In this document: one piece after another, positions 1-64,000 of the stretch | Numbering within the stretch: the first letter of the stretch is position 1 | Layout of the letters: every line of letters begins with the position of its first letter | Source of the DNA: a bacterium | Lineage (GTDB): Bacteria; Bacillota; Clostridia; Lachnospirales; Lachnospiraceae | Assembly: GCA_023666335.1 (NCBI GenBank) | Contig: JAMPCE010000011.1 | Span: 1-64,000 of the forward strand | DNA: 64,000 bases | Direction: 5' to 3' | The notes under the pieces: model-generated | Databases searched by the model: none | The model's input: only the letters and a program-made list of their open reading frames with translations | Told to the model about the DNA's origin: nothing | Made by a program: the position numbers and the translations under genes

Positions 1-620
1 AGGACGTTTTCCGGGTGGTGCGCAAGCGCGGCATTTACATGCAGGAGGCGGTGCCAAACGGCGGCGCTATGGTGGCAGTGCTGGGTCTTGACACGGCGGT
101 GATCGAGCAGATCTGCGAGGAGACGGAAGGCTGTGTGACGATCGCGAATTACAACTGTCCCGGGCAGATCGTGATCACCGGCGAGGAGGCAGCGGTGCAG
201 GCAGCGGTGGAGAAGCTGACGGCAGCAGGCGCAAAGAGATGTGTGCCCCTGAACGTGAGCGGACCGTTTCACTCTCCGCTCCTTGCGGGCGCGGGCGAGA
301 AGCTGGCGAAAGAACTGGAGAGCGTGGAGATCCGCGAGATCGCGATTCCATATATCGCCAATGTGACGGCGGATTATGTAAAAAATACGGCGGATGTGAA
401 ACCGCTTCTGGAAAAGCAGGTCTCTTCCTCCGTGCGGTGGCAGCAGACCGTTGAGCGGATGATCGCGGACGGTGTGGATACGTTTGTGGAGATCGGACCG
501 GGCAAGACGCTTTCCGGATTTATGAGAAAGATCAATAAGGAGATGAAAGTCATCAACATCGAGAAAGTGGAAGATCTGCTGAAATTGAATTTACAGTTCA
601 GCCAGACCGAGAATGTCTGA
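1..620 (+). CDS. fabD: Malonyl-CoA:ACP transacylase, 3' part
   Basis: Transfers malonyl from CoA to acyl carrier protein, the entry step of cytosolic type II fatty-acid elongation. The gene enters from outside the window; the frame is open from base 3 and stops at 618-620, leaving about 205 C-terminal residues. Visible family marks are the NYNCPGQIVITG segment and GPFHSPLL, which carries the catalytic His of the Ser-His pair. The GHSLG nucleophile motif must lie upstream of base 1. It is followed on the same strand by fabG after a 156-bp hairpin-rich gap. The identification is firm from the motifs and from the fab neighbours. Confidence 0.93.
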   Translation, partial: DVFRVVRKRGIYMQEAVPNGGAMVAVLGLDTAVIEQICEETEGCVTIANYNCPGQIVITGEEAAVQAAVEKLTAAGAKRCVPLNVSGPFHSPLLAGAGEKLAKELESVEIREIAIPYIANVTADYVKNTADVKPLLEKQVSSSVRWQQTVERMIADGVDTFVEIGPGKTLSGFMRKINKEMKVINIEKVEDLLKLNLQFSQTENV

Positions 621-667
621 CAAATCGTGCTTGCACGAATTTGGCAGACAGATGATGGTCTGAGGGA

Positions 668-739
668 ACGCCCGCACATGAGCAAAAATAGCTGCGTAGC
701 AGCGGTAGGCATCGAAGATGCGATTTTGCGAATGGGCGT
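668..739 (+). repeat. Imperfect palindrome between fabD and fabG
   Basis: ACGCCC (668-673) with GCAAAAAT (682-689) pairs with ATTTTGC (723-729) and GGGCGT (734-739). Two small hairpins sit inside: GCTGC-GTA-GCAGC and GCATC-GAA-GATGC. Another short hairpin follows the fabD stop (about 624-644). It is in the same type of place as the palindromic element between fabG and fabF but only shares a GCGTAGCAG core with it. It is probably an intercistronic mRNA structure; the function is not known. Confidence 0.5.
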
Positions 740-776
740 GTGCTGAACGAAAAAGGAAGGGAAAAGGAGGAAATGT

Positions 777-1517
777 ATGCTGACAGGGAAAGTAGCGCTT
801 GTGACCGGCGCGGGGCGCGGGATCGGCAGAGAGATCGCGCTGACGCTGGCGGAATACGGGGCGGATGTGATCGTAAATTACAACGGCTCGAAAGAGAAAG
901 CCGAGGAAGTGGTGAAACAGATCGAGGCGATGGGCAGGAAAGCCGTTGCCATGCAGTGCAGCGTGGCGGATCACGAAGCCTGCGGACAGATGATCGCGGA
1001 TATGCTCACAGAGTTTGGGCACATTGATATTCTGGTGAACAATGCGGGTATCACGCGGGACAATCTGATGATCAAGATGACGGAGGAAGATTTCGACGCG
1101 GTCATCGACACAAACCTGAAAGGGACATTCAACACGATCAAGCATATGTATCGTCCTTTTCTTAAGCAGAAAGCGGGCAGGATCATCAACCTTTCTTCTG
1201 TGTCCGGCGTGCTCGGCAATGCGGGACAGGCTAATTACGCGGCGTCCAAGGCGGGTGTGATCGGGTTGACGAAATCTATGGCGCGGGAGCTGGCGAGCAG
1301 GAATATTACGGTCAATGCGGTCGCGCCGGGGTTTATCGACACGGATATGACGCAGGCGATGACGGATGCGGCGAAAGAAGCGACTTTGGCGCAGATTCCC
1401 TTAAAGCGCGTGGGAACGACGAAAGATATCGCGGAGACCGTGGCGTTTCTGGCAAGCGATAAGGCGGGATATATTACAGGACAGGTGATTTCCGTCGATG
1501 GCGGGATGGCGATCTAA
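777..1517 (+). CDS. fabG: 3-oxoacyl-ACP reductase
   Basis: NADPH-dependent reduction of 3-oxoacyl-ACP in fatty-acid elongation. 246 aa, the normal length for this short-chain dehydrogenase. Seen: cofactor motif TGAGRGIG near the N-terminus, NNAG at about residue 89, and the catalytic Ser141, Tyr154 and Lys158 (YAASK). The C-terminus ends in ...[12 protein letters not shown], typical of FabG. The ATG at 777 has a good AAGGAGG site 7-8 bases upstream. It lies between fabD and fabF in the fab operon, which makes the role in fatty-acid synthesis much more likely than another SDR activity. Confidence 0.95.
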
Positions 1518-1528
1518 CGCATATGGAA

Positions 1529-1665
1529 GGTGCAAGCGCAAATATATTCTTTGTCGCCACGCTTTCGCTCCGTAAAGAGCGTAGCAGATGCTAGACTCGT
1601 GAAGAACCTCGTCAAGCACTGACGCTCTTTAAGGGGCTCCGCCAGAATATATTTACGCTTGTACC
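1529..1665 (+). repeat. Palindromic intercistronic element, copy B
   Basis: About 137 bp between fabG and fabF. The outer 22-bp arms (1529-1550 and 1644-1665) are inverted repeats with two differences. The inner stem GAGCGT...ACGCTC encloses a loop containing CTCGTGAAGAACCTC. Core and loop match copies at 10547-10676 (reverse orientation) and 63090-63221, but the arms are different sequences that still pair within each copy. The core is in the sense direction of the fab genes. Confidence 0.8.
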
Positions 1666-1753
1666 AGTTACAATATCGAAAAAATGTGACAGATATGGTG
1701 ATAACAATATTACCTGATCGACAAGAGGAAAAGGAAGGAGATAGGATAGCGGA

Positions 1754-2989
1754 ATGAATAGACGAGTTGTAGTAACGGGCATGGGGGCAATCACCCCGAT
1801 CGGTCTGAGTGTAGACGAGTTTTGGGCGGGCATCAAGGACGGAAAGATCGGGTTTGCGCCGATCACAAAGTTTGACGCTGCGGATTTTAAGTGCAAGCTG
1901 GCGGCGGAAGTCAAGGATTTTGACGCGAAAAATTACATGGATTTTAAGGCGGCGAAGCGCATGGAGGCGTTCTCGCAGTACGCGGTAGCGGCGACGAAAG
2001 AGGCTTTAGAGGATGCGGGGATCGACATGGAAAAGGAAGATCCTTACCGCGTCGGCGTGGCGGTCGGCTCCGGCACGGGTTCCTTGCAGGCAATGGAGCG
2101 TTCCCACAGCAGACTGCTGGAGAAAGGTCCGTCTCGGATCGAACCGCTCTTTGTGCCGCTCACGATCTCCAATATGGCGGCGGGCAATGTGTCGATCCAG
2201 TTCGGCTTAAAGGGCAAGAGCATCAATGTGGTGACAGCCTGTGCGACCGGGACAAACTCGATCGGCGAGGCGTTCCGCACCATCCAGTACGGCGATGCGG
2301 AAGTGATGGTGGCAGGGGGTACGGAGGGCAGCGTGTGCCCCATCGGCATCGGCGGTTTTTCCGCGCTGACGGCGCTCACTTCATCCGAGGATCCGAAGCG
2401 TTGCTCGATTCCTTTTGACAAGGAGCGCAGCGGTTTTGTCATGGGCGAGGGCGCAGGCATCGTAGTGCTGGAGGAACTGGAACACGCAAAGGCGAGAGGC
2501 GCAAAGATTTATGCTGAGGTAGCGGGCTACGGCTGCTCTTCCGACGCGTATCACATCACTTCTCCGGCGGAAGACGGCGCGGGTGCGGCGAAAGCGATGG
2601 AATATGCGGTAAAGGATGCAGGTCTTGAAATAAACGATATAACGTATATAAATGCACATGGAACCAGCACGCACCACAACGACCTTTTTGAGACGCGGGC
2701 AATCAAGCTGCTGTTTGGCGATCATGCAAAGGAGATCAAGATCAACTCCACCAAGTCTATGGTAGGGCATCTTCTGGGTGCGGCGGGCGCGATCGAGTTC
2801 GTCACCTGTGTGAAAGAGCTGCAGGAGGGCTATATCCATCGGACGGTGGGTTATCAGGTGCCGGATGAAGAGTGCGATCTGGATTACTGTAAGGAAGCCT
2901 GCGAGATGGAGATTGAGTATGCCCTTTCCAATTCGCTGGGCTTTGGCGGGCACAATGCGAGCCTGCTGGTAAAAAGGTATCACGCGTAG
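1754..2989 (+). CDS. fabF: 3-oxoacyl-ACP synthase II (KAS II)
   Basis: Condenses malonyl-ACP with acyl-ACP. 411 aa, the family length. The Cys nucleophile is Cys163 in VVTACATG. The two active-site His residues lie in HGTSTHHND and in KSMVGHLLGAAG. The C-terminal NSLGFGGHNASLL is characteristic. The ATG at 1754 follows AAGGAGATAGG. Unlike many Firmicute clusters there is no acpP or accB next to it; the next gene is fabZ after 43 bp. The preceding gap holds the palindromic element (copy B), which could change fabF output relative to fabG. Confidence 0.96.
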   Translation: MNRRVVVTGMGAITPIGLSVDEFWAGIKDGKIGFAPITKFDAADFKCKLAAEVKDFDAKNYMDFKAAKRMEAFSQYAVAATKEALEDAGIDMEKEDPYRVGVAVGSGTGSLQAMERSHSRLLEKGPSRIEPLFVPLTISNMAAGNVSIQFGLKGKSINVVTACATGTNSIGEAFRTIQYGDAEVMVAGGTEGSVCPIGIGGFSALTALTSSEDPKRCSIPFDKERSGFVMGEGAGIVVLEELEHAKARGAKIYAEVAGYGCSSDAYHITSPAEDGAGAAKAMEYAVKDAGLEINDITYINAHGTSTHHNDLFETRAIKLLFGDHAKEIKINSTKSMVGHLLGAAGAIEFVTCVKELQEGYIHRTVGYQVPDEECDLDYCKEACEMEIEYALSNSLGFGGHNASLLVKRYHA

Positions 2990-3032
2990 TAATAGCGCGG
3001 GTTTGCGAGTGTAGGATAGAGGAGGAAATATT

Positions 3033-3467
3033 ATGTCACTGATGAGCGCGAAAGAAATTATGGAGATCATTCCCCACAGGCAGCCGTTTATGCTGATCGA
3101 CACCATCGAGGAGATGGAGGCGGGAAAGCGTGTGCTTGCCAAAAAGTGCGTATCCTATAACGAACCGTTTTTTGCGGGGCATTTTCCGGGGGAGCCGGTG
3201 ATGCCGGGCGTGTTGATCATAGAAGCGCTGGCGCAGACGGGCGCGGTGGCAATCCTTAGCCAGCCGGAATTTAAAGGAAAGACCGCTTATTTTGCAGCGA
3301 TCAACAACGCAAAGTTCAAAGGAAAGGTCGTGCCGGGCGACGTACTGATGCTGGAGACGGAGATCATCAAGGTAAAAGGACCCATCGGCGTGGGCACAGG
3401 CAAGGCTACGGTGAACGGCAAGCTGGTAGCGCAGGGGGAACTGACCTTTGCGATCGGGGAAGCGTAG
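3033..3467 (+). CDS. fabZ: 3-hydroxyacyl-ACP dehydratase
   Basis: Dehydrates 3-hydroxyacyl-ACP to trans-2-enoyl-ACP. 144 aa hot-dog fold protein of standard size. It shows the N-terminal IPHRQPFMLID motif and the catalytic helix FAGHFPGEPVMPGVLIIEALAQ, with the conserved His and Glu. AGGAGG precedes the ATG. It is embedded in the fab operon between fabF and a flavin-dependent reductase. Confidence 0.96.
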   Translation: MSLMSAKEIMEIIPHRQPFMLIDTIEEMEAGKRVLAKKCVSYNEPFFAGHFPGEPVMPGVLIIEALAQTGAVAILSQPEFKGKTAYFAAINNAKFKGKVVPGDVLMLETEIIKVKGPIGVGTGKATVNGKLVAQGELTFAIGEA

Positions 3468-3530
3468 AGTTTCAGATTAGGGCATAGTGTGAAAAAACAC
3501 ACGGATGTGCTGATCGGAATGGAGATTAAC

Positions 3531-4604
3531 ATGGCAGAAAGCAAACCCCTCGTTATAGGGGATTTAGTCGCACGGGTACCTGTCATTCAGGGCGGCATGG
3601 GCGTGGGCGTAAGCCTCTCCTCTCTGGCAGGCGCGGTGGCGGCGGAGGGCGGTATCGGCGTGCTCTCCACGGCGCAGATCGGCTATCGGGAGCTGGATTT
3701 TGACACGGATCCGATCGGCGCGAATCTGCGGGCGATCGGCACGGAGATCAAAAAAGCCAGAGACCTTGCAAAAGGCGGGATCCTTGGCGTCAATATCATG
3801 GTGGCGACCAGAAGATATGAGGACTATGTCAAAGCGGCGGTGGCGGCAGGCATCGACCTGATCATATCCGGCGCGGGTCTGCCTATGGATCTGCCGAAGA
3901 TCGTGGGCGCGGCAAAGACAAAGCTTCTTCCCATTGTGTCGAGCGTGAAGTCCGCACAGGTCATCATGCGTTATTGGTGGAAAAAATACAGCCGTCTTCC
4001 CGACGCCGTGGTGATCGAAGGACCGCTTGCGGGCGGTCATCTGGGGTTTCACAGGGAGCAGCTCGACGATATCGAGGGGCTTCATTACGACGAGGAAGTG
4101 AAAGCCATCATCGCGCAGGTGAACGAGACGGCGGCGCAGCACGATGCTAAGATCCCCGTGGTCATGGCGGGCGGCGTTTATGAACGCGCCGATCTGGAAC
4201 ATTATCTGGAACTTGGCGCATCGGGCGTGCAGATGGCGACGCGGTTTGTCACCACATATGAGTGCGACGCAGACGACGCTTACAAGCAGGCGTATATCGA
4301 CGCGAAAAAAGAAGATATCGTGATCGTGCAGAGTCCCGTAGGAATGCCGGGGCGCGCGATCTTAAACCCTTTTATGAAGCGGGCGAAAGAGGGCAGGATC
4401 CCGCATGAGAAATGTCATCTGTGCATCAGCACATGCAAGGGCGCGGATACGCCCTACTGCATCACGGACGCATTGACCAATGCAGTCAAAGGAAAGGTGG
4501 ACGACGGGCTGCTGTTCTGCGGCGCGAATGCGTATCGGGCGACGCATTTAGAACATGTAAGCGATATTTTGCGTGAAATGAGCAGTGCGCAGACAGAGGA
4601 ATAA
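3531..4604 (+). CDS. FMN-dependent nitronate monooxygenase / FabK-type enoyl reductase family protein
   Basis: TIM-barrel flavoprotein of the NMO/2-nitropropane dioxygenase family, which includes the enoyl-ACP reductase FabK. The chosen ATG at 3531 (357 aa) has GGAG six bases upstream; an upstream GTG at 3489 would add 14 residues without a ribosome site. Seen: PVIQGGMGVGVS (FMN site), GPLAGGH with its conserved His, and GGVY...GASGVQMATRF phosphate-binding region. A Cys-rich C-terminus (CHLCISTCK..) and a length about 40 aa above classical FabK are unusual. Its place between fabZ and fabH, with no FabI or FabK elsewhere in the window, suggests it supplies the enoyl reduction step, but this is inference. 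Confidence 0.8.
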   Translation: MAESKPLVIGDLVARVPVIQGGMGVGVSLSSLAGAVAAEGGIGVLSTAQIGYRELDFDTDPIGANLRAIGTEIKKARDLAKGGILGVNIMVATRRYEDYVKAAVAAGIDLIISGAGLPMDLPKIVGAAKTKLLPIVSSVKSAQVIMRYWWKKYSRLPDAVVIEGPLAGGHLGFHREQLDDIEGLHYDEEVKAIIAQVNETAAQHDAKIPVVMAGGVYERADLEHYLELGASGVQMATRFVTTYECDADDAYKQAYIDAKKEDIVIVQSPVGMPGRAILNPFMKRAKEGRIPHEKCHLCISTCKGADTPYCITDALTNAVKGKVDDGLLFCGANAYRATHLEHVSDILREMSSAQTEE

Positions 4605-4620
4605 GAGAAAGAGGATCGGT

Positions 4621-5586
4621 ATGAAAACAAGAATCATAGGAACCGGCAGCTGCCTTCCCGAAACAGTGGTGACAAACGACGATCTGGCGAAGATCATGGA
4701 CACTTCCGACGAGTGGATCAGCAGCAGGACGGGAATCAGACAGCGCCATCTGGCAAAGGAAGAGACCACGGCGGGCATGTCCGCAGAGGCGGCAAGGCGC
4801 GCGCTTGACAATGCGGGCGTGACGGCGGAGGAGATCGACTTGATCATTCTGGGGACGGTGTCGGCGGATTATGTGACGCCTGCCTGCGCCTGTGAGGTAC
4901 AGGCGGCGATCGGCGCGAAGCATGCGGTGGCGTTTGACATCAATGCAGCCTGCTCGGGCTTTATGTTTGCTTTGAATATCGCAAATGCCTATATACAGGC
5001 GGGCATCTATCGGACGGCGTTGATTTTGGGCGCGGAGACGCTCTCCAAGATCGTGGACTGGAAGGACCGCGCGACCTGTGTGCTGTTTGGGGACGGCGCG
5101 GGCGCGGCGGTTGTGCGGGGCGACGAGACGTACGGTCTGCTTGCCTTTGACCAGGGCTGCGACGGGACAAAGGGCGATGTGCTTGCCTGTCCCGGCAGGA
5201 CAAACAATAACCCCCTGATCGAGACCGACAGAGGGCTTGCTTATGTCCATATGGACGGGCAGGAAGTCTATAAGTTTGCCGTAACCACCGTGCCCGCTTC
5301 CCTGCAAAAGACGATCGAGGCGGCAGGGCTTGCGCCGGAGGATATCGATTACTATGCGCTGCATCAGGCGAATATCCGCATTATCCAATCCGTGTCGAAA
5401 CGGCTCCGCGTTTCGGAGGATAAATTTCCCATCAGTCTGGATCACTGTGGAAATATCTCGGCAGCCAGCGTTCCGATTCTTTTGGATGAAATGAACCGAA
5501 GCGGCCTCTTAAAACCCGGCACGAAGATCGCCATGAGCGGCTTCGGGGGCGGGCTGACCTGGGCAAGCGCGGTGTTGAGCTGGTGA
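4621..5586 (+). CDS. fabH: 3-oxoacyl-ACP synthase III (KAS III)
   Basis: Initiates fatty-acid synthesis by condensing an acyl-CoA with malonyl-ACP. 321 aa from ATG 4621, which has an AGAGG site; an earlier start at 4585 would add 12 basic residues and overlap the previous gene. The catalytic triad is complete: Cys111 (NAACSGF), His248 (ALHQANIRI) and Asn278 (CGNISAASVP). It is the last gene of the operon here, whereas in many Firmicutes fabH is first. A convergent chemoreceptor gene ends 42 bp downstream with no strong terminator in between. Confidence 0.95.
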   Translation: MKTRIIGTGSCLPETVVTNDDLAKIMDTSDEWISSRTGIRQRHLAKEETTAGMSAEAARRALDNAGVTAEEIDLIILGTVSADYVTPACACEVQAAIGAKHAVAFDINAACSGFMFALNIANAYIQAGIYRTALILGAETLSKIVDWKDRATCVLFGDGAGAAVVRGDETYGLLAFDQGCDGTKGDVLACPGRTNNNPLIETDRGLAYVHMDGQEVYKFAVTTVPASLQKTIEAAGLAPEDIDYYALHQANIRIIQSVSKRLRVSEDKFPISLDHCGNISAASVPILLDEMNRSGLLKPGTKIAMSGFGGGLTWASAVLSW

Positions 5587-5628
5587 TCGGTCCGATTCTT
5601 CGCCGATGATCGACGCCGCGTCAGGCGA

Positions 5629-7083
5629 TCAGCTCGTTTTCAGCTTCTGCGCAAGGGAGGAGATCTCCTCCAAAATTTCCTTACAGCAGTTCATATTCTC
5701 CACGGACTTTTCGGAGGTGCGCAGTCCCTCGGTGGAGGACGCCGCCACTTCCTCGCTGGTAGCGGAGAGGTGGGTGATATTTTCGGAGATCGTGTCGGTG
5801 GAGGCGAGGATGGCTTTAACGCTCACTTCTGTATTTTTCACCTTGGAGGAGAGGGAAGTCATCTCCTGGTAGATATCGTCAAAGCGCGTGCGCATACTTT
5901 CGATCATTTCATTCTGCGTGTGCACGGAAGCGGCGGCGGCTTCGATGCTCTCGTTGGCTGACTGCGCGCCCGTGTTCAGATCATGGATGATATCGGTGAT
6001 GTTGTTGGAGGCTTCCTTTGTCTGCTCGGAGAGCTGCCGGATCTCTTCCGCCACGACGGCAAATCCTTTCCCCGCTTCGCCCGCTCTGGCGGCTTCAATG
6101 GAGGCGTTCAGCGCGAGCAGATTCGTCTTTCCGGCAATGCTTAAGATGGTGCCGATAAATTCCTGTACATTCCCGATCTGGTCAGTCAGTTTCGAGATCA
6201 CCTGTACGGTAGAGTCGCTGGCAGTCGCTACGCTTTCCGCCTGCTGTTTCAGTTTCTCGATCTCGCCGGAGCCTTCGGTGATAGTCTGCATGGTCCGGTC
6301 GGAGGCGTCCATCATGGAACGGATCTCGCCTTCCGCGGTATCGGAAGAAGCGTGGATCTCCACGCACATTTCTGCCTGCGCCTGCACGGATTCCGCGGTG
6401 TGCTCCGTGCTCTCTGCGATGTTTTCCATAGCAAAATTGCTGGTGTCGATACATTCCTTTAATTCTGTGACCATCTTCATGGCTTCCTCGAAATGCGTGG
6501 AGATATCGTCCGCTACCTGGCTCATGGTCTGGTTGGTCAGTTCCTGCTCTCTGGCGGCATCGGTGATGGATGCCATATTTTCTTCATTGAACTGGATCAG
6601 CAGACGCGTCACGGTAATGGAAGCGATGGCTACCAGCAGCAGTGTAAAAACTTCGATGATAGAACGGTTTAAGTAATCGCCCTCGCTCGTATAGCCGATG
6701 ACGATTCGCAGCAGATTGGCAGTGACCGCGACGACGCTGCCCCAGACAGCCAGTCTCACATTTAAAAAGGCGATCGCGGAAATAATCAGCGGGAATACAT
6801 AGGTATAAACACCGGCGGAACTGTTAAAGAGGACGATCACCACATAGGTAAGAGCGCAGGAGCCCATGAGCGCGACAGAACAGATCTTCGTGTCTCTGTA
6901 CTTCAATAGGGCAAAAATACTGACGAGAATACTGGAGACCGTGAACACGATCTGAACCCATACCCGCCAGGTGGCAAGCCCTGAAACCAGAGACAGGATG
7001 AAAGTAATCAGAAAATACCCCAATATGATCATAACAACCGGAAAAATTTTGGAATTAGCTGCTTTGTATTGATTCTTTGTCAT
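5629..7083 (-). CDS. Methyl-accepting chemotaxis protein, membrane type without a large outer sensor
   Basis: 484 aa. The first ~170 residues are several closely spaced hydrophobic helices (about six) without a sizeable extracellular domain, so it probably senses within the membrane or through a partner. No clear HAMP domain follows. The rest is a long helical signalling domain ending in the conserved tip around [20 protein letters not shown], which contacts CheA and CheW. Gln/Glu-rich methylation-type heptads flank the tip. No chemotaxis genes are in the window. A promoter and two copies of one hairpin precede it. Confidence 0.9.
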
Positions 7084-7121
7084 GGCGGACCCCCTATGAG
7101 ATGTTGGCGAACAGGAACAAA

Positions 7122-7202
7122 CGCAGACTGCTGAGTCTGCGCCTGTAGGATAAACATAGAGGTCGTGATCACATGGCGAAGACGTAGACTGCTGAATCTG
7201 CG
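7122..7202 (-). repeat. Two copies of one hairpin in the chemoreceptor leader
   Basis: 7122-7141 is a perfect 7-bp stem (CGCAGAC/GTCTGCG) with loop TGCTGA on the plus strand. 7183-7202 repeats it with a C/T change in each arm (CGTAGAC/ATCTGCG). Both lie between the predicted promoter and the start codon. A hairpin with the same TGCTGA loop but another stem occurs twice at 46.5-46.7 kb, also in the leader of a minus-strand gene. Confidence 0.7.
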
Positions 7203-7205
7203 TTT

Positions 7206-7234
7206 ATTATAATACATTTTGGATAAGTATACAA
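7206..7234 (-). promoter_or_regulatory. Sigma-A promoter for the chemoreceptor
   Basis: On the minus strand: -35 TTGTAT (7229-7234), 17-bp spacer, -10 TATAAT (7206-7211). It gives a leader of about 115 nt that contains the two hairpins. Confidence 0.65.
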
Positions 7235-7279
7235 TGTTTTTGCGACCGCTTAAATAAAGTTTGTGAATTATCACCAAAA

Positions 7280-9799
7280 CTATTCTGCGCCCTTGATCTG
7301 TTCGGTCAGACTCTCTTTTGCCATTTTATGGCGGATGAAGAGGGTGATCAAAAGCTGTCCGGCGATGAGAACCAGCACAAGGCCGAGACTTTCCCACAGG
7401 GGATAGTGATAGCGGCTGATGCTCATAAAGTGTGATTCTTCCGCCCAGCGAAACAAAAGCCACCCCGCCAGATTTCCCAAAGTCAGGCTGATGAGCAGCG
7501 TCCCCGCGGTAAAGACTAAGCCTTCGCCGGAGAGCATCTGCACGAGCTGTCTGCCGGAAAGACCGACAGCCTGCAAAATAGCCAGTTCCCTTTTGCGGGT
7601 GACGATGCTGGTGATCATGGTGTTGATCAGGTTGATAAAGCCGATGACCGCAATCAGAAGCAACAGCAGATAGAGCGGGTATTTGGTCACGCTGACCGAG
7701 GACTTGCCGATCAGCATTTCCACGTCCAGGGCATAAAGCCCGAAATATTCATGTTCGGAAACGATCTGCGTCAGCGCTTCCTTGACGCTGTCATAGTGAT
7801 CCTTTTCCGCCTCCAGATAAATACTGGTGGTAGGGTCATAGGTCAGCTCCAGTTCTTTCCAGGCGTCTTCCGTCATTAAAAGAAAGTTGAAGTCGGCATC
7901 CGGCTCCGACAGGGCAGTCAGCGTGTAGGTAAAAGGAATCTCCCTGCCGCCGTCGTGCAGAGTGACGGAGAACGTGTCCCCGAGGGAAAGACCGTACTGC
8001 TCAAAACTGTACGCATGGGTACAGATGACTTCCCGATTCGCCGTCATGCGGTCGTAGTCGATCGTACCCTGCGACAGCCAGCGGTTTAACTCGGCGACGT
8101 CGTCTCTGGTAAAATAGGAGAGGGGCAGCTTGTTCTCGTAGTCGTCGTACATGAGGGATTCCGTGTCCGCGGAGGAGACGATTTTTCCGTGCTCCCGCTC
8201 TACGGCGGTCACGCCGTCTATGGCGCGCAGTTCGTCGAGGAACGCGTCGCTGAAATAATTTTGCTGCACCAGATTTTCCAGATTGTTTTCCGGATATTCC
8301 CTGTCGTGCAGGGAGTAATCCAGGACAATGCGGAAATCGCCCCGCGGGATATTTCTTCTCGCGATATCCTCCGCGCTGACGCTGCTCAACACGGCGGATA
8401 CGCAGATAAAGAGCACACAGCTGAGTCCCATAGTCAATATAGTGACTATAGTGCGCTTTCTGTTCCGCGTCAGATTGGCAAAGGTCAGGGTGGAGACCTT
8501 TACCTGTTTATGACCTTTGCGGGTTTTCGTGCGGACCGTGTTTTCCTGATAGCGGATGGCTTCCGCGGGAGAAACTTTTTTCGCCATGCGGATCGGCTTT
8601 AACAGGGAGATCCATACGGTGATCAGCACCGTCACCGCCACGAGGCAGAGATAGGGCAGGGAAAACATGTGAATCTGCCCGTTCAGGGATGATGCCGCCT
8701 CCTGCGCCGTGGAATTGAGGGCGGAATCGCTGTAAGCCCGAATGACCAGCGGGAACAGGAAATACGGCAGAAGGTAGCCAATCAAAAGCCCCGGCGGAAT
8801 GGCGGCGGCGCAGATCAGCAGCCCCTGCCGGTGAAACAGCCCTGCGATCTGTTTTTTCGATGCACCGAGGGCTTTTAACTTGCCGATCTCCTGCACGTCG
8901 GTGATGACGCCCACATAAAAAATGCTATAGATGACCAGGGCGGAGAAAACGATAACGATCAGGCTGATCGCGGCGATGATCATGATTGCATCCGTGTCCG
9001 GATTGGTTGCGGTATAGAGATATTGATCGTTTAAAATCACATGATCCTGATCCAGACCGATATCTGCGGCGGTCGTGTAAATTTTATCTTTTATTTCATC
9101 GTAAAAGAGGTCTTCTTCCCCGTAGACGCGTAAGACTGCGTCATATTCCGGGACATAAAGACCGGCGTCCTCATATGCGGCAAGAAGCGCCGGAGAGACG
9201 AGGGCGGACCACATCAGGCGGCTGTCGTCCATATTTTCGTCGATTTCCACATCGGCAAGGAGTCCGCTGACGGTAAATTCTCTGGTGAGGATCTCGCCTT
9301 TTCCGTTGATGCGAAAGGAGAGGGAAACCTTGCCGCCGAGTATCGGCTCTGCGCCCATGCGCCGGAAAAAAGCGGGGGTGGAACAGATTTCGTCCGCTGC
9401 TTCGGGAGCATGCCCCTCTGCGGGCGCCCAGACGCCGAAGTTTTCCGAGGCGTCGGCGCGGTCATCTTTGATGGCGTTTTGATAGGTCAAAACACCGTTC
9501 ATCTTTCCATTGACAAGGTTGGCGAATACCTCCCGCGTGGTCATGGTCTCCACGTCGAGGTGCTTCGACAGGACGGCGATCTGCTCTGCGGTGCAGGGAC
9601 TGAATGTGGCGTGGTAGTCCGATTGGGCGTAGACCTGTCGGTTCATGTCGATGGCGGCAAGTCCCACCGTGCCGATCGCCGTAAGCAGCATGGTGGTGAG
9701 CATGATGGCGATGCCGGTGAGCAGCGTGCGGCTTTTTTGGAAGCGCAGGCGGCTGAACGCAAGTGCGGTGATCGTGTTAGATTTTTTTGTTTTTTTCAA
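7280..9799 (-). CDS. ABC transporter permease, double FtsX/MacB type
   Basis: 839 aa. The start is taken as TTG at 9797-9799, immediately after the stop of the ATPase gene (9801-9803), because GGAGGTG lies 6-7 bases upstream; longer forms would run deep into the ATPase gene. Layout: one N-terminal helix, a large extracellular domain, three helices with an FtsX domain (~280-410), a second helix and large extracellular part, and a second FtsX domain at ~700-830. Such permeases with an LolD/MacB-type ATPase act in lipid, peptide or antibiotic export and resistance. The nearby two-component system is probably its regulator. Confidence 0.88.
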   Translation of the reverse strand: MKKTKKSNTITALAFSRLRFQKSRTLLTGIAIMLTTMLLTAIGTVGLAAIDMNRQVYAQSDYHATFSPCTAEQIAVLSKHLDVETMTTREVFANLVNGKMNGVLTYQNAIKDDRADASENFGVWAPAEGHAPEAADEICSTPAFFRRMGAEPILGGKVSLSFRINGKGEILTREFTVSGLLADVEIDENMDDSRLMWSALVSPALLAAYEDAGLYVPEYDAVLRVYGEEDLFYDEIKDKIYTTAADIGLDQDHVILNDQYLYTATNPDTDAIMIIAAISLIVIVFSALVIYSIFYVGVITDVQEIGKLKALGASKKQIAGLFHRQGLLICAAAIPPGLLIGYLLPYFLFPLVIRAYSDSALNSTAQEAASSLNGQIHMFSLPYLCLVAVTVLITVWISLLKPIRMAKKVSPAEAIRYQENTVRTKTRKGHKQVKVSTLTFANLTRNRKRTIVTILTMGLSCVLFICVSAVLSSVSAEDIARRNIPRGDFRIVLDYSLHDREYPENNLENLVQQNYFSDAFLDELRAIDGVTAVEREHGKIVSSADTESLMYDDYENKLPLSYFTRDDVAELNRWLSQGTIDYDRMTANREVICTHAYSFEQYGLSLGDTFSVTLHDGGREIPFTYTLTALSEPDADFNFLLMTEDAWKELELTYDPTTSIYLEAEKDHYDSVKEALTQIVSEHEYFGLYALDVEMLIGKSSVSVTKYPLYLLLLLIAVIGFINLINTMITSIVTRKRELAILQAVGLSGRQLVQMLSGEGLVFTAGTLLISLTLGNLAGWLLFRWAEESHFMSISRYHYPLWESLGLVLVLIAGQLLITLFIRHKMAKESLTEQIKGAE

Positions 9800-9800
9800 A

Positions 9801-10523
9801 CTAACGCACCTCCGTTTCACTTTGTACAGATGATGGTATTCCGTCAGAAAGAATACGACCGTCCGCCAGAATGATCGTGCGCTCCGCCATCTGCGCGATT
9901 TCCTCATTGTGCGTGATGACAACCAGAGTCTGACCGTACTTTTTTGCGGAGGCTTTTAGGAGCATCATCACCTCGTCGCCCATTTTGGTGTCCAGATTTC
10001 CCGTCGGCTCGTCCGCCAGAATGATGGAAGGTTTTGCCGCGATCGCCCGCGCGATGGCGCAGCGCTGCTGTTGGCCGCCGGAGAGCGTGTTCGGGAGGTT
10101 TTTGACTTTCTCGGTCAATCCGAGCGTGGCAAGGATGTCGCGGATGAAAGCCTCATCTAACGGTTTGCCGTCCAGCCCTAACGGCAGAACGACATTTTCC
10201 CATACATTTAACGAGGGGATCAGATTGTACGACTGAAAAACAAAACCGATTTTGCGGCGGCGGATTCGGGAGAGTTCTTCTTCTTTGAAAGAAGCGATGT
10301 TTTCCCCGTCGATCCAGACCTTTCCCGCCGTCGGATTGTCCAGCGCGCCCAGCATGTGAAGGAGGGTAGACTTGCCGCTGCCGGACTTGCCGACGATGGA
10401 GACAAATTCTCCCTGCCTGATCTGTAAACTGATGTGATCCACGGCTTTCACGAGATTGTCGCCCGCGCCGTAGTACTTACATAGGTCTTCTGTTTTCAAA
10501 ATAATTTGCGCTTGTGCTGTCAT
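9801..10523 (-). CDS. ABC transporter ATP-binding protein, MacB/LolD type
   Basis: 240 aa cytoplasmic ATPase energising the FtsX-type permease encoded directly downstream. Seen: Walker [11 protein letters not shown]-loop in [10 protein letters not shown], signature LSGGQQQR, Walker B IILADEP, followed by TGNLD and the H-loop VVITHN. The LFxQ-SYNL and PTGNLDT segments are typical of MacB/LolD/FtsE-type ATPases. It has its own promoter at about 10690, and the palindromic element copy C lies in its leader. Confidence 0.93.
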
Positions 10524-10546
10524 ATGTATTCCGCCTTTCCTGTAAT

Positions 10547-10676
10547 TGTACAGATTAACATATCCATAAGCAGACTCTTGGAAGCCGTCAGCACTTAACG
10601 AAGTACTTTTGAGTTTAGTGCTGTTACGGCTGGAATGAAGCGCAAGCGGGTCTGCGTTGGATTGTTAATCTGTACA
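10547..10676 (-). repeat. Palindromic intercistronic element, copy C
   Basis: 130 bp between the kinase and ATPase genes. Outer arms TGTACAGATTAACA (10547-10560) and TGTTAATCTGTACA (10663-10676) are exact inverted repeats. Read on the minus strand the core is about three-quarters identical to copy D at 63090-63221. Its inner stem is AGCCGT/ACGGCT, where D has GGGCGT/ACGCCC and B has GAGCGT/ACGCTC. It lies in the sense direction of the minus-strand genes, right after the predicted transcription start. Confidence 0.8.
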
Positions 10677-10703
10677 TTATAGTATAAACGGCAAATCTTA
10701 CAA
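10676..10703 (-). promoter_or_regulatory. Promoter for the ABC exporter genes
   Basis: On the minus strand: -35 TTGTAA (10698-10703), 16-bp spacer, -10 TATAAT (10676-10681). The palindromic element starts right at the -10 box, so transcripts would begin with its left arm or just inside it. Confidence 0.55.
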
Positions 10704-10742
10704 TAACCTTACAGAGAGATGACCGGAATACAAGCGTCAAGA

Positions 10743-11999
10743 TCAGACCGGATTTTGCAACGGAAGCCGCACCTCGAAGACAGACCCCTCCCCCTCGGCG
10801 GCGTGCACCGTCACCGTACCGTGCTGCTCCTCGATGATCCGCCTGGCGAGATAAAGTCCCACGCCCGCCCCCTCGGACTGCCTGACGACGGGGTGGCTGC
10901 CGCGGTAGAAACGCGAAAAGATGCGATTGTAATCCTCTTTGGGAATGCCGATTCCCGCATCCGTGACTGATAACTGCACATAACTGTAAAAGGTCCGGAT
11001 ATTCAGAAAGATCCGGCTGCCTGCGGGGGAGTATTTGACGGCGTTATCCAGCAGATTGGCGACTGCCTCGGCGGTCCAATGCCTGTCCACGGAAAGCGTA
11101 AGATCGGCGGAATCTTCCGTATCCGCGCTGCGCACTTCTATGGAAATTTCTTTTTGCAGAGCCTTTTCATAAACGGTGTTTACGGCGTCTGTCAATAATT
11201 CCGACAGGGTGGTGTTTTCCGGGTGCAGGGAGATCAGGGAAGTTTCCAAACGGGAAATGTTGACCAAAGCAGTCAATAAATTTTCCAGTCTGTTCATCTG
11301 CATGGCGCATCTTTGCAGAAAATCTGTGCGCTCCTCCTCCGAATCGGATTCCAGACACATGGAAAAACAGCTTTTGAGCGCGCTGACCGGCGTTTTCAAC
11401 TGATGGGAAATATCCGTCACGAGCGTTTTGGTGCGGTCGCGCTCCTCGTTCAGCGTCTGCGTTTTCGCCGTCAGCTTATTGCCCAATTTCAGGAGCGTGT
11501 CGGTGAAAGACGCATTAAAAATGACGGGAAAGGTTTCCGTGATTTCGGAAAGGGACGTATCCTCCGAAAGCCAACTGTCGAGCAGGGCGTGGAGCCGCGC
11601 TTCCGTTTCCCGCTGGCGGCGGCTAAGTTCAAAGAAGCAGAGACCGACCAAAGCCAGACTGAGGAAGAGAAACAAGGTCAGACCGGTCAGAAACCGGGCG
11701 AGCGCGGTGCGGTAATCAGGGCTGTCCGTCATCCGCAGATCGCGCCGATAGCCGTATTTTTGCAGGATTGCCCAGCCTTCGTCCGTGTGGCGGTACTGCG
11801 TATCCTGCAAAGCGGACAACAGGATATCTTCCGCTTCGGGATAGGCGGTAAGAACCGCTCCCGTGAGGCTGCCGATCTGTGAAAGTTCCCGCGTATGCCG
11901 GGCATTCAACAGAGAAACGCCCCATATGCCGCAGCAGACAAAGAAAAGCAGAGAGACCAGCGAAATGAGGATGCAGTATTTTTTCATTTCCTTTTTCAT
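10743..11999 (-). CDS. Sensor histidine kinase
   Basis: 418 aa membrane kinase. Two transmembrane helices (about residues 9-30 and 103-125) enclose an extracellular loop of ~70 aa. The dimerisation/phosphoacceptor helix has His199 in DISHQLKTP. The ATPase part shows N-box LLDNAVKYS, G1 DAGIGIP and G2 GAGVGLYLAR. Its start codon overlaps the stop of the response-regulator gene by 4 bp, so they are translationally coupled. The ABC exporter downstream is the likely target operon. Confidence 0.93.
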   Translation of the reverse strand: MKKEMKKYCILISLVSLLFFVCCGIWGVSLLNARHTRELSQIGSLTGAVLTAYPEAEDILLSALQDTQYRHTDEGWAILQKYGYRRDLRMTDSPDYRTALARFLTGLTLFLFLSLALVGLCFFELSRRQRETEARLHALLDSWLSEDTSLSEITETFPVIFNASFTDTLLKLGNKLTAKTQTLNEERDRTKTLVTDISHQLKTPVSALKSCFSMCLESDSEEERTDFLQRCAMQMNRLENLLTALVNISRLETSLISLHPENTTLSELLTDAVNTVYEKALQKEISIEVRSADTEDSADLTLSVDRHWTAEAVANLLDNAVKYSPAGSRIFLNIRTFYSYVQLSVTDAGIGIPKEDYNRIFSRFYRGSHPVVRQSEGAGVGLYLARRIIEEQHGTVTVHAAEGEGSVFEVRLPLQNPV

Positions 12000-12688
12000 T
12001 TCTTTTCACATTTCCTTTCCCAGATATAACCGAGTCCGCGGATATTTTTTAAGATCGCGGGATCTGACGGATCGTCTTCTATTTTTTCCCGCAGCCGCCT
12101 GATATTGACGGAAAGCGTATTTTCATCGACGAAATTGCCGTCGATATCCCAGATGCCCTCTAACAGTTGGTTCCGCGATAAGATGCGCATGGGATTTTCC
12201 ATAAAGAAAGAGAGCAGCGAATATTCTCTGGCGGTCAGGGACAGATACCGCCCGTTCTTTGCTGCTCGCCCTTCATCGGGGTAGAGCGCGATATCGCCGG
12301 AGACAATGCTTTTGGGATTGTTTGGTGTAAAACGCTTTAGAAGTGCATTGACCTTTTGAGTCAATACTGTCATGGAAAAAGGTTTGGTGATGTAATCGTC
12401 CGCGCCCTGCCGATAACCCGCAACGAGATCTTCCTCCCGGTCGAGGGCGGTCAGGAACAGAAAAAGGACGTCGCTTTCTTTCCGGACCTGCGTACAGAAA
12501 TCCAGACCGCTTCCGTCCGGCAGCGAGATATCGCATAAGATGAGGGAAAGGTTTTTGCTTTGATAAAACCGCAGGGCTTCCTTTACGGTGAAAGCGCTGT
12601 GGACCGTGTACCCTTCCTTTTTTAATTTCAGACTGACGGAGTGGTTGAGACTGTCATCGTCTTCTAAGAGTAAGATTTCCTGTGGCAT
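11996..12688 (-). CDS. OmpR-family response regulator
   Basis: 230 aa from the ATG at 12686-12688, which has AGGAGG upstream; the longer possible start would add 20 hydrophobic residues with no ribosome site. Receiver: acidic pocket E9/D10/D11, phosphoacceptor Asp53 in LILCDISLPDG, and the conserved Lys in DDYITKPF. C-terminal winged helix with LTAREYSLLSFF and the SVNIRRLREKIE recognition region. Pairs with the overlapping histidine kinase and probably controls the adjacent exporter. Confidence 0.94.
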   Translation of the reverse strand: MPQEILLLEDDDSLNHSVSLKLKKEGYTVHSAFTVKEALRFYQSKNLSLILCDISLPDGSGLDFCTQVRKESDVLFLFLTALDREEDLVAGYRQGADDYITKPFSMTVLTQKVNALLKRFTPNNPKSIVSGDIALYPDEGRAAKNGRYLSLTAREYSLLSFFMENPMRILSRNQLLEGIWDIDGNFVDENTLSVNIRRLREKIEDDPSDPAILKNIRGLGYIWERKCEKK

Positions 12689-12719
12689 GGGGCCTCCTGA
12701 TGAAATTGAAATTATAAAG

Positions 12720-12748
12720 ATTATAGTAAAAATAAGAGTAACGGTCAA
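12720..12748 (-). promoter_or_regulatory. Promoter of the regulator-kinase genes
   Basis: On the minus strand: -35 TTGACC (12743-12748), 17-bp spacer, -10 TATAAT (12720-12725). A second ATTATA at 12711 is close by. Confidence 0.65.
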
Positions 12749-12794
12749 CCGTATGGAAAATTGTTTGAAAAAAGGATTCCTCTTGATTCTTATA

Positions 12795-12823
12795 TTGTAA
12801 TCGGGCGTTGAATAAGATAAAAT
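12795..12823 (+). promoter_or_regulatory. Promoter for the MATE exporter
   Basis: -35 TTGTAA (12795-12800), 17-bp spacer, -10 TAAAAT (12818-12823), about 55 bp before the start codon. Confidence 0.5.
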
Positions 12824-12879
12824 AGAAATAAAGATTTTAAGAAAAATAAGCGGCAGGCGCCACAGAGAATGGAGTGCGC

Positions 12880-14253
12880 ATGGAGCAGCAGATGCCGCGG
12901 GAAAAACCCCGCAAATACCAAAAAGAGAATATCCGCATCACCTTTCACATGGCATGGCCGTCCATCGTGGAGTCTTTCTTCGTGGCTTTCGCGGGTCTGG
13001 TGGATTCGCTGATGGTGAGCAGTCTCGGCTCCTATGCGGTCGCTGCGGTGGGGCTTACGACGCAGCCGAAATTTATGGGGCTGGCTCTGTTCTTTGCCGT
13101 GAATGTGGCGATCTCCGCCCTGGTCGCGAGACGGCGCGGCGAGGAAAAGCCGGAGGAGGCGAACCGTATTTTAAGCACTGCGGTCGTATTTATCGTTGCG
13201 GCAGCGATCTTTATGAGCATCCTGTTCGTGGCTTTTGCAGGTCCGATCATCCGTTTCTGCGGATCGACGCCCGAGACGCATGACAGCGCGGTGGCGTATT
13301 TTCGGATCGTGATGGGCGGCATGCTTTTTAACTGCCTCCAGATGGGGATCAATTCCGCGCAGCGCGGCGTAGGCAATACCAAGATCACCATGCGCACCAA
13401 TGTGACTTCCAATACGGTCAATATCATTTGTAATTATCTGCTGATCAACGGGCATTTCGGGTTTCCCGCCCTCGGCATTCGGGGCGCGGCGCTCGCTACG
13501 GTTCTGGGAACGGTGGTCGCGTCGGTCATGAGTGTGCTCTCGATCTTAAAGCCCGACGGATTTATCAGCCTGCCCTATATTATGAAACATAAGATCCGCC
13601 CTGCGGTCAAGACGCTTCTCAATCTCATTCATGTGGGGTACAGCGTTTTCTTTGAACAGGTCCTTATGCGGATCGGCTTTATGCTGACGGCGATCATGGC
13701 GGCGAAACAGGGGACGGACGCGATGGCGGCGCATCAGGTAGGCATGAATATCATGGGTTTGAGTTTTTCTTTCGGGGACGGATTACAGGCGGCGGCGGTC
13801 GCCCTGATCGGGCGAAGCCTTGGCGCGGGCGATGAGAAGCTTGCCAGAGAATACGGCGGAATCTGCAGGATGTTCGGCGGCGCGATCTCCGTCTGCCTTG
13901 CGGTCGTCTATTTCTTCGGGGCGGGCGCGCTGATGCGGCTGTTCTTTGAGGAAGACCATATCGTGGCGATTGGCGTAGGCATTATGCGGGTCATCATTTT
14001 CGTGGTGATCTTCCAGATCAGTCAGGTGGTCTATATGGGATGCCTGCGCGGCGCGGGCGATACGCTTTATACGGCGGTCGCCTCTACGATCAGCGTGACC
14101 TTTATCCGCACGGCGGGTTCTTATCTGGGCGGTTATGTGTTTGGATTCGGCATCATCGGGATTTGGTTCGGCGTGCTGGCGGATCAGGTCTCCCGATTTA
14201 TTTTTGCATCGACACGCTTCCGAAAGGGCGAGTGGACGAAGATAAAAATTTAG
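12880..14253 (+). CDS. MATE family efflux transporter
   Basis: 457 aa with about 12 membrane helices in two pseudo-symmetric halves. The ATG at 12880 has GGAG six bases upstream; a GTG at 12874 is the alternative. The N-terminal WPSIVESFFVAFAGLVDSLMV and the repeat-half segments QRGVGNTKI and LRGAGDT are MATE hallmarks. It exports cationic drugs or metabolites using a Na+ or H+ gradient; the substrate cannot be told. It is followed after 27 bp by the FIST-GGDEF gene on the same strand. Confidence 0.9.
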   Translation: MEQQMPREKPRKYQKENIRITFHMAWPSIVESFFVAFAGLVDSLMVSSLGSYAVAAVGLTTQPKFMGLALFFAVNVAISALVARRRGEEKPEEANRILSTAVVFIVAAAIFMSILFVAFAGPIIRFCGSTPETHDSAVAYFRIVMGGMLFNCLQMGINSAQRGVGNTKITMRTNVTSNTVNIICNYLLINGHFGFPALGIRGAALATVLGTVVASVMSVLSILKPDGFISLPYIMKHKIRPAVKTLLNLIHVGYSVFFEQVLMRIGFMLTAIMAAKQGTDAMAAHQVGMNIMGLSFSFGDGLQAAAVALIGRSLGAGDEKLAREYGGICRMFGGAISVCLAVVYFFGAGALMRLFFEEDHIVAIGVGIMRVIIFVVIFQISQVVYMGCLRGAGDTLYTAVASTISVTFIRTAGSYLGGYVFGFGIIGIWFGVLADQVSRFIFASTRFRKGEWTKIKI

Positions 14254-14280
14254 CAGCAAAAGAGAAAGGCGGAAGATACC

Positions 14281-16050
14281 ATGAGACAGACGCAGTTTGC
14301 TTATCGGAACAAGGAATCTTTTCGGGAAGAACTTTCAGTATTTGCGCGGGATCATGCGGCGGCGGACGGACCGAGGCTGTTTCAGATCTATTCGGAAGTG
14401 CTGGATCCGGCGGTCATTCGCGAAGTGACTGACGCGATAGAGGCGTGTTTTCCGGATACCCCTTATATCGGCTGTTCTACGAGCGGGAATATCATCGACT
14501 GCGAGTTGTCCGAAAATATCACCGTCGTGTGCACGGACTTTGAACTGCCAACGACGAAAGTGGAGATCTTTCAATATGATATGGCGAAACTTTCCGTCGA
14601 TGAAATCACGGCGCAGATCGTGGAGGAGACCCGCAAAAATCCCTGGGTGAAGGCGGTCGAGATGTACTTTACGATCCCGGAGGGTTCCACCACGCGCTTC
14701 TGCGACGGGATGAAGGATCTGCGGGAGGATATCCAGGTCTTTGGCGGCGTCACTTGCAGCGACGATATCACCAGCGACGATTCCTGTGTGTTTACAAAGG
14801 CGTACGGCTTTTCCGAGACTTCGATCGTCATCGTGTTTTACGGCGGCGAGGACTTCTATGTGGATTCCATCAAGGTGACGGGCTGGAAACCGCTCGGCCG
14901 GAAATTCCATGTCACGAAGTCGCAGGGTTCGCTTTTGCAGGAATTGGACGGCATTTCCGCTTACGAGGTGTACCGCAAATACCTGAATATCAAAAACGAT
15001 GAAAATTTCTTCTATAATACGTTGGAATTTCCGCTGTTTTACGAACATAATGACACGACGATCCTGCGGACGCCCGTATCCAGCAATGCGGACGGTTCCA
15101 TCAATATGACTTCGGATATGGATATCGGTTCCGTCGTGCGCATTTCCTACGGCGATCCCGGCACGATCGTCGAGAGCATTCGGGAAGACAGCCGACGGAT
15201 CGCAGATTTTGCGCCGGACGTGCTCCACATCTTTTCCTGCGCGGCGCGGCGTACTTTCTGGACGAATAAGGAACCGACCTACGAGATCCAGCCCTTTCAC
15301 GATATCTGCGCCTCCTGCGGCTTTTTCTCCCACGGCGAATTTCTGCGCACAAAGGGGAACCTGAACCAGCACAATGTGACGCTGGTGATCGCGGCGATGC
15401 GGGAGGGGGAGAAAAAGGAAAGCGTGAGGCTGCCGGAAACTTCCGCGGACAATATGCTCTCCAGAGTGCCGCTCGTGTCCCGTCTGGCGACCTTTATCAG
15501 CGTGACGTCGCTGGAATTGGAAAAGATGAATCAGCAGCTGGCGCTGGTCAATGATAAATTGAAAGAGGCGGCAATCATCGACGGATTGACCGGTTTATAT
15601 AACCGAAAAGAAATCCAGAGACAGATCGAAGAGGCTTTGAGCGGGATAAGCGGCGAACGGTTTTCCCTCGTCATGCTCGACATTGATAATTTCAAACAGG
15701 TGAATGACACTTACGGGCATCAGGAGGGCGACGCCGTGATCATCGGATTGGCTGATATTTTGCGCAACAAGCGCGGCGGTCAGATGCAGAACGTGGCTGC
15801 CGGCAGATGGGGTGGCGAGGAGTTTATGGTGCTCCTGCACGGCTCGGAAGCTTCCTCGGCGGCTTATATCGCGGATCTGATGCGGGAATGCTTTGCCAAT
15901 ACGAACTTCCCCGGTATCCGTCCGCAGACGGTGAGCCTTGGCGTGACGCAGGCAAGGGCGGACGATACGGTGGATTCCCTGTGCTCGCGTGTGGACATGG
16001 CTCTTTACAAGGCAAAAAAGGGCGGTAAAAACCGCGTGGAGATCGAGTGA
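14281..16050 (+). CDS. FIST-domain diguanylate cyclase
   Basis: 589 aa, no membrane helix. Residues ~1-380 form FIST N- and C-terminal sensory domains (YIGCSTSGNI; FSCAARRTFW; GFFSHGEF), proposed in the literature to bind small ligands such as amino acids. A coiled linker leads to a GGDEF domain at ~430-589 with the active-site variant GGEEF at 511-515. The RxxD inhibitory site is not in the expected place. It would make c-di-GMP in response to a soluble intracellular signal. Likely co-transcribed with the MATE gene. Confidence 0.88.
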   Translation: MRQTQFAYRNKESFREELSVFARDHAAADGPRLFQIYSEVLDPAVIREVTDAIEACFPDTPYIGCSTSGNIIDCELSENITVVCTDFELPTTKVEIFQYDMAKLSVDEITAQIVEETRKNPWVKAVEMYFTIPEGSTTRFCDGMKDLREDIQVFGGVTCSDDITSDDSCVFTKAYGFSETSIVIVFYGGEDFYVDSIKVTGWKPLGRKFHVTKSQGSLLQELDGISAYEVYRKYLNIKNDENFFYNTLEFPLFYEHNDTTILRTPVSSNADGSINMTSDMDIGSVVRISYGDPGTIVESIREDSRRIADFAPDVLHIFSCAARRTFWTNKEPTYEIQPFHDICASCGFFSHGEFLRTKGNLNQHNVTLVIAAMREGEKKESVRLPETSADNMLSRVPLVSRLATFISVTSLELEKMNQQLALVNDKLKEAAIIDGLTGLYNRKEIQRQIEEALSGISGERFSLVMLDIDNFKQVNDTYGHQEGDAVIIGLADILRNKRGGQMQNVAAGRWGGEEFMVLLHGSEASSAAYIADLMRECFANTNFPGIRPQTVSLGVTQARADDTVDSLCSRVDMALYKAKKGGKNRVEIE

Positions 16051-16131
16051 TTCTCCGAAAAAGAAGCGGAGCAGGTATTCTTCGGGCAGAAAGGCATAAA
16101 CTGTAATAAGGTTTCCGGCATGGAGGATTTC

Positions 16132-16746
16132 ATGCTGAATTATATCTGGGCATTTATGATTTTGATCGGCGTCGTCTACGGCGCGTTTACCGGAAAGATG
16201 GCGGAGGTGACGAACGCCGCGCTGGAATCCGCGGGCGACGCGGTGTCCCTGTGCATCACGATGATCGGCGTGATGGCGCTGTGGGTGGGGCTGATGGAGA
16301 TCGCGCAGAAGTCGGGTCTGATCGCAAAGCTGACGAAAGGCGTCCAGCCTTTTATCAGCTTTCTTTTCCCGCGGATTCCCAGAGAGCATCCCGCCAGAGA
16401 GTATATCGCCACGAACCTGATCGCGAATGTGCTGGGGCTTGGCTGGGCGTGCACCCCGGCGGGGTTAAAAGCAATGGAGGAGCTGGCAAAACTGGAAGCG
16501 GAGCGGGGAAACCCTGCGTATCTGCCGGCGGGCAGACAGGAGCGGGTCGCCAGCAATGAGATGTGCACGTTTCTGATCTTGAATATCTCGTCCTTGCAGT
16601 TGATTCCGGTCAATATGATCGCGTACCGCAGCCAGTACGGCAGCGTGAATCCCGCGGGGATCATTGCGCCCGCGATCCTGGCGACATTTGTGAGTACGGC
16701 GGTGGCGGTGGCGTATTGTAAAGTTATGGGAAGAAAATATGATTAA
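16132..16746 (+). CDS. spmA: Spore maturation protein A (nucleoside-recognition/gate domain membrane protein)
   Basis: 204 aa membrane protein. The ATG at 16132 is chosen because GGAGG lies exactly five bases upstream; that GGAGG is inside the codons that follow an alternative ATG at 16120. The gate motif ATNLIANVLGLGWACTP and the NEMCTF...QLIP segment are typical of SpmA. In sporulating bacilli SpmA and SpmB act in spore-core dehydration and are encoded side by side. Here spmB lies 33 kb downstream, and the AT-rich methyltransferase island begins directly after spmA. Confidence 0.87.
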   Translation: MLNYIWAFMILIGVVYGAFTGKMAEVTNAALESAGDAVSLCITMIGVMALWVGLMEIAQKSGLIAKLTKGVQPFISFLFPRIPREHPAREYIATNLIANVLGLGWACTPAGLKAMEELAKLEAERGNPAYLPAGRQERVASNEMCTFLILNISSLQLIPVNMIAYRSQYGSVNPAGIIAPAILATFVSTAVAVAYCKVMGRKYD

Positions 16747-16842
16747 TGAGTTTGTTGTAGTAAGTCGAAAAAGAATTATTGCATAAATAATTGTCGAATA
16801 TTGTTGTTTTTGTTTAGTTTTGTTTAGTTAGGGCGATTTTTG

Positions 16843-16872
16843 TTGATGTTTATATGATCCTTATGTTATAAT
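16843..16872 (+). promoter_or_regulatory. Promoter of the methyltransferase operon
   Basis: -35 TTGATG (16843-16848), 18-bp spacer, -10 TATAAT (16867-16872), in the AT-rich gap after spmA. A TGTTTAGTTT direct repeat lies just upstream (16811-16830). Confidence 0.5.
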
Positions 16873-16936
16873 TAATAAAATATTAATGTAATTATGGACA
16901 CAATATATTGAATAGTAAAGAGAAGGAGTAACGGAT

Positions 16937-17251
16937 ATGTATGCGTATATGACTTCAAGGGTTCGTAATTACAATGAGCTAATAAATTTTTGTAAAATAT
17001 GTAAAGAACTAAGACCTATAAACGTGGAGATTATTAAAGAAATAAATTTGAGAAATGATGAATTATTTTTTTTCTTAAAGGATTTTAAAAGAAATCAAAA
17101 TTGGATGTTTCCATATGTGAATCGAATGAGTAAAATTGTAGATGGTAAGTGGCAATGCCTTTTATTAGCATCAGATAAGTTAAAAGCGCCAATTGTTATA
17201 TATTCAAACATGTGTTTGTATCCGCAATATGTTGGGATCTTACAAAAATGA
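16937..17251 (+). CDS. Small unknown protein heading the methyltransferase operon
   Basis: 104 aa, not recognised. The start is well supported by AAGGAG upstream. It is basic and aromatic, with FKRNQNWMFPYVNRM and CLLLASDKLKAPIVIYSN segments, and has no signal peptide, membrane helix, zinc knuckle or evident helix-turn-helix. It ends 13 bp before the methyltransferase start, so it is part of the same AT-rich operon. It could be a specificity or control subunit of the system, but nothing in the sequence proves that. Confidence 0.6.
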   Translation: MYAYMTSRVRNYNELINFCKICKELRPINVEIIKEINLRNDELFFFLKDFKRNQNWMFPYVNRMSKIVDGKWQCLLLASDKLKAPIVIYSNMCLYPQYVGILQK

Positions 17252-17264
17252 AAGCAGGTATACT

Positions 17265-18500
17265 ATGAATCAGTTTGATTATATTGATATTTTTGCTGGA
17301 TGTGGTGGTCTTTCTCTGGGGTTGCATAATGCGGGGTGGGAAGGTTTGTTTGCTATAGAAAAGAGTAAAGATGCGTTTGCCACGCTCAAATATAATTTAA
17401 TAGATAAAAGAAATCATTTTTGCTGGAATGAGTGGCTTCCACAGACAGAACATGATATTAATGAGGTAATTAAAACTTATAAGAAAGAATTAAAAGAACT
17501 TGAAGGTAAAGTGAATTTAGTTGTAGGAGGTCCGCCATGCCAGGGATTTTCAATGGCAGGTCAAAGGAAAAAGAATGATATAAGGAATGAATTAAGTAAA
17601 TCATATATTGAGTTTATAAGCATTGTGAAACCTAAAATATTGGTTTTTGAAAATGTTCAGGGATTTACAATTGGTTTCAAAGATGAAGATGATAAGAAGA
17701 GGATTCCTTTTTCAAAGATTTTAAAAGAGAAGTTAGAAAAACTAGGGTATTCTGTAGAGGGAAAAATGGTAGATATTTCTAATTTTGGAGTACCACAAAA
17801 AAGGAACAGATTTATTATGGTGGGTGTTTTGGAAGGAAATCCACATATTTTTTTTGAACTGCTTTACAATAATAAAAAGAAATTTTTAGAAAGCAAAGGA
17901 TTAAAGGAAAAAATTTCGGTTAAAGAGGCAATTGGAGATTTGCTGAAAGGAAATGGAACAGTACCTACTCCGGATTTTAAACATTATGAATCAGGTGTTT
18001 ATGGAGAAATAACAAGCAGCTATCAGAAGCTTATGAGAAAAGAAATGGGAAGTGTAGAGGGGACGGTTGCAGATAGCCATAGATTTGCGAAGCATTCAGA
18101 AGAAACGATAAAAATAAATAAGGAAATGTTACAAAAATGTCCTAAATTGAAACGAGTGACACCTAAGGATCATTTGGTAGAGAATCTGAGGAAACGGGGA
18201 GTAACCGTATTGGATGAGAATAAAGGCGCTCCTACAGTTACAGCACATCCGGATGATTTTGTTCATTACAGTGAACCGAGGATATTGACGGTACGCGAAT
18301 CAGCACGTATACAGAGTTTTCCGGATGACTTTGAGTTTAAAGGAAAGTATACGACAGGAGGACAATTAAGGAAAATTGAAGTACCAAGATGCACGCAGGT
18401 TGGGAATGCCGTGCCGCCTTTGTTTGCGGAACAGGTTGGACTTGCCTTAAAGGAGATGATAAAGAGTGGATCAGCGAGAGCAGAATTACCTTCAGTTTAG
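17265..18500 (+). CDS. DNA (cytosine-5) methyltransferase
   Basis: 411 aa from the ATG at 17265; an earlier frame start would overlap the preceding gene without a ribosome site. C5-methyltransferase motifs appear in order: I DIFAGCGGLSLGL, IV GGPPCQGFS with the catalytic Cys, VI ENVQGF, VIII QKRNRFIMVG, a variable target-recognition stretch, IX-like ARIQSFPDDF, and X QVGNAVPP. All catalytic motifs look intact. There is no restriction endonuclease or Vsr gene beside it; instead it overlaps a dual-GHKL ATPase gene by 35 bp. Composition is markedly AT-rich, suggesting transfer. Confidence 0.95.
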   Translation: MNQFDYIDIFAGCGGLSLGLHNAGWEGLFAIEKSKDAFATLKYNLIDKRNHFCWNEWLPQTEHDINEVIKTYKKELKELEGKVNLVVGGPPCQGFSMAGQRKKNDIRNELSKSYIEFISIVKPKILVFENVQGFTIGFKDEDDKKRIPFSKILKEKLEKLGYSVEGKMVDISNFGVPQKRNRFIMVGVLEGNPHIFFELLYNNKKKFLESKGLKEKISVKEAIGDLLKGNGTVPTPDFKHYESGVYGEITSSYQKLMRKEMGSVEGTVADSHRFAKHSEETIKINKEMLQKCPKLKRVTPKDHLVENLRKRGVTVLDENKGAPTVTAHPDDFVHYSEPRILTVRESARIQSFPDDFEFKGKYTTGGQLRKIEVPRCTQVGNAVPPLFAEQVGLALKEMIKSGSARAELPSV

Positions 18501-20781
18501 GGTCAGCACGGCACTGAAAAGCATTATCGGAAAAGACTTGATTAATGATAAATATATCGCGGTATTTGAGTTAGTAAAAAATGCCTATGATGCTGGTGCA
18601 AGCCTTGTGGAAATTACTTTTGAAAATATGAATACCCCAACCTCCAGGTTAATTATTAAAGATGATGGCAAAGGAATGAATCTGGCTGACATTAGAGACA
18701 AATGGCTTTTTATTGCTTATTCCGAGAAAAAAAAAGAGAGCAGGAAAGAGGCACGGAATCAAGATGTTGGTATAAACGATTACAGGGACTTGATCAAAAG
18801 AAAAATGGCAGGAGCAAAAGGCGTCGGGAGGTTTTCGTGCGATCGTTTAGGTGCAAAGGTTAAATTAAAATCAAAGACAGAGAGTGATGAAGCCATTAAC
18901 TTTCTGAATATCGACTGGAGCGAGTTTGAAGTTGATGACGAGCGCGAAATTAAAGAAATAGAGGTTCAATATTCCAGTCTGCCGGCAGAGAAATTTGCAC
19001 ATGGAACTATATTGGAAATATGCGAATTAAGAGAGCAGTGGAAACGTGCGGATTTTCTTGCGCTGAAAAGAGCATTAATGAAGCTGATTAATCCGGAAAA
19101 TGATCTTGCGGATGATTGCTTTGAAATTTATTTAAACGTTGAAAGTGAATTGAGTGAAGATTTCGGAAAAGAAAGAGATAATGAAAAAGTAAATGGTAAG
19201 ATTACGAATGACATTATCGAAAAGTTAGGATTAAAAACAACGAATTTGGAAGTTCAAATATCAGAAGACGGAGAAACAGTTACTACAGAATTGTGGGACA
19301 GGGGGGAATTTATATTTAAATTTCAGGAAAAGAATGAAAAATATACTAGATTAAAAAATATCAAGTTCAAGTTATTGTATTTAAATAGAAGTGCAAAATA
19401 TAATTTTTCTTTAGTGATGGGAATGACCCCCGTGAATTATGGTTCAGTAATGGTTTATAAAAACGGTTTTAGAATATATCCATATGGTGAGCCGGGGGAA
19501 GATTTATTTTATATTGACAGAAGAAAAAGCCAGGGAAGAAACCGTTATCTGGGAACGCGGGATATTATTGGCAGAATATTAATATTAGGAGAAAATAATG
19601 ATTTTGTGGAAACAACAAGCAGGGATGGCGGATTTGTATTCAATGAAACGGTAAGTATGTTCTATGACTTTTTTACAAGAAGAGTATTAAGAACACTGGA
19701 AAAATATGTCGTGGATGTGATTAACTGGGGAGATCCGGAGAAGGAGGAGTTTGGAAGAGGGGTTGAGCAGGGGCTTATGCCTAGGGACGTTGCAGGAAAA
19801 ATATTAGAGCAGTTTGCCGGATACAGTAATTTAAAAAGGCATGATTTAATTTCGTTTGAATATAATGAAAACCTTATTGAAAAAATGAATGAAAAAAAAG
19901 CTGACGGGGTGGAAGCGTCTGTACAAAAAATCATTAATATTGCGAATAAGACAGAAAATAATGTATTGTTGGAACTGGCGGGCAGGGTAAAACGCGATAC
20001 ATCCAAATTATTGCAGCAAAAACAGGAAGCAGATGTTGAATTAGAAAATGTACAGAGTAAACTGGATGTTGCGCATAAAGAAATAAGCATCAGAAAAGAA
20101 CAGAATTTTTTCTTGGAGCAGGCTGTTAATAAGAATGAAAAGTATTTATTAAATGGTATGCATCTTAATTTTACATATTCAGAAGGGGCAAGAGGGAGTC
20201 TTATTGATTTAATGGATACTCTCAATGAAAAGGGTATCGATGATGAACTGATTCAGCAGTTTATATCAGAGATTATGGTTAATATACAAAAAATAAATAA
20301 GACATCAGAATATGCCATTAAAGGCAATTTTAATTTGAAATCAACAGAAACTGAAAATGATATCAGAGATTTTATTTCCCAATATATCGGTATGTCGAAA
20401 TATAAGGGAATTAAAATTTCATTGGATTCTGATTTGAATGAGAAGTATATGTGTGTGTTTGACGTTTCCTCGATAGGAATTATTCTTGATAATATAGTAA
20501 GTAATGCCAGGAAAGCTGCTGCAAATACATTATTAGTTCAATTTATAAAGGAAACAGACAATATAATTATAAAATTTATAGATAATGGCAAGGGTCTGGA
20601 TCCAATGATAAAAGATTTGGATACATTATTTGAGTTAGGTGTTACAACAACAAAAGAGCAGGGAGGTAATGGAATTGGACTAAACCATATAAAGCTGCTC
20701 GTAGAAGACATGAATGGTTTGGTTTCGATCAATGAGCATTGTAAAACAGGGTTTGAATTAATAGTGAGGATCAAAAGATGA
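18466..20781 (+). CDS. Dual GHKL protein: Hsp90/MORC-like ATPase fused to a histidine-kinase module
   Basis: 771 aa, no membrane helix. The GTG start at 18466 lies inside the methyltransferase gene, with AGGAG upstream. Residues ~20-160 form a first GHKL ATPase: VFELVKNAYDAGAS (N box), IIKDDGKGM (G1), GAKGVGRFSCDRLG. A middle S5-like/unknown region follows, then a coiled coil (~515-560). His566 in NGMHLNF is a candidate phosphoacceptor. Residues ~650-771 form a second GHKL domain with LDNIVSNARKAA, IDNGKGL and GGNGIGL. It overlaps the receiver gene by 4 bp. ParaMORC-type ATPases are known from restriction-modification neighbourhoods; fusion to a kinase suggests signalling on DNA damage or invasion. 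Confidence 0.8.
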   Translation: MDQREQNYLQFRVSTALKSIIGKDLINDKYIAVFELVKNAYDAGASLVEITFENMNTPTSRLIIKDDGKGMNLADIRDKWLFIAYSEKKKESRKEARNQDVGINDYRDLIKRKMAGAKGVGRFSCDRLGAKVKLKSKTESDEAINFLNIDWSEFEVDDEREIKEIEVQYSSLPAEKFAHGTILEICELREQWKRADFLALKRALMKLINPENDLADDCFEIYLNVESELSEDFGKERDNEKVNGKITNDIIEKLGLKTTNLEVQISEDGETVTTELWDRGEFIFKFQEKNEKYTRLKNIKFKLLYLNRSAKYNFSLVMGMTPVNYGSVMVYKNGFRIYPYGEPGEDLFYIDRRKSQGRNRYLGTRDIIGRILILGENNDFVETTSRDGGFVFNETVSMFYDFFTRRVLRTLEKYVVDVINWGDPEKEEFGRGVEQGLMPRDVAGKILEQFAGYSNLKRHDLISFEYNENLIEKMNEKKADGVEASVQKIINIANKTENNVLLELAGRVKRDTSKLLQQKQEADVELENVQSKLDVAHKEISIRKEQNFFLEQAVNKNEKYLLNGMHLNFTYSEGARGSLIDLMDTLNEKGIDDELIQQFISEIMVNIQKINKTSEYAIKGNFNLKSTETENDIRDFISQYIGMSKYKGIKISLDSDLNEKYMCVFDVSSIGIILDNIVSNARKAAANTLLVQFIKETDNIIIKFIDNGKGLDPMIKDLDTLFELGVTTTKEQGGNGIGLNHIKLLVEDMNGLVSINEHCKTGFELIVRIKR

Positions 20782-21743
20782 ATGTGTTTTTTAAAGTGCT
20801 ATGGTTTGAAGATCAGGTTTTGTGGAGACCTGCTTCGGAACGAAAAGTGAGAGATATTATTGAGAGACATAATCTTTTGCCTGAGATTATGTGGAAAAAG
20901 GGAGATGAAGAAGATATAGAGGATGAATTGAAGAAAGACTATGACTTAATTCTTATGGACTATGAACTTCGTGGGGTTACTGGTAATATTCTGATAAGGC
21001 AATTGCGGCAGTTGGAGATTTATACAGATGTGTTATTTTATTCTGGTAATTATGAAGGAATGGTAAGAGCACTATATAATATTAATAACGATGCTCCGAG
21101 TATAGATCCGATAGACGGAGTATATTTTTCCAGCAGAAAAAGAGAGGAATTATTTCCTAAATTACAGAAAGTTATTGATAAAATAGTAAGAAGAATGCAG
21201 GATATTGTTAGTTTAAGAGGTGTAGTGCTGGATAATGTAAGCGGTTTTGAAAATCAAATGCAAAACATACTTGTGTTAGCTATTAATAAGTTTACGGAAG
21301 AGCAAAAAAAGAGCCTTAATAATTATGCAAAATCTAAATTAGTGACACCTGCCAAGAATGACTATATTAAAAGGATAGAGGAGATAGAAAGTAATTCGCA
21401 AGTTTTACAAGCGCTTGTAGGAGCTCCTGATTATTTCCTGGATTCATATAAAAAAGCTCGTTTAATTGGAAAGGTAATTAACATTTTAACGAGTGAATAT
21501 GGTGTAGATATAAATGAGAAATATAAAAGGTTTGCGAATGCATATAACGATGAAATTATAAAGTATAGAAATGCATTAGGTCATGCAATGCGAAATAATA
21601 GTAACGACAGAGAAATTTATGTTGGAGAAATCGATGGAAAACCAATTAGATTTAATGAAGAATTATTTCGAAAGTTGCGAGCAAGTATAAATGAATATCA
21701 AATAGTAATAAATGAAATAGAGGATGCATTTAATGATATATAG
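20778..21743 (+). CDS. Receiver-domain protein with a helical C-terminus carrying a HEPN-like R-x4-H motif
   Basis: 321 aa. Residues 1-125 are a receiver domain: acidic pair E11/D12, phosphoacceptor Asp61 in LILMDYEL, Ser89 in LFYSGN, and Lys121 as possible switch lysine. The C-terminal ~190 residues are not a DNA-binding output domain; they are helical and contain R264-N-A-L-G-H269 (YRNALGHA), which matches the RNxxxH signature of HEPN RNases and toxins. The ATGA overlap with the kinase gene makes them a cognate pair. My inference is a phosphorelay-gated RNase effector; HEPN assignment rests on one motif and helix pattern. Confidence 0.72.
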   Translation: MNVFFKVLWFEDQVLWRPASERKVRDIIERHNLLPEIMWKKGDEEDIEDELKKDYDLILMDYELRGVTGNILIRQLRQLEIYTDVLFYSGNYEGMVRALYNINNDAPSIDPIDGVYFSSRKREELFPKLQKVIDKIVRRMQDIVSLRGVVLDNVSGFENQMQNILVLAINKFTEEQKKSLNNYAKSKLVTPAKNDYIKRIEEIESNSQVLQALVGAPDYFLDSYKKARLIGKVINILTSEYGVDINEKYKRFANAYNDEIIKYRNALGHAMRNNSNDREIYVGEIDGKPIRFNEELFRKLRASINEYQIVINEIEDAFNDI

Positions 21744-21775
21744 TGGCAATTATTGATGGTTTACAACCAGCATAA

Positions 21776-21871
21776 TTGATTTTGCAATGGATTGTGAAAG
21801 CAGGAATTCATGAAACGATAGTCAATCCTGTGGAAAGAGCGCTCGATTATTTTGCATATGCATGTAAGTAG
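21776..21871 (+). other. Short open stretch, possible gene remnant
   Basis: The 184-bp gap after the receiver gene holds a 31-codon open frame without a start codon of its own (begins IL-QWIVKAGIHETIVNP, ends at TAG 21869-21871). It reads like a protein fragment and may be the decayed 3' end of a gene at the right border of the AT-rich island. The family is not recognised. Confidence 0.25.
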
Positions 21872-21927
21872 CAGCTTTTTCGGGATGGGAATAAAGGGAC
21901 ATCGACGATCGCAGCGGCGAAATGATC

Positions 21928-22527
21928 TCACATGTGGACTCCGAAAATCCTGCTGCACCCCGCGCAGATCCCTTCACAGTGTACCGATTCGTCGGTAGTC
22001 AGTTCCGCGATAAATACCACACTTTTTTTCGGCTGCATACAGCAAGCGGCATTACAGGCGATTTTCGGCGTGAGATTTTTTAAAAGATCCGGCAGCATCT
22101 CCAAAGGGAGCCTGTCTTCGTTTCCCGGAAAGTGATACCGCGCGACGTGTTTCGCGGTATGCGCGGCAACAAATCTGTTATAAGCGTCATACCCCCGCAG
22201 CAGCAGCTCGCTCGCCAGCGCTTCGACCATATAGCTTTGCAGCAGCAGTCCTTTTTCGCTGTAACGCTCCTGCAAAAGATCTATGCCGTTTCCAAGGGAC
22301 ATAGCGGCACATTCATATGTCGCGTCTGCGTTTTGGGAAAGCGGCTCTTCCGGGAAATAGTCCCGTCTGGTCCAAAAGGCTTCTTCCCGTATGGAGGGAA
22401 GCATTTCCTTTGCCACGGCTTTGAGCTGCGGCGTCTGTTCTTCTCCGAAATGATATTTTTCGCCCGTCTTCTTCAAAAAATCCGAAGAGATCAATTCATC
22501 TGATAATGCAGGAAAAAACGGCTCCAT
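21928..22527 (-). CDS. Protein resembling the methionine synthase (MetH) activation domain
   Basis: 199 aa, cytosolic. The pattern of GNGIDLLQERYS, an alpha-helical stretch, then RYHFPGNEDRLPLEMLPDLLKNL, MQPKKSV and a Cys-rich end (GICAGCSRI) resembles stand-alone vitamin-B12-dependent methionine synthase activation-domain proteins of Clostridia. These pair with a short MetH or other corrinoid enzyme, none of which is in this window. GAGGAG lies nine bases before the ATG. Assignment is tentative. Normal GC content marks the right boundary of the AT-rich island. Confidence 0.5.
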   Translation of the reverse strand: MEPFFPALSDELISSDFLKKTGEKYHFGEEQTPQLKAVAKEMLPSIREEAFWTRRDYFPEEPLSQNADATYECAAMSLGNGIDLLQERYSEKGLLLQSYMVEALASELLLRGYDAYNRFVAAHTAKHVARYHFPGNEDRLPLEMLPDLLKNLTPKIACNAACCMQPKKSVVFIAELTTDESVHCEGICAGCSRIFGVHM

Positions 22528-22707
22528 GTTCGGTGCTCCTCGTGCCTGTCATAGATTTTTATGCTATCAGTTTACAGGATGGCGGCGGAGATTGCAAATG
22601 ATTTGCCAAACGCCGCCGTCCGTAGTACAATGGGTCTTACTTTCGGCAGGCGGATCTTGGAAACGGTCGGAAATACATAGAATAAACGGTTTGAAATGGA
22701 GGGTATC

Positions 22708-23145
22708 ATGAGAACAAAAGGAATCTGTATAGCGCTTTTGCTGTCAGCGATGGCGGCATTGACCGGATGTGGCGGACGATCCGAGGCAAAGATCGATGCA
22801 GAGATCGAAGAGGAAATCGATGAAGAAGCTTTAGCGGATGCCATGAAGGCGGACGAAAAGACTTATCCTGATCTGGACGCGGTGGCGGAGAGTCTGGAAG
22901 ATGCGGGATTTACGGTGGAAAGAGCGGAGAGTGTCGCGGAGGCGGGCGTCGAAGCGGAACGGGTCAAGGCGGTCAAGGGTGAAGAATATCTGGATATCTG
23001 CTACAACATAGCGTCCGACGAAGACAGAGATAAGATCGTGGAATTTTACACCGGAAATTATCAGAAATACAATCTTGTCAGTGACGATGAGGTCGTATAT
23101 TGTTACAGCAGCGAGTGGGTGTTAGAGACTGTGGGGTTAAATTAA
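22708..23145 (+). CDS. Small secreted lipoprotein, unknown function
   Basis: 145 aa from the ATG at 22708, which has GGAGG upstream (22698-22702). N-terminal lipoprotein signal with lipobox ending LTGC (Cys21). An acidic linker (EIEEEIDEEALADAMKADE) is followed by ~90 residues with one Cys pair (DICYN and VVYCYSS). It would be anchored to the outer face of the membrane. No family recognised. It lies 172 bp upstream of the first giant secreted-protein gene. Confidence 0.75.
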   Translation: MRTKGICIALLLSAMAALTGCGGRSEAKIDAEIEEEIDEEALADAMKADEKTYPDLDAVAESLEDAGFTVERAESVAEAGVEAERVKAVKGEEYLDICYNIASDEDRDKIVEFYTGNYQKYNLVSDDEVVYCYSSEWVLETVGLN

Positions 23146-23216
23146 TGTGTGAATAAACGGAGATCCTCCGAGCCTGAAAATGCTCCCGCCTCAAAGCAAA
23201 AAAAGAGTCAGACACC

Positions 23217-23246
23217 TTGACGAATTGCAATGGGGGGGGGTAGAAT
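23217..23246 (+). promoter_or_regulatory. Promoter with a G9 tract in its spacer (giant gene 1)
   Basis: -35 TTGACG (23217-23222), 18-bp spacer that ends in nine G (23232-23240), -10 TAGAAT (23241-23246). The start codon is 72 bp further. A homopolymer between the two boxes makes promoter strength depend on tract length, as in Neisseria porA. Confidence 0.75.
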
Positions 23247-23317
23247 GGTTTTGAGTGTCGGTACGAGTGCGTTTGTGGCTGGCAGCGGGACTGAAATACG
23301 GCAAGGAGGAGAATGGA

Positions 23318-26300
23318 ATGAGCGAATGGAAGAAGTTGTTTCAGGTGAGACGGATTCTCGCAGTCGCGCTGGCAGCAGCGATGGCGGTGACTTCGGCGCC
23401 TGTGACGGCGCAGGCTGCGTCGGATGATCCGACGGCGGCAGGGACAACTGCGGATCAGGAGACGGATATTTCTGATGCTGCAAAAGACAGTAAGACAGAA
23501 GACAGTGAGGGCGGAAGCGGGGATGCGCTTCCTGCGGAAGACGACGAAGCAGGAGAAGACGGCGATGCAGCGCCGGCGGCTGACGGCGGCGCCGGAACTG
23601 ACGCAGCGGATGCGCAGGCACAGGAAGATGACAAGCAGGACGCCGATGCTGCGGGAGCAGAGCAGCAGACTTCCGGCTCGGAGGCAGAACCGCAGGCGGA
23701 AACTGCGGTGCGGCAATACCGTTTCGTGTATGAGTGGGATAACGATTATGACAAGCAGACACAGTTTGAATACGGCTATGAGTGGAATGAAATTACTTAC
23801 GGCGGAAAGCTGAATGACACTTTTCTGGACAGATTCCGGCTGGCTGGCATAGGCGAAGAAAATGTCGCTGATTACGATCTCGGTAGTGATCTGAATAGCG
23901 AGGGAGCGAAAGAGATTCTCGGCACGATCACCTACCAGTGGTTTGAGGGCGACAAAGCGCTCGACACGCCCAGGAAGCTTAATGAGACGGGCGTAAATCC
24001 GATGGACGTCGGCGACTATAAGCTGGTGCTGAAACTTCCGGCAAAGGCGGGCGCAGACGGCTACGCCGAGGCGACAGGGGAGTTTCCTTTTTCAATCACC
24101 AAGGCAAGCGCGACAGTCTTCCTGAACAATCCGGCTCAGGTGAAGCCCGGAACGGCAGTCACAGCGGTGCCTCTGCCTGCGATAGGGTCTATATACAGCA
24201 ATGACCGCAGGGAGTTTGCAAAGAGCGATGTGAAAGTCACGCCGATCATCAAAGATGCGGAGACGGACGCAGTACTGACAGAGGGGACTCTGACGGCGGA
24301 CAAAGAGTATATCTTTACGGCAGCTGCGGAATTTGTCGGTGACAACAAAACGGCGTATGACAAAAACTATAGTCTTGGAGTCTGGTTTGACGACGGTATG
24401 GGCGACAGTGAAGTGAAGCTGACGATCGGCAGTTTAAAGGAGACCAGACTAAACGTCACGCTGGATCGGACAAAATATCCCGACTCCGCAAAAGTGACGG
24501 CGGATGTGGAAGTGACGGGAGGCGGACGTACCGTTCAGGTCGTAGAGGTGCAGAAGATAGCGGACGCCATAACGGGTGACAAACCTGCGTTCAATGCGAA
24601 TCTGGAAGAAAAGACGGCGGATGCGCCGGAAAAGTGGGAGACGCTTACGCAGGAGGACAGTCTGTTTGAAAGTGTCTGGTATACGGTGGTTGATTATAGT
24701 GTGCCCAAGACAGCGGCGGGCAAGACGACCTGCGACCTGACGCTTGGCGGCATACTGGACGCTGCGCCCACAGCGACAGGCGCATATGTGTACAGATACA
24801 GTTATAAGGGCGATCAGAAAGAGTATGCGGAGTGCTATGCGGATATTCTGGTGATCGTTGAGATTCCGGAGATCATCGTGCAGCCGACGGTGGCGGAGGG
24901 TGCGGTATTCCGGGGTGGACAGTCAATTGAAGATGTGCTTGCGCAAATTGACTATGAACTGCCCTATGCGGATGGCAGAACAGCCGACGGGAAAGCGCAG
25001 ACATATCCGAAAGCGGAGGATATGTGGGGCGTGCTCCCCGGTGCGGGAACGCAGTTCTACCAGCCGGAGTTTGAGCTGATCGAAGTGGCAAAAGACGGTA
25101 CGGAGACGACTTATAAGGCTGGTTACAGAAGCGGCAGCAACGTGCTGCCATATGACAAAGACGCCAAATACTATGTACGTTTTAACGGTAACAAAACGGT
25201 ATATGATTTATCCGGAAAAGTGTATTATGAGCGCGGTTCGCATAGCGAATATATCTACGCGACAAAAGCGATCATGGACGGCGTTGACTCTATGGATCCC
25301 GACACCTGCGGCTTTAAAGTGGTGACGGATGCGGATGTCAATAAACAGCATCAGGTAGAAATCACTGTCGCGGCGAAAGGCAGCATGATCGTCACAGACG
25401 AGATCACCAAGAAGATCACTGAGAGCGGTATGTCCTCCGAGAAAGTGAAAGGGCTGGATTTCTTCACGAAGACTTACGACGGGCAGAGGATCTTCTTAAA
25501 TCACGCGGATTATAAGAAAGCGCAGTTAAAGAGCGGCGAGACGACCGAGGCGCTGGCGGGTACGGATCTTACTTATGGTTGGTATGAGAGCTGGTATTCC
25601 TATGATGAATTGACGGCTGCTGACAGCAGCGTTACGGCGGAAGAGTTGAAGTCAAACTGGAGAGGACCGTATGGTATGATCAGTCCCGTTGATGCGGGGG
25701 TATACCGTCTGCGGATCACCAATAGCATGGCGGAGCCGGCGGATCTCTATTTTGTGATCAAAAAGCAGGAGCTCACCTTAGATTTGTCGGCGGAGTTAAA
25801 GACAAACGGGATTACGATTTATGTTGCGGAGAACGATAATCCGGGCAGCGAACAATTTATTATAAACCGCTACTTTGATGTTTTGGAGGGCGGCTCGTCG
25901 CTTGCGGCAGCGGCGGATCTGGAGGGTAAGCCGACCCGGTCGGAGGACTGGAAGAATTGGGCGCTTTTCAGAGATGCTGATTATGCTTATCGCGTAGACT
26001 GGGGAGTTTACGAGAAACAGACACAGATTGTAAACGGTCAGGAGGTCGATCAAAAGGACGAGAGCGGGAAGACGGTTTACGAGCGTTATCAGACTGGTCA
26101 AATTACGAGAGATGCGGGTAAATATGCCATAAAGGCTACCGCTGTCAGCACCCTCGGCAATGCGAATAATTTCATGATAAAAGACGGCTGGAAAGATCTT
26201 GTGATTCCCATCACCGTAAAAGATATGGGGACAAAGGAGATTCGCTTTGCAGGCGTTACGCCGGATGCGCCGCTCGAAATCGAAAAGACCTATGACGGCG

Positions 26301-29300
26301 AGTCCGTTTACAGCCTGATCCAGGATAAATTGGCGGCATACAACGCACCGATCACGCTGAAAGCCGACGGTAAGACAAAGGACACGGACGTTACGGGTGT
26401 GGAATTGACTTATACGGTCGAGCGGGAATATAGCGCTGATATTGAAGAGAGGACATATACAGGGCAGCTGCCTGTTGAAGCGGAGGAATGGGATTGGACG
26501 AAAGACAGCGGTACCTATAAGATCTCTGTCTGGTTCATGGGAAACGATGAGTACGCATTCTGCGCTTACGATCTGGCGGTAATAACAGTATACAAGCGAG
26601 GGCTGACCCTCGTTCTGCCTGCGCTGGAAAAGACCTACGAGACGGGCGAGGCGGTAAAAGCGGCGCTGGATGATGCGGAGACAGCGTTCAAAGCGCTGCC
26701 GAATGCCGGGCTGAAAGGCGATATCGTAGAGGCGGATCGGGAATACTTTACCAGAACCATACTCCCGAACGGCGAGCAGGGATTTCCGGTATGGTATCGG
26801 TATAATGAGGACGCCGATCCGGAGGAGGGCGAATCGGAGTGGGAATATTATGCGCCTGCGTTCCAGATCTACGATGTGTGGGGAGACGCGGGAGAAGGAG
26901 AGGGTTACAGCTATTACAACCACGGAGAGAACACGACATTTTTGAGCACGGCGGGCAATAGATATACGCTCAGACTGGATTATGATTATTATGAAAGTGA
27001 AATGGAGGTTGCGTTGAGCGGCAGCGCGGCGGTCAACTATTATGTCTCTTATACGGAGACGGATCCCGCCTCCACCCCGATCAAAGTGAGCAAAGGCGCA
27101 GCGCGTGTCCTTTTGAATGGGGGCTGGTTGGACAGCACGGACAAGATCAGCGACGGAACGGCGCCGATCGTCAAAGAGCATCAGGTGACGGTGCAGGATG
27201 CGATCCCTTATGTTTATTCCTATGTTGATTCGCCGGGGGATGATGAGCATGAGGGAAATATCGTCACGATCGGCATCGAGCTGCCGAAAGAGTATTGGAA
27301 TGAAAGCTCTGAGTTCTACTGGTCGCAGGCGTCCTACGAAAAGTCCATCAAAGACAGCGCCGGAGAGAATCTGATCGGCTCGATCAATCTTGATCCGTGG
27401 GAATATGAGGGTTTAAGCTTCGTATACAACGCCACGAGCGCGATAGCGAATGGGGAGGATCTCACGTTCAGCATCCGTTGGAAGGCTGATCATGTCGAGA
27501 AATTTACGATCCTGTTCAGCAAAGCGGAGGCACTCGGCGATCTGAGAAATGCCGTGGCGCCGAAGTCTCTGGCATTCAACGGCGCGCTGACTTCGATGGT
27601 AGTGGGGCAGGAGCAGGAGCTGGACGTCAAGATCACGAAAGAGCAGATGAGTGATGTGATCTGCCTGGGCTATCAGGTGACTGCAGGCGGCGAGGGCAGC
27701 GGCGGTGTGCTGCATGTCAACGAGCGCGGTAAGGTGACTGCCCTGAAAGAGGGAAAAGCGACCGTAGAAGTATTCCCGATGCGTCTCGTAAACGGGAAGA
27801 GAGAGCGGATCGAAAAGGATGCAAAGGGCAAGGCGGTCAAGACGGCAAAGGTCAATATCACCGTCAAGAAAGTAATTGCGCCGAAGATTTCCAAGGTGAC
27901 GGCGCATGACGATTACGCGGTGGTGCAGTATGCGCTGCCGAACAAGAACGACGGCTATCGCAGAGAGATCTATGTGATGGAGGGTAAGAACGTCAAGGCG
28001 CAGACTTTTGAAACTGCGATCGCGGGCATGAAGAATGGGCGGTGGCAGGGCAGCTTCGTGACAGCGCCGATCTTTGTCACTTATCAGGAGGAATCTAAAA
28101 AATATGACAGAGATCGGGAGTCAGGCTATCGGGTTTATGACAGTAAGAAAGCGGCGTGGACGAATACCGTCGCCGTACCGATCGACGGGTTGACGCCCGG
28201 CAAGAAAGACTACACGGTCTATGTGCGCAGTGTCAGCAAGGTGCGCAGTCTGGAAGATGACTGCAAGGTGACGCTGTGCGGCGCCGGAAACACGAAGAGC
28301 TTTGCGACCACGCTGACCGAAGCGTCAGGGCTTATCGCGACCCTGAAAGGCGTGGGCGTAGCCGGGCTTTCCGCTGATGAGTATGACAGCGATGCTTACA
28401 CGGATTATACGGATCGTGAAACCCTGCCCACAGCCGATGAGATCAGAGATCAGGTCCGAGAGGCGGTCAAGGACGAGAGGGCGGTTGAGATCGTGTATGA
28501 GGTGCCGCTCTCCAAAAAGTCGGTGCAGCTCTCTCTCGAAGCCCTGTTTTTAGATGCGGCGGAAGATGCGCACTACGAGGAACTGGCGTTAAAGGGAGAC
28601 GCGAAAAAGAAATATGCCAACCCGAAACTCTCATATTATTTCGTAGATTATATGTACGATGGCTATGATGCGTATAACAACAGCCATATAACGGAAGGAT
28701 ACGGAAATACGACAAAGAGCGGGATCGGGACGATCGCAAAGAACGGAAAGGTCACGCTGAAAGGCGTCGGTGAGGTTCGGATACGGGCGATAGATACCGC
28801 AAGCGGCCTTACCGCAAACAGCATCCGCCTCCGCGTTACGGCAAAAGCGACCGGCATAACAGCCAGAAAAGCCAAGATGGAGGTCGGACAGCGCATCAAG
28901 CTGACGGATCTGGTGGATTACAAAGAGGGAAAAACGAAACTCGGGCAGAACTATAATGACAACTATGCGGGCATCGACGTGCAGGCAGCAAAAGCGTCTC
29001 TGGGTGAGAACAGTCATTTCACGATCACGGACGACGGCTATCTGGTTGCCGAAAGCGTGGGCAGCGCGCAGTTTACCCTGACAGACCGCTATATCGAGGG
29101 CAGCAGCGCGACCATCAAAGCCACCGCGAAAGCGTTGAGCGGCGTGAAGAACCTGAATGCGGTCGATGTGCTTGACAAGCGTTTCGACGTCAGATTTGAG
29201 ATGAATCCTTATGCGGAAGCATATCGGATCAATATCAAAGATGCCAGAGGTTCCCTGATCCGAGGCATTTATGTGGAGAATCTTCCTTTTAATTATACGA

Positions 29301-30424
29301 AGGACGGCAAGACGCAGATCCTGTGGGATGGCGAAAATAAGACTGCGAACGGCTGGAATGCTTCTTTTGTGATTGCGGATGAAAGTACAGGCGATGGCGA
29401 TGATGACTGGGGAACACAGTGGGTAGACTGGTATGACGGCTATCGAGGGAGCGATGATGAGTGGAGCGAAGTAAGCTTCGACCATCCACGCGAAAATTGG
29501 TATGCGTATAACAGCTCCTGCTACGCGAACGCGATCAACGGTAAGATGAACCTGACCTACCGCATTGGCGGTTTGACGCAGTCCTCCAAGTATACGGTGG
29601 AGGTGACGACGCTCTATAAGGAGCAGCAGTCAGGAAAACCGGTGACGAAGACAGTGAGCACGACGAAGCTTCCGGCTTACGATTATGTGATCACCTCTAA
29701 GCTCGATCCGGATGTGACCTATGCAGCCGGTATGGAGATAACCTTAAAAGACGGCAAGACGCTGATCTCCGAGGCGGGATTTGTGTCCGGAAACACCTAT
29801 AGTCTGGCAGCAAAGCAGGGCAACGGAAATGATGACGGAGGGTATCATGCGGCTGCGCGCTATGCCGGAACCGATACCCTGACATGGAGCAGTTCCAACA
29901 AAAAGGTAGCCACGGTAACACCCACGTCGGGCGGTTACAGCGCATCCCTGAAAGCCTTAAAAGACGGCGAGACGGTCATCGAAGTGAGATCCGCCGTGCG
30001 CAAGGGCGTGATCGCGCGATATACCATCCACGTTTCTACGGTAGGCGACGCTTATCTGGGTAACGATTACTACGGCGAGAACGAAGAGCTGCGCGGGGAT
30101 TCCGACGATACGCCGACAAAGGATCCTGTCGTCGTGAAGATGACCGTCGGCAAGCCTGTGGCGGTAGACTGGCAGGGCGGTGCGTTCCGGTTTGAGTTTA
30201 CGGCGCTGGAAGCGGGAACCTATCAGCTCTGTAAGATCGAGAAAGGACAGACGAGCGTATTGTCTGTCCGCGCGGATAATACATGGGATGGGGTTACGAT
30301 ACGACAAAACATGGAGGTCAGCGGCAAGGTGCCGCGCGTTGTGACAGGGTATGTCATGACAAATGAAAAGGAGAACCTGCCTGCATTCAACGGCAGACTG
30401 GTAATCAAAAAAATCGTAGATTAG
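23318..30424 (+). CDS. Giant secreted multi-domain Ig-like surface protein 1
   Basis: 2368 aa from ATG 23318 (AAGGAGGA seven bases upstream). A signal peptide (RRILAVALAAAMAVTSAPVTAQA) is followed by a ~90-aa acidic Ala/Asp/Glu-rich region. The body is a chain of beta-rich modules: MBG/YDG-like segments (KTYDG, EKTYDG), a BIG2-like domain around LHVNERGKVTALKEGKA, fibronectin-III-like parts (YRREIYV), a second BIG2-like domain (SSNKKVATV) and a terminal PPC-like beta sandwich. No LPxTG, SLH, choline-binding or C-terminal membrane anchor is visible, so it is released or held by another factor. Close paralogue of the next gene. Likely adhesin or surface-layer component; function unproven. Confidence 0.82.
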   Translation: MSEWKKLFQVRRILAVALAAAMAVTSAPVTAQAASDDPTAAGTTADQETDISDAAKDSKTEDSEGGSGDALPAEDDEAGEDGDAAPAADGGAGTDAADAQAQEDDKQDADAAGAEQQTSGSEAEPQAETAVRQYRFVYEWDNDYDKQTQFEYGYEWNEITYGGKLNDTFLDRFRLAGIGEENVADYDLGSDLNSEGAKEILGTITYQWFEGDKALDTPRKLNETGVNPMDVGDYKLVLKLPAKAGADGYAEATGEFPFSITKASATVFLNNPAQVKPGTAVTAVPLPAIGSIYSNDRREFAKSDVKVTPIIKDAETDAVLTEGTLTADKEYIFTAAAEFVGDNKTAYDKNYSLGVWFDDGMGDSEVKLTIGSLKETRLNVTLDRTKYPDSAKVTADVEVTGGGRTVQVVEVQKIADAITGDKPAFNANLEEKTADAPEKWETLTQEDSLFESVWYTVVDYSVPKTAAGKTTCDLTLGGILDAAPTATGAYVYRYSYKGDQKEYAECYADILVIVEIPEIIVQPTVAEGAVFRGGQSIEDVLAQIDYELPYADGRTADGKAQTYPKAEDMWGVLPGAGTQFYQPEFELIEVAKDGTETTYKAGYRSGSNVLPYDKDAKYYVRFNGNKTVYDLSGKVYYERGSHSEYIYATKAIMDGVDSMDPDTCGFKVVTDADVNKQHQVEITVAAKGSMIVTDEITKKITESGMSSEKVKGLDFFTKTYDGQRIFLNHADYKKAQLKSGETTEALAGTDLTYGWYESWYSYDELTAADSSVTAEELKSNWRGPYGMISPVDAGVYRLRITNSMAEPADLYFVIKKQELTLDLSAELKTNGITIYVAENDNPGSEQFIINRYFDVLEGGSSLAAAADLEGKPTRSEDWKNWALFRDADYAYRVDWGVYEKQTQIVNGQEVDQKDESGKTVYERYQTGQITRDAGKYAIKATAVSTLGNANNFMIKDGWKDLVIPITVKDMGTKEIRFAGVTPDAPLEIEKTYDGESVYSLIQDKLAAYNAPITLKADGKTKDTDVTGVELTYTVEREYSADIEERTYTGQLPVEAEEWDWTKDSGTYKISVWFMGNDEYAFCAYDLAVITVYKRGLTLVLPALEKTYETGEAVKAALDDAETAFKALPNAGLKGDIVEADREYFTRTILPNGEQGFPVWYRYNEDADPEEGESEWEYYAPAFQIYDVWGDAGEGEGYSYYNHGENTTFLSTAGNRYTLRLDYDYYESEMEVALSGSAAVNYYVSYTETDPASTPIKVSKGAARVLLNGGWLDSTDKISDGTAPIVKEHQVTVQDAIPYVYSYVDSPGDDEHEGNIVTIGIELPKEYWNESSEFYWSQASYEKSIKDSAGENLIGSINLDPWEYEGLSFVYNATSAIANGEDLTFSIRWKADHVEKFTILFSKAEALGDLRNAVAPKSLAFNGALTSMVVGQEQELDVKITKEQMSDVICLGYQVTAGGEGSGGVLHVNERGKVTALKEGKATVEVFPMRLVNGKRERIEKDAKGKAVKTAKVNITVKKVIAPKISKVTAHDDYAVVQYALPNKNDGYRREIYVMEGKNVKAQTFETAIAGMKNGRWQGSFVTAPIFVTYQEESKKYDRDRESGYRVYDSKKAAWTNTVAVPIDGLTPGKKDYTVYVRSVSKVRSLEDDCKVTLCGAGNTKSFATTLTEASGLIATLKGVGVAGLSADEYDSDAYTDYTDRETLPTADEIRDQVREAVKDERAVEIVYEVPLSKKSVQLSLEALFLDAAEDAHYEELALKGDAKKKYANPKLSYYFVDYMYDGYDAYNNSHITEGYGNTTKSGIGTIAKNGKVTLKGVGEVRIRAIDTASGLTANSIRLRVTAKATGITARKAKMEVGQRIKLTDLVDYKEGKTKLGQNYNDNYAGIDVQAAKASLGENSHFTITDDGYLVAESVGSAQFTLTDRYIEGSSATIKATAKALSGVKNLNAVDVLDKRFDVRFEMNPYAEAYRINIKDARGSLIRGIYVENLPFNYTKDGKTQILWDGENKTANGWNASFVIADESTGDGDDDWGTQWVDWYDGYRGSDDEWSEVSFDHPRENWYAYNSSCYANAINGKMNLTYRIGGLTQSSKYTVEVTTLYKEQQSGKPVTKTVSTTKLPAYDYVITSKLDPDVTYAAGMEITLKDGKTLISEAGFVSGNTYSLAAKQGNGNDDGGYHAAARYAGTDTLTWSSSNKKVATVTPTSGGYSASLKALKDGETVIEVRSAVRKGVIARYTIHVSTVGDAYLGNDYYGENEELRGDSDDTPTKDPVVVKMTVGKPVAVDWQGGAFRFEFTALEAGTYQLCKIEKGQTSVLSVRADNTWDGVTIRQNMEVSGKVPRVVTGYVMTNEKENLPAFNGRLVIKKIVD

Positions 30425-30450
30425 TCACGGCAGAAAAGTGATTTACAAAA

Positions 30451-30486
30451 AAGCGGCACACTCGGAAAAGGGTGTGCCGCTTTTTG
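30451..30486 (+). terminator. Rho-independent terminator after giant gene 1
   Basis: AAGCGGCACAC and GTGTGCCGCTT form an 11-bp stem around CTCGGAAAAGG-type loop bases, followed by a T run. It separates the two giant genes into independent transcription units. Confidence 0.9.
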
Positions 30487-30525
30487 GCGCAGGAAAAAAC
30501 AGGAAAAAACAGGCGTCAGAAAGCA

Positions 30526-30556
30526 TTGACAAAATCATAGGGGGGGGGGGTAGAAT
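30526..30556 (+). promoter_or_regulatory. Promoter with a G11 tract in its spacer (giant gene 2)
   Basis: -35 TTGACA (30526-30531), 19-bp spacer ending in eleven G (30540-30550), -10 TAGAAT (30551-30556), start codon 54 bp further. The TAGAATGG following the G tract is identical in giant gene 1. With 19 bp the spacer is two above optimum, so the sequenced state may be weak; loss of two G would give 17 bp. Confidence 0.78.
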
Positions 30557-30609
30557 GGACTTTGTAACGATATTTCCCGAAATGGAAAAAGAAAACAGGA
30601 GGAGACAAA

Positions 30610-33600
30610 ATGGGTAGAACAAAGAAGCTATATCAGGTCAGAAGAATCCTGGCTCTGATTTTAGCGGTAGCTATGTCAGTCACCATGATACCCGCGACAG
30701 CGATTGCCGCGCCGGCTGATGGTGTGGCGGACGAAGGCGCAGCGGTTTCTACAACATCGACGGAAACGCCGGATGATGTGGATGGGGACGCTGTGGACGC
30801 GGATGCGGGTACAGACGCCGGGGAGGGCGTCACGACCGACACGACAAATACCGCAGCCGATACTGCGGTTGACACAGGAGACGACGCGGATGCGGCTGAC
30901 ACGACGAATCCCACGGCTGATGAGCCGGCAGCGCCTGCGGCGTCGAAGCCGGTCTATGAGATTCTGACGGACAACATGGAGACGACGGTGGTCTATACCG
31001 GGTCTTTTCCGTTTAATTTGTACAGCATCGTGTTGAAGAAGACGCAGGATGGCAGCACAACGGAAACGCCAAACGCTGTAGGAAGGGGTGACGTGACCGC
31101 TTCCTGGAAGAAGCAGGGCGCGGCGGCTGCGATGACCACGGATCCGGTCGATGTGGGCGTTTATGAGCTGACATTGACCTATGCTAAGGTTGAGGGCGAG
31201 CATGACGGCGCGGAGGCGACAGTGACCTGTGAGATCACGAAAGCACCGGTGACGATCGTGATCAACGGATATAATGATGCTAGCCGTATCACGGTAAAGC
31301 CGGGCACGGCGGCAAAGGATGTAAAGCTGACGGATGCAGACACGGTCGATGTTTATGCGGCTGGCGGCAATGTCGGTGCAGAGTATATCACGCTGGAGAT
31401 TACCGGCGTCCGCAATGCGATCACGGGCGAAGCGGTAGGCGGTGACGAGAAGCTGGCGAGAAACGGCGATTATGTGGCGGATATCAAACCGTCATGGAAA
31501 GCGAATCTGCCCGCAGAGGATCAGGCGAGATGTGCGAATTATGAGCTGCCGGAGTCCTTTACGGCGGACATCGAAGCGGCGGATCTGGTCGAAACGCAGA
31601 TCGAAGTAAAGCTGGCGGATAAGTGGAAGACAGCGGAAGATCCGGCAGGGACGGTCGTTCTGAAATCCTATAAGGAGAACGAGCCTGCGGATGCGCCGAA
31701 AGAGACGGACGACTATACATACGAAGTACAGTATTGGGATGATACGACAGGCGAGTATAAGAAGCTGGCGGACGCGGCGGCAGCCGGCGAGTGGGCGGAA
31801 TATGACGGCTGTGAGAAAGACAGCGACGGAAAGGTAAAGGCGCCGACGAATGCGGGCGACTATACCTATGTTCTGGTATATGAGGATGCGGACAGCGTTT
31901 ATGATACGGCTGTTGCATACATACCTGTCAGGATCACGCCGGCAGTCCTGAAAGTGGAAGCGGCGAATACGGCTGCATTGGAAGTTCTGGAAGGAACGAC
32001 TGCGCAGGAGGTTCTGGCGCAGGTGAAATATAAGGTGACGCTGGACGAGGCGGACGTTACCACAAAGATGAAAGGCGGCAGCGTATGGGGAACCGGATTT
32101 GACGATTCCAACGTAAGCCAGATCTACGAGCCTTTGTTCACGCTGCAGGTGTCTGCGGACAATGGCACGACCTATGAGACGGTCACGGATAAGGATTATG
32201 CGTTAGAGGGAAGTGCGGGTAAGAAGAAATACCGCGTGATCTATGACGGTAAGAAAGCAATCTACAATGCGGACGGCTCTTACGCGCATGTAACGGATGT
32301 CAATGACAGGGCAAATATCAACGGCGTTGACGCCAACTATGAGACGGATACGACGCCTACGGCGGCTGACAAAGCGCTCGAGGTGACCGTGACGGACGGA
32401 ACGGAAGTGACCGTCGATCTCTCGGCGCTGTTAGGAGACAAGGCGGGCGCGAAGACGATCGCTGATTTGACGGCGAAAGTGTATGACGGCAACCCGATCT
32501 ACAGAGTCAGAAATGACTATAAGAGCAAAGTGAAACTGCTGGGCAAGGACGGCGCGGATGCGGGCATCACACCGTCGTTAAGAGCGCTCGACTGCGCGTG
32601 GTATCAGTATCGTCAGTATGACGATATCGATTTGCTGGATGCGCAGATCGAGGACGAGAATCAGCGTAACGGATTTGGAGGATATTATGATCCGGCGGAT
32701 GACAATTACTGGACGGCGTTGAATGCGACTACCATCGCACCGAAGGACGCGGGCGTCTATAAGCTGGTTGTCACTTATACAGGGCAGAAAACAGACGGCA
32801 AGCTCTATTATGCAAAAGAGCCTGCTGTGATGTACTACGCGATCGACCCGAGACAGATCAAGGTCGAGCCGACAGGCGAATATAAAGTGTTGGAAGGCCG
32901 CAACGGATACGATCTTCTGGACAAGAGGCATGACAGCAGCACCTATACGCTGACATGTGAAAACGCAGAGGGTGATGCGATCGTAGCGGGCGAGAACGTG
33001 GAGCCTTTCTGGCAGGTCATCGAGACCAGAACGCAGGAGGGTTCTGCCAATCCGGTCACATACGGATGCTGGGAATCTGGCGACTTTAACTTTGAGTTCA
33101 ACGAAAAGGTAACGTATGAACTACAGGGCTCAGGCTTGGGCTTTGACGTCTACGGGGAAGAAGACATCATTTCCTATGATGGTTTCACAATAGCGGACAA
33201 CTACACATGCTTCAAACCTGCGGGAACAGAAGAGGTTGGAGAGGCAAACGCAGAAGGTAAGAAGCGGGTGGAGCGTAAGGAGGATACTTTCTTAAACACG
33301 AAAGCATCCATCACCGTGGCAAAGATGGGTGAGAAGAAGCTGACGGTGGCGTTTGATGCCGATGCGTGGGGGACCAAAGAGAAAGTCTATGATGCGAAAG
33401 CCTACACCGACACGGAACTGATCGGAAGTGCGGTAACGGTAACGGACGAGACAGGAGCCGCGATCACCGGAGATGCGCCCGACATTCGGTATGAGGGCTA
33501 TATCGGGACTGACGGCTACGGCGAGACGAAAGAGATCCGGGACGTCGGAACATACACCGTGTACGCTTTCTTTGACGGCAGCGAGAAGTATGCGCCGTTG

Positions 33601-36600
33601 AAGAGCCCTGCGGAACCGAGTGATCCCTGGAATCCGGATGAATGGGGCGTAAAGCTCGGCACATTCACGATCACGCCGCGCCCGATCACCCTGAAAGCAG
33701 TTCTGTCGGATACCTACACGGCGGGCGTCTATGCTTCCAGCGTATTGAACGCGATGAAGGGCAGCATCACCGTTGACGGCAAAGCAGACGACGATGCGTG
33801 GGCGTTCACGGAATATTATGATGACGATTACGACGAATATTTTATGGAAGCCTGGTCCGAAGAGGGTCATGGTAATAAATACGATCCCGAGTTCGTAATT
33901 TATGAAAAGGGAGCGAAGAATCCGATCAGCTATACTCGACTCAAGAGAGATACAGAGTATGAAGTGCGTTATGACGAGGATGGCGACTACATGAGGCGCT
34001 TCTACCGCTGGGACAATAATGCGGGAGATTATAACTATGATGCTCCCGACTACACCGTCTCTCAGGAGTCGGTAGCGGAGTTTAAGGTTGTGCCGGGTAA
34101 CTCTGGGATTAGCTCGAGAAGCTATACTACTAATGGCAGCTCGATTGATTCAATTGCAATTAAGACGAAGAACGATGCCGCGGATTCCATGAAACGGACC
34201 GTGACGATGCAGGAGGGCATCGGATTTTCCTCTGCTGCATACTATGATGAAAATGGCGAGAGAGTTAGTTTAGAGGGTAATCTTGCAGCGTTCCGGATCA
34301 CGCCGCCTGCGGAATATAACGGTTCTATGCCTGAAACGGCGATGTATCGGAACGAGATCGCGAAGATCGGCGGACATATTGTAAGTGACATTAGTTCCGG
34401 TTTCACAGTGATCTTTGACGCCAGGGAAGGCGATAAGACATTCCCGATCCGTTGGGAGGACGGTTATGTCGAGACCTATACCCTGAAATTTAAGGATGCA
34501 GTAAAGCTGGGCGATCTGAACAATGCGGTAGCGCCGAAGTCGCTGGCATTCAATGCACCCGAAAAGAAGATGGCGGTCGGTTCGTCTCAGCAGCTCGATG
34601 TGAAGATCACGAAAGTGCAGATGAGCGATGTGATCTGCCTTGGTTATAAGAGCAGCGATGAGAGCGTACTGCATGTCAATGAAAACGGTTATGTAACAGC
34701 CTTAAAGATCGGTAAGGCAAATATCACGGTCTTCCCGCAGCACAAAGTGAACGGGAAGCTGGTAAAGATCGACAATGCGAAGGAAGTATCCCTCCAGATC
34801 ACGACCACGAAAGTGACGGCGCCGAAGAAAGTCAAAGTGACGACGCACGGCAGCGGAGATGCTGATGCAAATCTGTCCTATGATACGCCGAAAGACGGAT
34901 ACCGCCGTGAGATCTATGTGGTAAACAGTAAGAGCAGTTCCCTCAAGAAAGCGGCTGATTTCGAGAAGAAGCTTGCCGGTACGAGCGAGGACAGCTGGAA
35001 AGAGAATCAGTGGCAGGGCACGTTCGCCATTGCGCCGATCTATGTGGACAGCGCGGACGAGGCGCTCAACCGTCGGAGAAACGGCTATGCGGCACAGCTG
35101 AAAGGGCTGGGGACCAACGGCACTTATACGATCTATGTCAGAAACGTATGCGCGGCGCGTACCCTGACGGGTGGGTCCGAAGTTACCAATGATGCGGTGA
35201 ACGCGAGTGCGGCAGGAACCGTGGTGAGCCTTAAGACGCTGAAATCCGAGCAGCTGTCGTTGAGACTGGAGCTGGATGCACAGGAAGGCATCACTGGCGG
35301 CGGTTATAAGGAAGATGGAATCTGGCAGTATGACAATCATTATGAAATCGATCTTTCCAAGATCAAGAAAGGTATCGTTACCAGCACGACCTATGGTCAG
35401 TTCTATACGATGCCGAAAGACGATGCGGCACAGAGCGATGACACAGAGTGGATCAAGCTTCCGCTGAGTGCAAAGACGGATAAGGATGCCTATGAGAATC
35501 CGAAGCTGGAGTATACGCTGGCGGGCTGCTGGAATAGTAAGACACAGCGTTATGAATATGGCACGAAGAACAATATCGCAAGCATCGACAAGAAAGGTAA
35601 GATCAAGATCACCGGAATGACGGTTATGAATGACGATGATTCCGATCGTAACCTGATTGTCAGAGTGCGCGATCTGCAGACCAACGGGATGGCTTACGCA
35701 TATCTGCGTATCGTTGCGCAGGCGGATTCCGTAGCGGCTGCAAAGAAGAATGTTACCCTGACCGTAGGGGAGACGCTGTACCTGAATGAGCAGGGGCTGC
35801 TTTCCTATAAGATGGGCAAACAGAAACTGACGAACTACTACTATCCGGATATCGATATCGCTGCGGTGAAAGCTGCGATCAAGGACCAGAAGCAGGAGAA
35901 GTTCTTTAAGCTGGAGGACGATCGACTGACAGCGATCGCGGGCGGCGGTTCCCTGAAACTTCCTCTGACGGACAGAACCGTAGCCAGAGAGTCCGGCAAG
36001 GACAAAGCGACCGCGACGATCACCGTGAAGTCCAAGGATCTGACGGCGGTCAAGAAGATCAAAGCGTTTGACGTGACCAACGAACAGTTCGGTCTGACCT
36101 TTACCTATGCGGGCGGCGCGGATGCGTTCCTGTTAGAGATTTCTGATGCCGCCAATAAGACAATCTACAGTCAGAAGCTGTGGAGAGATTCGGATGCATA
36201 CAGAATATACTTTGACAGCAATCATAAGCGTGTAAAAGATACATACAGGATTGATTCTCGGCAGATTACAAACTATGTGAAATTGGCGAAAGAGACCCAA
36301 TACACTGTCAAGATTACGGCGCTGTATGATGCGCTTGCGGCGAAGCCGGCGACTGCGAAAGTGAAGACCACGAAGATTCCGGCTGTAGGTGACTATCTTC
36401 ATGATGACTATGATGAGGATTATGAATATAGTACCGGGAAGCTGATCAGTAAAGAGTACGGCGGTATGTCGATCGTTGTAGGCGAGTATGGTGATGAGGA
36501 GAAAGGTACAAAAACAAGAAAGTTACAAGAAAACTACGAGTATGACGATGATGACAATCTTGTGGGCGCTCCTTCTCTTAACATCCTCTCCGGCAACAGC

Positions 36601-38820
36601 TACACGCTGACGGCGGAGACATGGAGCAATCGCGGACGCATCAGTGATACGCTCGTGTGGACCGTGGATAATGCCAAGGTAGCGACAGTCAAAGCGGCGG
36701 CAGGCACCTACAGCATCACGATGAAAGGCGTGAAGCCGGGTAATACGACGCTGGAAGTGAAGTCCAAGATCCTGGGCAACAAAGTCATCGCCAGATACAG
36801 GATCTATGTGACGGCAGTAGGGGATGCTTATAAGAATGCAAACCGCTACTACGGCGATAACGAGCCGGAAGAGTTTACGGGCGCGTCCCTGAATAACGGG
36901 AATAATATAATCTATCTGCCGCTGAGCGTAGGCGATGCCAGAAAAGTGACGGCAGATCAGACCACATACTTTAGCTTCACAGCGCCTGAGAGCGGAAAAT
37001 ATGCAGTATCCGCTGGGGGGGGGGTCGGAGGAACCATCTATCTGGGCTCCACAAGCTACCGAGGCTATAGGGATCTCGGCTGGATGACAGAAGGACAGAG
37101 TGTTACTTTCTCTTCCTATGTCCGCGGTGCAGATTACAATACTTCCGGCAATATCTCCTACTATGTCGAGGTAGAGCAGACGCAGCGCATGGAATCGATG
37201 AGCGGCGTGGGCGAGCAGACAGTGACCGGAACGGGCGATTACGGCGTCTTTGAATTTAAGGCTCCCGCGACCGCGTACTACCAGTTCTCGCTGAAAGGCA
37301 GCGGAGATAGTTCGAGGTATCTGTATCTGTACGATGATTTGAGCGACGCGACTTCGGGGAACAGCTATTGGGCTAAGGATAGCGGAACTACGGTTTCGTG
37401 CCAGATCAACCAGGGCGACAGCGTATGGGTGCGGACCAGCAGTCAGTTGACTAATGGCAGCGAGTATACCTTAAAGGCGGAGAAGATCAGTGAGGACATT
37501 GTCCTCGCTGGTTCCCAGCCGGTAACTGTGGCGGCGAACGGTAAGAAGTATCTGACATTGGATATCATGGATAGCGGATGGTATTCATTCGCTGTTGCGT
37601 CGGAGCAATCTGTTGATGCAAAATTTACAGTCACGGAGAGGACTGGTAGTTCCAGTCAGTCCAATAACGGCACTGAGTTTGCATTCAATGAGCAGCTGAC
37701 AGCAGGCAGCAGGGTATCTCTGGAGATCACGAACGGGCAGTCCGATGCGGTTACCGTGACGCTGACGTCCAAGAAACTGGAGTTTACCACCGTGACGGAA
37801 GGCGTGGAGACGACTGTGACGGAAGGAGCATACTATCAGTTTACGGCGTCGACCGCAGGAACCTATGCGTTCTCTGAGATAGACGGCGGGACGCTCTATG
37901 TGGACGACAATGAGGAATATGTAGTTGGTAAGAACTATCTCGGGTATTTTGTAACAGTATCTCAAGATACTACGAAAACAAAAGAACTGGAAGCAGACCA
38001 GACCGTATATATGAAAGTAGACACCAGTGAAGCGACAAATTGCAAATTTCTCATTGAGAAGGTCAGCAGTCAGGAGCTGAGTCTGGACGGAGACGGTGTT
38101 TCCGTAACCTTGGATGCCGGTAAGATCACGCATGTGACGTTTACCGCACAGCAGGATGGGTTTTATGAGTTCACGAAAGAGGATGCAGCGGCGGCGAGCG
38201 TCAGAGCTTTGACCGGTGATGACATCAGTGTCACTTATAAGCTTAACAGTGAACGCGAGAAGACAGCATCTTTCCCGTTTAAGCTCTACTTAGCGGAGGG
38301 CGATACGATCCGTTTGGAGATCACGAACGGCGGATCAGCTTCCGCCAGCTTTACGGTGAAAGCTGCTACGTCAGAGATTGGGGAAGTGCCGCAGAACGAA
38401 GAGTTCACATTGCCGGCAGATTCGGACACTTTCTATAAGTACACAGTAACTGAGGCAGGAACATATACATTCCGTATGTTATCAAATACCTTAGGTCCTC
38501 GGGCTATGTATATTTACGACAATGAGTCGGATTGTGTGAATAAGACGAGTTCGACGCTTGGCGAGAGTACGTCAGCTACTAACTTAGGGAATAATCAATA
38601 TGGCTGTGAGATTGTGCTGGAGAACATGGCGGCTAATACGCCGGTATATGTGCGGCTGCACAATGGGGCGCTGTATGTCCCTGTAAGCGTAACTTTCACG
38701 GCTACAAAGAATGATTCCACAAGCAGCACGGACCCGGATGAAGGAGACGGCGGCGACAGCGGCAGCGAGACTCCGGGCGGCGACAATGGCAGTGAGGGTT
38801 CAGAAACCGAAACCGAGTAA
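30610..38820 (+). CDS. Giant secreted multi-domain Ig-like surface protein 2
   Basis: 2736 aa, paralogue of the preceding giant protein. ATG after AGGAGGAGAC. Signal peptide (RRILALILAVAMSVTMIPATAIA), Thr/Asp/Ala-rich acidic linker (~30-115), MBG/YDG-like modules (KVYDGNPIY, KVYDAKAYT), the shared NAVAPKSLAFN/BIG2 block at ~1300-1400, fibronectin-like and BIG2 parts. Unlike protein 1 it has about six C-terminal PPC-like beta modules (~2100-2700; YFSFTAPESGKY, YQFTASTAGTYAF, YKYTVTEAGTYTF) and a Gly/Ser/Asp/Glu tail. No sortase or SLH anchor is seen. A G10 tract lies in the first C-terminal module. Regulation is probably by poly-G slippage in the promoter. Confidence 0.82.
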   Translation: MGRTKKLYQVRRILALILAVAMSVTMIPATAIAAPADGVADEGAAVSTTSTETPDDVDGDAVDADAGTDAGEGVTTDTTNTAADTAVDTGDDADAADTTNPTADEPAAPAASKPVYEILTDNMETTVVYTGSFPFNLYSIVLKKTQDGSTTETPNAVGRGDVTASWKKQGAAAAMTTDPVDVGVYELTLTYAKVEGEHDGAEATVTCEITKAPVTIVINGYNDASRITVKPGTAAKDVKLTDADTVDVYAAGGNVGAEYITLEITGVRNAITGEAVGGDEKLARNGDYVADIKPSWKANLPAEDQARCANYELPESFTADIEAADLVETQIEVKLADKWKTAEDPAGTVVLKSYKENEPADAPKETDDYTYEVQYWDDTTGEYKKLADAAAAGEWAEYDGCEKDSDGKVKAPTNAGDYTYVLVYEDADSVYDTAVAYIPVRITPAVLKVEAANTAALEVLEGTTAQEVLAQVKYKVTLDEADVTTKMKGGSVWGTGFDDSNVSQIYEPLFTLQVSADNGTTYETVTDKDYALEGSAGKKKYRVIYDGKKAIYNADGSYAHVTDVNDRANINGVDANYETDTTPTAADKALEVTVTDGTEVTVDLSALLGDKAGAKTIADLTAKVYDGNPIYRVRNDYKSKVKLLGKDGADAGITPSLRALDCAWYQYRQYDDIDLLDAQIEDENQRNGFGGYYDPADDNYWTALNATTIAPKDAGVYKLVVTYTGQKTDGKLYYAKEPAVMYYAIDPRQIKVEPTGEYKVLEGRNGYDLLDKRHDSSTYTLTCENAEGDAIVAGENVEPFWQVIETRTQEGSANPVTYGCWESGDFNFEFNEKVTYELQGSGLGFDVYGEEDIISYDGFTIADNYTCFKPAGTEEVGEANAEGKKRVERKEDTFLNTKASITVAKMGEKKLTVAFDADAWGTKEKVYDAKAYTDTELIGSAVTVTDETGAAITGDAPDIRYEGYIGTDGYGETKEIRDVGTYTVYAFFDGSEKYAPLKSPAEPSDPWNPDEWGVKLGTFTITPRPITLKAVLSDTYTAGVYASSVLNAMKGSITVDGKADDDAWAFTEYYDDDYDEYFMEAWSEEGHGNKYDPEFVIYEKGAKNPISYTRLKRDTEYEVRYDEDGDYMRRFYRWDNNAGDYNYDAPDYTVSQESVAEFKVVPGNSGISSRSYTTNGSSIDSIAIKTKNDAADSMKRTVTMQEGIGFSSAAYYDENGERVSLEGNLAAFRITPPAEYNGSMPETAMYRNEIAKIGGHIVSDISSGFTVIFDAREGDKTFPIRWEDGYVETYTLKFKDAVKLGDLNNAVAPKSLAFNAPEKKMAVGSSQQLDVKITKVQMSDVICLGYKSSDESVLHVNENGYVTALKIGKANITVFPQHKVNGKLVKIDNAKEVSLQITTTKVTAPKKVKVTTHGSGDADANLSYDTPKDGYRREIYVVNSKSSSLKKAADFEKKLAGTSEDSWKENQWQGTFAIAPIYVDSADEALNRRRNGYAAQLKGLGTNGTYTIYVRNVCAARTLTGGSEVTNDAVNASAAGTVVSLKTLKSEQLSLRLELDAQEGITGGGYKEDGIWQYDNHYEIDLSKIKKGIVTSTTYGQFYTMPKDDAAQSDDTEWIKLPLSAKTDKDAYENPKLEYTLAGCWNSKTQRYEYGTKNNIASIDKKGKIKITGMTVMNDDDSDRNLIVRVRDLQTNGMAYAYLRIVAQADSVAAAKKNVTLTVGETLYLNEQGLLSYKMGKQKLTNYYYPDIDIAAVKAAIKDQKQEKFFKLEDDRLTAIAGGGSLKLPLTDRTVARESGKDKATATITVKSKDLTAVKKIKAFDVTNEQFGLTFTYAGGADAFLLEISDAANKTIYSQKLWRDSDAYRIYFDSNHKRVKDTYRIDSRQITNYVKLAKETQYTVKITALYDALAAKPATAKVKTTKIPAVGDYLHDDYDEDYEYSTGKLISKEYGGMSIVVGEYGDEEKGTKTRKLQENYEYDDDDNLVGAPSLNILSGNSYTLTAETWSNRGRISDTLVWTVDNAKVATVKAAAGTYSITMKGVKPGNTTLEVKSKILGNKVIARYRIYVTAVGDAYKNANRYYGDNEPEEFTGASLNNGNNIIYLPLSVGDARKVTADQTTYFSFTAPESGKYAVSAGGGVGGTIYLGSTSYRGYRDLGWMTEGQSVTFSSYVRGADYNTSGNISYYVEVEQTQRMESMSGVGEQTVTGTGDYGVFEFKAPATAYYQFSLKGSGDSSRYLYLYDDLSDATSGNSYWAKDSGTTVSCQINQGDSVWVRTSSQLTNGSEYTLKAEKISEDIVLAGSQPVTVAANGKKYLTLDIMDSGWYSFAVASEQSVDAKFTVTERTGSSSQSNNGTEFAFNEQLTAGSRVSLEITNGQSDAVTVTLTSKKLEFTTVTEGVETTVTEGAYYQFTASTAGTYAFSEIDGGTLYVDDNEEYVVGKNYLGYFVTVSQDTTKTKELEADQTVYMKVDTSEATNCKFLIEKVSSQELSLDGDGVSVTLDAGKITHVTFTAQQDGFYEFTKEDAAAASVRALTGDDISVTYKLNSEREKTASFPFKLYLAEGDTIRLEITNGGSASASFTVKAATSEIGEVPQNEEFTLPADSDTFYKYTVTEAGTYTFRMLSNTLGPRAMYIYDNESDCVNKTSSTLGESTSATNLGNNQYGCEIVLENMAANTPVYVRLHNGALYVPVSVTFTATKNDSTSSTDPDEGDGGDSGSETPGGDNGSEGSETETE
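37015..37024 (+). repeat. G10 homopolymer inside giant gene 2
   Basis: Ten G encode Gly2136-Gly2138 and the first base of Val2139. Losing one G leads to TGA within about 22 codons (37085-37087); gaining one leads to TAG within about 16 codons. Either product would stop near residue 2155 and lack the last ~580 residues, that is most of the C-terminal beta modules. Confidence 0.85.
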
Positions 38821-38848
38821 GATCTGATCAAAAGAAAACATAAAAATT

Positions 38849-38897
38849 GAGGTCAAACACAAACGGCGTAAGTCCGAATGTGTTTGACCTCTTTTTT
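38849..38897 (+). terminator. Rho-independent terminator after giant gene 2
   Basis: GAGGTCAAACAC (38849-38860) pairs with GTGTTTGACCTC, then T6. The stem-loop sits 29 bp after the stop codon. Confidence 0.9.
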
Positions 38898-38932
38898 GCT
38901 GGTCGTAGCAGTTCTAAATATGAAAAATAAGA

Positions 38933-38970
38933 AATAGCCGTCCTGATTTTTGGCAAAACCGACGGCTATT
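38933..38970. other. Hairpin in the gap between giant gene 2 and the Uma2 gene
   Basis: AATAGCCGTC (38933-38942) and GACGGCTATT (38961-38970) form a 10-bp stem with an 18-nt loop. There is no long T run, so it may be a weak terminator or a regulatory structure. The rest of the gap 38900-39314 holds a promoter, a 20-bp repeat and a 150-nt leader, but no gene that I can support. Confidence 0.5.
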
Positions 38971-39110
38971 ACTTTAACATAACGCCGGGTCAGGTGAAGT
39001 GCAGTCACCTTCCGGCTCCCTTGTTAAGCATATTATATGTCATCTCCTCTGATTTTTCAACATCAATTTTGCAAAAACGAAATTTCGCACATAATTTTTC
39101 GCAAAACCTA

Positions 39111-39139
39111 TTGACATACGCTATCATAAACGTTATACT
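39111..39139 (+). promoter_or_regulatory. Strong sigma-A promoter for the Uma2 gene
   Basis: -35 TTGACA (39111-39116), 17-bp spacer, -10 TATACT (39134-39139). The left copy of a 20-bp direct repeat starts three bases after the -10 box, at about the transcription start. Confidence 0.7.
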
Positions 39140-39141
39140 TA

Positions 39142-39161
39142 ATTCCATCGAGTGATCAAAA
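39142..39161. repeat. 20-bp direct repeat, left copy
   Basis: ATTCCATCGAGTGATCAAAA, identical to 40162-40181. The right copy spans the last codons and stop of the Uma2 gene and the stop codon of the convergent acyltransferase gene. The two copies enclose the Uma2 module (about 1 kb). Confidence 0.85.
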
Positions 39162-39314
39162 GAGCGTGCGTTCGCACATTCTGGCAGTTTCTGCCGTTTA
39201 CTCAACTACTATTAACAAGCGGCAGAGATGCAGGGATCGGGACGCAGCTTCCATAATGATTTCCCGGACTTAGTTTTGCAGAGAGTCTGCCGTACAGACA
39301 AAGGAGGGTACATT

Positions 39315-40175
39315 ATGGAACCAATCAGAAGAGAGGACACAGAAATGGATTTGATACGCGAAGACGGAATGATGCGTGATCTGACCCATGACGACCTAAT
39401 ACGAATGGGTCTGGACAGAAAGGGAAAATGGCAGTATATGGTGAAGGATCTCGAGAGGCTTCCGGAAGGCGTATATGCGGAGCTGATCGACGGAGAAATT
39501 TTTGTTCGGATGACTACCCCCGCCACGATCCATCAGGAATTGGTAGGTGAATTATTTTTTCAGATTAGTCTCTATATCAGGCGAAAGAAAGGAAAGTGCC
39601 GTGTCTTCCCTGCCCCGCTCGGTGTGGAGATTAAGAACGATATCCATAACTTTGTCATACCGGATATCGCGCTGATCTGTGACAAGGACATCCTGGATGA
39701 AAAGGGGTGTCATGGTGCACCCGATCTCGTGATCGAGATCGTCTCCTCCAACAGAAAACTGGATTATGTGCATAAACTTGCCCTTTATAAGGAAGCAGGT
39801 GTCCGGGAATACTGGATCGTCGATCCGAAGCATGAGCGGGTGACGGTCTATGATCTGGAACATGGGAAAGAGCCGATGCTTCACTCATTTTCGGAGCGGA
39901 TTAAGGTGGGGGTATACGACGACCTATATCTGGATATCTCAGATCGAAGAAGTGCTTTGGAAGAAGCTTTAGAAACGGAGAGAAAGGCGTCCCGTGAGGA
40001 AGGTCATGCGGAGGGTCATGCACAAGGTTTGGCGGAGGGAGAAACGCGCCTTGCGCAGCTGACATCCTATTTGTTGCGGGAAGACCGCATGGATGACCTG
40101 AAAAAAGCGCTTGCGGACAGCCGGTATCGAGAAGAATTACTGCAGCGGGAGCATATACCGGATTCCATCGAGTGA
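39315..40175 (+). CDS. Uma2-family (DUF820) PD-(D/E)xK nuclease-like protein
   Basis: 286 aa from ATG 39315 (AAGGAGGG upstream). Residues ~35-215 match the Uma2 fold: YAELIDGEIFVRM, VIPDIALICD, APDLVIEIVSSNRKLDY with the acidic active-site residues, and KLALYKEAGVREYWIVDP with the Lys. The C-terminal ~60 residues (EEGHAEGHAQGLAEGE, then RYREELLQRE) form a charged helix like that of Rpn-type mobile nucleases. Uma2 proteins are common in accessory regions, and their biological role is not settled. It is flanked by a 20-bp direct repeat, which suggests it arrived as a unit. Confidence 0.85.
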   Translation: MEPIRREDTEMDLIREDGMMRDLTHDDLIRMGLDRKGKWQYMVKDLERLPEGVYAELIDGEIFVRMTTPATIHQELVGELFFQISLYIRRKKGKCRVFPAPLGVEIKNDIHNFVIPDIALICDKDILDEKGCHGAPDLVIEIVSSNRKLDYVHKLALYKEAGVREYWIVDPKHERVTVYDLEHGKEPMLHSFSERIKVGVYDDLYLDISDRRSALEEALETERKASREEGHAEGHAQGLAEGETRLAQLTSYLLREDRMDDLKKALADSRYREELLQREHIPDSIE

Positions 40176-40181
40176 TCAAAA
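40162..40181. repeat. 20-bp direct repeat, right copy
   Basis: Identical to 39142-39161. It contains the stop codons of both converging genes (Uma2 TGA 40173-40175, acyltransferase 40176-40178). Confidence 0.85.
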
Positions 40182-41522
40182 TTTATTATTAATAGCTGAT
40201 TTTGTTATCTTATACAGTTCCTCCGCAGCCAGCCTTGCTTTCGCCACGATATCCCCGCAACCCTGCGGGAAGCAGTAATACTGCGCCTGTTCATTGCCGA
40301 TGCAGATCATATCGCCGATCTCATACCAGAAGAAATCCGAATAGAGGCTGTAGGAGGCGAGCGGTTCCTGACGGTAATCGAGTTTTCCCCCGCAGCCCGT
40401 CAGATGAAATCCCGCCGTAGAATGGGTCAGGGTTCCCTCGCCGACCTGGCAGATCTTTTTCGTGTTGACCAATAGGTAGATCGTGACGGGAATTTCCATG
40501 CGGTAGGTTCCCGACAAAATTTCCTGCCGGACGCACTCCCGCTCCCAGCGGTACCAGTCGGGGACGTGAGAGAATATACGTTCTGCAACAACCGTGGTTT
40601 GCGCTGTGTCTCTTTCGTATTCCGAATGATGATCCGATAGATTTTCTGTGCCGTCTATAAGCTGCAGATAGCCGTACTCCGTCAGCTCGTGAGTTTGTCC
40701 GCAATGCTTGCAGGTCAGCGTCGTGCCCTGTCCGAGCATTTCCCCCTCCCGCAGGCAATGGGGGCATTTATAGAGCATACGGTTCAAGCCGTCCGCGCGG
40801 AAAGGCTCCCTGATGCGCACCTTATTTTCCTGCTGCCAGCGGAAATAGTCGAAAGTGAATTTTTCTTTGAGGATATCGTTTAATTCCTGCGGCGTCTTTT
40901 CACGGATCTCTTCGGGCGAAAAAAGGTATTCCACCTCGGCGGAGACACGCACCTTGCGGAGTTGGAGATTGTTGTAGAGGGGATCGCGCGCGAAAGCGCC
41001 CTCAGTGCGGATCATCACGACGGGAACGTTTAGGATCTTCAAACATTTCCCGAGGCTGTCCGGCAGGGGCGTCTGTGTGCCGTCGAAACTGTAGCTGGCT
41101 TCCGGAAACATCAGAATGGAACTTTTCAGCGTCTTTGTGGCGTACACCATATCGCGCACGAGATTTACGTCGGTCATGAATTTCCGGGTGGGAATGCAGC
41201 CAAACAGACGCATCAGGCGGGGCTTGCCCACGAAGCCGTCCAGCGTGCATATGATGTGAAAAGGACGGGTGCACAGCAGGCGGAACGCCATCTTTAAGTC
41301 GATAAAGCTGGAATGGTTCATTAGGATCAGGCAGGGTTCGCGTTTGCCGAGCTGCTCCATGCCGATGAGGCGGTAGGTAAAATGTGTCCGCCAGAGGTCC
41401 CAAAGAGATGCGAGCAGGAGGATCACGCGGAACAGAAAATATTGTCTGTGCGGTTTTTGATGCGCGGCGCGGGGAAGCGCGAGGGCTTCCTCGTAAGCCA
41501 TTTTCGCAGTTTTTATCTTCAA
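40176..41522 (-). CDS. PlsC-type acyltransferase with a zinc-ribbon C-terminal extension
   Basis: 448 aa if TTG at 41520-41522 is the start, which has AAAGGAG seven bases upstream; ATG 41501 (441 aa) is the alternative. A hydrophobic segment precedes the acyltransferase domain with NHSSFID (HX4D catalytic motif) and MFPEASYS (counterpart of the FPEG motif), as in 1-acylglycerol-phosphate acyltransferases. After it comes a rubredoxin/zinc-ribbon-like knuckle, CPHC..CKHC, and a ~150-aa unknown domain. So it is a lipid acyltransferase with an unusual metal-binding tail; the substrate is unknown. It overlaps no other gene with this start and ends back to back with the Uma2 gene. Confidence 0.8.
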   Translation of the reverse strand: MKIKTAKMAYEEALALPRAAHQKPHRQYFLFRVILLLASLWDLWRTHFTYRLIGMEQLGKREPCLILMNHSSFIDLKMAFRLLCTRPFHIICTLDGFVGKPRLMRLFGCIPTRKFMTDVNLVRDMVYATKTLKSSILMFPEASYSFDGTQTPLPDSLGKCLKILNVPVVMIRTEGAFARDPLYNNLQLRKVRVSAEVEYLFSPEEIREKTPQELNDILKEKFTFDYFRWQQENKVRIREPFRADGLNRMLYKCPHCLREGEMLGQGTTLTCKHCGQTHELTEYGYLQLIDGTENLSDHHSEYERDTAQTTVVAERIFSHVPDWYRWERECVRQEILSGTYRMEIPVTIYLLVNTKKICQVGEGTLTHSTAGFHLTGCGGKLDYRQEPLASYSLYSDFFWYEIGDMICIGNEQAQYYCFPQGCGDIVAKARLAAEELYKITKSAINNKF

Positions 41523-41571
41523 GGTAAGTCTCCTTTGCAGGGGTGTCGGGGGTAGTTTGTTGTTTATCTGA

Positions 41572-42054
41572 TCAGGGAATAACAGCAATATCCGCAAATT
41601 GGCATCGTACGACCGTCGCCAGATCCTGCGGCGACAGTTCGATCTGACAGCCGACTTTTCCGGCGCTGACATAGATTTTTTCGTAGTTTTCCGCCGTTTC
41701 GTGAAGGAAAGTCGGAAACTGTTTTTTCATGCCGATCGGGGAGCAGCCGCCGTGGACATAGCCCGTCAGCGGCAGCAATTCCTTTTGCTTTATCATGCTT
41801 ACGGCTTTTTCGCCTGCCGCTTTGGCGGCTTTTTTTAAGTCAAGCTCCGCCTGTACCGGCACTACAAATACATAATAGCCGCCGGATTTTCCCTGCGTGA
41901 TCAACGTCTTAAAAACATGAGCGGGATCTTCACCGAGGATTTCGGCGATCTGTGCGCCGCTCATTGTCGCGTCAGGCTCGTAGGCATGGCTTTCATAGGG
42001 GATCTTTTTCCCGTCCAGTATACGCATGACGTTTGTTTTGTCCTGGTTTTTCAT
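41572..42054 (-). CDS. ybaK: Cys-tRNA(Pro)/Cys-tRNA(Cys) deacylase, YbaK/EbsC family
   Basis: 160 aa, normal for the family. It clears mischarged Cys-tRNA(Pro) in the cytosol. Seen: YEPDATMSGAQIAEILGEDPAHVFKTLI with the conserved Lys, YVFVVPVQAELDLKKAAKAAG, GYVHGGCSPIGMKK and a C-terminal SAGKVGCQIELSPQDL, all diagnostic. The acyltransferase gene follows after 49 bp and may be co-transcribed. Confidence 0.92.
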   Translation of the reverse strand: MKNQDKTNVMRILDGKKIPYESHAYEPDATMSGAQIAEILGEDPAHVFKTLITQGKSGGYYVFVVPVQAELDLKKAAKAAGEKAVSMIKQKELLPLTGYVHGGCSPIGMKKQFPTFLHETAENYEKIYVSAGKVGCQIELSPQDLATVVRCQFADIAVIP

Positions 42055-42116
42055 AATATGATCTTCTCCTGTGATAAATTGATTTTAACACAACGCGCTT
42101 CCTATTGCTACCGTTT

Positions 42117-42150
42117 CCTTACGCCAATGTCCGCGTTGGTGTCTGCGTAA
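42117..42150. other. Hairpin between the divergent ybaK and udp genes
   Basis: CTTACGC pairs with GCGTAAG and an inner CAA with TTG around TGTCCGCG. It lies just upstream of the udp promoter and could be an operator or a terminator relic. Confidence 0.4.
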
Positions 42151-42168
42151 GATCCGGCACAGCCGCCC

Positions 42169-42197
42169 TTGCCACCACCCCCATTTTGCGCTATGAT
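42169..42197 (+). promoter_or_regulatory. Promoter of the udp operon
   Basis: -35 TTGCCA (42169-42174), 17-bp spacer, -10 TATGAT (42192-42197), 30 bp before the start codon. Confidence 0.6.
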
Positions 42198-42226
42198 AAA
42201 GAAAATGACTTGGGGAGGCGGACCAG

Positions 42227-43000
42227 ATGAAAAATTATTCGGAAGATGCGTCGAGACAATACCACATTCAGGTGGCGCAGGGCGAGGTGGGGCGTTATGT
42301 GATCATGCCCGGCGACCCGAAGCGGTGTGTCAAGATCGCGCAGTATTTTGACGATCCCGTTTTGATAGCGGACAATCGGGAATACATCACTTACACGGGA
42401 ACATTGGACGGGGTGAAAGTGAGCGTGACCTCCACGGGGATCGGCGGCCCTTCTGCGGCGATCGCAATGGAGGAACTGGTGCGCTGCGGCGCGGACACCT
42501 TTCTTCGCATCGGCACCTGCGGCGGCATGCAGACAGAGGTAAAAAGCGGCGATATCGTGATCGCGACGGGCGCGATCCGCATGGAGGGGACGAGCAGAGA
42601 ATATGCGCCGATCGAATTTCCGGCGGTACCAGACCTTGGCGTGACGAATGCGCTCGTGGCGGCGGCGGGGGAGCTTGGCTGTACCTATCACACAGGGGTC
42701 GTGCAGGCGAAAGATTCCTTTTATGGGCAGCACGAACCGGAGACGAAGCCCGTAAGTTATGAATTGATGAACAAATGGGAAGCGTGGAAGCGGCTGGGCT
42801 GCCTTGCTTCCGAGATGGAATCGGCGGCGCTGTTTACAGTGGCAAGTTACTTACATGTGAGAGCGGGTTCCTGTTTTCTGGTGGTGGCGAATCAGGAGCG
42901 GGAAAAACTTGGACTGGAAAATCCCGTGGTGCGCGATACGGATATGGCTGTCCGTGTGGCGGTGGGAGCGGTGCGCGAGCTGATCGCGAAAGAGCGGTAA
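42227..43000 (+). CDS. udp: Uridine phosphorylase
   Basis: 257 aa nucleoside phosphorylase-I family enzyme that splits uridine with phosphate into uracil and ribose-1-phosphate. Seen: MPGDPKR phosphate loop, [24 protein letters not shown], and [11 protein letters not shown] where Met and Glu bind ribose. The [10 protein letters not shown] stretch fits uridine rather than purine phosphorylases. Good ribosome site. It begins an operon with an FAD protein (12-bp gap) and a ROK kinase (12-bp gap). Confidence 0.88.
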
Positions 43001-43012
43001 AGGAGGCGGCAT

Positions 43013-44377
43013 ATGAAATATGATGTGATCATTGTCGGCGCGGGGCCGGGCGGCATCTACTCGGCATACGAACTGACGCAGAAAAGAACGGACTTAAAAA
43101 TCGCGGTATTCGAGGCGGGGCATGCGCTGGAAAGGCGGCATTGCCCGATCGACGGCGACAAAGTGAAATCCTGCGTGGGCTGTCCGAGTTGTTCCATCAT
43201 GAGCGGCTTCGGCGGTGCGGGCGCTTTTTCCGACGGAAAGTATAATATCACGAACGACTTTGGCGGCACGCTCTACGAGCATGTGGGAAAAAAGCAGGCG
43301 CTGGAGCTGATGCGCTATGTGGATGAGATCAATATGCGTCACGGCGGCGAGGGGACGAAACTTTACTCCACGGCGGGGACGCATTTTAAGAAACTGTGTC
43401 TACAGAATAAGCTGAATTTACTGGACGCGTCGGTGCGCCATCTGGGGACGGATATCAATTATATCGTGCTGGAAAATCTCTACGCTCTTTTGCGGGATAA
43501 GGCGGACTTTTTCTTTGACACGCCGGTGAAGACGGTCGAGCAGACAGACGGCGGCTTCCGGGTGATCACCGAACAGGAAACCTACGAATGTGACAAGTGT
43601 GTCATGTCTGTGGGCCGCAGCGGCAGCAAATGGATGGAAAAAGTATGCGGCGATCTGGATATCAAGACAAAGTCGAACCGCGTCGATATCGGCGTGCGGG
43701 TAGAGATTCCGGCGGTGATCTTTTCCCATCTGACGGACGAACTTTACGAGAGCAAGATCGTTTACCGCACGGAGAAATTTGAGGACAATGTGCGGACGTT
43801 CTGTATGAATCCCCACGGGATCGTCGTCAATGAAAACACGAACGGGATCGTGACGGTGAACGGGCACAGTTATGAGGGCGCGGAAAAGCAGACGGAAAAT
43901 ACGAATTTTGCGCTGCTCGTGGCAAAGCATTTTTCGGAGCCTTTTAAGGACAGCAACGGCTACGGCGAGAGCATTGCCAGACTTTCCAATATGCTGGGCG
44001 GCGGCGTGATCGTGCAGCGGTTCGGCGATCTGGTGCGCGGCAGACGAAGCAATGCGAAGCGGATCTCGGAGGGCTTGATCGAGCCGACGCTCTCCGCGAC
44101 GCCGGGCGATTTGAGCCTCGTGCTGCCGAAGCGTATTCTGGACGGCATCATCGAGATGATCTATGCGCTGGATAAGATCGCGCCGGGCACGGCAAATGAC
44201 GATACGCTGCTCTACGGTGTGGAAGTGAAGTTTTATAATATGGAAGTGGAGATCGACGAGAATCTGGAAACAAAGCACAAGGGACTTTACATCATCGGGG
44301 ACGGCAGCGGTGTGACGCATTCGCTTTCTCACGCGTCCGCGAGCGGGGTGTATGTGGCGCGGAAAATATTAGGGTAA
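43013..44377 (+). CDS. FAD-dependent oxidoreductase of the uncharacterised dehydrogenase type
   Basis: 454 aa cytosolic flavoprotein. N-terminal Rossmann motif VIIVGAGPGGIYSAYEL with a Glu after strand 2 (VFEAG), then CVGCPSCSIMSGFGGAGAFSDGKYN, a hallmark of a conserved family of FAD-dependent proteins of unknown substrate. The C-terminal FAD motif is LYIIGDGSGVTHSLSHASASG. Cys-rich segment near residue 45-60. AAAGGAGG lies before the ATG. The operon context (nucleoside phosphorylase, sugar kinase) does not reveal the substrate. Confidence 0.85.
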   Translation: MKYDVIIVGAGPGGIYSAYELTQKRTDLKIAVFEAGHALERRHCPIDGDKVKSCVGCPSCSIMSGFGGAGAFSDGKYNITNDFGGTLYEHVGKKQALELMRYVDEINMRHGGEGTKLYSTAGTHFKKLCLQNKLNLLDASVRHLGTDINYIVLENLYALLRDKADFFFDTPVKTVEQTDGGFRVITEQETYECDKCVMSVGRSGSKWMEKVCGDLDIKTKSNRVDIGVRVEIPAVIFSHLTDELYESKIVYRTEKFEDNVRTFCMNPHGIVVNENTNGIVTVNGHSYEGAEKQTENTNFALLVAKHFSEPFKDSNGYGESIARLSNMLGGGVIVQRFGDLVRGRRSNAKRISEGLIEPTLSATPGDLSLVLPKRILDGIIEMIYALDKIAPGTANDDTLLYGVEVKFYNMEVEIDENLETKHKGLYIIGDGSGVTHSLSHASASGVYVARKILG

Positions 44378-44389
44378 GGAGAAGCAAAT

Positions 44390-45262
44390 ATGATATTAGG
44401 CGCACTGGAGGCGGGCGGCACGAAGATGGTGTGCGCGGTCGGAAATGAAAACGGAGAGATCACAGAGCAGGTTTCGATCCCGACGGAAACGCCGGAGATC
44501 ACGATCCCGAAACTTTTGGCGTTTTTTGAGGGGAAACAGATCGAGGCGCTGGGCATCGGGTGTTTCGGACCAATCGACGTGAATAGAGAATCCGCGACAT
44601 ACGGGTATATCACCACCACGCCGAAACTTGCCTGGCAGAATTTTAATATCGTGGGTGCGTTCCGCGGTCATCTGGGTGTTCCGGTGGGTTTTGATACGGA
44701 TGTGAACGGTTCCGCCCTCGGGGAGTATACCTGGGGGATCGCGAAAGGGCTGCATAGCTGTATCTATATCACGATCGGCACGGGCGTCGGCGTCGGCGTG
44801 ATCGCGGACGGCAGACTCGTGCATGGTATGCTGCATCCGGAGGGCGGGCATATCCTTTTGCAGAAACTCCCGCAGGATACCTATGAGGGCTTCTGTCCTT
44901 TTCACAAAAACTGCATGGAGGGGCTGGCAGCCGGACCGGCAATCGAGGGCAGATGGGGCAGAAAAGCCGTGGAACTGGCGGACAGAGCCGAGGTCTGGGA
45001 GATGGAGGCGGAATATATCGCGCAGGCGCTGGTCAATTATGTGATGCTCGTATCGCCCCAGCGCATCATTCTGGGCGGCGGCGTCATGCACCAGACGCAG
45101 CTCCTTCCCCTGATCCGTGAGAAGTTTAGCAGACTCTTGAACGGTTATATTAAGACGAAGGAGCTGGAAGATCTGGACAGTTATATCGTGCTGCAGAGCC
45201 TTGACGACAAGCAGGGTATTATGGGAGCGCTGAAACTCGGACTGTTGGAACTGGAAAAATAA
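44390..45262 (+). CDS. ROK-family fructokinase
   Basis: 290 aa. ATP-binding start LGALEAGGTKMVCAVG, catalytic Asp in FDTDVNGSALGE, and the ROK zinc site HPEGGH...CPFHKNCMEGLAAGPAI with one His and three Cys. The EAGGTK and CxFHxxCxEG variants are typical of fructokinases of the YdhR/GmuE group, which phosphorylate fructose in the cytosol. Third gene of the udp operon. A strong hairpin terminator follows the stop. Confidence 0.88.
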   Translation: MILGALEAGGTKMVCAVGNENGEITEQVSIPTETPEITIPKLLAFFEGKQIEALGIGCFGPIDVNRESATYGYITTTPKLAWQNFNIVGAFRGHLGVPVGFDTDVNGSALGEYTWGIAKGLHSCIYITIGTGVGVGVIADGRLVHGMLHPEGGHILLQKLPQDTYEGFCPFHKNCMEGLAAGPAIEGRWGRKAVELADRAEVWEMEAEYIAQALVNYVMLVSPQRIILGGGVMHQTQLLPLIREKFSRLLNGYIKTKELEDLDSYIVLQSLDDKQGIMGALKLGLLELEK

Positions 45263-45263
45263 A

Positions 45264-45307
45264 CAAAAAAGCATTTCGGCAATGTAGATGCGCCGAAATG
45301 CTTTTTT
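45264..45307. terminator. Bidirectional terminator between the ROK and esterase genes
   Basis: GCATTTCGGC (45271-45280) pairs with GCCGAAATGC (45292-45301); it is flanked by an A run on the left and a T run on the right, so it can serve both converging genes. Confidence 0.9.
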
Positions 45308-45313
45308 CTATCA

Positions 45314-46438
45314 TTAGGAAATTGCGAAATAATCTCTCAGATATTCAATCAGTACTTTCGCTGCCCTGCGGTGGGAGAGTTCTCCCGGATGCTCGTGCGA
45401 GCCGACCGTCTCTTTGGTGGTGTTCGGAAGCTGCAAAAACTGGAGATTATGGTCTCCGGTCTCCTCCGTGTAGCGGTTCATGGCGTCCGTGATCGCGGCG
45501 GTGAGGTTGTAGCCGAGCATCCCATAGCACCAGACGATATGCGCCTGCGGGTTATTCTTTCGCAGCATTTTTAAGAAAGCTGTGACGGCGTCCTTGAAAC
45601 GCTGCAAGTCGTCTTCATTGTATGTGCCGTCCTCGTTCTTGCGCTGCTTGAAAGTCTCTTCCGTGACGGGATCGACGAAAGGCGGCTGCTCGAAAGCGGA
45701 GGCGTCGTTGGTGCCGAGATTGACGATCACGGCGTCCGTTTTTCTCAAAGAAAAGTCGTAGGGTTCAAAGGCGCCGAGCGCCTTATTTTTTTCGCCGTCG
45801 CAGAGGCCGCAGAGTTTTTCGTAGCGGGAGGGAATGTTGCAGTCCGGATTGTTGTCCCAGGAACTGAGCACGCCCCAGCCGCCCTGCGAGATGAGAAAAG
45901 CGTCCGCGTCAAGCGCTTCGGCAGTCATCTTAGCGTAGTTGCGGCTGAAACTCATGTACATGGGGATCCAGTCGTAATCCGCCTTTGCGCCGTAAGTGCC
46001 CTCTCCGGAGGTGATGCTGTCGCCGATAAATTCCAGCGTTAATTTCTTTTTCGGGACGGGAGAGAACGTGCCGTCAGCCTGAAAACCGTGGACGATGAGG
46101 CAGCAGTCCACATCTTCCGACATCGCCTGCAACTCTCTGTAAATACGAACATTTTTAATCGGTTCTGCGCTCATTCCGCGAAAGAGGCACAGGGAGTATG
46201 TACCCGGCATGAGCATCTGGCGGCTCATCAGTTCGCCGTTGATCTCACATGCCATCCACATTTCATGGACGTTGTAGCTGACTTCCAGATCCACCCGGAG
46301 TTCCGTGCCGGTCACGTTAACCTCTACGCCGCTGCCGTTAAAAAAGAGCGGGAGCGGACAGGCGTTCGGGATCGTGCGCCCGTGCACTTTGTAGTGGGGG
46401 AGTTGGGTCAAAGGATATTTTTTCAGATTAGGGTTCAT
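45314..46438 (-). CDS. SGNH/GDSL hydrolase, likely carbohydrate esterase
   Basis: 374 aa without a signal peptide. N-terminal ~130 residues form a beta-sandwich-like domain, followed by an SGNH hydrolase domain: FIGDSITSGEGTYG (Ser nucleophile), GGWGV (Gly of the oxyanion hole), NLGTNDAS (Asn) and EHPGELSH with the catalytic His. This two-domain order is that of CE2-type acetylxylan/acyl esterases. It would act on intracellular acylated sugars or oligosaccharides. The leader has a tandem 92-bp repeat with extended -10 boxes. Confidence 0.82.
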   Translation of the reverse strand: MNPNLKKYPLTQLPHYKVHGRTIPNACPLPLFFNGSGVEVNVTGTELRVDLEVSYNVHEMWMACEINGELMSRQMLMPGTYSLCLFRGMSAEPIKNVRIYRELQAMSEDVDCCLIVHGFQADGTFSPVPKKKLTLEFIGDSITSGEGTYGAKADYDWIPMYMSFSRNYAKMTAEALDADAFLISQGGWGVLSSWDNNPDCNIPSRYEKLCGLCDGEKNKALGAFEPYDFSLRKTDAVIVNLGTNDASAFEQPPFVDPVTEETFKQRKNEDGTYNEDDLQRFKDAVTAFLKMLRKNNPQAHIVWCYGMLGYNLTAAITDAMNRYTEETGDHNLQFLQLPNTTKETVGSHEHPGELSHRRAAKVLIEYLRDYFAIS

Positions 46439-46485
46439 TGGAGTCCCTGCCTTTCTTTTCCGGCTTTTACGCTTGTCATGATTGC

Positions 46486-46669
46486 ATTATATCATATCCA
46501 CAGAAGCGAAAATAGTAAAACATTTAGGAAAGAATTGCGTAGCAATTCTTTGGTCGCAGGATGCTGATCCTGCGACGATTATATCATATTCACAGAAGCG
46601 AAAGAAGTAAAACATTTAAGAAAGAATTGCGTAGCAATTCTTTGGTCGCAGGATGCTGATCCTGCGACG
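46486..46669 (-). repeat. Tandem duplication of a 92-bp hairpin-plus-promoter unit
   Basis: Units 46486-46577 and 46578-46669 differ at only a few bases. Each holds, read on the minus strand, a hairpin CGCAGGA-TCAGCA-TCCTGCG, a perfect 10-bp hairpin AAAGAATTGC-TAC-GCAATTCTTT, and a TGATATAAT extended -10 box. The array fills the gap between the MFS stop and the esterase leader, so the esterase may be driven by one or both promoter copies. Confidence 0.85.
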
Positions 46670-46671
46670 CG

Positions 46672-47778
46672 TCACCACCACGAAAAGAAAAATCCGGCAA
46701 GCGGCGACAGTACCACCATGATGACGGAAAAAGTAAAGGATTCGATGGAGATCAGCGTAGCCCTCTGTTCCGAAGGAAACATATCCTGCAGGATGGCATT
46801 TGTCCTTACCTGTAGCGTATCATCTGCAAAAGCTGCGAGAAAGCCGCCGAATGTCATCACAAGGCAGATTCCCGAATGTTCCATCAGTATGCCCGCAAGC
46901 ACCAGCGCCGCCGTTAGGGCAAATACTTTTCCGTATTTTGACTTTTTCCATTTTAAGATGACTCTCGCGCCGAGGATACCGCCCATTTCCATGAAAAACA
47001 GAGCCGCTCCCAGCGCCTGCCCCGGCATTCCGGCAGCAGGCAGTTTGGCCTGTAGGAAAAACAACAGCAGAATGTCCGCCGCGCCGACGAAAGAATTGCA
47101 AAACATCAATGCGACAGCTTTCCGTTCCTTTTTCAGGAAAGACAGGCTTGACAGAAAACAGCGGATCAATTCAGCTTTGACTGATTGAGTCAATTTATCA
47201 AACCCGTCTCCGCTTCTGTTGCTTACTCGCGCTTCATATAAAGAAAGAACGATCAGGATCTGTAGAACGCACATCACAACATCCGTGCCGTAGGCTGCTC
47301 TGTGTCCGATGAAAAGCGCAAAGCCCGCGCACAGGGTCGAAATACCGCTGCACAGACGATACAGGATCATCTGGTTAGACGCATACTTTTCATAGTCGCT
47401 TTCCCGTCCCGCCAGCTTTAAGGAATCGTATGCCAGCGCTTCGTCCGCGCTGGACGCAAAATTATAACTTGCGGCATAGAAGGCAAGGGCTGTACAGACC
47501 ATGGGCAGATTGCAGGAAAAGATCATGACGACATTTCCCGCCATGCGCAGGATACTGCTCACAAGCAGCATTTTCTTCCGGCCGAACAGATCGGCAAAGA
47601 CGCCAGATGGAATCTCGAGTAAAATACTCGTTATATGAAAGACTGTTTCCGCGAGGCCAATCTCGGAGAGGCTGTAACCTCTTGCCGCGAGAATGGCGAC
47701 CCATGCCCCGGTCAATGACAGGTTTCCCGTCACAGATGACAGGTAGAGTTTTCTGATCTGATTTCTGATTTTTTGCAT
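46672..47778 (-). CDS. MFS transporter
   Basis: 368 aa, about 10-12 membrane helices. The loop 2-3 signature GVFADLFGRKKMLL (G-x3-D-x2-GR[RK]) is present. Short for an MFS protein. It resembles the drug/sugar exporter group with an N-terminal YLSSVTGNLSL; the substrate is unknown. Its Shine-Dalgarno sequence is locked in a hairpin (47787-47820), so expression is probably controlled after transcription begins. The AAA ATPase gene lies 91 bp upstream on the same strand. Confidence 0.85.
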   Translation of the reverse strand: MQKIRNQIRKLYLSSVTGNLSLTGAWVAILAARGYSLSEIGLAETVFHITSILLEIPSGVFADLFGRKKMLLVSSILRMAGNVVMIFSCNLPMVCTALAFYAASYNFASSADEALAYDSLKLAGRESDYEKYASNQMILYRLCSGISTLCAGFALFIGHRAAYGTDVVMCVLQILIVLSLYEARVSNRSGDGFDKLTQSVKAELIRCFLSSLSFLKKERKAVALMFCNSFVGAADILLLFFLQAKLPAAGMPGQALGAALFFMEMGGILGARVILKWKKSKYGKVFALTAALVLAGILMEHSGICLVMTFGGFLAAFADDTLQVRTNAILQDMFPSEQRATLISIESFTFSVIMVVLSPLAGFFFSWW

Positions 47779-47786
47779 AAAAAAAC

Positions 47787-47820
47787 CTCCTTAGCTTTTT
47801 GTCTCTCAAAAGTTAAGGAG
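47787..47820 (-). promoter_or_regulatory. Hairpin sequestering the MFS ribosome-binding site
   Basis: On the minus strand CTCCTTA-a-CTTTT pairs with AAAAG-c-TAAGGAG: a 12-bp stem with one mismatch, then G and six T. The 3' arm is the AAGGAGG site of the MFS gene (47786-47792), seven bases before its ATG. It can act as a terminator/attenuator, as a translational lock, or as both. Confidence 0.75.
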
Positions 47821-47869
47821 ATAATGTCCCTGAAAAAGGGGGTTGTTGTGACGTCAAGGGCGGGCTGCG

Positions 47870-48910
47870 TCAATACAGTCTCTGCTGAACAAACTCAGCG
47901 AACCGCGGCAGCGCAAAAGTGACTTCGCCGTAGATTCTTGTATCTAAAATGCCTTTATTTTTCAGACGTTCTCTGTATACGGAAAACAGCCCCGAAGTCA
48001 TATTGACCTTTTCGCGGATGTTTTTCACTTTTGTTTCGCCGCTCAGGGCTATTTCGGCAATGAGTTCCTGATCCTTTGGGGATGTTTCCGTCCATATTTT
48101 GCTGTATACATATTCATCAAGGTACTGGTCGTATTCCGGCAAAATATCTTCCAGCGTTTTTTGATCCCTATTTTCCCAATAAAGATAGCCCAATACCTGA
48201 AACGCAAAGGGATAACCTTTGGTCAGACCTGCCATCGTGCCTGCTGCTTCTACCGTTAACTTGAAAATATCCATATATTGCTTTCTGACTGCGGTATAGT
48301 TGAGCGGCTCCAGCATCATTTTAGGCGCCCGGTATAAAAAAGTCAGAGATTTATCATTTTGAAGCCTGTCAATATTTTCATATAATCCGGTCATCAATAG
48401 AAAAAGCGGATATTCCCGTCGAATAAAAATCTGAAAAGAGCTGGCAAATATTTTCATCGTTTCACTGTTTGTCACTTCGTCGATTGAAATCAACAATCTT
48501 TTCTTTCTTTTTTGGAGTTCCGCCAGCATGAATTCGATCGCATTTTCGATATCTGTGATCGGAGTTGCATTTTCGATTGCCACGCCGATGCCTAAAACGG
48601 AAAAATCAATCTTAGCCTTCAAAAAATGTGCGTGCATTTCCGGCAGACTGTATAGTTTCGCAGCCAGACTCTGCAACAGATCCCTTGTCGGATTAAGCTC
48701 CACAACGATCCATTCATCCCGGCGGCGCAGCTCATTAGAGATTCCTGTCATCATGACGGTTTTGCCGGAACCTCTTACACCCATGATCATATAAACTTGA
48801 TTGGATGGCTCTAAAGCGCTGAATTGTTCCAGAATTTGCTGCATTTGTGTGATGCGCGAAACATATTGCAACGGCTTTTTGCCGAAAGAAAGCGTAAAAG
48901 GATTGTTCAT
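47870..48910 (-). CDS. AAA+ ATPase with C-terminal winged helix, ORC/archaeal-ATPase-like
   Basis: 346 aa, cytosolic. Walker A GVRGSGKT at about residue 45, Walker B-like LLISIDEVTNS near 140, sensor-like LLMTGL, and a C-terminal winged-helix part (TKVKNIREKVNMTSGLFSVYRERLKNKGIL). This fits stand-alone ATP-binding proteins of the archaeal ATPase/ORC-like type found in accessory regions; the biological role is not known. Seven TTATATAA-type boxes lie directly upstream of its start, suggesting autoregulation by its own winged helix or by another factor. Confidence 0.78.
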   Translation of the reverse strand: MNNPFTLSFGKKPLQYVSRITQMQQILEQFSALEPSNQVYMIMGVRGSGKTVMMTGISNELRRRDEWIVVELNPTRDLLQSLAAKLYSLPEMHAHFLKAKIDFSVLGIGVAIENATPITDIENAIEFMLAELQKRKKRLLISIDEVTNSETMKIFASSFQIFIRREYPLFLLMTGLYENIDRLQNDKSLTFLYRAPKMMLEPLNYTAVRKQYMDIFKLTVEAAGTMAGLTKGYPFAFQVLGYLYWENRDQKTLEDILPEYDQYLDEYVYSKIWTETSPKDQELIAEIALSGETKVKNIREKVNMTSGLFSVYRERLKNKGILDTRIYGEVTFALPRFAEFVQQRLY

Positions 48911-48927
48911 GCTTTGACCCCCCTGAT

Positions 48928-49024
48928 TTATATAAGTTTATATAACTCCCTGTTTTTTATATAACTTTATATAACTTCTGATTTCTTATATAACTTTTGA
49001 TTCATTATATAAGTTTATATAACT
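48928..49024. repeat. Seven TTATATAA(C/G)T boxes upstream of the AAA ATPase gene
   Basis: Boxes start at 48928, 48938, 48957, 48967, 48986, 49005 and 49015. Intervals are 10, 19, 10, 19, 19 and 10 bp, i.e. a 29-bp period with paired boxes. The array ends 17 bp from the ATPase start codon and about 30 bp from the -35 box of the divergent carbonic anhydrase gene. Likely an operator array. Confidence 0.8.
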
Positions 49025-49054
49025 TTTTGTCAATAGATTTGTCGTCTCTTTCTT

Positions 49055-49083
49055 TTGCAATGGTTGCCGTTTCATGATATACT
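49055..49083 (+). promoter_or_regulatory. Promoter of the carbonic anhydrase gene
   Basis: -35 TTGCAA (49055-49060), 17-bp spacer, -10 TATACT (49078-49083), 25 bp before the ATG. Confidence 0.6.
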
Positions 49084-49108
49084 AAGAAATCAAAGGAGGT
49101 AAAAACTT

Positions 49109-49672
49109 ATGGCACATCATGAAAATTTATCGGCAGCCGACGCGCTGGCAAAGTTAAAAGCGGGAAACGAGCGTTACCTGGACGCGGCGACCAATTCGGG
49201 CGATATTTCCAAACAGATCAGGTTAAAGACCTGCAATGAGGGTCAGACCCCTTATGCGATCGTGATCACCTGCTCGGATTCGAGAGTCATTCCGGAAAGC
49301 ATTTTCTCCGCGGGGATCGGCGAACTGTTCACCATCCGCGTAGCCGGAAACGTTATGGATCATCACCAGCTTGGCAGCGTAGAGTACGCCGCGGATCATC
49401 TCGGCAGCAATCTGGTAGTCGTTTTAGGGCACACGCACTGTGGTGCGGTAGGCGCGGCGGTAGCGGGCGGCGCCGACGGATTTGTAAAATACATAACGGA
49501 CGAGATCAAAAAGGCGATCGGTGATGAAAAAGACGAGATCAAGGCTTCCCGCCTGAATGTGGAGAGAAGCGTTTCCATCATCAAAGAACAGTTGAAGCTG
49601 ACGGAGGATTCCGCCTTGAAGGTATGCGGCGCAGTCTATCAGATCGACAGCGGAAAAGTGGAGTTTTTGTAA
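49109..49672 (+). CDS. Beta-class carbonic anhydrase
   Basis: 187 aa, cytosolic. It interconverts CO2 and bicarbonate, supplying bicarbonate for acetyl-CoA carboxylase and other carboxylations. The zinc ligands are Cys55 (CSDSRV), His108 and Cys111 (GHTHCGA); the Asp57-Arg59 dyad is present. AAAGGAGG lies before the ATG. spmB follows on the same strand after 55 bp. Confidence 0.93.
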   Translation: MAHHENLSAADALAKLKAGNERYLDAATNSGDISKQIRLKTCNEGQTPYAIVITCSDSRVIPESIFSAGIGELFTIRVAGNVMDHHQLGSVEYAADHLGSNLVVVLGHTHCGAVGAAVAGGADGFVKYITDEIKKAIGDEKDEIKASRLNVERSVSIIKEQLKLTEDSALKVCGAVYQIDSGKVEFL

Positions 49673-49727
49673 ACATATTTGCCGTTTGCCTGCATAGATT
49701 GGTATAAAACCATTTGATGGACGCACT

Positions 49728-50258
49728 ATGGCATCGGTTTTATCAAACATCTCCAACATTATCATCCCGGTCCTTATTTTTTACATCGTGGCTTACGGGC
49801 TTTCCAACCGCTGCAATGTATACGAGGACTTTATCAGGGGCGCAAAGAATGGATTTTACACGGTCATCCGGATCATGCCGACGCTGATCGGATTGATGGT
49901 GGCGGTCGGCATTCTGCGCGCGTCGGGTTTTTTGGAATTTTTCGGCGGGCTCTTTGCAAGTGCAGCCGGACGGCTGGGATTTTCCGAAGAGCTGGTGCCG
50001 CTCATGCTGGTAAAGATGTTTTCGTCGTCGGCGGCTACGGGGCTGGTGCTTGATATTTTTAAGAACCACGGACCGGATTCGCTGATCGGGCTGACCACCT
50101 CTATTATGATGAGCTGCACGGAGACGATCTTCTATACGATGAGCGTTTATTTTCTCGCGGCAAAGGTCACGAAGACGCGGTATACCTTAAAGGGCGCGCT
50201 GCTTGCGACGCTTGCGGGGATCGCGGCGAGCATCGTGCTGGCAGGGCGGATGCTTTAG
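49728..50258 (+). CDS. spmB: Spore maturation protein B
   Basis: 176 aa membrane protein. Seen: NISNIIIPVLIFYIVAYG start, GAKNGFYTVIRIMPTLIGLMVAVGILRASG and the gate motif LMLVKMFSSSAATGLVLDIF, then MMSCTETIFYTMSVYF, as in SpmB. SpmA and SpmB normally work together in spore maturation and are encoded by adjacent genes; here spmA is at 16.1 kb. A terminator follows. It may be read from the carbonic anhydrase promoter. Confidence 0.87.
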   Translation: MASVLSNISNIIIPVLIFYIVAYGLSNRCNVYEDFIRGAKNGFYTVIRIMPTLIGLMVAVGILRASGFLEFFGGLFASAAGRLGFSEELVPLMLVKMFSSSAATGLVLDIFKNHGPDSLIGLTTSIMMSCTETIFYTMSVYFLAAKVTKTRYTLKGALLATLAGIAASIVLAGRML

Positions 50259-50277
50259 AACAAAGAGACGGAATGCA

Positions 50278-50309
50278 AAAAGACGGAAACCATAGGCTTC
50301 CGTCTTTTT
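50278..50309 (+). terminator. Terminator after spmB
   Basis: AGACGGAA (50281-50288) and TTCCGTCT (50298-50305) form the stem, flanked by an A run and a T run. Confidence 0.88.
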
Positions 50310-50334
50310 GTGTGTGAGAAGGATAGAAATGCTG

Positions 50335-50470
50335 GGTCGAATCTATGTCAACAGTCTCAAATGAGAACTGTTATGCTTAGTCGAAGCCGGTCGATGCCGA
50401 ACAGCATCGGCGGCTCCATTCAATCGTTAAGGAGAATGCAGCGCATCCTCTAAATCGAGTGTATGTACGC
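50335..50470. other. Hairpin-rich gene-free stretch upstream of the MarR gene
   Basis: The 426-bp gap between spmB and the MarR gene holds no supported gene apart from the terminator and the MarR promoter. Three successive hairpins lie within 50349-50451: AACAGT-CTCA/TGAG-ACTGTT, GATGC/GCATC inside GCCG/CGGC, and AGGAGAATGC-AGC-GCATCCTCT. They could belong to a non-coding RNA or to a decayed repeat; no known RNA family was recognised. Confidence 0.35.
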
Positions 50471-50606
50471 CTGATCCTCAACTACAATTTCATCTTACAG
50501 GCAAATTGTGAATGCCGTGTGTCAAAATTGGAAAGAAAATCGAAAGAAATGATAAACAAAAATTTTATAATTAGTACTTTCGGGCAAAAGGCACAGGGCA
50601 AACAAG

Positions 50607-50636
50607 TTTGACTTTCAAAGTATTTTCTGTTACACT
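50607..50636 (+). promoter_or_regulatory. MarR gene promoter with FabT-like operator
   Basis: The palindrome TTTGA-CTT-TCAAA (50607-50619) overlaps the -35 box TTGACT (50608-50613). The -10 box TACACT (50631-50636) follows a 17-bp spacer and has an upstream TG. The operator matches the TTTGAnnnTCAAA pattern bound by FabT of lactic acid bacteria, suggesting autorepression. Confidence 0.65.
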
Positions 50637-50684
50637 GTGCCTGTGTGAAAACAGTCCCAAAGATAGAAAACCAGAGGATGCGAT

Positions 50685-51122
50685 ATGGATATCAACAATA
50701 CTTTAAACGAAGTGCTCGTCAAGTTGTTTCGCGATATCAATACGCTGGAGGAACGGGCTATCCGCACGGACGAATATAAGGATGTGACGGCAAATGATAT
50801 GCATGTCATGGAGGCGATCGGTCCGGAGGGCGCCAAAAATATGTCCAGCGTAGCCAGAGAGCTGGAAGTGACCACAGGAACATTGACTATATCAGTCAAC
50901 GCACTTGTCAGGAAAGGCTATGTGAACAGGAGCCGCAGCGAAGAGGACAGGCGGGTCGTGCTGGTATCCCTCTCCGAAAAAGGCAAAAAGGCGTATCTCC
51001 ACCATCAGAAATTTCATCAGGAGATGATCGAGGCGGTCCTAAAGGATCTTTCCGAAGAGGAACAGCGCGTACTGGAGCAGGCGCTTCACAAGCTCACCCG
51101 CTTTTTCCGCGCACGGACCTGA
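50685..51122 (+). CDS. MarR-family regulator, probably FabT-like
   Basis: 145 aa winged-helix repressor. The helix-turn-helix is in NMSSVARELEVTTGTLTISVNALVRKGYV and the wing carries SEEDRRVVLVSLSEKGK. Helices at both ends form the dimer interface. The operator overlapping its own promoter resembles the FabT site, and FabT-type MarR proteins control fatty-acid synthesis genes in other Firmicutes. The window has a fab operon at 0-5.6 kb, but the operon promoter is outside, so regulation of it is inference. Confidence 0.85.
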   Translation: MDINNTLNEVLVKLFRDINTLEERAIRTDEYKDVTANDMHVMEAIGPEGAKNMSSVARELEVTTGTLTISVNALVRKGYVNRSRSEEDRRVVLVSLSEKGKKAYLHHQKFHQEMIEAVLKDLSEEEQRVLEQALHKLTRFFRART

Positions 51123-52970
51123 TCAGTATACAGCCAGTCTTCGCGCCAGCGTGCGGTAGTCGGCGGGACCGTTTTGCAGCAAAAACGAATGAAAGCGGTA
51201 AAGAAAATCTGTATTGTCATAAGTGGCGCTTAAACGGTCGGTGTCGGACCAGAGGACTGCCGCCTGTCTCTTCAATTCTATGATTTCCAGATATCCCAGA
51301 TAGTATTTCAGATAATTACAAGGCTCCTCGGCGATGTAGGTGTAGAGGGCGGTCAGCGCGTCGCCGTCGCTTAAGCCAAGCCCCTGACAGAGTGCGCCGA
51401 CTTCCTCGCGGGAAAGACCGTCGTAGTGGATCGCTACATCGAGAAGGGAGTAAAGCCCCAGCCGGAATTGTCTGTCAAGGCGGCAGACCTGATAGTAGAG
51501 AGCGGCTTCCGGATGTTCCTGCACGGCAAGCGCCGTTGCCCTGTCATAGGAGGCAAGTTCCACATACATTGCCCACCCCTCTACATAGCCGCCGTAGTAG
51601 AGGACGCTGCTCAGAGGAAGATTTCCCTCCTGTTCCTGAAAACGTTTGCTGTAGACGGTCTGATAGAGATGCCCGGGATAGCCCTCGTGCGCCAGCGTGG
51701 TGTAGAGGGAGAGGTCGTCGCCGGTATCCTTCGGATTCAGGCAGATCAGGTTTTCGCAGATATTGTCGATCGGCGGCGTCATATAAAAGGCAGGTGCGCT
51801 GTAGGCGGCAAGGCTTTCGTCCACATACTTGATGGTAGAGTGGATGGGAGCGCTGTCGTTTTCCTCCGGAATGGCGGGATAATTTGTGCCGATCTCTTCC
51901 CGCAGATCGTTTAAGACTTCCTCCGGCGTCATTTCCGGCAGAAAATCAGGCGTTTGCAGGATCATTGTCTGTAAGGCGGGGTTGCGGCTTAAGATAGACA
52001 CCAGCGTCTCGTAGTTGAGTTTCAGATCTTCCGCCAGCAGGCGCTTGATCTCCGCAATGTCGCGGTAGGAACCGGTGCGCAGACGCAGCAAAGCCAGATA
52101 GTATTCCCGCCCGTTTTCCCTCTCCGCCAAGCCGCCGAGTTCCTCGCCCTGCCCTTTCAGGAGGGTGAGCGCATCCGCGAGGCGGCCGTAAGCAGGAATG
52201 ACCGAAGTAGTCAATATGCGCTGATGCCGCGCTTCGTAGGCGGAGATCTCCGTTTCGCTCAAAAGATTCTGATCCGCCAGACGTTTCAGGCGGTCCGTAA
52301 AAGTGGTCTCCAGAAAATGCGTGCCGTCTTCGATCGTTTCGGCGTCCAGGAGGGCGCCGCACTGCGCGATCATGCGGTCGGCGGTCGTATCGGACATAAA
52401 GAGCCCGGCGGCGGCTTTTTCCTGCTCGTAGAGGATAAGCCCGTCAAAATAGGCAGGGACTTGTTCGAGGATGCGCAGATAATTTTCCACATCCGCGACG
52501 TCGTCCATCCGATACTCCGCGAGGAGGATGGGGATTTCCGAGGGGACGCCCGAAGACGGGGAGAGCGGCTCCGAAAAATACGGGTGTGCGGCAACGTCCG
52601 CCGCGGCGGTCAGATAGCTGTCAAGGAGTTCGTACAGGCGGCGGTTCTTTTCCTGCAAAGCGTTCGGATCGATGCGGGAAAGCTCCTCTCTTGCGCGCGA
52701 AATGGCATAGATCTCCGACGCAGCGCTGCCCGCCTGATAGACCGGAAGCGAGAGAGCGGACTCGTCGATGCCGTAGGCGGCAGGGTCGTCTATCGTGTAA
52801 TGCAGGTGGATGGGATTTGCCTGCACCTCCTCCAGAAAGAAATTCTGCGCAAAGGCATAAAACCGCGCATCCTGATGCGTTTTTCCGTACAGATACAGGG
52901 TGAGGAGGGTTGCGAGGGTAAGAAGAGCCGCAAAAAGGCTCCATTGTTTGAGGGAAAGGGAACGTTTCAA
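51123..52970 (-). CDS. DUF885-family protein with a metallopeptidase-like HExxxGH motif
   Basis: 615 aa with one N-terminal membrane helix (residues ~8-27), so anchored with the body outside. DUF885 proteins are helical and carry TLAHEGYPGHLYQ, an HE..PGH motif that resembles zinc-peptidase sites, with a downstream Glu-rich helix (YYGGYVEGWAMYVE). They are widespread lipoproteins or membrane proteins in Firmicutes with presumed peptidase activity. It converges on the MarR gene with no bases between the stop codons. The GGDEF gene lies 63 bp upstream. Confidence 0.85.
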   Translation of the reverse strand: MKRSLSLKQWSLFAALLTLATLLTLYLYGKTHQDARFYAFAQNFFLEEVQANPIHLHYTIDDPAAYGIDESALSLPVYQAGSAASEIYAISRAREELSRIDPNALQEKNRRLYELLDSYLTAAADVAAHPYFSEPLSPSSGVPSEIPILLAEYRMDDVADVENYLRILEQVPAYFDGLILYEQEKAAAGLFMSDTTADRMIAQCGALLDAETIEDGTHFLETTFTDRLKRLADQNLLSETEISAYEARHQRILTTSVIPAYGRLADALTLLKGQGEELGGLAERENGREYYLALLRLRTGSYRDIAEIKRLLAEDLKLNYETLVSILSRNPALQTMILQTPDFLPEMTPEEVLNDLREEIGTNYPAIPEENDSAPIHSTIKYVDESLAAYSAPAFYMTPPIDNICENLICLNPKDTGDDLSLYTTLAHEGYPGHLYQTVYSKRFQEQEGNLPLSSVLYYGGYVEGWAMYVELASYDRATALAVQEHPEAALYYQVCRLDRQFRLGLYSLLDVAIHYDGLSREEVGALCQGLGLSDGDALTALYTYIAEEPCNYLKYYLGYLEIIELKRQAAVLWSDTDRLSATYDNTDFLYRFHSFLLQNGPADYRTLARRLAVY

Positions 52971-53033
52971 GGGAACACCCGCAAGAATGGTTTTGTAGTA
53001 CTATATGCCGGAAAAGGAGAAAGAATGACCGGA

Positions 53034-54125
53034 TCAGAAAACGATCCGGTCGCGGCCGCTCTCTTTGCCGAGGTAGAGTTTTTCGTCGGCTTCCTTTAAG
53101 AGCGTCGTGATATCGCTGCAATAATCATATTCCACCAGTCCGTAGGTGAGGGAGACAGAAAAACTTTCCGTTCCGCCGTCAAAGACGATCTCACGGATCC
53201 TTTGCCGGAGCGTTTCCAGCGCAATGATTGCTTCATCCCCGTTTAAGCGCGGGAAGATCAGCAGAAATTCCTCGCCGCCCCAGCGGGAGATAAAAGTGTC
53301 GGAAGGCAGATTTTTCTGAAAAGCCTCCGAGATCTTTTTCAGGACTTCATCGCCGACGTCATGTCCGTAGGTATCGTTGACCCGCTTGAAAAAGTCGATA
53401 TCGCAGAGACAGATGCTGATCTGGGTATTTGTGGTTTTGAGAAGTTTTTCCAGATATTCCATCGTGCGGCGGCGGTTGTACAGCCCCGTGAGCGTATCGG
53501 TGTTTGCCTGCTTCATCAGCTTTTCGTTGTATTCGATCAGTTTTCCCTCGATCTCCTGCGTGCTGGAACTGAACAGATGGGCGATCAGTCCGAACGACAG
53601 GAAGATAAAAAAGGAATTTACGATCTGCATGATGCCTGTCAGATCCGCGTCCAGCGTGATGAGCGGGGCGTTGCTGCGGCAGTAATAGAACAGAAACAGC
53701 CGCAGGACAAACAGAAAACCTGCAAAAGCGAGTTTGGCTTTTTCGTGCTTATATTTGGAAAAAAAGACAAAGACCAGAAGGACTGCCAAAAAGTGCTGGA
53801 TGCCGATATTCCAGCCCAGAAAAAAGACGTTTACCGTCGCAAAGATCAGAATGCAAACGTTCAGAACGCAGTAGGCGGCAAAGGTACTGCACTGGTAAGA
53901 CAGCACAAAGACCGCCAGAAACAGCACCAGCGACAGCGAGGCAAGGATGAGACTCGCCATATGCCCCGTAAAGGAGACCAGGATGCAGAACACAAGCGAG
54001 TGGATCATCATGGTGATCGTAAAAAGCCTGACGACGGCGATCAGCGTAGGGGATTCGTTCTGATTTCCGGTGTCGCGGCAGATATTTTCATAAATGGTGG
54101 AAAAAATGGAATTTTCTTTCATCAA
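53034..54125 (-). CDS. Membrane diguanylate cyclase
   Basis: 363 aa. Residues ~30-190 form about six membrane helices, followed by a short coiled linker and a GGDEF domain with DTLTGLYNRR, DIDFFKRVNDTYGHDVGDEVL and active-site GGEEF at 283-287. No RxxD inhibitory site at the usual position. It makes c-di-GMP at the membrane; the signal is unknown. The HD-GYP phosphodiesterase gene is 650 bp away on the opposite strand. Confidence 0.92.
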   Translation of the reverse strand: MMKENSIFSTIYENICRDTGNQNESPTLIAVVRLFTITMMIHSLVFCILVSFTGHMASLILASLSLVLFLAVFVLSYQCSTFAAYCVLNVCILIFATVNVFFLGWNIGIQHFLAVLLVFVFFSKYKHEKAKLAFAGFLFVLRLFLFYYCRSNAPLITLDADLTGIMQIVNSFFIFLSFGLIAHLFSSSTQEIEGKLIEYNEKLMKQANTDTLTGLYNRRRTMEYLEKLLKTTNTQISICLCDIDFFKRVNDTYGHDVGDEVLKKISEAFQKNLPSDTFISRWGGEEFLLIFPRLNGDEAIIALETLRQRIREIVFDGGTESFSVSLTYGLVEYDYCSDITTLLKEADEKLYLGKESGRDRIVF

Positions 54126-54207
54126 CGGCTCTTTCTGAGACGGTTTTCGTCCAATGGTTTCTACATTAACTTAATATTACACCTTTACGGAAGTAAATGC
54201 AAACCGG

Positions 54208-54236
54208 TTGTATTTTTTCGCAAAGTAGGATAAAAT
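54208..54236 (+). promoter_or_regulatory. Promoter for the GNAT/HD-GYP genes
   Basis: -35 TTGTAT (54208-54213), 17-bp spacer, -10 TAAAAT (54231-54236). Confidence 0.55.
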
Positions 54237-54268
54237 AAACTAAACTATACAAGGGGAAGTGTGTCGTT

Positions 54269-54739
54269 TTGGAAACGCCGTATGAGATCAGGAGCGCATA
54301 CAGGGACGAATGGGAGGACGCTATGGCGCTTGCGTGGCGCACCTTTTTGCGGTTTGAGGCAAAGGACTATACGCCGGAGGGCGTGGCGAATTTTGAACGT
54401 TTTGTCACGGACGAGACGCTCCATCGGATGTTCATCATCGGTTCCTATCACCTGTTTGTGGCGAGGGAAGACGGAAAACTCATCGGGATGATCACGCTGC
54501 GGAGCGATTCGCACATCTCTTTGTTGTTCGTGGACGAAAAATACCACAGACGGGGAATCGGACGCGCGCTCGTACAATGTGTGAAAAGCGATTCGGTATC
54601 CGCTGCGCACGCTTCCCGCATAACGGTGAATGCTTCTCCTTACGGCGTGGAGTTTTACCATAAACTGGGCTTTCGGGATATCCGCCCGCAGGAGCAGAGG
54701 GACGGGATCATCTACACGCCGATGGAACTGATACTATGA
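54269..54739 (+). CDS. GNAT-family N-acetyltransferase
   Basis: 156 aa starting at TTG 54269, with AAGGGGAAG about 12 bases upstream. Acetyl-CoA motif A is ISLLFVDEKYHRRGIGRALVQCV (V-x-x-x-x-R-x-x-G-I/G), and motif B is NASPYGVEFYHKLGFR. The substrate cannot be told. The HD-GYP gene follows after 31 bp and is probably co-transcribed. Confidence 0.88.
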   Translation: METPYEIRSAYRDEWEDAMALAWRTFLRFEAKDYTPEGVANFERFVTDETLHRMFIIGSYHLFVAREDGKLIGMITLRSDSHISLLFVDEKYHRRGIGRALVQCVKSDSVSAAHASRITVNASPYGVEFYHKLGFRDIRPQEQRDGIIYTPMELIL

Positions 54740-54770
54740 TAGGATATAATTTGGAAGACAGGAGAAAGGT

Positions 54771-56027
54771 ATGGAGTATATTAGGAGCAAGGATATCTAT
54801 TTACTGATGCGGGACGTGATGAAGCTGATCAATCCCAACCTGATGGAGCACGGCTCGCGGGTGGCTTACATAGTCTATAAGATGCTGGCGGAAGAAAATA
54901 AATATGAAGAATTTGAGCTGGCGGACATTGTCATGGTGGCGACCATGCACGATATCGGCGCTTATAAGACGGAGAAAGAGCGCATCAACGATATGCTGCA
55001 ATATGAGACCAGGGACAGCATGGCGCACTCGATCTACGGGTATCTTTTCTTTAAGTATCTTTCTCCCGTGCCGGAACTGTCAAAGATCATCATGTACCAT
55101 TGCAGGGATTACGAGAAACTAAAGACCGTGGACTATGAATATAAGGAAGTGGCTGCCTATGTGAATATCGCGGAGAAGATGGATATCTACGCAAATACGA
55201 TGGGCGCGCAGTTTGATCCGCGGATGTTCCAGAAACAGGCGGATACGAAGCTCTCCGCTGCGGGTCTGGAGCGCTTTTACCAGTGCGACGCAAAGTACGG
55301 GCTGATCGACAAGATCCGCTCCGGCGACTATAAACAGGAACTCGACGAGATCGCGGAGTACATGATCTTTAATAATGAACAAAAAAAGCAGTTTCTGGAT
55401 ATGCTGATCTACTGTCTCGGCTTTGTCAGGGAGGAGACGGTGCTTGATACCGTGACGACCATCTGCATCTGCGAGGAGATCTCGAGCAGGCTCTTTCTGC
55501 CGGACAATGAGCGGGAGATGATCTACTATGCGGCGCTTTTGCACGATCTGGGCATGATCGCCATTTCAAAGGATGTGCTCATGGCGCCCCGGAAGTTAAA
55601 ACCCGAGGAGATCAAGCATGTCCGCACCCATGTGGCGGTCACGGAGGAAAAGATCAGCAAAAAGATGGACGCCGAGATCGTGGGCATTGCTCTTGCGCAT
55701 CATGAGAGGGGCGACGGCAGCGGCTACCCCAAACGCCTGACGGATCAGCAGATCACGCTGCAGCAGAGCGTCCTGCAGGTGGCGGACGTAGTCAGCGCCC
55801 TTGTGAGTAAGCGGAGTTACCGCGAGGCTTATCCCAAGGCGCAGATCCTGCGGTATCTGACCGACGAGGTTTCCAAAAAGCGTTTCAAACGTCAGCCGGT
55901 ACAGATCATCACGGAATCTTATGACGAGATCATGGCGCATGTAAAGACGGAGACCGCGAGCATCCTGAAAATGTACCAGACGCTCAACGCACAGTATAGT
56001 CAGGTCGTCGCAAAATATAAAATATAG
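54771..56027 (+). CDS. Tandem HD protein with C-terminal HD-GYP c-di-GMP phosphodiesterase
   Basis: 418 aa, cytosolic. The N-terminal half is an HD domain (His60-Asp61 in ATMHDIGAYK), possibly with altered metal ligands; the C-terminal half is a full HD-GYP with HD at 258-259 (AALLHDLGMI), HVRTH, and HHERGDGSGYP with GYP at 318-320. HD-GYP enzymes degrade c-di-GMP to GMP. No receiver or membrane domain. It lies between two GGDEF genes, which gives a local c-di-GMP turnover cluster. Confidence 0.9.
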   Translation: MEYIRSKDIYLLMRDVMKLINPNLMEHGSRVAYIVYKMLAEENKYEEFELADIVMVATMHDIGAYKTEKERINDMLQYETRDSMAHSIYGYLFFKYLSPVPELSKIIMYHCRDYEKLKTVDYEYKEVAAYVNIAEKMDIYANTMGAQFDPRMFQKQADTKLSAAGLERFYQCDAKYGLIDKIRSGDYKQELDEIAEYMIFNNEQKKQFLDMLIYCLGFVREETVLDTVTTICICEEISSRLFLPDNEREMIYYAALLHDLGMIAISKDVLMAPRKLKPEEIKHVRTHVAVTEEKISKKMDAEIVGIALAHHERGDGSGYPKRLTDQQITLQQSVLQVADVVSALVSKRSYREAYPKAQILRYLTDEVSKKRFKRQPVQIITESYDEIMAHVKTETASILKMYQTLNAQYSQVVAKYKI

Positions 56028-56082
56028 ACTTTGATAACGTTTTATGATATCATAATATTTGAAGTATCGGGAGGAACCGATT

Positions 56083-56766
56083 TTGGGCAGATTTTTGGAT
56101 ATGGACAGTCCCGTCATGCGTTTTCTGGGCCGCGTGGGGGATTTGATGATTCTGAATTTTTTAATGATTTTTTGCTGTCTCCCCGTGATTACGGTGGGCG
56201 CTGCGAATACGGCGATGCACTATGTGATCCTGAGGATGGTGCGTGACCGGGAAGGGTATCTCGTCCGCGGTTTCTTTAAGTCATTCGCACAGAATTTCAA
56301 ACAGGCAACATTGATCTGGCTTTTGATGCTTTTGGTGATAGCGGTCTATGTGGGAGATGTCCTGATCTTTAACTACTCGGGGATGGTGTTCCCGAAAGCG
56401 GTCGTGGTCGTTATACTGGCAGTGGCGCTCTTCCTGCTGATGGTGGCGGTCTATGTATTTCCCCTGCTGGCGCGCTTTGAAAATTCGATTAAAAATACAC
56501 TGAAAAACGCGATGATCCTGGCAGTGGTCAATCTGCCGAAAACGATACTGATGATAGCGTGCTATGTTCTGCCTCTGGTGCTCTGCTATTTTTCCAGTTA
56601 CGCGCTCCTGTTCGTGTTCCTGTTCGGCATTTCGGCGCCGGCATACGCAGCGGCATGGATTTACAGCGGTATTTTTAAGAAACTGGAGCCGGAGACGGAG
56701 GAGCTGGCGGATGATATGAGCTTTTCTGTACAGATGGATGAGGAGAACGAAGAAGCGGATGGATAA
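56083..56766 (+). CDS. YesL family (DUF624) membrane protein
   Basis: 227 aa with the TTG start at 56083, chosen because GGGAGG lies eight bases upstream and the resulting MGRFLDMDSPVMRFLGR matches the usual family start; a TTG at 56059 would add eight residues. About four to six membrane helices (LMILNFLMIFCCLPVITVGAANTAMHY is the family signature). YesL proteins are usually encoded beside carbohydrate ABC transporters, and a sugar transporter follows here. Its end overlaps the next gene by 8 bp. Confidence 0.87.
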   Translation: MGRFLDMDSPVMRFLGRVGDLMILNFLMIFCCLPVITVGAANTAMHYVILRMVRDREGYLVRGFFKSFAQNFKQATLIWLLMLLVIAVYVGDVLIFNYSGMVFPKAVVVVILAVALFLLMVAVYVFPLLARFENSIKNTLKNAMILAVVNLPKTILMIACYVLPLVLCYFSSYALLFVFLFGISAPAYAAAWIYSGIFKKLEPETEELADDMSFSVQMDEENEEADG

Positions 56767-58279
56767 TCAGAACAAATCAAGCCTCATACAGTGGGTCGGA
56801 CCGACGATCGTGATGATGATCGCCGTTATTGCCATGCTGGTCAATTTTACCCATAAGGCGAATCAGGAGGCGGAGAGTACCGTCACGAAAAACCTGATCG
56901 CCGACGTGGAATCTTACGGCAACAGCCTGCTGCATGAACTGGAAAAGGTGGAAAGAGCCGGAACGCCCATCGCCGCGCTGCTTGCGGTGGAGGGTGCAAA
57001 GGACGCAGTGCGCGTGTCGCAGCTTTTGCGGATCGCCGCGGACAGCGCAGGCGTAGATGAAGTGCTCTACTGTGATCCGAACGGTCAGGCGCTCGATCTG
57101 TCCGGTCAGGCGCTCGATCTGTCCGGGACGGATTATTTTGCGGGACTTTCCGAAGCGGATTCTTCCTATGTTTATATGGAAGAGGGGGACGCGGTCGTCG
57201 TGATGGAGCGGATCAGTTCCGATGCGGCGCAGGGATATCTGCTGTTGTTTTATCCGATGGAGCGGTTTTCTGGTATGCTGTTAAAATCGGGCTACGATCC
57301 CGGCAGCTTCCTTGTGCTGGTAAATTCGGACGGAAAAGTCTTGGGCTTAAGCGGCAGCGAGACCAATTCCTATGTGAAAGACGGCAATCTGGTAACTGCC
57401 GTGGAACAGGTGGATAAGACGGCGGCAAGGTCGCTTCGCGGGCGTATGAACAACGGCTCCCGCGGCAGCGTTTATATCAATCAGGGCAAAAAGGATCAGG
57501 AGATGTTCATCTTTGCGCCGCTGGGGACGAACCGCTGGGATCTCGTGCTCTATGTCGGCGGCGATTATGTGGACAGACAGGTGCGTTATCTGCGTAAGAG
57601 CACCAGCAATATGGTAGTATCCCTGCTTGTTGTGATCGCGGTCTTCTTCTGTGTGGTCATGACCATTAACATCATCAATAAGTTCCGCACCAATGCAAAG
57701 AAGAAAGAGCTGGAGGATAAGGCGGACACGGATCTTTTGACCGGACTCAATAATAAACTGGCGACCGAGCGCAAGATCAAGGACTATATGGCGAATCATC
57801 CGGATACCCAGTCCATGCTCTTCATCTTCGACGTGGATAATTTCAAAAAGGTCAATGATACGATGGGGCACGCTTTCGGTGACGAGGTTCTGCGTTCTCT
57901 GGGCAAACAGATCGGCGGCATCTTCCGCGCCAGCGATATCGTGGGCCGTGTGGGCGGCGATGAATTCATGGTATTCTTAAAGGACATCGCGACGGAGGAC
58001 GCCATCCTGAAAGAAGCGGCGAAAGTCGAGACGTTCTTCAAGGGCTTCCAGGCGGGCGAATATGTGAAGTATAAGGCGACCGCCAGCATCGGCGTAGCCA
58101 TCTACCCGCAGGAGGGCGCGGATTTCGAGACCCTCTACAAGGCGGCGGATCAGGGTCTGTATAAGGCGAAGAAGCGCGGTAAGAACCAGCTTGCTTTCTA
58201 CCGTGAGCGCACGGAAGAAGGGCGGGCGATGGCGGAGCTGGACGCGACGCTGCCGGAGCCGAAGAGCGAGGGTCGATAG
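56759..58279 (+). CDS. Membrane diguanylate cyclase with extracellular sensor domain
   Basis: 506 aa from ATG 56759 (56738 would add seven residues). A helix at ~12-32, an extracellular Cache-like sensor (~33-280), a second helix (~285-310), then a GGDEF domain: DTDLLTGLNNK, DVDNFKKVNDTMGHAFGDEVL, GGDEF at 399-403. The RxxD inhibitory site RASD at 390-393 is present, so product feedback is likely. The sensor contains a perfect 21-bp tandem duplication (GQALDLS twice). It probably links extracellular cues to c-di-GMP next to the sugar-uptake genes. Confidence 0.93.
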   Translation: MDNQNKSSLIQWVGPTIVMMIAVIAMLVNFTHKANQEAESTVTKNLIADVESYGNSLLHELEKVERAGTPIAALLAVEGAKDAVRVSQLLRIAADSAGVDEVLYCDPNGQALDLSGQALDLSGTDYFAGLSEADSSYVYMEEGDAVVVMERISSDAAQGYLLLFYPMERFSGMLLKSGYDPGSFLVLVNSDGKVLGLSGSETNSYVKDGNLVTAVEQVDKTAARSLRGRMNNGSRGSVYINQGKKDQEMFIFAPLGTNRWDLVLYVGGDYVDRQVRYLRKSTSNMVVSLLVVIAVFFCVVMTINIINKFRTNAKKKELEDKADTDLLTGLNNKLATERKIKDYMANHPDTQSMLFIFDVDNFKKVNDTMGHAFGDEVLRSLGKQIGGIFRASDIVGRVGGDEFMVFLKDIATEDAILKEAAKVETFFKGFQAGEYVKYKATASIGVAIYPQEGADFETLYKAADQGLYKAKKRGKNQLAFYRERTEEGRAMAELDATLPEPKSEGR

Positions 58280-58417
58280 ACGGGCAGTCCGATGCGGTCA
58301 AAACGCAGAATTGGAAAATATGACGAAATTATTGTCTAAACCGCAAGAAATCTTATCACAAAATATGTGAAAGATTGCTAAGATATAAAATTTGCATAAA
58401 GATATTTGATTTTCCTA

Positions 58418-58446
58418 TTGCAAAAATACCAAAATTGAGATATGAT
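58418..58446 (+). promoter_or_regulatory. Promoter of the sugar ABC transporter operon with a possible LacI-type operator
   Basis: -35 TTGCAA (58418-58423), 17-bp spacer, -10 TATGAT (58441-58446). Directly after it AAGCGAAAACGATTAAG (58450-58466) resembles a half-conserved LacI/CcpA-type operator. A two-level hairpin GCATTTA-CGGAAG/CTTCCG-TAAATGC (58494-58529) lies before the ribosome site. Confidence 0.5.
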
Positions 58447-58560
58447 AGTAAGCGAAAACGATTAAGTAGGGCAAGCTGTCGTTTCAAAAATCGGCATTTA
58501 CGGAAGATAACTTCCGAATCTATAAATGCAAAAAAATATTTAAAGGGAGGAATTAAAAGA

Positions 58561-60021
58561 ATGAAAAAGAAACTTGTAAGCATTCTACTGGCATCCGCTA
58601 TGGTTGTTACTATGGCGGGCTGCGGCGGCAACGATGCTGCACCGGCTGCTGAGGCACCTGTGGCGGAAGAGCCCGCAGCAGAGGAGGAGGCTCCCGCTGA
58701 GGAAGAGCCCGCAGCAGAGGAGGAGGCTCCCGCTGAGGAGGCAGAGGCTCCTGCGGCAAGCGGCGATCTCGCTTACAGCGGCAACATCTCCATCATGCAC
58801 TTCTCTACTTCTGAGGAGTCTGAGGGTAACGGCGGTTCCGATGGTTTCCGTACCTGCCTTGCACAGTGGCAGACCGACCACGGCAACATCACCCTTGATG
58901 AGGAAGTTCTTGCAAACGACGACTACAAGACGCAGATCGCTACCCGCGCAGCGGCGGACGATCTTCCGGATGTATTCCTGCTCCAGGGTATGAATACCAT
59001 CAGCTGGGCAAACCAGGGTCTTGTATATGACATGACAGATTCCATCAACAACTCTCCTTATGCGAGCCAGTACAACATGGATTATCTGGTACCTTTCACC
59101 AGCGGCGGCAGCTACTATGCTTACCCTGTTCTGACAGGTGGTACCTGTACTGTAGTGATCTACGATTCCGCTATGTGGGCTGACGCTGGTTTTGACAGCT
59201 TCCCGACCACTTGGGCAGAGGTAGAGAGCGCAGTTGAGTACTTCAGCGGTCAGGGTATCGACACCATCGCATTCGGTAACGGCGGTCAGTGGCAGATGAA
59301 CTCCGATTTCGTATCCTGCCTCGGCTATCAGTACACCGGCACACAGTGGTTCTCCGACATCATCGCAGGCACGGGTAACTTCGAGGATCCCGCTTTCATC
59401 GATGCACTGGCAGAGACCCAGAGACTGTTCCATGACACAGACATCTTCAACGATGACTTCAACGCTGTAACGAACGAGGATGCGCGTGAGTACTACATCT
59501 CCGGCGACGCTGCTGCATTCATCGGCGGTAACTGGGATGAGTCCTATATCTGCGCTACGCTGGAGTCCACCGATCCTGACAAGCTTGCGAACACCAAGTT
59601 TGCGGTTCTGCCTAAGGCAGAAAATGCGACCAAGTACGAGAACTTCCAGAACATCGGTCTTGGTTACGGTATGGCGATCAGCTCTAAGGTTGCTGACGAT
59701 CCTGACAAGCTCGCTGCATGTATCGATCTTTGCCAGTATCTGACAGGTCCTGCATTCTCCGAGTATGTTGGCGCGAACTACGCACTGGCTGGTTTCTGCA
59801 GCTCCGATGTTGACCTTTCCGCATTCCCGCAGTATGTACAGGACTTCTACAACTTCTCTTATGTAGATAACAAGGGTTGTGAGATCTATGACTCTTATGT
59901 AGACGGTTCCGTATGGTCCGTACTGAACACCGAGATGCAGGAGATGGTAAACGGCGACAAAGATCCCGCTACCGTTGCTGCTGATACGCAGGCTGCATAT
60001 CAGGCTTACTTGGGACAATAA
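58561..60021 (+). CDS. Extracellular solute-binding lipoprotein of a carbohydrate ABC transporter
   Basis: 486 aa from ATG 58561 (GGGAGG upstream). Lipoprotein signal with AGC at Cys21, then a low-complexity linker of Ala, Glu and Pro built from two identical 36-bp units (58669-58704, 58705-58740). The mature part is a family-1-type (CUT1) sugar-binding protein: [30 protein letters not shown]. It delivers an unknown sugar to the two permeases downstream. The five-hairpin region after its stop may keep its mRNA more abundant than that of the permeases. Confidence 0.9.
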
Positions 60022-60023
60022 TT

Positions 60024-60174
60024 GATCGAGCAAAGCTCGATCTCGAGCGCCGCTTCGCGGGCTCGGCTTGAATTGAAGTAAATTGCTTCGCAATTAACTT
60101 CGCGAGCACTGCTACGCAGGCTCGGTCTGAAATAAGGTATTAAATGGTGGCGCCGCCCGGGGGTTCCCGGGCGG
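60024..60174 (+). repeat. Array of five hairpins between the binding-protein and permease genes
   Basis: 60024-60042 (GATCGAGC/GCTCGATC), 60044-60065, 60075-60101, 60103-60124 and 60153-60174 (9-bp stem CCGCCCGGG/CCCGGGCGG). The second and fourth are the same 22-mer with four changes; two of these (positions 8 and 16) swap a C-G for a T-A pair, so pairing is kept. Probably an mRNA processing or stability region. Confidence 0.8.
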
Positions 60175-60267
60175 TTCCTTACCAAAAGGGTTATTGAGTG
60201 AAGCGTCTTCGTTTCACTTTGGGGTATCTCAAAAAATGAGAAAAATAAAGGAAATGGGGGCGATTCT

Positions 60268-61239
60268 ATGTTACAGGCAATAAAACCGAAAAAATGGGTT
60301 GTCGCTGCATATCTGGTCATACCTGTACTGCTGTATGTGTTCACGGTATTCGCACCACTTGTTGCAGCTCTTTTTTACAGCTTTTTTGAGTGGAAGGGCG
60401 GTCCGGTCAAGACTTTTAACGGCTTGGCGAACTATTCGCAGCTCTTTGCGGACGGCGTGTTCTGGAACTCTTTCGGGCATAATATCTTTCTGGTGATCGT
60501 CTGTATCATCGGACAGATCGGCATTGCGTTCATCATGGTGCTGCTGATTAACTCCAAGGTGACGAAACTCCAGGGCATCCACAGAACTTTCGGTTTCTTC
60601 CCGAGTACCATCTCGGCAGTCTGCATCGGCTTTATCTGGCAGATGATCTATGACTCCAAGAGAGGTTTGCTGAACTACTTCTTAGAGGCGGTCGGCAGGG
60701 GCGATCTGAAAAAAGTATGGCTGAACGAGCCGAAGCTGGTCATGCTGCTGGTATCGATTCCGCTGATCTGGCAGTACATAGGTTACTACATGGTCATCCT
60801 CTTATCTGCGGTATCTTCCATCAGTACGGAAGTGCTGGAGTCTGCGGAGATCGACGGCGCAACGGGCATCCAGCGCGCGCGCTACATCGTATTACCTCTG
60901 ATCAAGAATACTCTGCTTGTCTGTATTACCCTCTGCGTAGCGGGTAACATGAAAGCATTCGATAATATTTACGTCATGACATCGGGCGGCCCCGGCTACT
61001 CGTCTATGGTTATGGCGATGTACGGTTACAAAGTTTCCTTCGAACAGTCTAACCTGGGCTACGGTTCCTGTATCTCTGTCGGCATCTTTGTGCTGGCGCT
61101 GGCAGTCATCGGCGGTTCGCAGCTGCTCATGAACTACTTCATGACAGATAAGTACGACCGCGAAGAGGCGAAGCGCCTGAAACAGATCGAGAAAGAAAGA
61201 CAGCAGGCGATCAAGGCCCGCAAAAATGCTCAGGCATAG
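60268..61239 (+). CDS. Carbohydrate ABC transporter permease, MalF type
   Basis: 323 aa, six membrane helices; N-terminal helix at ~14-38 (AAYLVIPVLLYVFTVFAP). The EAA loop contacting the ATPase is EVLESAEIDGATGIQRARYIVLPLI. With the next gene it forms the channel of a CUT1 importer. No ATPase gene is present in the operon; such importers often share an MsmX/UgpC-type ATPase encoded elsewhere. Confidence 0.93.
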   Translation: MLQAIKPKKWVVAAYLVIPVLLYVFTVFAPLVAALFYSFFEWKGGPVKTFNGLANYSQLFADGVFWNSFGHNIFLVIVCIIGQIGIAFIMVLLINSKVTKLQGIHRTFGFFPSTISAVCIGFIWQMIYDSKRGLLNYFLEAVGRGDLKKVWLNEPKLVMLLVSIPLIWQYIGYYMVILLSAVSSISTEVLESAEIDGATGIQRARYIVLPLIKNTLLVCITLCVAGNMKAFDNIYVMTSGGPGYSSMVMAMYGYKVSFEQSNLGYGSCISVGIFVLALAVIGGSQLLMNYFMTDKYDREEAKRLKQIEKERQQAIKARKNAQA

Positions 61240-61257
61240 GAAAGGAGGGGATTTGTA

Positions 61258-62142
61258 ATGGCTCAAGAAATGGTAATGTCGAAAGTCGAGGATAACTCGA
61301 CGGGCACCCGTGTAAAGAGAGGTGTGCTCGGTGTCGTGATAAACGTAGTGCTTTGGATTTTTTCGCTGACCTGTATTTTTCCGCTGGTCTGGATGCTCTA
61401 CTCTTCCTTAAAGGAAAAGAGAGAGTTTAACGCGGATATCATGAGTCTGCCGTCGAATCCGACGCTGGCGAACTACACAAAGATTCTGTCCAATAAGGAC
61501 TACCGCCTGATGCAGTCGGTGTTTAACAGTGCGAGAACGACGATCCTTTCCGTCATCCTGATCGTATTGATCGCGTTCATCGTGGGATACATTCTTTCGA
61601 GAATCAATTTTGCGCTGAATAAGCCCCTATATGTGATGTTCCTGATGGGTATGCTGATTCCGATCCACTCCCTGATGGTTCCCATCTACATCATCTTTTC
61701 CAAGATGGGGCTGTCGAACCACTGGTACACGCTGCTGATGCCGTATGTATCGTTTGCGCTGCCAATGTCGATCTTCCTTGTGCAGGGCTATGTCAAAGGC
61801 GTTCCTGTAGAACTCGAGGAAGCGGCGGCGATCGACGGTTCTTCTTTCTCGAAGACGCTGTTCGGGATCATCCTGCCGGTGTGCAAACCGATCCTCGTGA
61901 CGGTTGCGATCATCAACGTATTCAGCTGCTGGAATGAGTTCTCTTTCGCTTTGATCCTCATCAAAGACAGAGCGCTCTACACCGTGCCGCTGGGCTTAAA
62001 GCAGTTTACGGGGCAGTTTACTTCGGACTATCCGAAGATCATGTCGGCAATGCTGCTGACGATGGCGCCCATCGTGATCTTCTACTTTGCGTTCAGCAAG
62101 CAGATCATCAAGGGTATGGTTGCCGGTGCGGTGAAAGGTTGA
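61258..62142 (+). CDS. Carbohydrate ABC transporter permease, MalG type
   Basis: 294 aa, six membrane helices. EAA loop PVELEEAAAIDGSSFSKTLFGIILPVCKP; SNHWYTLLMPY segment typical of MalG-like permeases. Start 18 bp after the MalF-type gene, with AAAGGAGGG. A strong terminator follows. Confidence 0.93.
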   Translation: MAQEMVMSKVEDNSTGTRVKRGVLGVVINVVLWIFSLTCIFPLVWMLYSSLKEKREFNADIMSLPSNPTLANYTKILSNKDYRLMQSVFNSARTTILSVILIVLIAFIVGYILSRINFALNKPLYVMFLMGMLIPIHSLMVPIYIIFSKMGLSNHWYTLLMPYVSFALPMSIFLVQGYVKGVPVELEEAAAIDGSSFSKTLFGIILPVCKPILVTVAIINVFSCWNEFSFALILIKDRALYTVPLGLKQFTGQFTSDYPKIMSAMLLTMAPIVIFYFAFSKQIIKGMVAGAVKG

Positions 62143-62156
62143 TTTAAGAATTTCTG

Positions 62157-62189
62157 CCGGGGGCGAGAGATCGTCCCCGGTTTTGTTTT
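62157..62189 (+). terminator. Terminator of the sugar ABC operon
   Basis: CCGGGGGCGA-GAGA-TCGTCCCCGG (62157-62180) followed by TTTTGTTTT. Confidence 0.88.
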
Positions 62190-62191
62190 GG

Positions 62192-62440
62192 CTACAGATT
62201 GTTTAAGTTTCTTTTGTTGTAAACGATGCTCACGACGAAGATAACATGCATTATTTCGTCAATTTCATAGTAAATATTGTAATTTTTATAAGGCATACGA
62301 CGAACAATTGTGCTATGTATGACTTCATCTTGTATAACTGGGAACATATAAGGAAAAACAGATAATCGTGAAATGGATTTTTTTAGACCCTGTACAAGAT
62401 TATGTGAAATGTCCGGTTCTAAAACCTCGCTTCCAGTTCG
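62192..62440 (-). pseudogene. 5'-truncated RelE/ParE-family toxin
   Basis: An 82-codon open stretch on the minus strand without a start codon; a TGA (62441-62443) closes it upstream. It reads as the C-terminal three-quarters of a ParE/RelE toxin: LEPDISHNLVQ, RLSVFPYMFP, IVRRMPYKNYNIYYEID and VYNKRNLNNL. About the first 27 residues, with the start codon, are missing; the frame overlaps the antitoxin 3' end. So the toxin seems inactivated by a small deletion at the antitoxin-toxin junction. Confidence 0.7.
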
Positions 62441-62601
62441 TCAAAGACTTCATCAAAATCATAATAGCGTCCTTGCCGTATGTCTTCCAGCCCTTCATTG
62501 ATGGAGTCGCATAACGCAATAAACTCCTCCTCGGTATAGTCTGCAAACTCTTCTCTCAAATTGACCACATCGTTACAAACATAATTCATAGCCGCTTCCA
62601 T
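62419..62601 (-). CDS. Small antitoxin-like protein
   Basis: 60 aa acidic protein with AGGAGG six bases upstream of the ATG. Sequence pattern LREEFADYTEEEFIALCDSI...YYDFDEVFDELEARF fits C-terminal toxin-wrapping helices of antitoxins paired with ParE/RelE toxins; it lacks an obvious DNA-binding domain. It lies directly upstream of the truncated toxin and keeps its open frame, as expected if the toxin was lost first. Confidence 0.6.
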   Translation of the reverse strand: MEAAMNYVCNDVVNLREEFADYTEEEFIALCDSINEGLEDIRQGRYYDFDEVFDELEARF

Positions 62602-62673
62602 AGAAATCCTCCTTTCTTTTTAGTATGCACAGTCTATCATATTTCAGAGTATTTTGCAACGAAAAATTTTTCA

Positions 62674-62702
62674 TTGACAGATACCCTATAGGGGTATATG
62701 AT
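62674..62702 (+). promoter_or_regulatory. Copper-responsive promoter with CsoR operator
   Basis: -35 TTGACA (62674-62679), -10 TATGAT (62697-62702), 17-bp spacer. The spacer is filled by ATACCCTATAGGGGTAT (62681-62697), the pseudo-palindrome bound by CsoR repressors. Binding of apo-CsoR would block RNA polymerase; Cu(I) would release it. Confidence 0.85.
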
Positions 62703-62775
62703 ATACATGATGGCAATCCGCAGGATTTTCGAGCGTGCATTGCGGGTATGATGAATCAATAAACGGAGAGAATAT

Positions 62776-63084
62776 ATGGATAATCAAAATGTATGTGCAC
62801 AGTGCAGGCACAAGCATACGCCGCGGGAAGCGGGAGATCGGAAAAAACTGCAAAGCCGTATCAATCGGATCATAGGGCAGTTGGGCGGGATACAGGGCAT
62901 GATCGACGATGACCGCTACTGCGGAGATATTTTGATCCAAATCGGCGCGGTGGAGAGCGCCCTCAGGAGCCTCGGCTATGTGATCCTGGAGGAACACATG
63001 ATGTCCTGCGTGGCGGAGGGCGTCCGGGAGGGAGATACCGCGATCCTTGCGGAAGCGGTGGAATTGATGAAAAAACTAAGTTGA
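62776..63084 (+). CDS. csoR: Copper-sensing repressor, CsoR family
   Basis: 102 aa four-helix-bundle repressor. The Cu(I) ligands Cys49, His74 and Cys78 are in the family pattern (YCGDILIQI, EEHMMSC). RINRIIGQLGGIQGMIDDDRYC is the diagnostic CsoR segment. Extra N-terminal Cys7, Cys10, His12 and His14 could add a metal site. It is read from the CsoR-operator promoter and is followed by copA, so it represses its own copper-efflux operon. Confidence 0.92.
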   Translation: MDNQNVCAQCRHKHTPREAGDRKKLQSRINRIIGQLGGIQGMIDDDRYCGDILIQIGAVESALRSLGYVILEEHMMSCVAEGVREGDTAILAEAVELMKKLS

Positions 63085-63089
63085 ATAGA

Positions 63090-63221
63090 ATTGTAACATA
63101 GCATAACCAACGCAGACTCGCTTTCGCTCCATTCCGGGCGTAGCGGTACTAAATTCGTGAAAAACCTCATTAAGTACCGACGCCCTGCAAGGGTCTGCTT
63201 ATGGTTATCCTATGTTACGAT
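63090..63221 (+). repeat. Palindromic intercistronic element, copy D
   Basis: 132 bp between csoR and copA. Outer arms 63090-63117 and 63193-63221 are inverted repeats of about 26 bp (GTAACATA...TATGTTAC). Inner stems GGGCGT/ACGCCC and GGTACT/AGTACC enclose a loop with AAATTCGTGAAAAACCTCATTA. Same family as copies B (1529) and C (10547). It may tune copA translation or readthrough relative to csoR. Confidence 0.82.
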
Positions 63222-63238
63222 TTATTCGGAGGAGATAT

Positions 63239-64000
63239 ATGGAAGCGAAAAAGTTTAACGTCACCGGCATGACTTGCGCGGCATGTCAGGCGCATGTGGA
63301 GAAAGCGGTGCGCGGCGTCGCGGGCGTTTCGTCGGTTAGCGTAAACTTACTCATGAACAATATGCTGGTCGAATACGGGGAGCCGGCAAACGAATCCATG
63401 ATCTGTCAGGCGGTGGAAAAAGCGGGGTACGGCGCGGCTCCTGCTTCTGCGGCGGGCAAAAGCGATGCGGTGGGAGCTGCATCGGGCGGCGCGCAGGATG
63501 CTTTCGTGGATCGCGAGACGCCGAAACTGAAAAAACGGCTGATCGTTTCGCTTTGTCTGCTCCTTCCGCTGATGTATGTCTCGATGGGGCATCTGATGTG
63601 GGGATGGCATGTTCCCGCCGCTTTTGCGGAGAATCCCTGGGCGATCGCGCTCTATCAGATGATTTTGACAGGGCTGGTGATGGTGATCAATCAGAAATTT
63701 TTTATTAGCGGCTGCACGAGCCTTTTACACCGCGCGCCGAATATGGATGCTCTGGTGGCGCTCGGCAGCGGCGCGGCTTTTGTCTACAGTGCGGCGGTGA
63801 TGTTCCGTATGGGAAACGCTTACGGGACGGCAGGCACGGAAGCGGCGTTTCACTGTCTGCATGATATGTATTTCGAGTCTGCGGCGACGATCCTGACGCT
63901 GATCACGGTAGGTAAGATGCTGGAAGCCTACAGCAAAGGCAAGACCACAAACGCCGTGCGCAGTCTGATGGCGCTTGCGCCGAAGACCGCCCACGTCATA
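63239..64000 (+). CDS. copA: Copper-exporting P-type ATPase, 5' part
   Basis: Starts at ATG 63239 with GGAGG upstream and runs off the window (254 residues visible, no stop). N-terminal heavy-metal-associated domain with GMTCAACQAH (Cys13, Cys16), then an Ala/Gly linker, and the first membrane helices of a P1B ATPase (LIVSLCLLLPLMYVSMGH, MILTGLVMVIN, NMDALVALGSGAAFVYS, ESAATILTLITVGKMLEAYSKGK). The CPC and DKTGT motifs lie beyond the window. With csoR it forms a copper-efflux operon. Confidence 0.92.
   Translation, partial: MEAKKFNVTGMTCAACQAHVEKAVRGVAGVSSVSVNLLMNNMLVEYGEPANESMICQAVEKAGYGAAPASAAGKSDAVGAASGGAQDAFVDRETPKLKKRLIVSLCLLLPLMYVSMGHLMWGWHVPAAFAENPWAIALYQMILTGLVMVINQKFFISGCTSLLHRAPNMDALVALGSGAAFVYSAAVMFRMGNAYGTAGTEAAFHCLHDMYFESAATILTLITVGKMLEAYSKGKTTNAVRSLMALAPKTAHVI

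Follow-up and report, generated by a model that had tools for sequence, protein, structure and literature searches.

The window is the whole stretch of DNA that was analysed, 64,000 nucleotides of a contig from a member of the Lachnospiraceae. It carries an island of low GC content, 33-39% against 50-55% in the flanks, and this island holds four genes that all lie on the forward strand. They are called S, M, K and R here. The features, in positions of the window, are:

16120-16746, spmA-like gene; the island starts directly after it.
16747..21925, no strand, low-GC island, inserted directly 3' of the spmA-like gene; the right end is approximate.
16937..17251, plus strand, S, a small protein of 104 aa; an accessory gene of the Bacillota lineage, with homologues beside M in relatives.
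17265..18500, plus strand, M, a C5-cytosine DNA methyltransferase of 411 aa; PF00145 (DNA_methylase) at 2.7e-56, GPPCQGFS and ENV motifs.
18466..20781, plus strand, K, a soluble sensor kinase of 771 aa; PF13589 and PF02518, dual GHKL.
20778..21743, plus strand, R, a receiver with a HEPN-like all-alpha domain, 321 aa; receiver fold by AF2/Foldseek, invariant RNxxxH, HEPN Pfam matches in homologues.
21789..21817, plus strand, a 29-bp stretch with 28/29 identity to the last codons of a HEPN toxin that occupies the same site in locus L060.

The original prediction described four AT-rich genes with overlaps of 35 and 4 bp, and this is exact: M and K share 35 bp, K and R share 4 bp. The likely start of M is the ATG at 17265; the listed open reading frame opens at 17193. 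GC skew is +0.3 to +0.4 over 16937-21743 and lower in the flanks. Restriction endonuclease, helicase and Vsr genes are all absent from the island, again as had been said, and some relatives carry nuclease genes of this sort as optional extras (L026, L068, L073). An Rfam scan of 12-26 kb gave no match. Promoter and terminator scans stayed within what shuffled sequence gives, except for one extended -10 site (10/12) at 16843-16872, upstream of S.

Alignment of sibling genomes to the window holds until the end of spmA and then diverges. What follows spmA in the siblings is variable: L054 has a SIR2_2 protein and L048 an AAA_21 ATPase; L052, L055 and L058 have integrase-like proteins with weak Pfam support; and L060 has an MNT-HEPN toxin-antitoxin pair, after which the spmA 3' end occurs a second time. 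Within the genus (window 16120-16746; L045-L063) variable cargo is found at a hotspot, the 3' end of spmA, sometimes with a second spmA 3' end downstream. An older cargo was apparently replaced at this site: the 29 bp after R match the last codons of the L060 toxin, and the stretch at 21789-21817 is likely a remnant of that earlier cargo.

The spmA gene itself is split in some genomes. In G003, G023, G039, G049, G053 and G054 an N-terminal piece is cut off by an in-frame TGA at about codon 118, and in several genomes C-terminal pieces, starting from codon 111-112, are located elsewhere. This looks like integration within a sporulation gene.

Homologues of S adjoin M in five of the six related clostridial loci and in the viral contig L072, at 16-22% identity and with a common C-terminus, W.C...IVIYS..YP.Y. 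The S-like gene runs opposite to M in the clostridia, and on the same strand as M in the window and in L072. An AF2 model of S is alpha/beta (pLDDT 85) and has no fold match in the PDB. Two annotations of S, SAVED_TM (PADLOC, 1e-3) and neurotoxin-binding (Pfam, 0.055), were judged chance or generic matches.

K consists of an N-terminal paraMORC-type GHKL(+S5-like) ATPase, a coiled region, a DHp-like segment with His566, and a C-terminal HATPase_c domain. The proposal that K holds two GHKL units agrees with Pfam, which finds HATPase_c_3 at residues 31-181 (5e-24) and HATPase_c at 668-769 (6e-16). H566, N676, D706, G708, G710, G734, G736 and G738 are unvaried in 14/14 aligned K sequences. Identity to the window K is 45-47% for the six clostridial proteins and goes down to about 31% once the prophage and viral contigs are included. 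His566 stands about 110 residues before the invariant Asn of the N-box, with hardly any other conserved position around it. Most HisKA-type kinases have an acidic residue right after the core His. In the 14 aligned K sequences this residue is L, T, S or Q, never acidic. PADLOC has no matching system for K or R; its TmtA match to K (3e-4) was judged chance or a generic GHKL match.

R is made up of a receiver (residues 1 to about 120, with Asp61) and an all-helical part (about 130-321) that contains R264-N-A-L-G-H269. D12, D61, S89, R264, N265 and H269 are among the residues invariant in 15/15 aligned R sequences; in nearly all of them Arg120 takes the place of the usual receiver Lys. Identity of the window R to the clostridial ones is 35-37%, and among members it drops to 19% with the key residues still unvaried. 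The two-component residues are thereby intact on both sides, H566 with the N, G1 and G2 boxes in K, and D12, D61 and S89 in R, and the functional residues named in the original prediction (Asp61, His566, and R264, N265 and H269) all sit where it had placed them.

Every R protein of the clade (20/20) has the RNxxxH motif, against 0/44 receiver proteins of other branches of the K tree, and shuffles of the 20 proteins give an expectation of 0.39 occurrences in all. For five of the 20 the motif itself had contributed to the label; the cleanest count is that of the eight R proteins of L066-L073, which were found through K alone. The motif lies 52-64 residues from the C-terminus. Its retention in 20 diverged proteins is as expected of an active site.

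The HEPN superfamily is defined by a motif, Rx4-6H, in which a polar residue (N, D or H) follows the R and which sits where helix 3 ends, ahead of the loop into helix 4 (PMC3710099). R264-N265-x3-H269 has this pattern. An AF2 model of R from seven sequences (pLDDT 75) shows the receiver fold followed by helices only, save for a beta hairpin after the motif: R264-H269 is at the end of helix 252-268, then comes the hairpin, then helix 294-320. The topology fits the HEPN definition, since the motif is at a helix end before the last helix; pLDDT is 45 just past the motif. Whole-chain Foldseek of R returns receiver-type folds, without HEPN structures, and a PDB sequence search with the C-terminus gave no match.

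Profile searches, which had been suggested for each domain, gave a mixed result. They return DNA_methylase, HATPase_c_3 and HATPase_c, as well as Response_reg in R at 1e-4, under the gathering score, and no match of the window R to the HEPN Pfam models. Homologues of R do match such models, all under the gathering score: L067 with PF18735 (7e-4), L078 with PF13643 (3.6e-4) and the HepT-like ribonuclease PF01934 (2.9e-3), and L069 with PF18737 (0.11). With a profile built from clostridial C-termini only, all eight other C-termini score better than 900 shuffled decoys, and the hhalign probability is 99%. The clostridial and prophage C-termini are homologous, given this non-circular ranking and the hhalign result; the link from the L078 C-terminus to that of the window R is weak. 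The C-terminus of R is likely a HEPN domain, which the original prediction had proposed and which topology, the invariant motif, the matches in homologues and neighbouring RNA-repair phosphatases (below) all favour. By its residues, R is a putative metal-independent HEPN RNase.

M-K-R is a real conserved unit. Co-occurrence of the genes elsewhere had been named as a check, and they are found together in 6 clostridial loci and 12 prophage or viral contigs. Three R sequences, run against genome contigs, returned the six clostridial loci L028-L033, all with M, K and R in the same order (L028 and L032 are contigs of L027 and L026). A scan of viral contigs with a K alignment returned L066-L073, each with M, K and R. 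A second scan found 54 K-like loci; in five further ones among them (L074, L076-L079) K is accompanied by a motif-bearing R; in L079 there is no M in the contig, which ends just after R. The position of M varies: it can lie upstream in the same orientation, or to either side in the opposite orientation. Relatives surfaced only with K or R alignments as query, and the window R alone found no match in plasmids and viral contigs. The R family is rare in Bacillota, since an R profile run on 399 genomes of the phylum matched the window alone.

The relatives are carried on mobile elements, which also encode a relaxase, an integrase or a transposase. Among the prophage copies there are endolysin and tail genes beside L068, an endolysin in L071, a repressor beside L070 and an integrase beside L073. 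The S-M-K-R cassette is horizontally mobile. In L072 (7989-11972) an insertion sequence splits K, and S, M and R are intact.

Some copies have further enzymes nearby. A gene for a PNKP-type polynucleotide 3'-phosphatase lies directly downstream of R in L066 (11425-11880, after a 2-bp gap) and in L074 (11380-11832, with a 4-bp overlap). These match PF25109 at 4e-31 and 1e-36, and their closest solved chains are bacterial Pnkp1 and T4 polynucleotide kinase. Polynucleotide 3'-phosphatases heal phosphate-bearing RNA ends, the type left by HEPN RNases, so their place directly after R supports RNA cleavage by R; phages also carry such genes for other reasons. L026 has an AspBHI-like restriction endonuclease at 9861-11141 (PF18062 at 2e-52, plus Mrr_cat), 450 bp downstream of R, and there is a Vsr gene near L068 and an HNH gene near L073. 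These are optional and not conserved, and they leave room for a nuclease that acts elsewhere.

The combination of genes is not entirely new. The original prediction knew of no standard system that it fits, yet pairs of HEF_HK (PF19191) and Response_reg_2 (PF19192) with C5 methylases were published in 2021, with paraMORC ancestry suggested, a starting response regulator of 600 aa and no output domain reported (PMC8011034). These share with the window a soluble kinase of paraMORC ancestry built as HATPase_c_3, DHp and HATPase_c, an atypical receiver protein and a neighbouring C5 methylase. They differ in the residue after the core His, which is Glu or Asp in HEF_HK but L, T, S or Q after His566 and its counterparts, and in the receiver protein: R proteins of the window family have a length of about 300-320 aa and a HEPN-like domain, in contrast to the 600 aa regulator, which has no known output. 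Neither K nor R of the window matches PF19191 or PF19192 at E <= 1. PF19192 does show up in distant homologues below threshold (L125 at 2.5e-3, L076 at 0.026), and a Response_reg_2 search of 295 relatives gave none above the cut-off. In the K tree the clade of the window K is separate from L106, the sole surveyed member with a weak HEF_HK match.

A second precedent dates from 2013, when a Ymh HEPN domain was described as fused to the C-terminus of a paraMORC ATPase in restriction-modification loci (PMC3710099). It likewise links a paraMORC ATPase to HEPN in a modification locus; in the window, however, the HEPN domain is on a separate protein behind a receiver, and a kinase module is added. 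Detocs is a two-component anti-phage system whose effector, an enzyme of the purine nucleoside phosphorylase type, degrades ATP. By description it follows the same logic from kinase and receiver to a death effector, and by description it is set apart by another sensor, another effector and the lack of a methylase. VcSduA, a Shedu protein with a GHKL (paraMORC3) domain, also ties such an ATPase to an anti-phage nuclease, but as a single protein with a PD-(D/E)xK nuclease and without kinase, receiver or methylase (PMC12137116). Among the predicted and unvalidated defence systems of the 2026 DefensePredictor screen there are some with HATPase and REC domains (PMC13092281); these are domain types that the window system shares, and its lineage may be among them. 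A search of the open-access literature turned up no description of a paraMORC kinase and a methylase together with a receiver-HEPN protein. The system is a variant of the theme published in 2021: a separate lineage of paraMORC kinase, receiver and C5 methylase with receiver-HEPN output.

As to function, we lean slightly towards a mobile, restriction-like defence module in which an RNase controlled by a phosphorelay takes the place of a restriction endonuclease. M would methylate a cytosine motif in the host genome. The N-terminal paraMORC ATPase clamp of K probably engages DNA, and K would respond to DNA that is unmethylated, foreign or otherwise perturbed. Its C-terminal kinase would then phosphorylate His566, from where the phosphate would pass to Asp61 of R. 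This might free or dimerise the HEPN domain, so that the Arg264-Asn265-His269 site could cut RNA without a metal, and growth arrest or an aborted infection would follow. S may modulate expression or activity in the Bacillota lineage. Counting against this reading are the lack of a HEPN match for the window R itself, the receiver-type folds returned for its whole chain, the low pLDDT past the motif, the non-acidic residue after His566, and the optional nuclease genes near some copies. The interpretation first offered for this locus is supported in part: the genes, domains and residues hold, and for phosphotransfer, RNase activity, trigger and the effect on phage we infer what the arrangement suggests.

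The same biochemistry could also serve a selfish addiction module, a close rival of the defence reading that we nevertheless think unlikely. Were M lost, newly replicated DNA would become unmethylated, K would fire, and the RNase would kill or arrest the cell; phage defence would then be incidental. Type II restriction-modification modules act in this way (discussed in PMC8011034), and the carriage of relatives on mobile elements agrees with it. The varied defence-type cargo after spmA and the location in prophages suit defence too; the observations fit either reading. It is also conceivable, and rather improbable, that K restrains R, with phosphorylated R inactive and the RNase released once signalling stops, much like a toxin-antitoxin pair. 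The sign of receiver control is not readable from sequence, and some HEPN toxins are under control of a partner enzyme, as in MNT-HEPN pairs (PMC3710099). The split K of L072 hints weakly at an R that is non-toxic without K, which would speak against such restraint, but polarity could silence R there.

Lastly, the genes might form a regulatory two-component system that tunes expression of the methylase or of restriction-modification genes, with the helical domain binding RNA or protein and not cutting. Such control was proposed for HEF_HK/Response_reg_2 (PMC8011034), and catalytically dead, RNA-binding HEPN domains exist (PMC3710099). Against this stand the absolute conservation of RN and H across diverged R proteins, the PNKP phosphatase neighbours, and sister systems in which a caspase/CHAT-like protein replaces the output of R; we hold it to be an outside chance.

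The defence reading would, if true, connect the marking of self DNA by methylation with two-component signalling and with an RNase as effector. The pairs of paraMORC kinase and receiver that had been predicted next to methylases, with no function assigned, would gain one, and it would become directly testable what the MORC-like ATPases of bacteria sense. The presence of M-K-R both in a cassette of a gut bacterium and in unrelated prophages suggests an anti-phage device.

The sister systems point to one methylase-kinase scaffold with exchangeable outputs. L075 and L097 have an M and a K close to the window family, followed by a short receiver and then a separate HG...C protein (L075 11229-11894; L097 10238-10906). 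In a 61-row tree their K proteins nest within the HEPN clade, with SH-aLRT support of 95 at the enclosing fork and 91 at the next one, and an effector swap is consistent with this position. L037 (8803-9480) has the same arrangement and is a long-branch basal row. The HG...C reading frames have no Pfam or meaningful PDB match; they may be caspase/CHAT-like (clan CD), a label taken from the HG...C pattern alone. A widespread class of 'signalled restriction' is a tentative idea that falls somewhat short of an even chance: a paraMORC histidine kinase would read methylation and pass phosphate on to swappable death effectors. Perhaps these would be a HEPN RNase in the window system and a caspase/CHAT-like protein in the sister systems, and the RNA 3'-phosphatase of some copies could, just as tentatively, heal self-damage.

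Viral contigs hold many other pairs of paraMORC kinase and receiver (L080-L119 except the rows of the HEPN clade). Their partner proteins are long (340-613 aa) or receiver-only, and the output region is mostly without Pfam assignment. An archaeal example, on the Halomicrobium plasmid pLC1Hm-01 (L039), has a K-like/receiver pair near an N6 methylase.

Follow-up and report, generated by a model that had tools for sequence, protein, structure and literature searches.

The present study shows that gene 2, a gene for a giant secreted protein in a gut-type Lachnospiraceae bacterium, is preceded by a promoter whose two hexamers are separated by a spacer ending in a run of G, and that this layout is genuine and not a product of chance. 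The poly-G promoter very probably acts as a random switch, either of the on/off kind or as a volume control. Judged from the sequence, there is a high likelihood that promoter-spacer phase variation driven by slippage, on the principle of porA and fetA, operates in this genus of the Lachnospiraceae.

Results

The poly-G promoters of gene 2 and its paralogues

In the window (the whole stretch of 64,000 nucleotides that was analysed), the -35 hexamer TTGACA of gene 2 is located at 30526-30531 of the forward strand and fits the sigma-A consensus. It is followed by AAATCATA (30532-30539), a homopolymer of eleven G (30540-30550; the count is the value of a draft assembly, in which an error of at least one G is possible) and the -10 hexamer TAGAAT (30551-30556). 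The spacer (30532-30550) is 19 bp long. Both hexamers are near-consensus with the G tract between them, and direct reading of the sequence agreed exactly, in coordinates and in letters, with the arrangement claimed in the earlier note. Downstream by 53 nt begins the gene 2 ORF (30610-38820, forward strand), which codes for a 2736-aa secreted protein with a signal peptide, Ig-like/Big_2 domains and C-terminal beta-rich repeats; its ribosome-binding site, AGGAGGAG, was recognised by eye at 30597-30604. A scan for sigma-70-type promoters with spacers of 16-18 bp found none as an alternative for gene 2, and it recovered the promoter of gene 1.

Gene 1 (23318-30424, forward strand, 23318 being the most likely start) codes for a 2368-aa secreted protein. 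Its promoter, identified from the sequence and by the promoter scan, consists of the -35 hexamer TTGACG (23217-23222), an 18-bp spacer made up of AATTGCAAT and a run of nine G (23232-23240), and the -10 hexamer TAGAAT (23241-23246). By BLASTP (E 3e-19, 25-31% identity) the proteins of gene 1 and gene 2 are distant paralogues, which upholds the paralogy proposed for them, and each gene has its own poly-G spacer promoter. It had also been claimed that the sequence after the tract is common to the two genes while their -35 sides differ; indeed, TAGAATGG is present in both and the -35 sides are unlike. The exact string of nine G followed by TAGAATGG occurs three times in the own genome, at gene 1, at gene 2 and at a site on contig 22. 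The contig-22 site belongs to a third paralogue (L014; about 2060-2080 aa), which has a G10 tract at 8999-9008, an 18-bp spacer and the same TAGAATGG. Two more such promoters, both having G10 and TAGACT, are found where contigs 57 and 84 end. A Uma2-family gene (39228-40175) adjoins gene 2, and a similar-looking ORF (L003, 1674-2354) adjoins the third paralogue.

Between gene 1 and gene 2 there is a terminator hairpin of the Rho-independent type (30448-30485, forward strand), as had been noted earlier, with a perfect 14-bp stem, a T run, a folding energy of -27.9 kcal/mol and z = -6.4. Such a strong terminator lies upstream of gene 2, and therefore gene 2 probably depends on its own poly-G promoter. 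The repeat of the terminator was the only inverted repeat found within 30430-30620 and none flanks the gene 2 promoter, so that an invertible promoter (inverton) was rejected. Elsewhere in the window, the stretch 17193-21743 may be a defence or modification cassette: it codes in succession for a C-5 cytosine methylase, a protein carrying a pair of GHKL-type ATPase domains and one that weakly resembles response regulators.

The giant proteins and a second tract inside gene 2

Signal peptides were seen by eye in the proteins of both genes, and Pfam found Big_2 in gene 2 alone of the two. Residues 108-460 of gene 2 were modelled with confidence (pLDDT 87) as a chain of Ig-like beta sandwiches; S-layer and adhesin domains are among the best structure matches of this model, at low TM-score. 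The model of the C-terminal repeats was of low confidence (pLDDT 59), and its fold matches are usable for the description 'beta-sandwich' alone. Searches with the giant proteins against PDB and NCBIfam returned no informative sequence relative, and inspection by eye for LPXTG or another anchor revealed none. The product of gene 2 is a secreted protein, as indicated by its signal peptide, Big_2 domain and Ig-like sandwich model, and we infer that the giant proteins are secreted and probably surface-associated. The 'surface' state of which the earlier note spoke is likely in the light of the signal peptide and the Big_2/Ig-like domains, but an anchor that would go with it was not found in the proteins.

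Gene 2 contains a second tract, which the earlier note missed along with the third paralogue, namely a run of ten G within its reading frame (37015-37024, forward strand) from codon 2136 on. It was computed that a gain or loss of one or two bases at this run leads to stops at aa 2152-2159, and slippage here would remove about 580 residues. The contig-22 paralogue has its natural end near the equivalent of gene 2 residue 2089 and the alignment of the homologue in G053 stops at residue 2134, so short forms occur in nature. The G10 coding run was absent from the aligned homologues with long C termini. A switch between a long and a short product of gene 2 by way of this tract is plausible.

Conservation of the arrangement and differences in tract length

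Of 60 genomes of the genus, 13 contain homologues of P0002. Among the 22 homologues with a visible start, a number that includes the three own-genome copies, 16 have a promoter spacer with G9-G13 located 14-116 nt before the ORF; one of the others has G7 and five have no tract, from which it follows that the tract is not essential. The -10 hexamer and the first transcribed bases are conserved among the homologues (roughly TARAATGGttttaaGT), and since TAGAATGG belongs to this family-wide start region, it was rejected as a special link between gene 1 and gene 2. Spacers range from about 17 to 22 bp and tract length varies too, so a change of 1-2 G crosses the usual optimum. Orthologues keep the layout but differ in tract length and spacer, as independently slipping tracts predict, and the earlier proposal that the two paralogues switch independently is thereby supported in part. 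The clearest orthologous length difference was observed between G003 and G049, which have the same gene with the same neighbours: the promoter reads TTGACA ATTTTA G11 TG TATGAT in the former (spacer 19) and TTGACA ATTTTAA G13 TG TATGAT in the latter (spacer 22). This pair can be taken as the strongest evidence for the tract as the moving part. Other orthologous tracts range from G9 to G11, the differences being between species and not between strains. Correlation of the length of the non-G spacer with tract length gave no clear compensation (r = -0.12).

A loose pattern (TTGA-N8-12-G7-N0-6-TANNNT) was searched in a sample of 98 relatives with the reversed pattern as control. Matches were found in 41 of the 98, about 100 in all (90 sites), as compared to about 21 for the control (table sum). 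TTGACA was present at 62 of the 90 sites, though only TTGA had been demanded, and the -10 boxes were mostly TANAAT, though the pattern required only TANNNT; this unforced excess indicates that the loose-pattern sites are real promoters. When 150 genomes from across the family were searched with a strict pattern, 13 of them contained sites, 19 in total, and the reversed control matched nowhere. The pattern also matches two records titled complete genomes. The arrangement is thus real and scattered over the Lachnospiraceae, and it is denser in this genus.

Spacer length and promoter strength

In the own genome, perfect-consensus promoters have spacers of 17 bp in 23 of 42 cases and of 16 bp in 10 of 42, while the poly-G promoters of relatives have their mode at 19 bp (30/71). 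Spacers of at least 18 bp were found in 48 of 71 poly-G promoters as against 8 of 42 ordinary ones (Fisher P ~7e-7), a comparison which is indicative, the genome samples and the hexamer stringency being different. The spacers of gene 2 (19 bp) and gene 1 (18 bp) lie close enough to the ordinary peak of 16-17 bp for small tract changes to cross the optimum. The mode at 19 bp can be read in two ways: either these promoters were in a weak state in most assemblies, or the optimum is longer when the spacer is rich in G. For this reason the earlier suggestion that 19 bp means a weak state now is uncertain; the ordinary peak at 17 bp speaks for it and the peak of poly-G promoters at 19 bp against it.

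G tracts in the genome and at contig ends

The own genome (3.1 Mb) contains about 35 tracts of G9-G11. They fall within or ahead of genes of the contingency type. Among the products of these genes are giant secreted proteins and a giant flagellin, a chemotaxis receptor, a sulfatase-domain membrane protein, and enzymes such as acyltransferases, a glycosyltransferase and a pullulanase-like amylase. G10 followed by TATATT is located upstream of a giant flagellin-like ORF of about 1814 aa with flagellin N and C domains (L017, contig 95, 32869-32878), and the same combination lies upstream of the secreted pullulanase-like amylase (L019, contig 21, 51055-51064).

It was found that five of the approximately 35 tracts are no more than 30 bp away from a contig end, where 0.08 were expected (P ~2e-8), and eight pattern matches in the genome collection lie within 60 bp of one. 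Contigs 49, 68, 73, 81 and 84 of the own genome (L028, L035, L036, L037, L016) end at G10-G11; TTA-G10-TAAATA is common to contigs 49 and 81, which probably join there. Such breaks at tracts could be caused by mixed tract lengths but equally by poor sequencing of G runs, as reported earlier (PMC9187656), and are suggestive only. MutS1 and MutL are present in the own genome, and missing mismatch repair was accordingly rejected as the cause of the many tracts; the rate of slippage would be lower than in organisms free of mismatch repair.

Discussion

G runs gain and lose bases readily. During replication DNA polymerase could slip on the run of eleven G of gene 2, adding or removing G residues, and this would alter both the distance and the rotational phase between TTGACA and TAGAAT. 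The altered spacing would in turn change how often the vegetative RNA polymerase initiates transcription of the giant secreted protein, and the terminator upstream would make gene 2 reliant on this promoter. Since there are separate tracts at gene 1 and at the third paralogue, members of one clone may differ in which giant proteins are made. The coding G10 tract could add a further slip-dependent choice, between the full-length product of 2736 aa and one of about 2155 aa. A wider version can be offered only tentatively and is on balance doubtful: a genome-wide poly-G system might exist in this genus, in which spacer tracts and in-frame tracts jointly control the giant Ig-like proteins, the promoter and coding tracts of gene 2 might form in series a switch of amount and length, and a G-rich spacer might move the optimum to about 18-19 bp.

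It could be argued that the promoter is real but that its G run in effect does not change, slippage being suppressed by mismatch repair and the spacer being tolerated or setting a fixed strength. MutS1 and MutL are present, and the clustering of poly-G spacers at 16-19 bp is compatible with fixed working promoters. However, orthologous promoters with the same flanks vary in G count, similar tracts occur within the reading frames of other genes of the own genome, and many species keep G9-G13, although so mutable a form would be needless in a fixed promoter; a static run is unlikely. Far less probable is a promoter of the MerR type, which would stay silent until its 19-bp spacer is untwisted by an activator, the G run being incidental. 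Spacers of 19 bp are typical of MerR-regulated promoters (PMC11049809; PMC9303308) and are also the mode of the poly-G promoters, but the gene 2 spacer is mainly homopolymer and contains no dyad, the terminator is the sole inverted repeat nearby, and the spacers of homologues extend over 17-22 bp instead of being fixed at 19-20 bp. Least probable of all is that the G run is an artefact of assembly or sequencing, or a chance homopolymer: the assembly is a draft, sequencing through G runs is difficult and several contigs stop at them, and yet independent assemblies of many species show the same arrangement, the pattern also matches two records titled complete genomes, and the reversed control gave no match in 150 genomes. 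A promoter spacer changing its length by slippage remains the preferred reading.

Campylobacter genomes have dozens of G9-G11 tracts each, in genes for surface structures, and in number the approximately 35 tracts of the own genome resemble such a repertoire. The tracts of Campylobacter are mostly intragenic and the genus is not known to possess MutSL, whereas the own genome has MutS1 and MutL and many of its tracts lie in promoter spacers. The nearest likeness in mechanism is found in Neisseria, where a homopolymer between -35 and -10 of porA (a G run) and fetA (a C run) sets the transcription of surface proteins by its length (PMC5320596), and a C run in the promoter of opc exerts similar control (PMC3447861). 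A G or C homopolymer in the promoter is common to these cases; the organism and the genes here are unrelated, gene 2 has a coding G tract in addition, and the effect on expression is one that we infer. In Bifidobacterium breve, a gut commensal, runs of G10/G11 at sortase-pilus loci slip measurably, both in culture and in the mouse, and with two such loci four combinations arise; the authors also mention further G tracts in promoter spacers (PMC9187656). The pilus switch is translational and in-frame, unlike that of gene 2, which would be mainly transcriptional and concern giant Ig-like proteins. Invertons of gut bacteria, including Clostridia, also switch surface proteins at random (PMC11892184, PMC5903667), but by a different mechanism, the gene 2 promoter having no flanking inverted repeats. 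A limited literature search, in which absence is no proof, turned up no account of promoter switches of the poly-G kind in Lachnospiraceae. What is unusual in comparison with known systems is the lineage, how densely promoters of this type occur, and the two layers of control that gene 2 may have.

In gut Clostridia, the random switching that has been described relies mostly on DNA inversion. Switching by G runs would be overlooked by searches for invertons and is poorly handled by short-read assembly. If the G runs slip as expected, a large genus of the Lachnospiraceae would have a second, independent route to cell-surface heterogeneity within clones.
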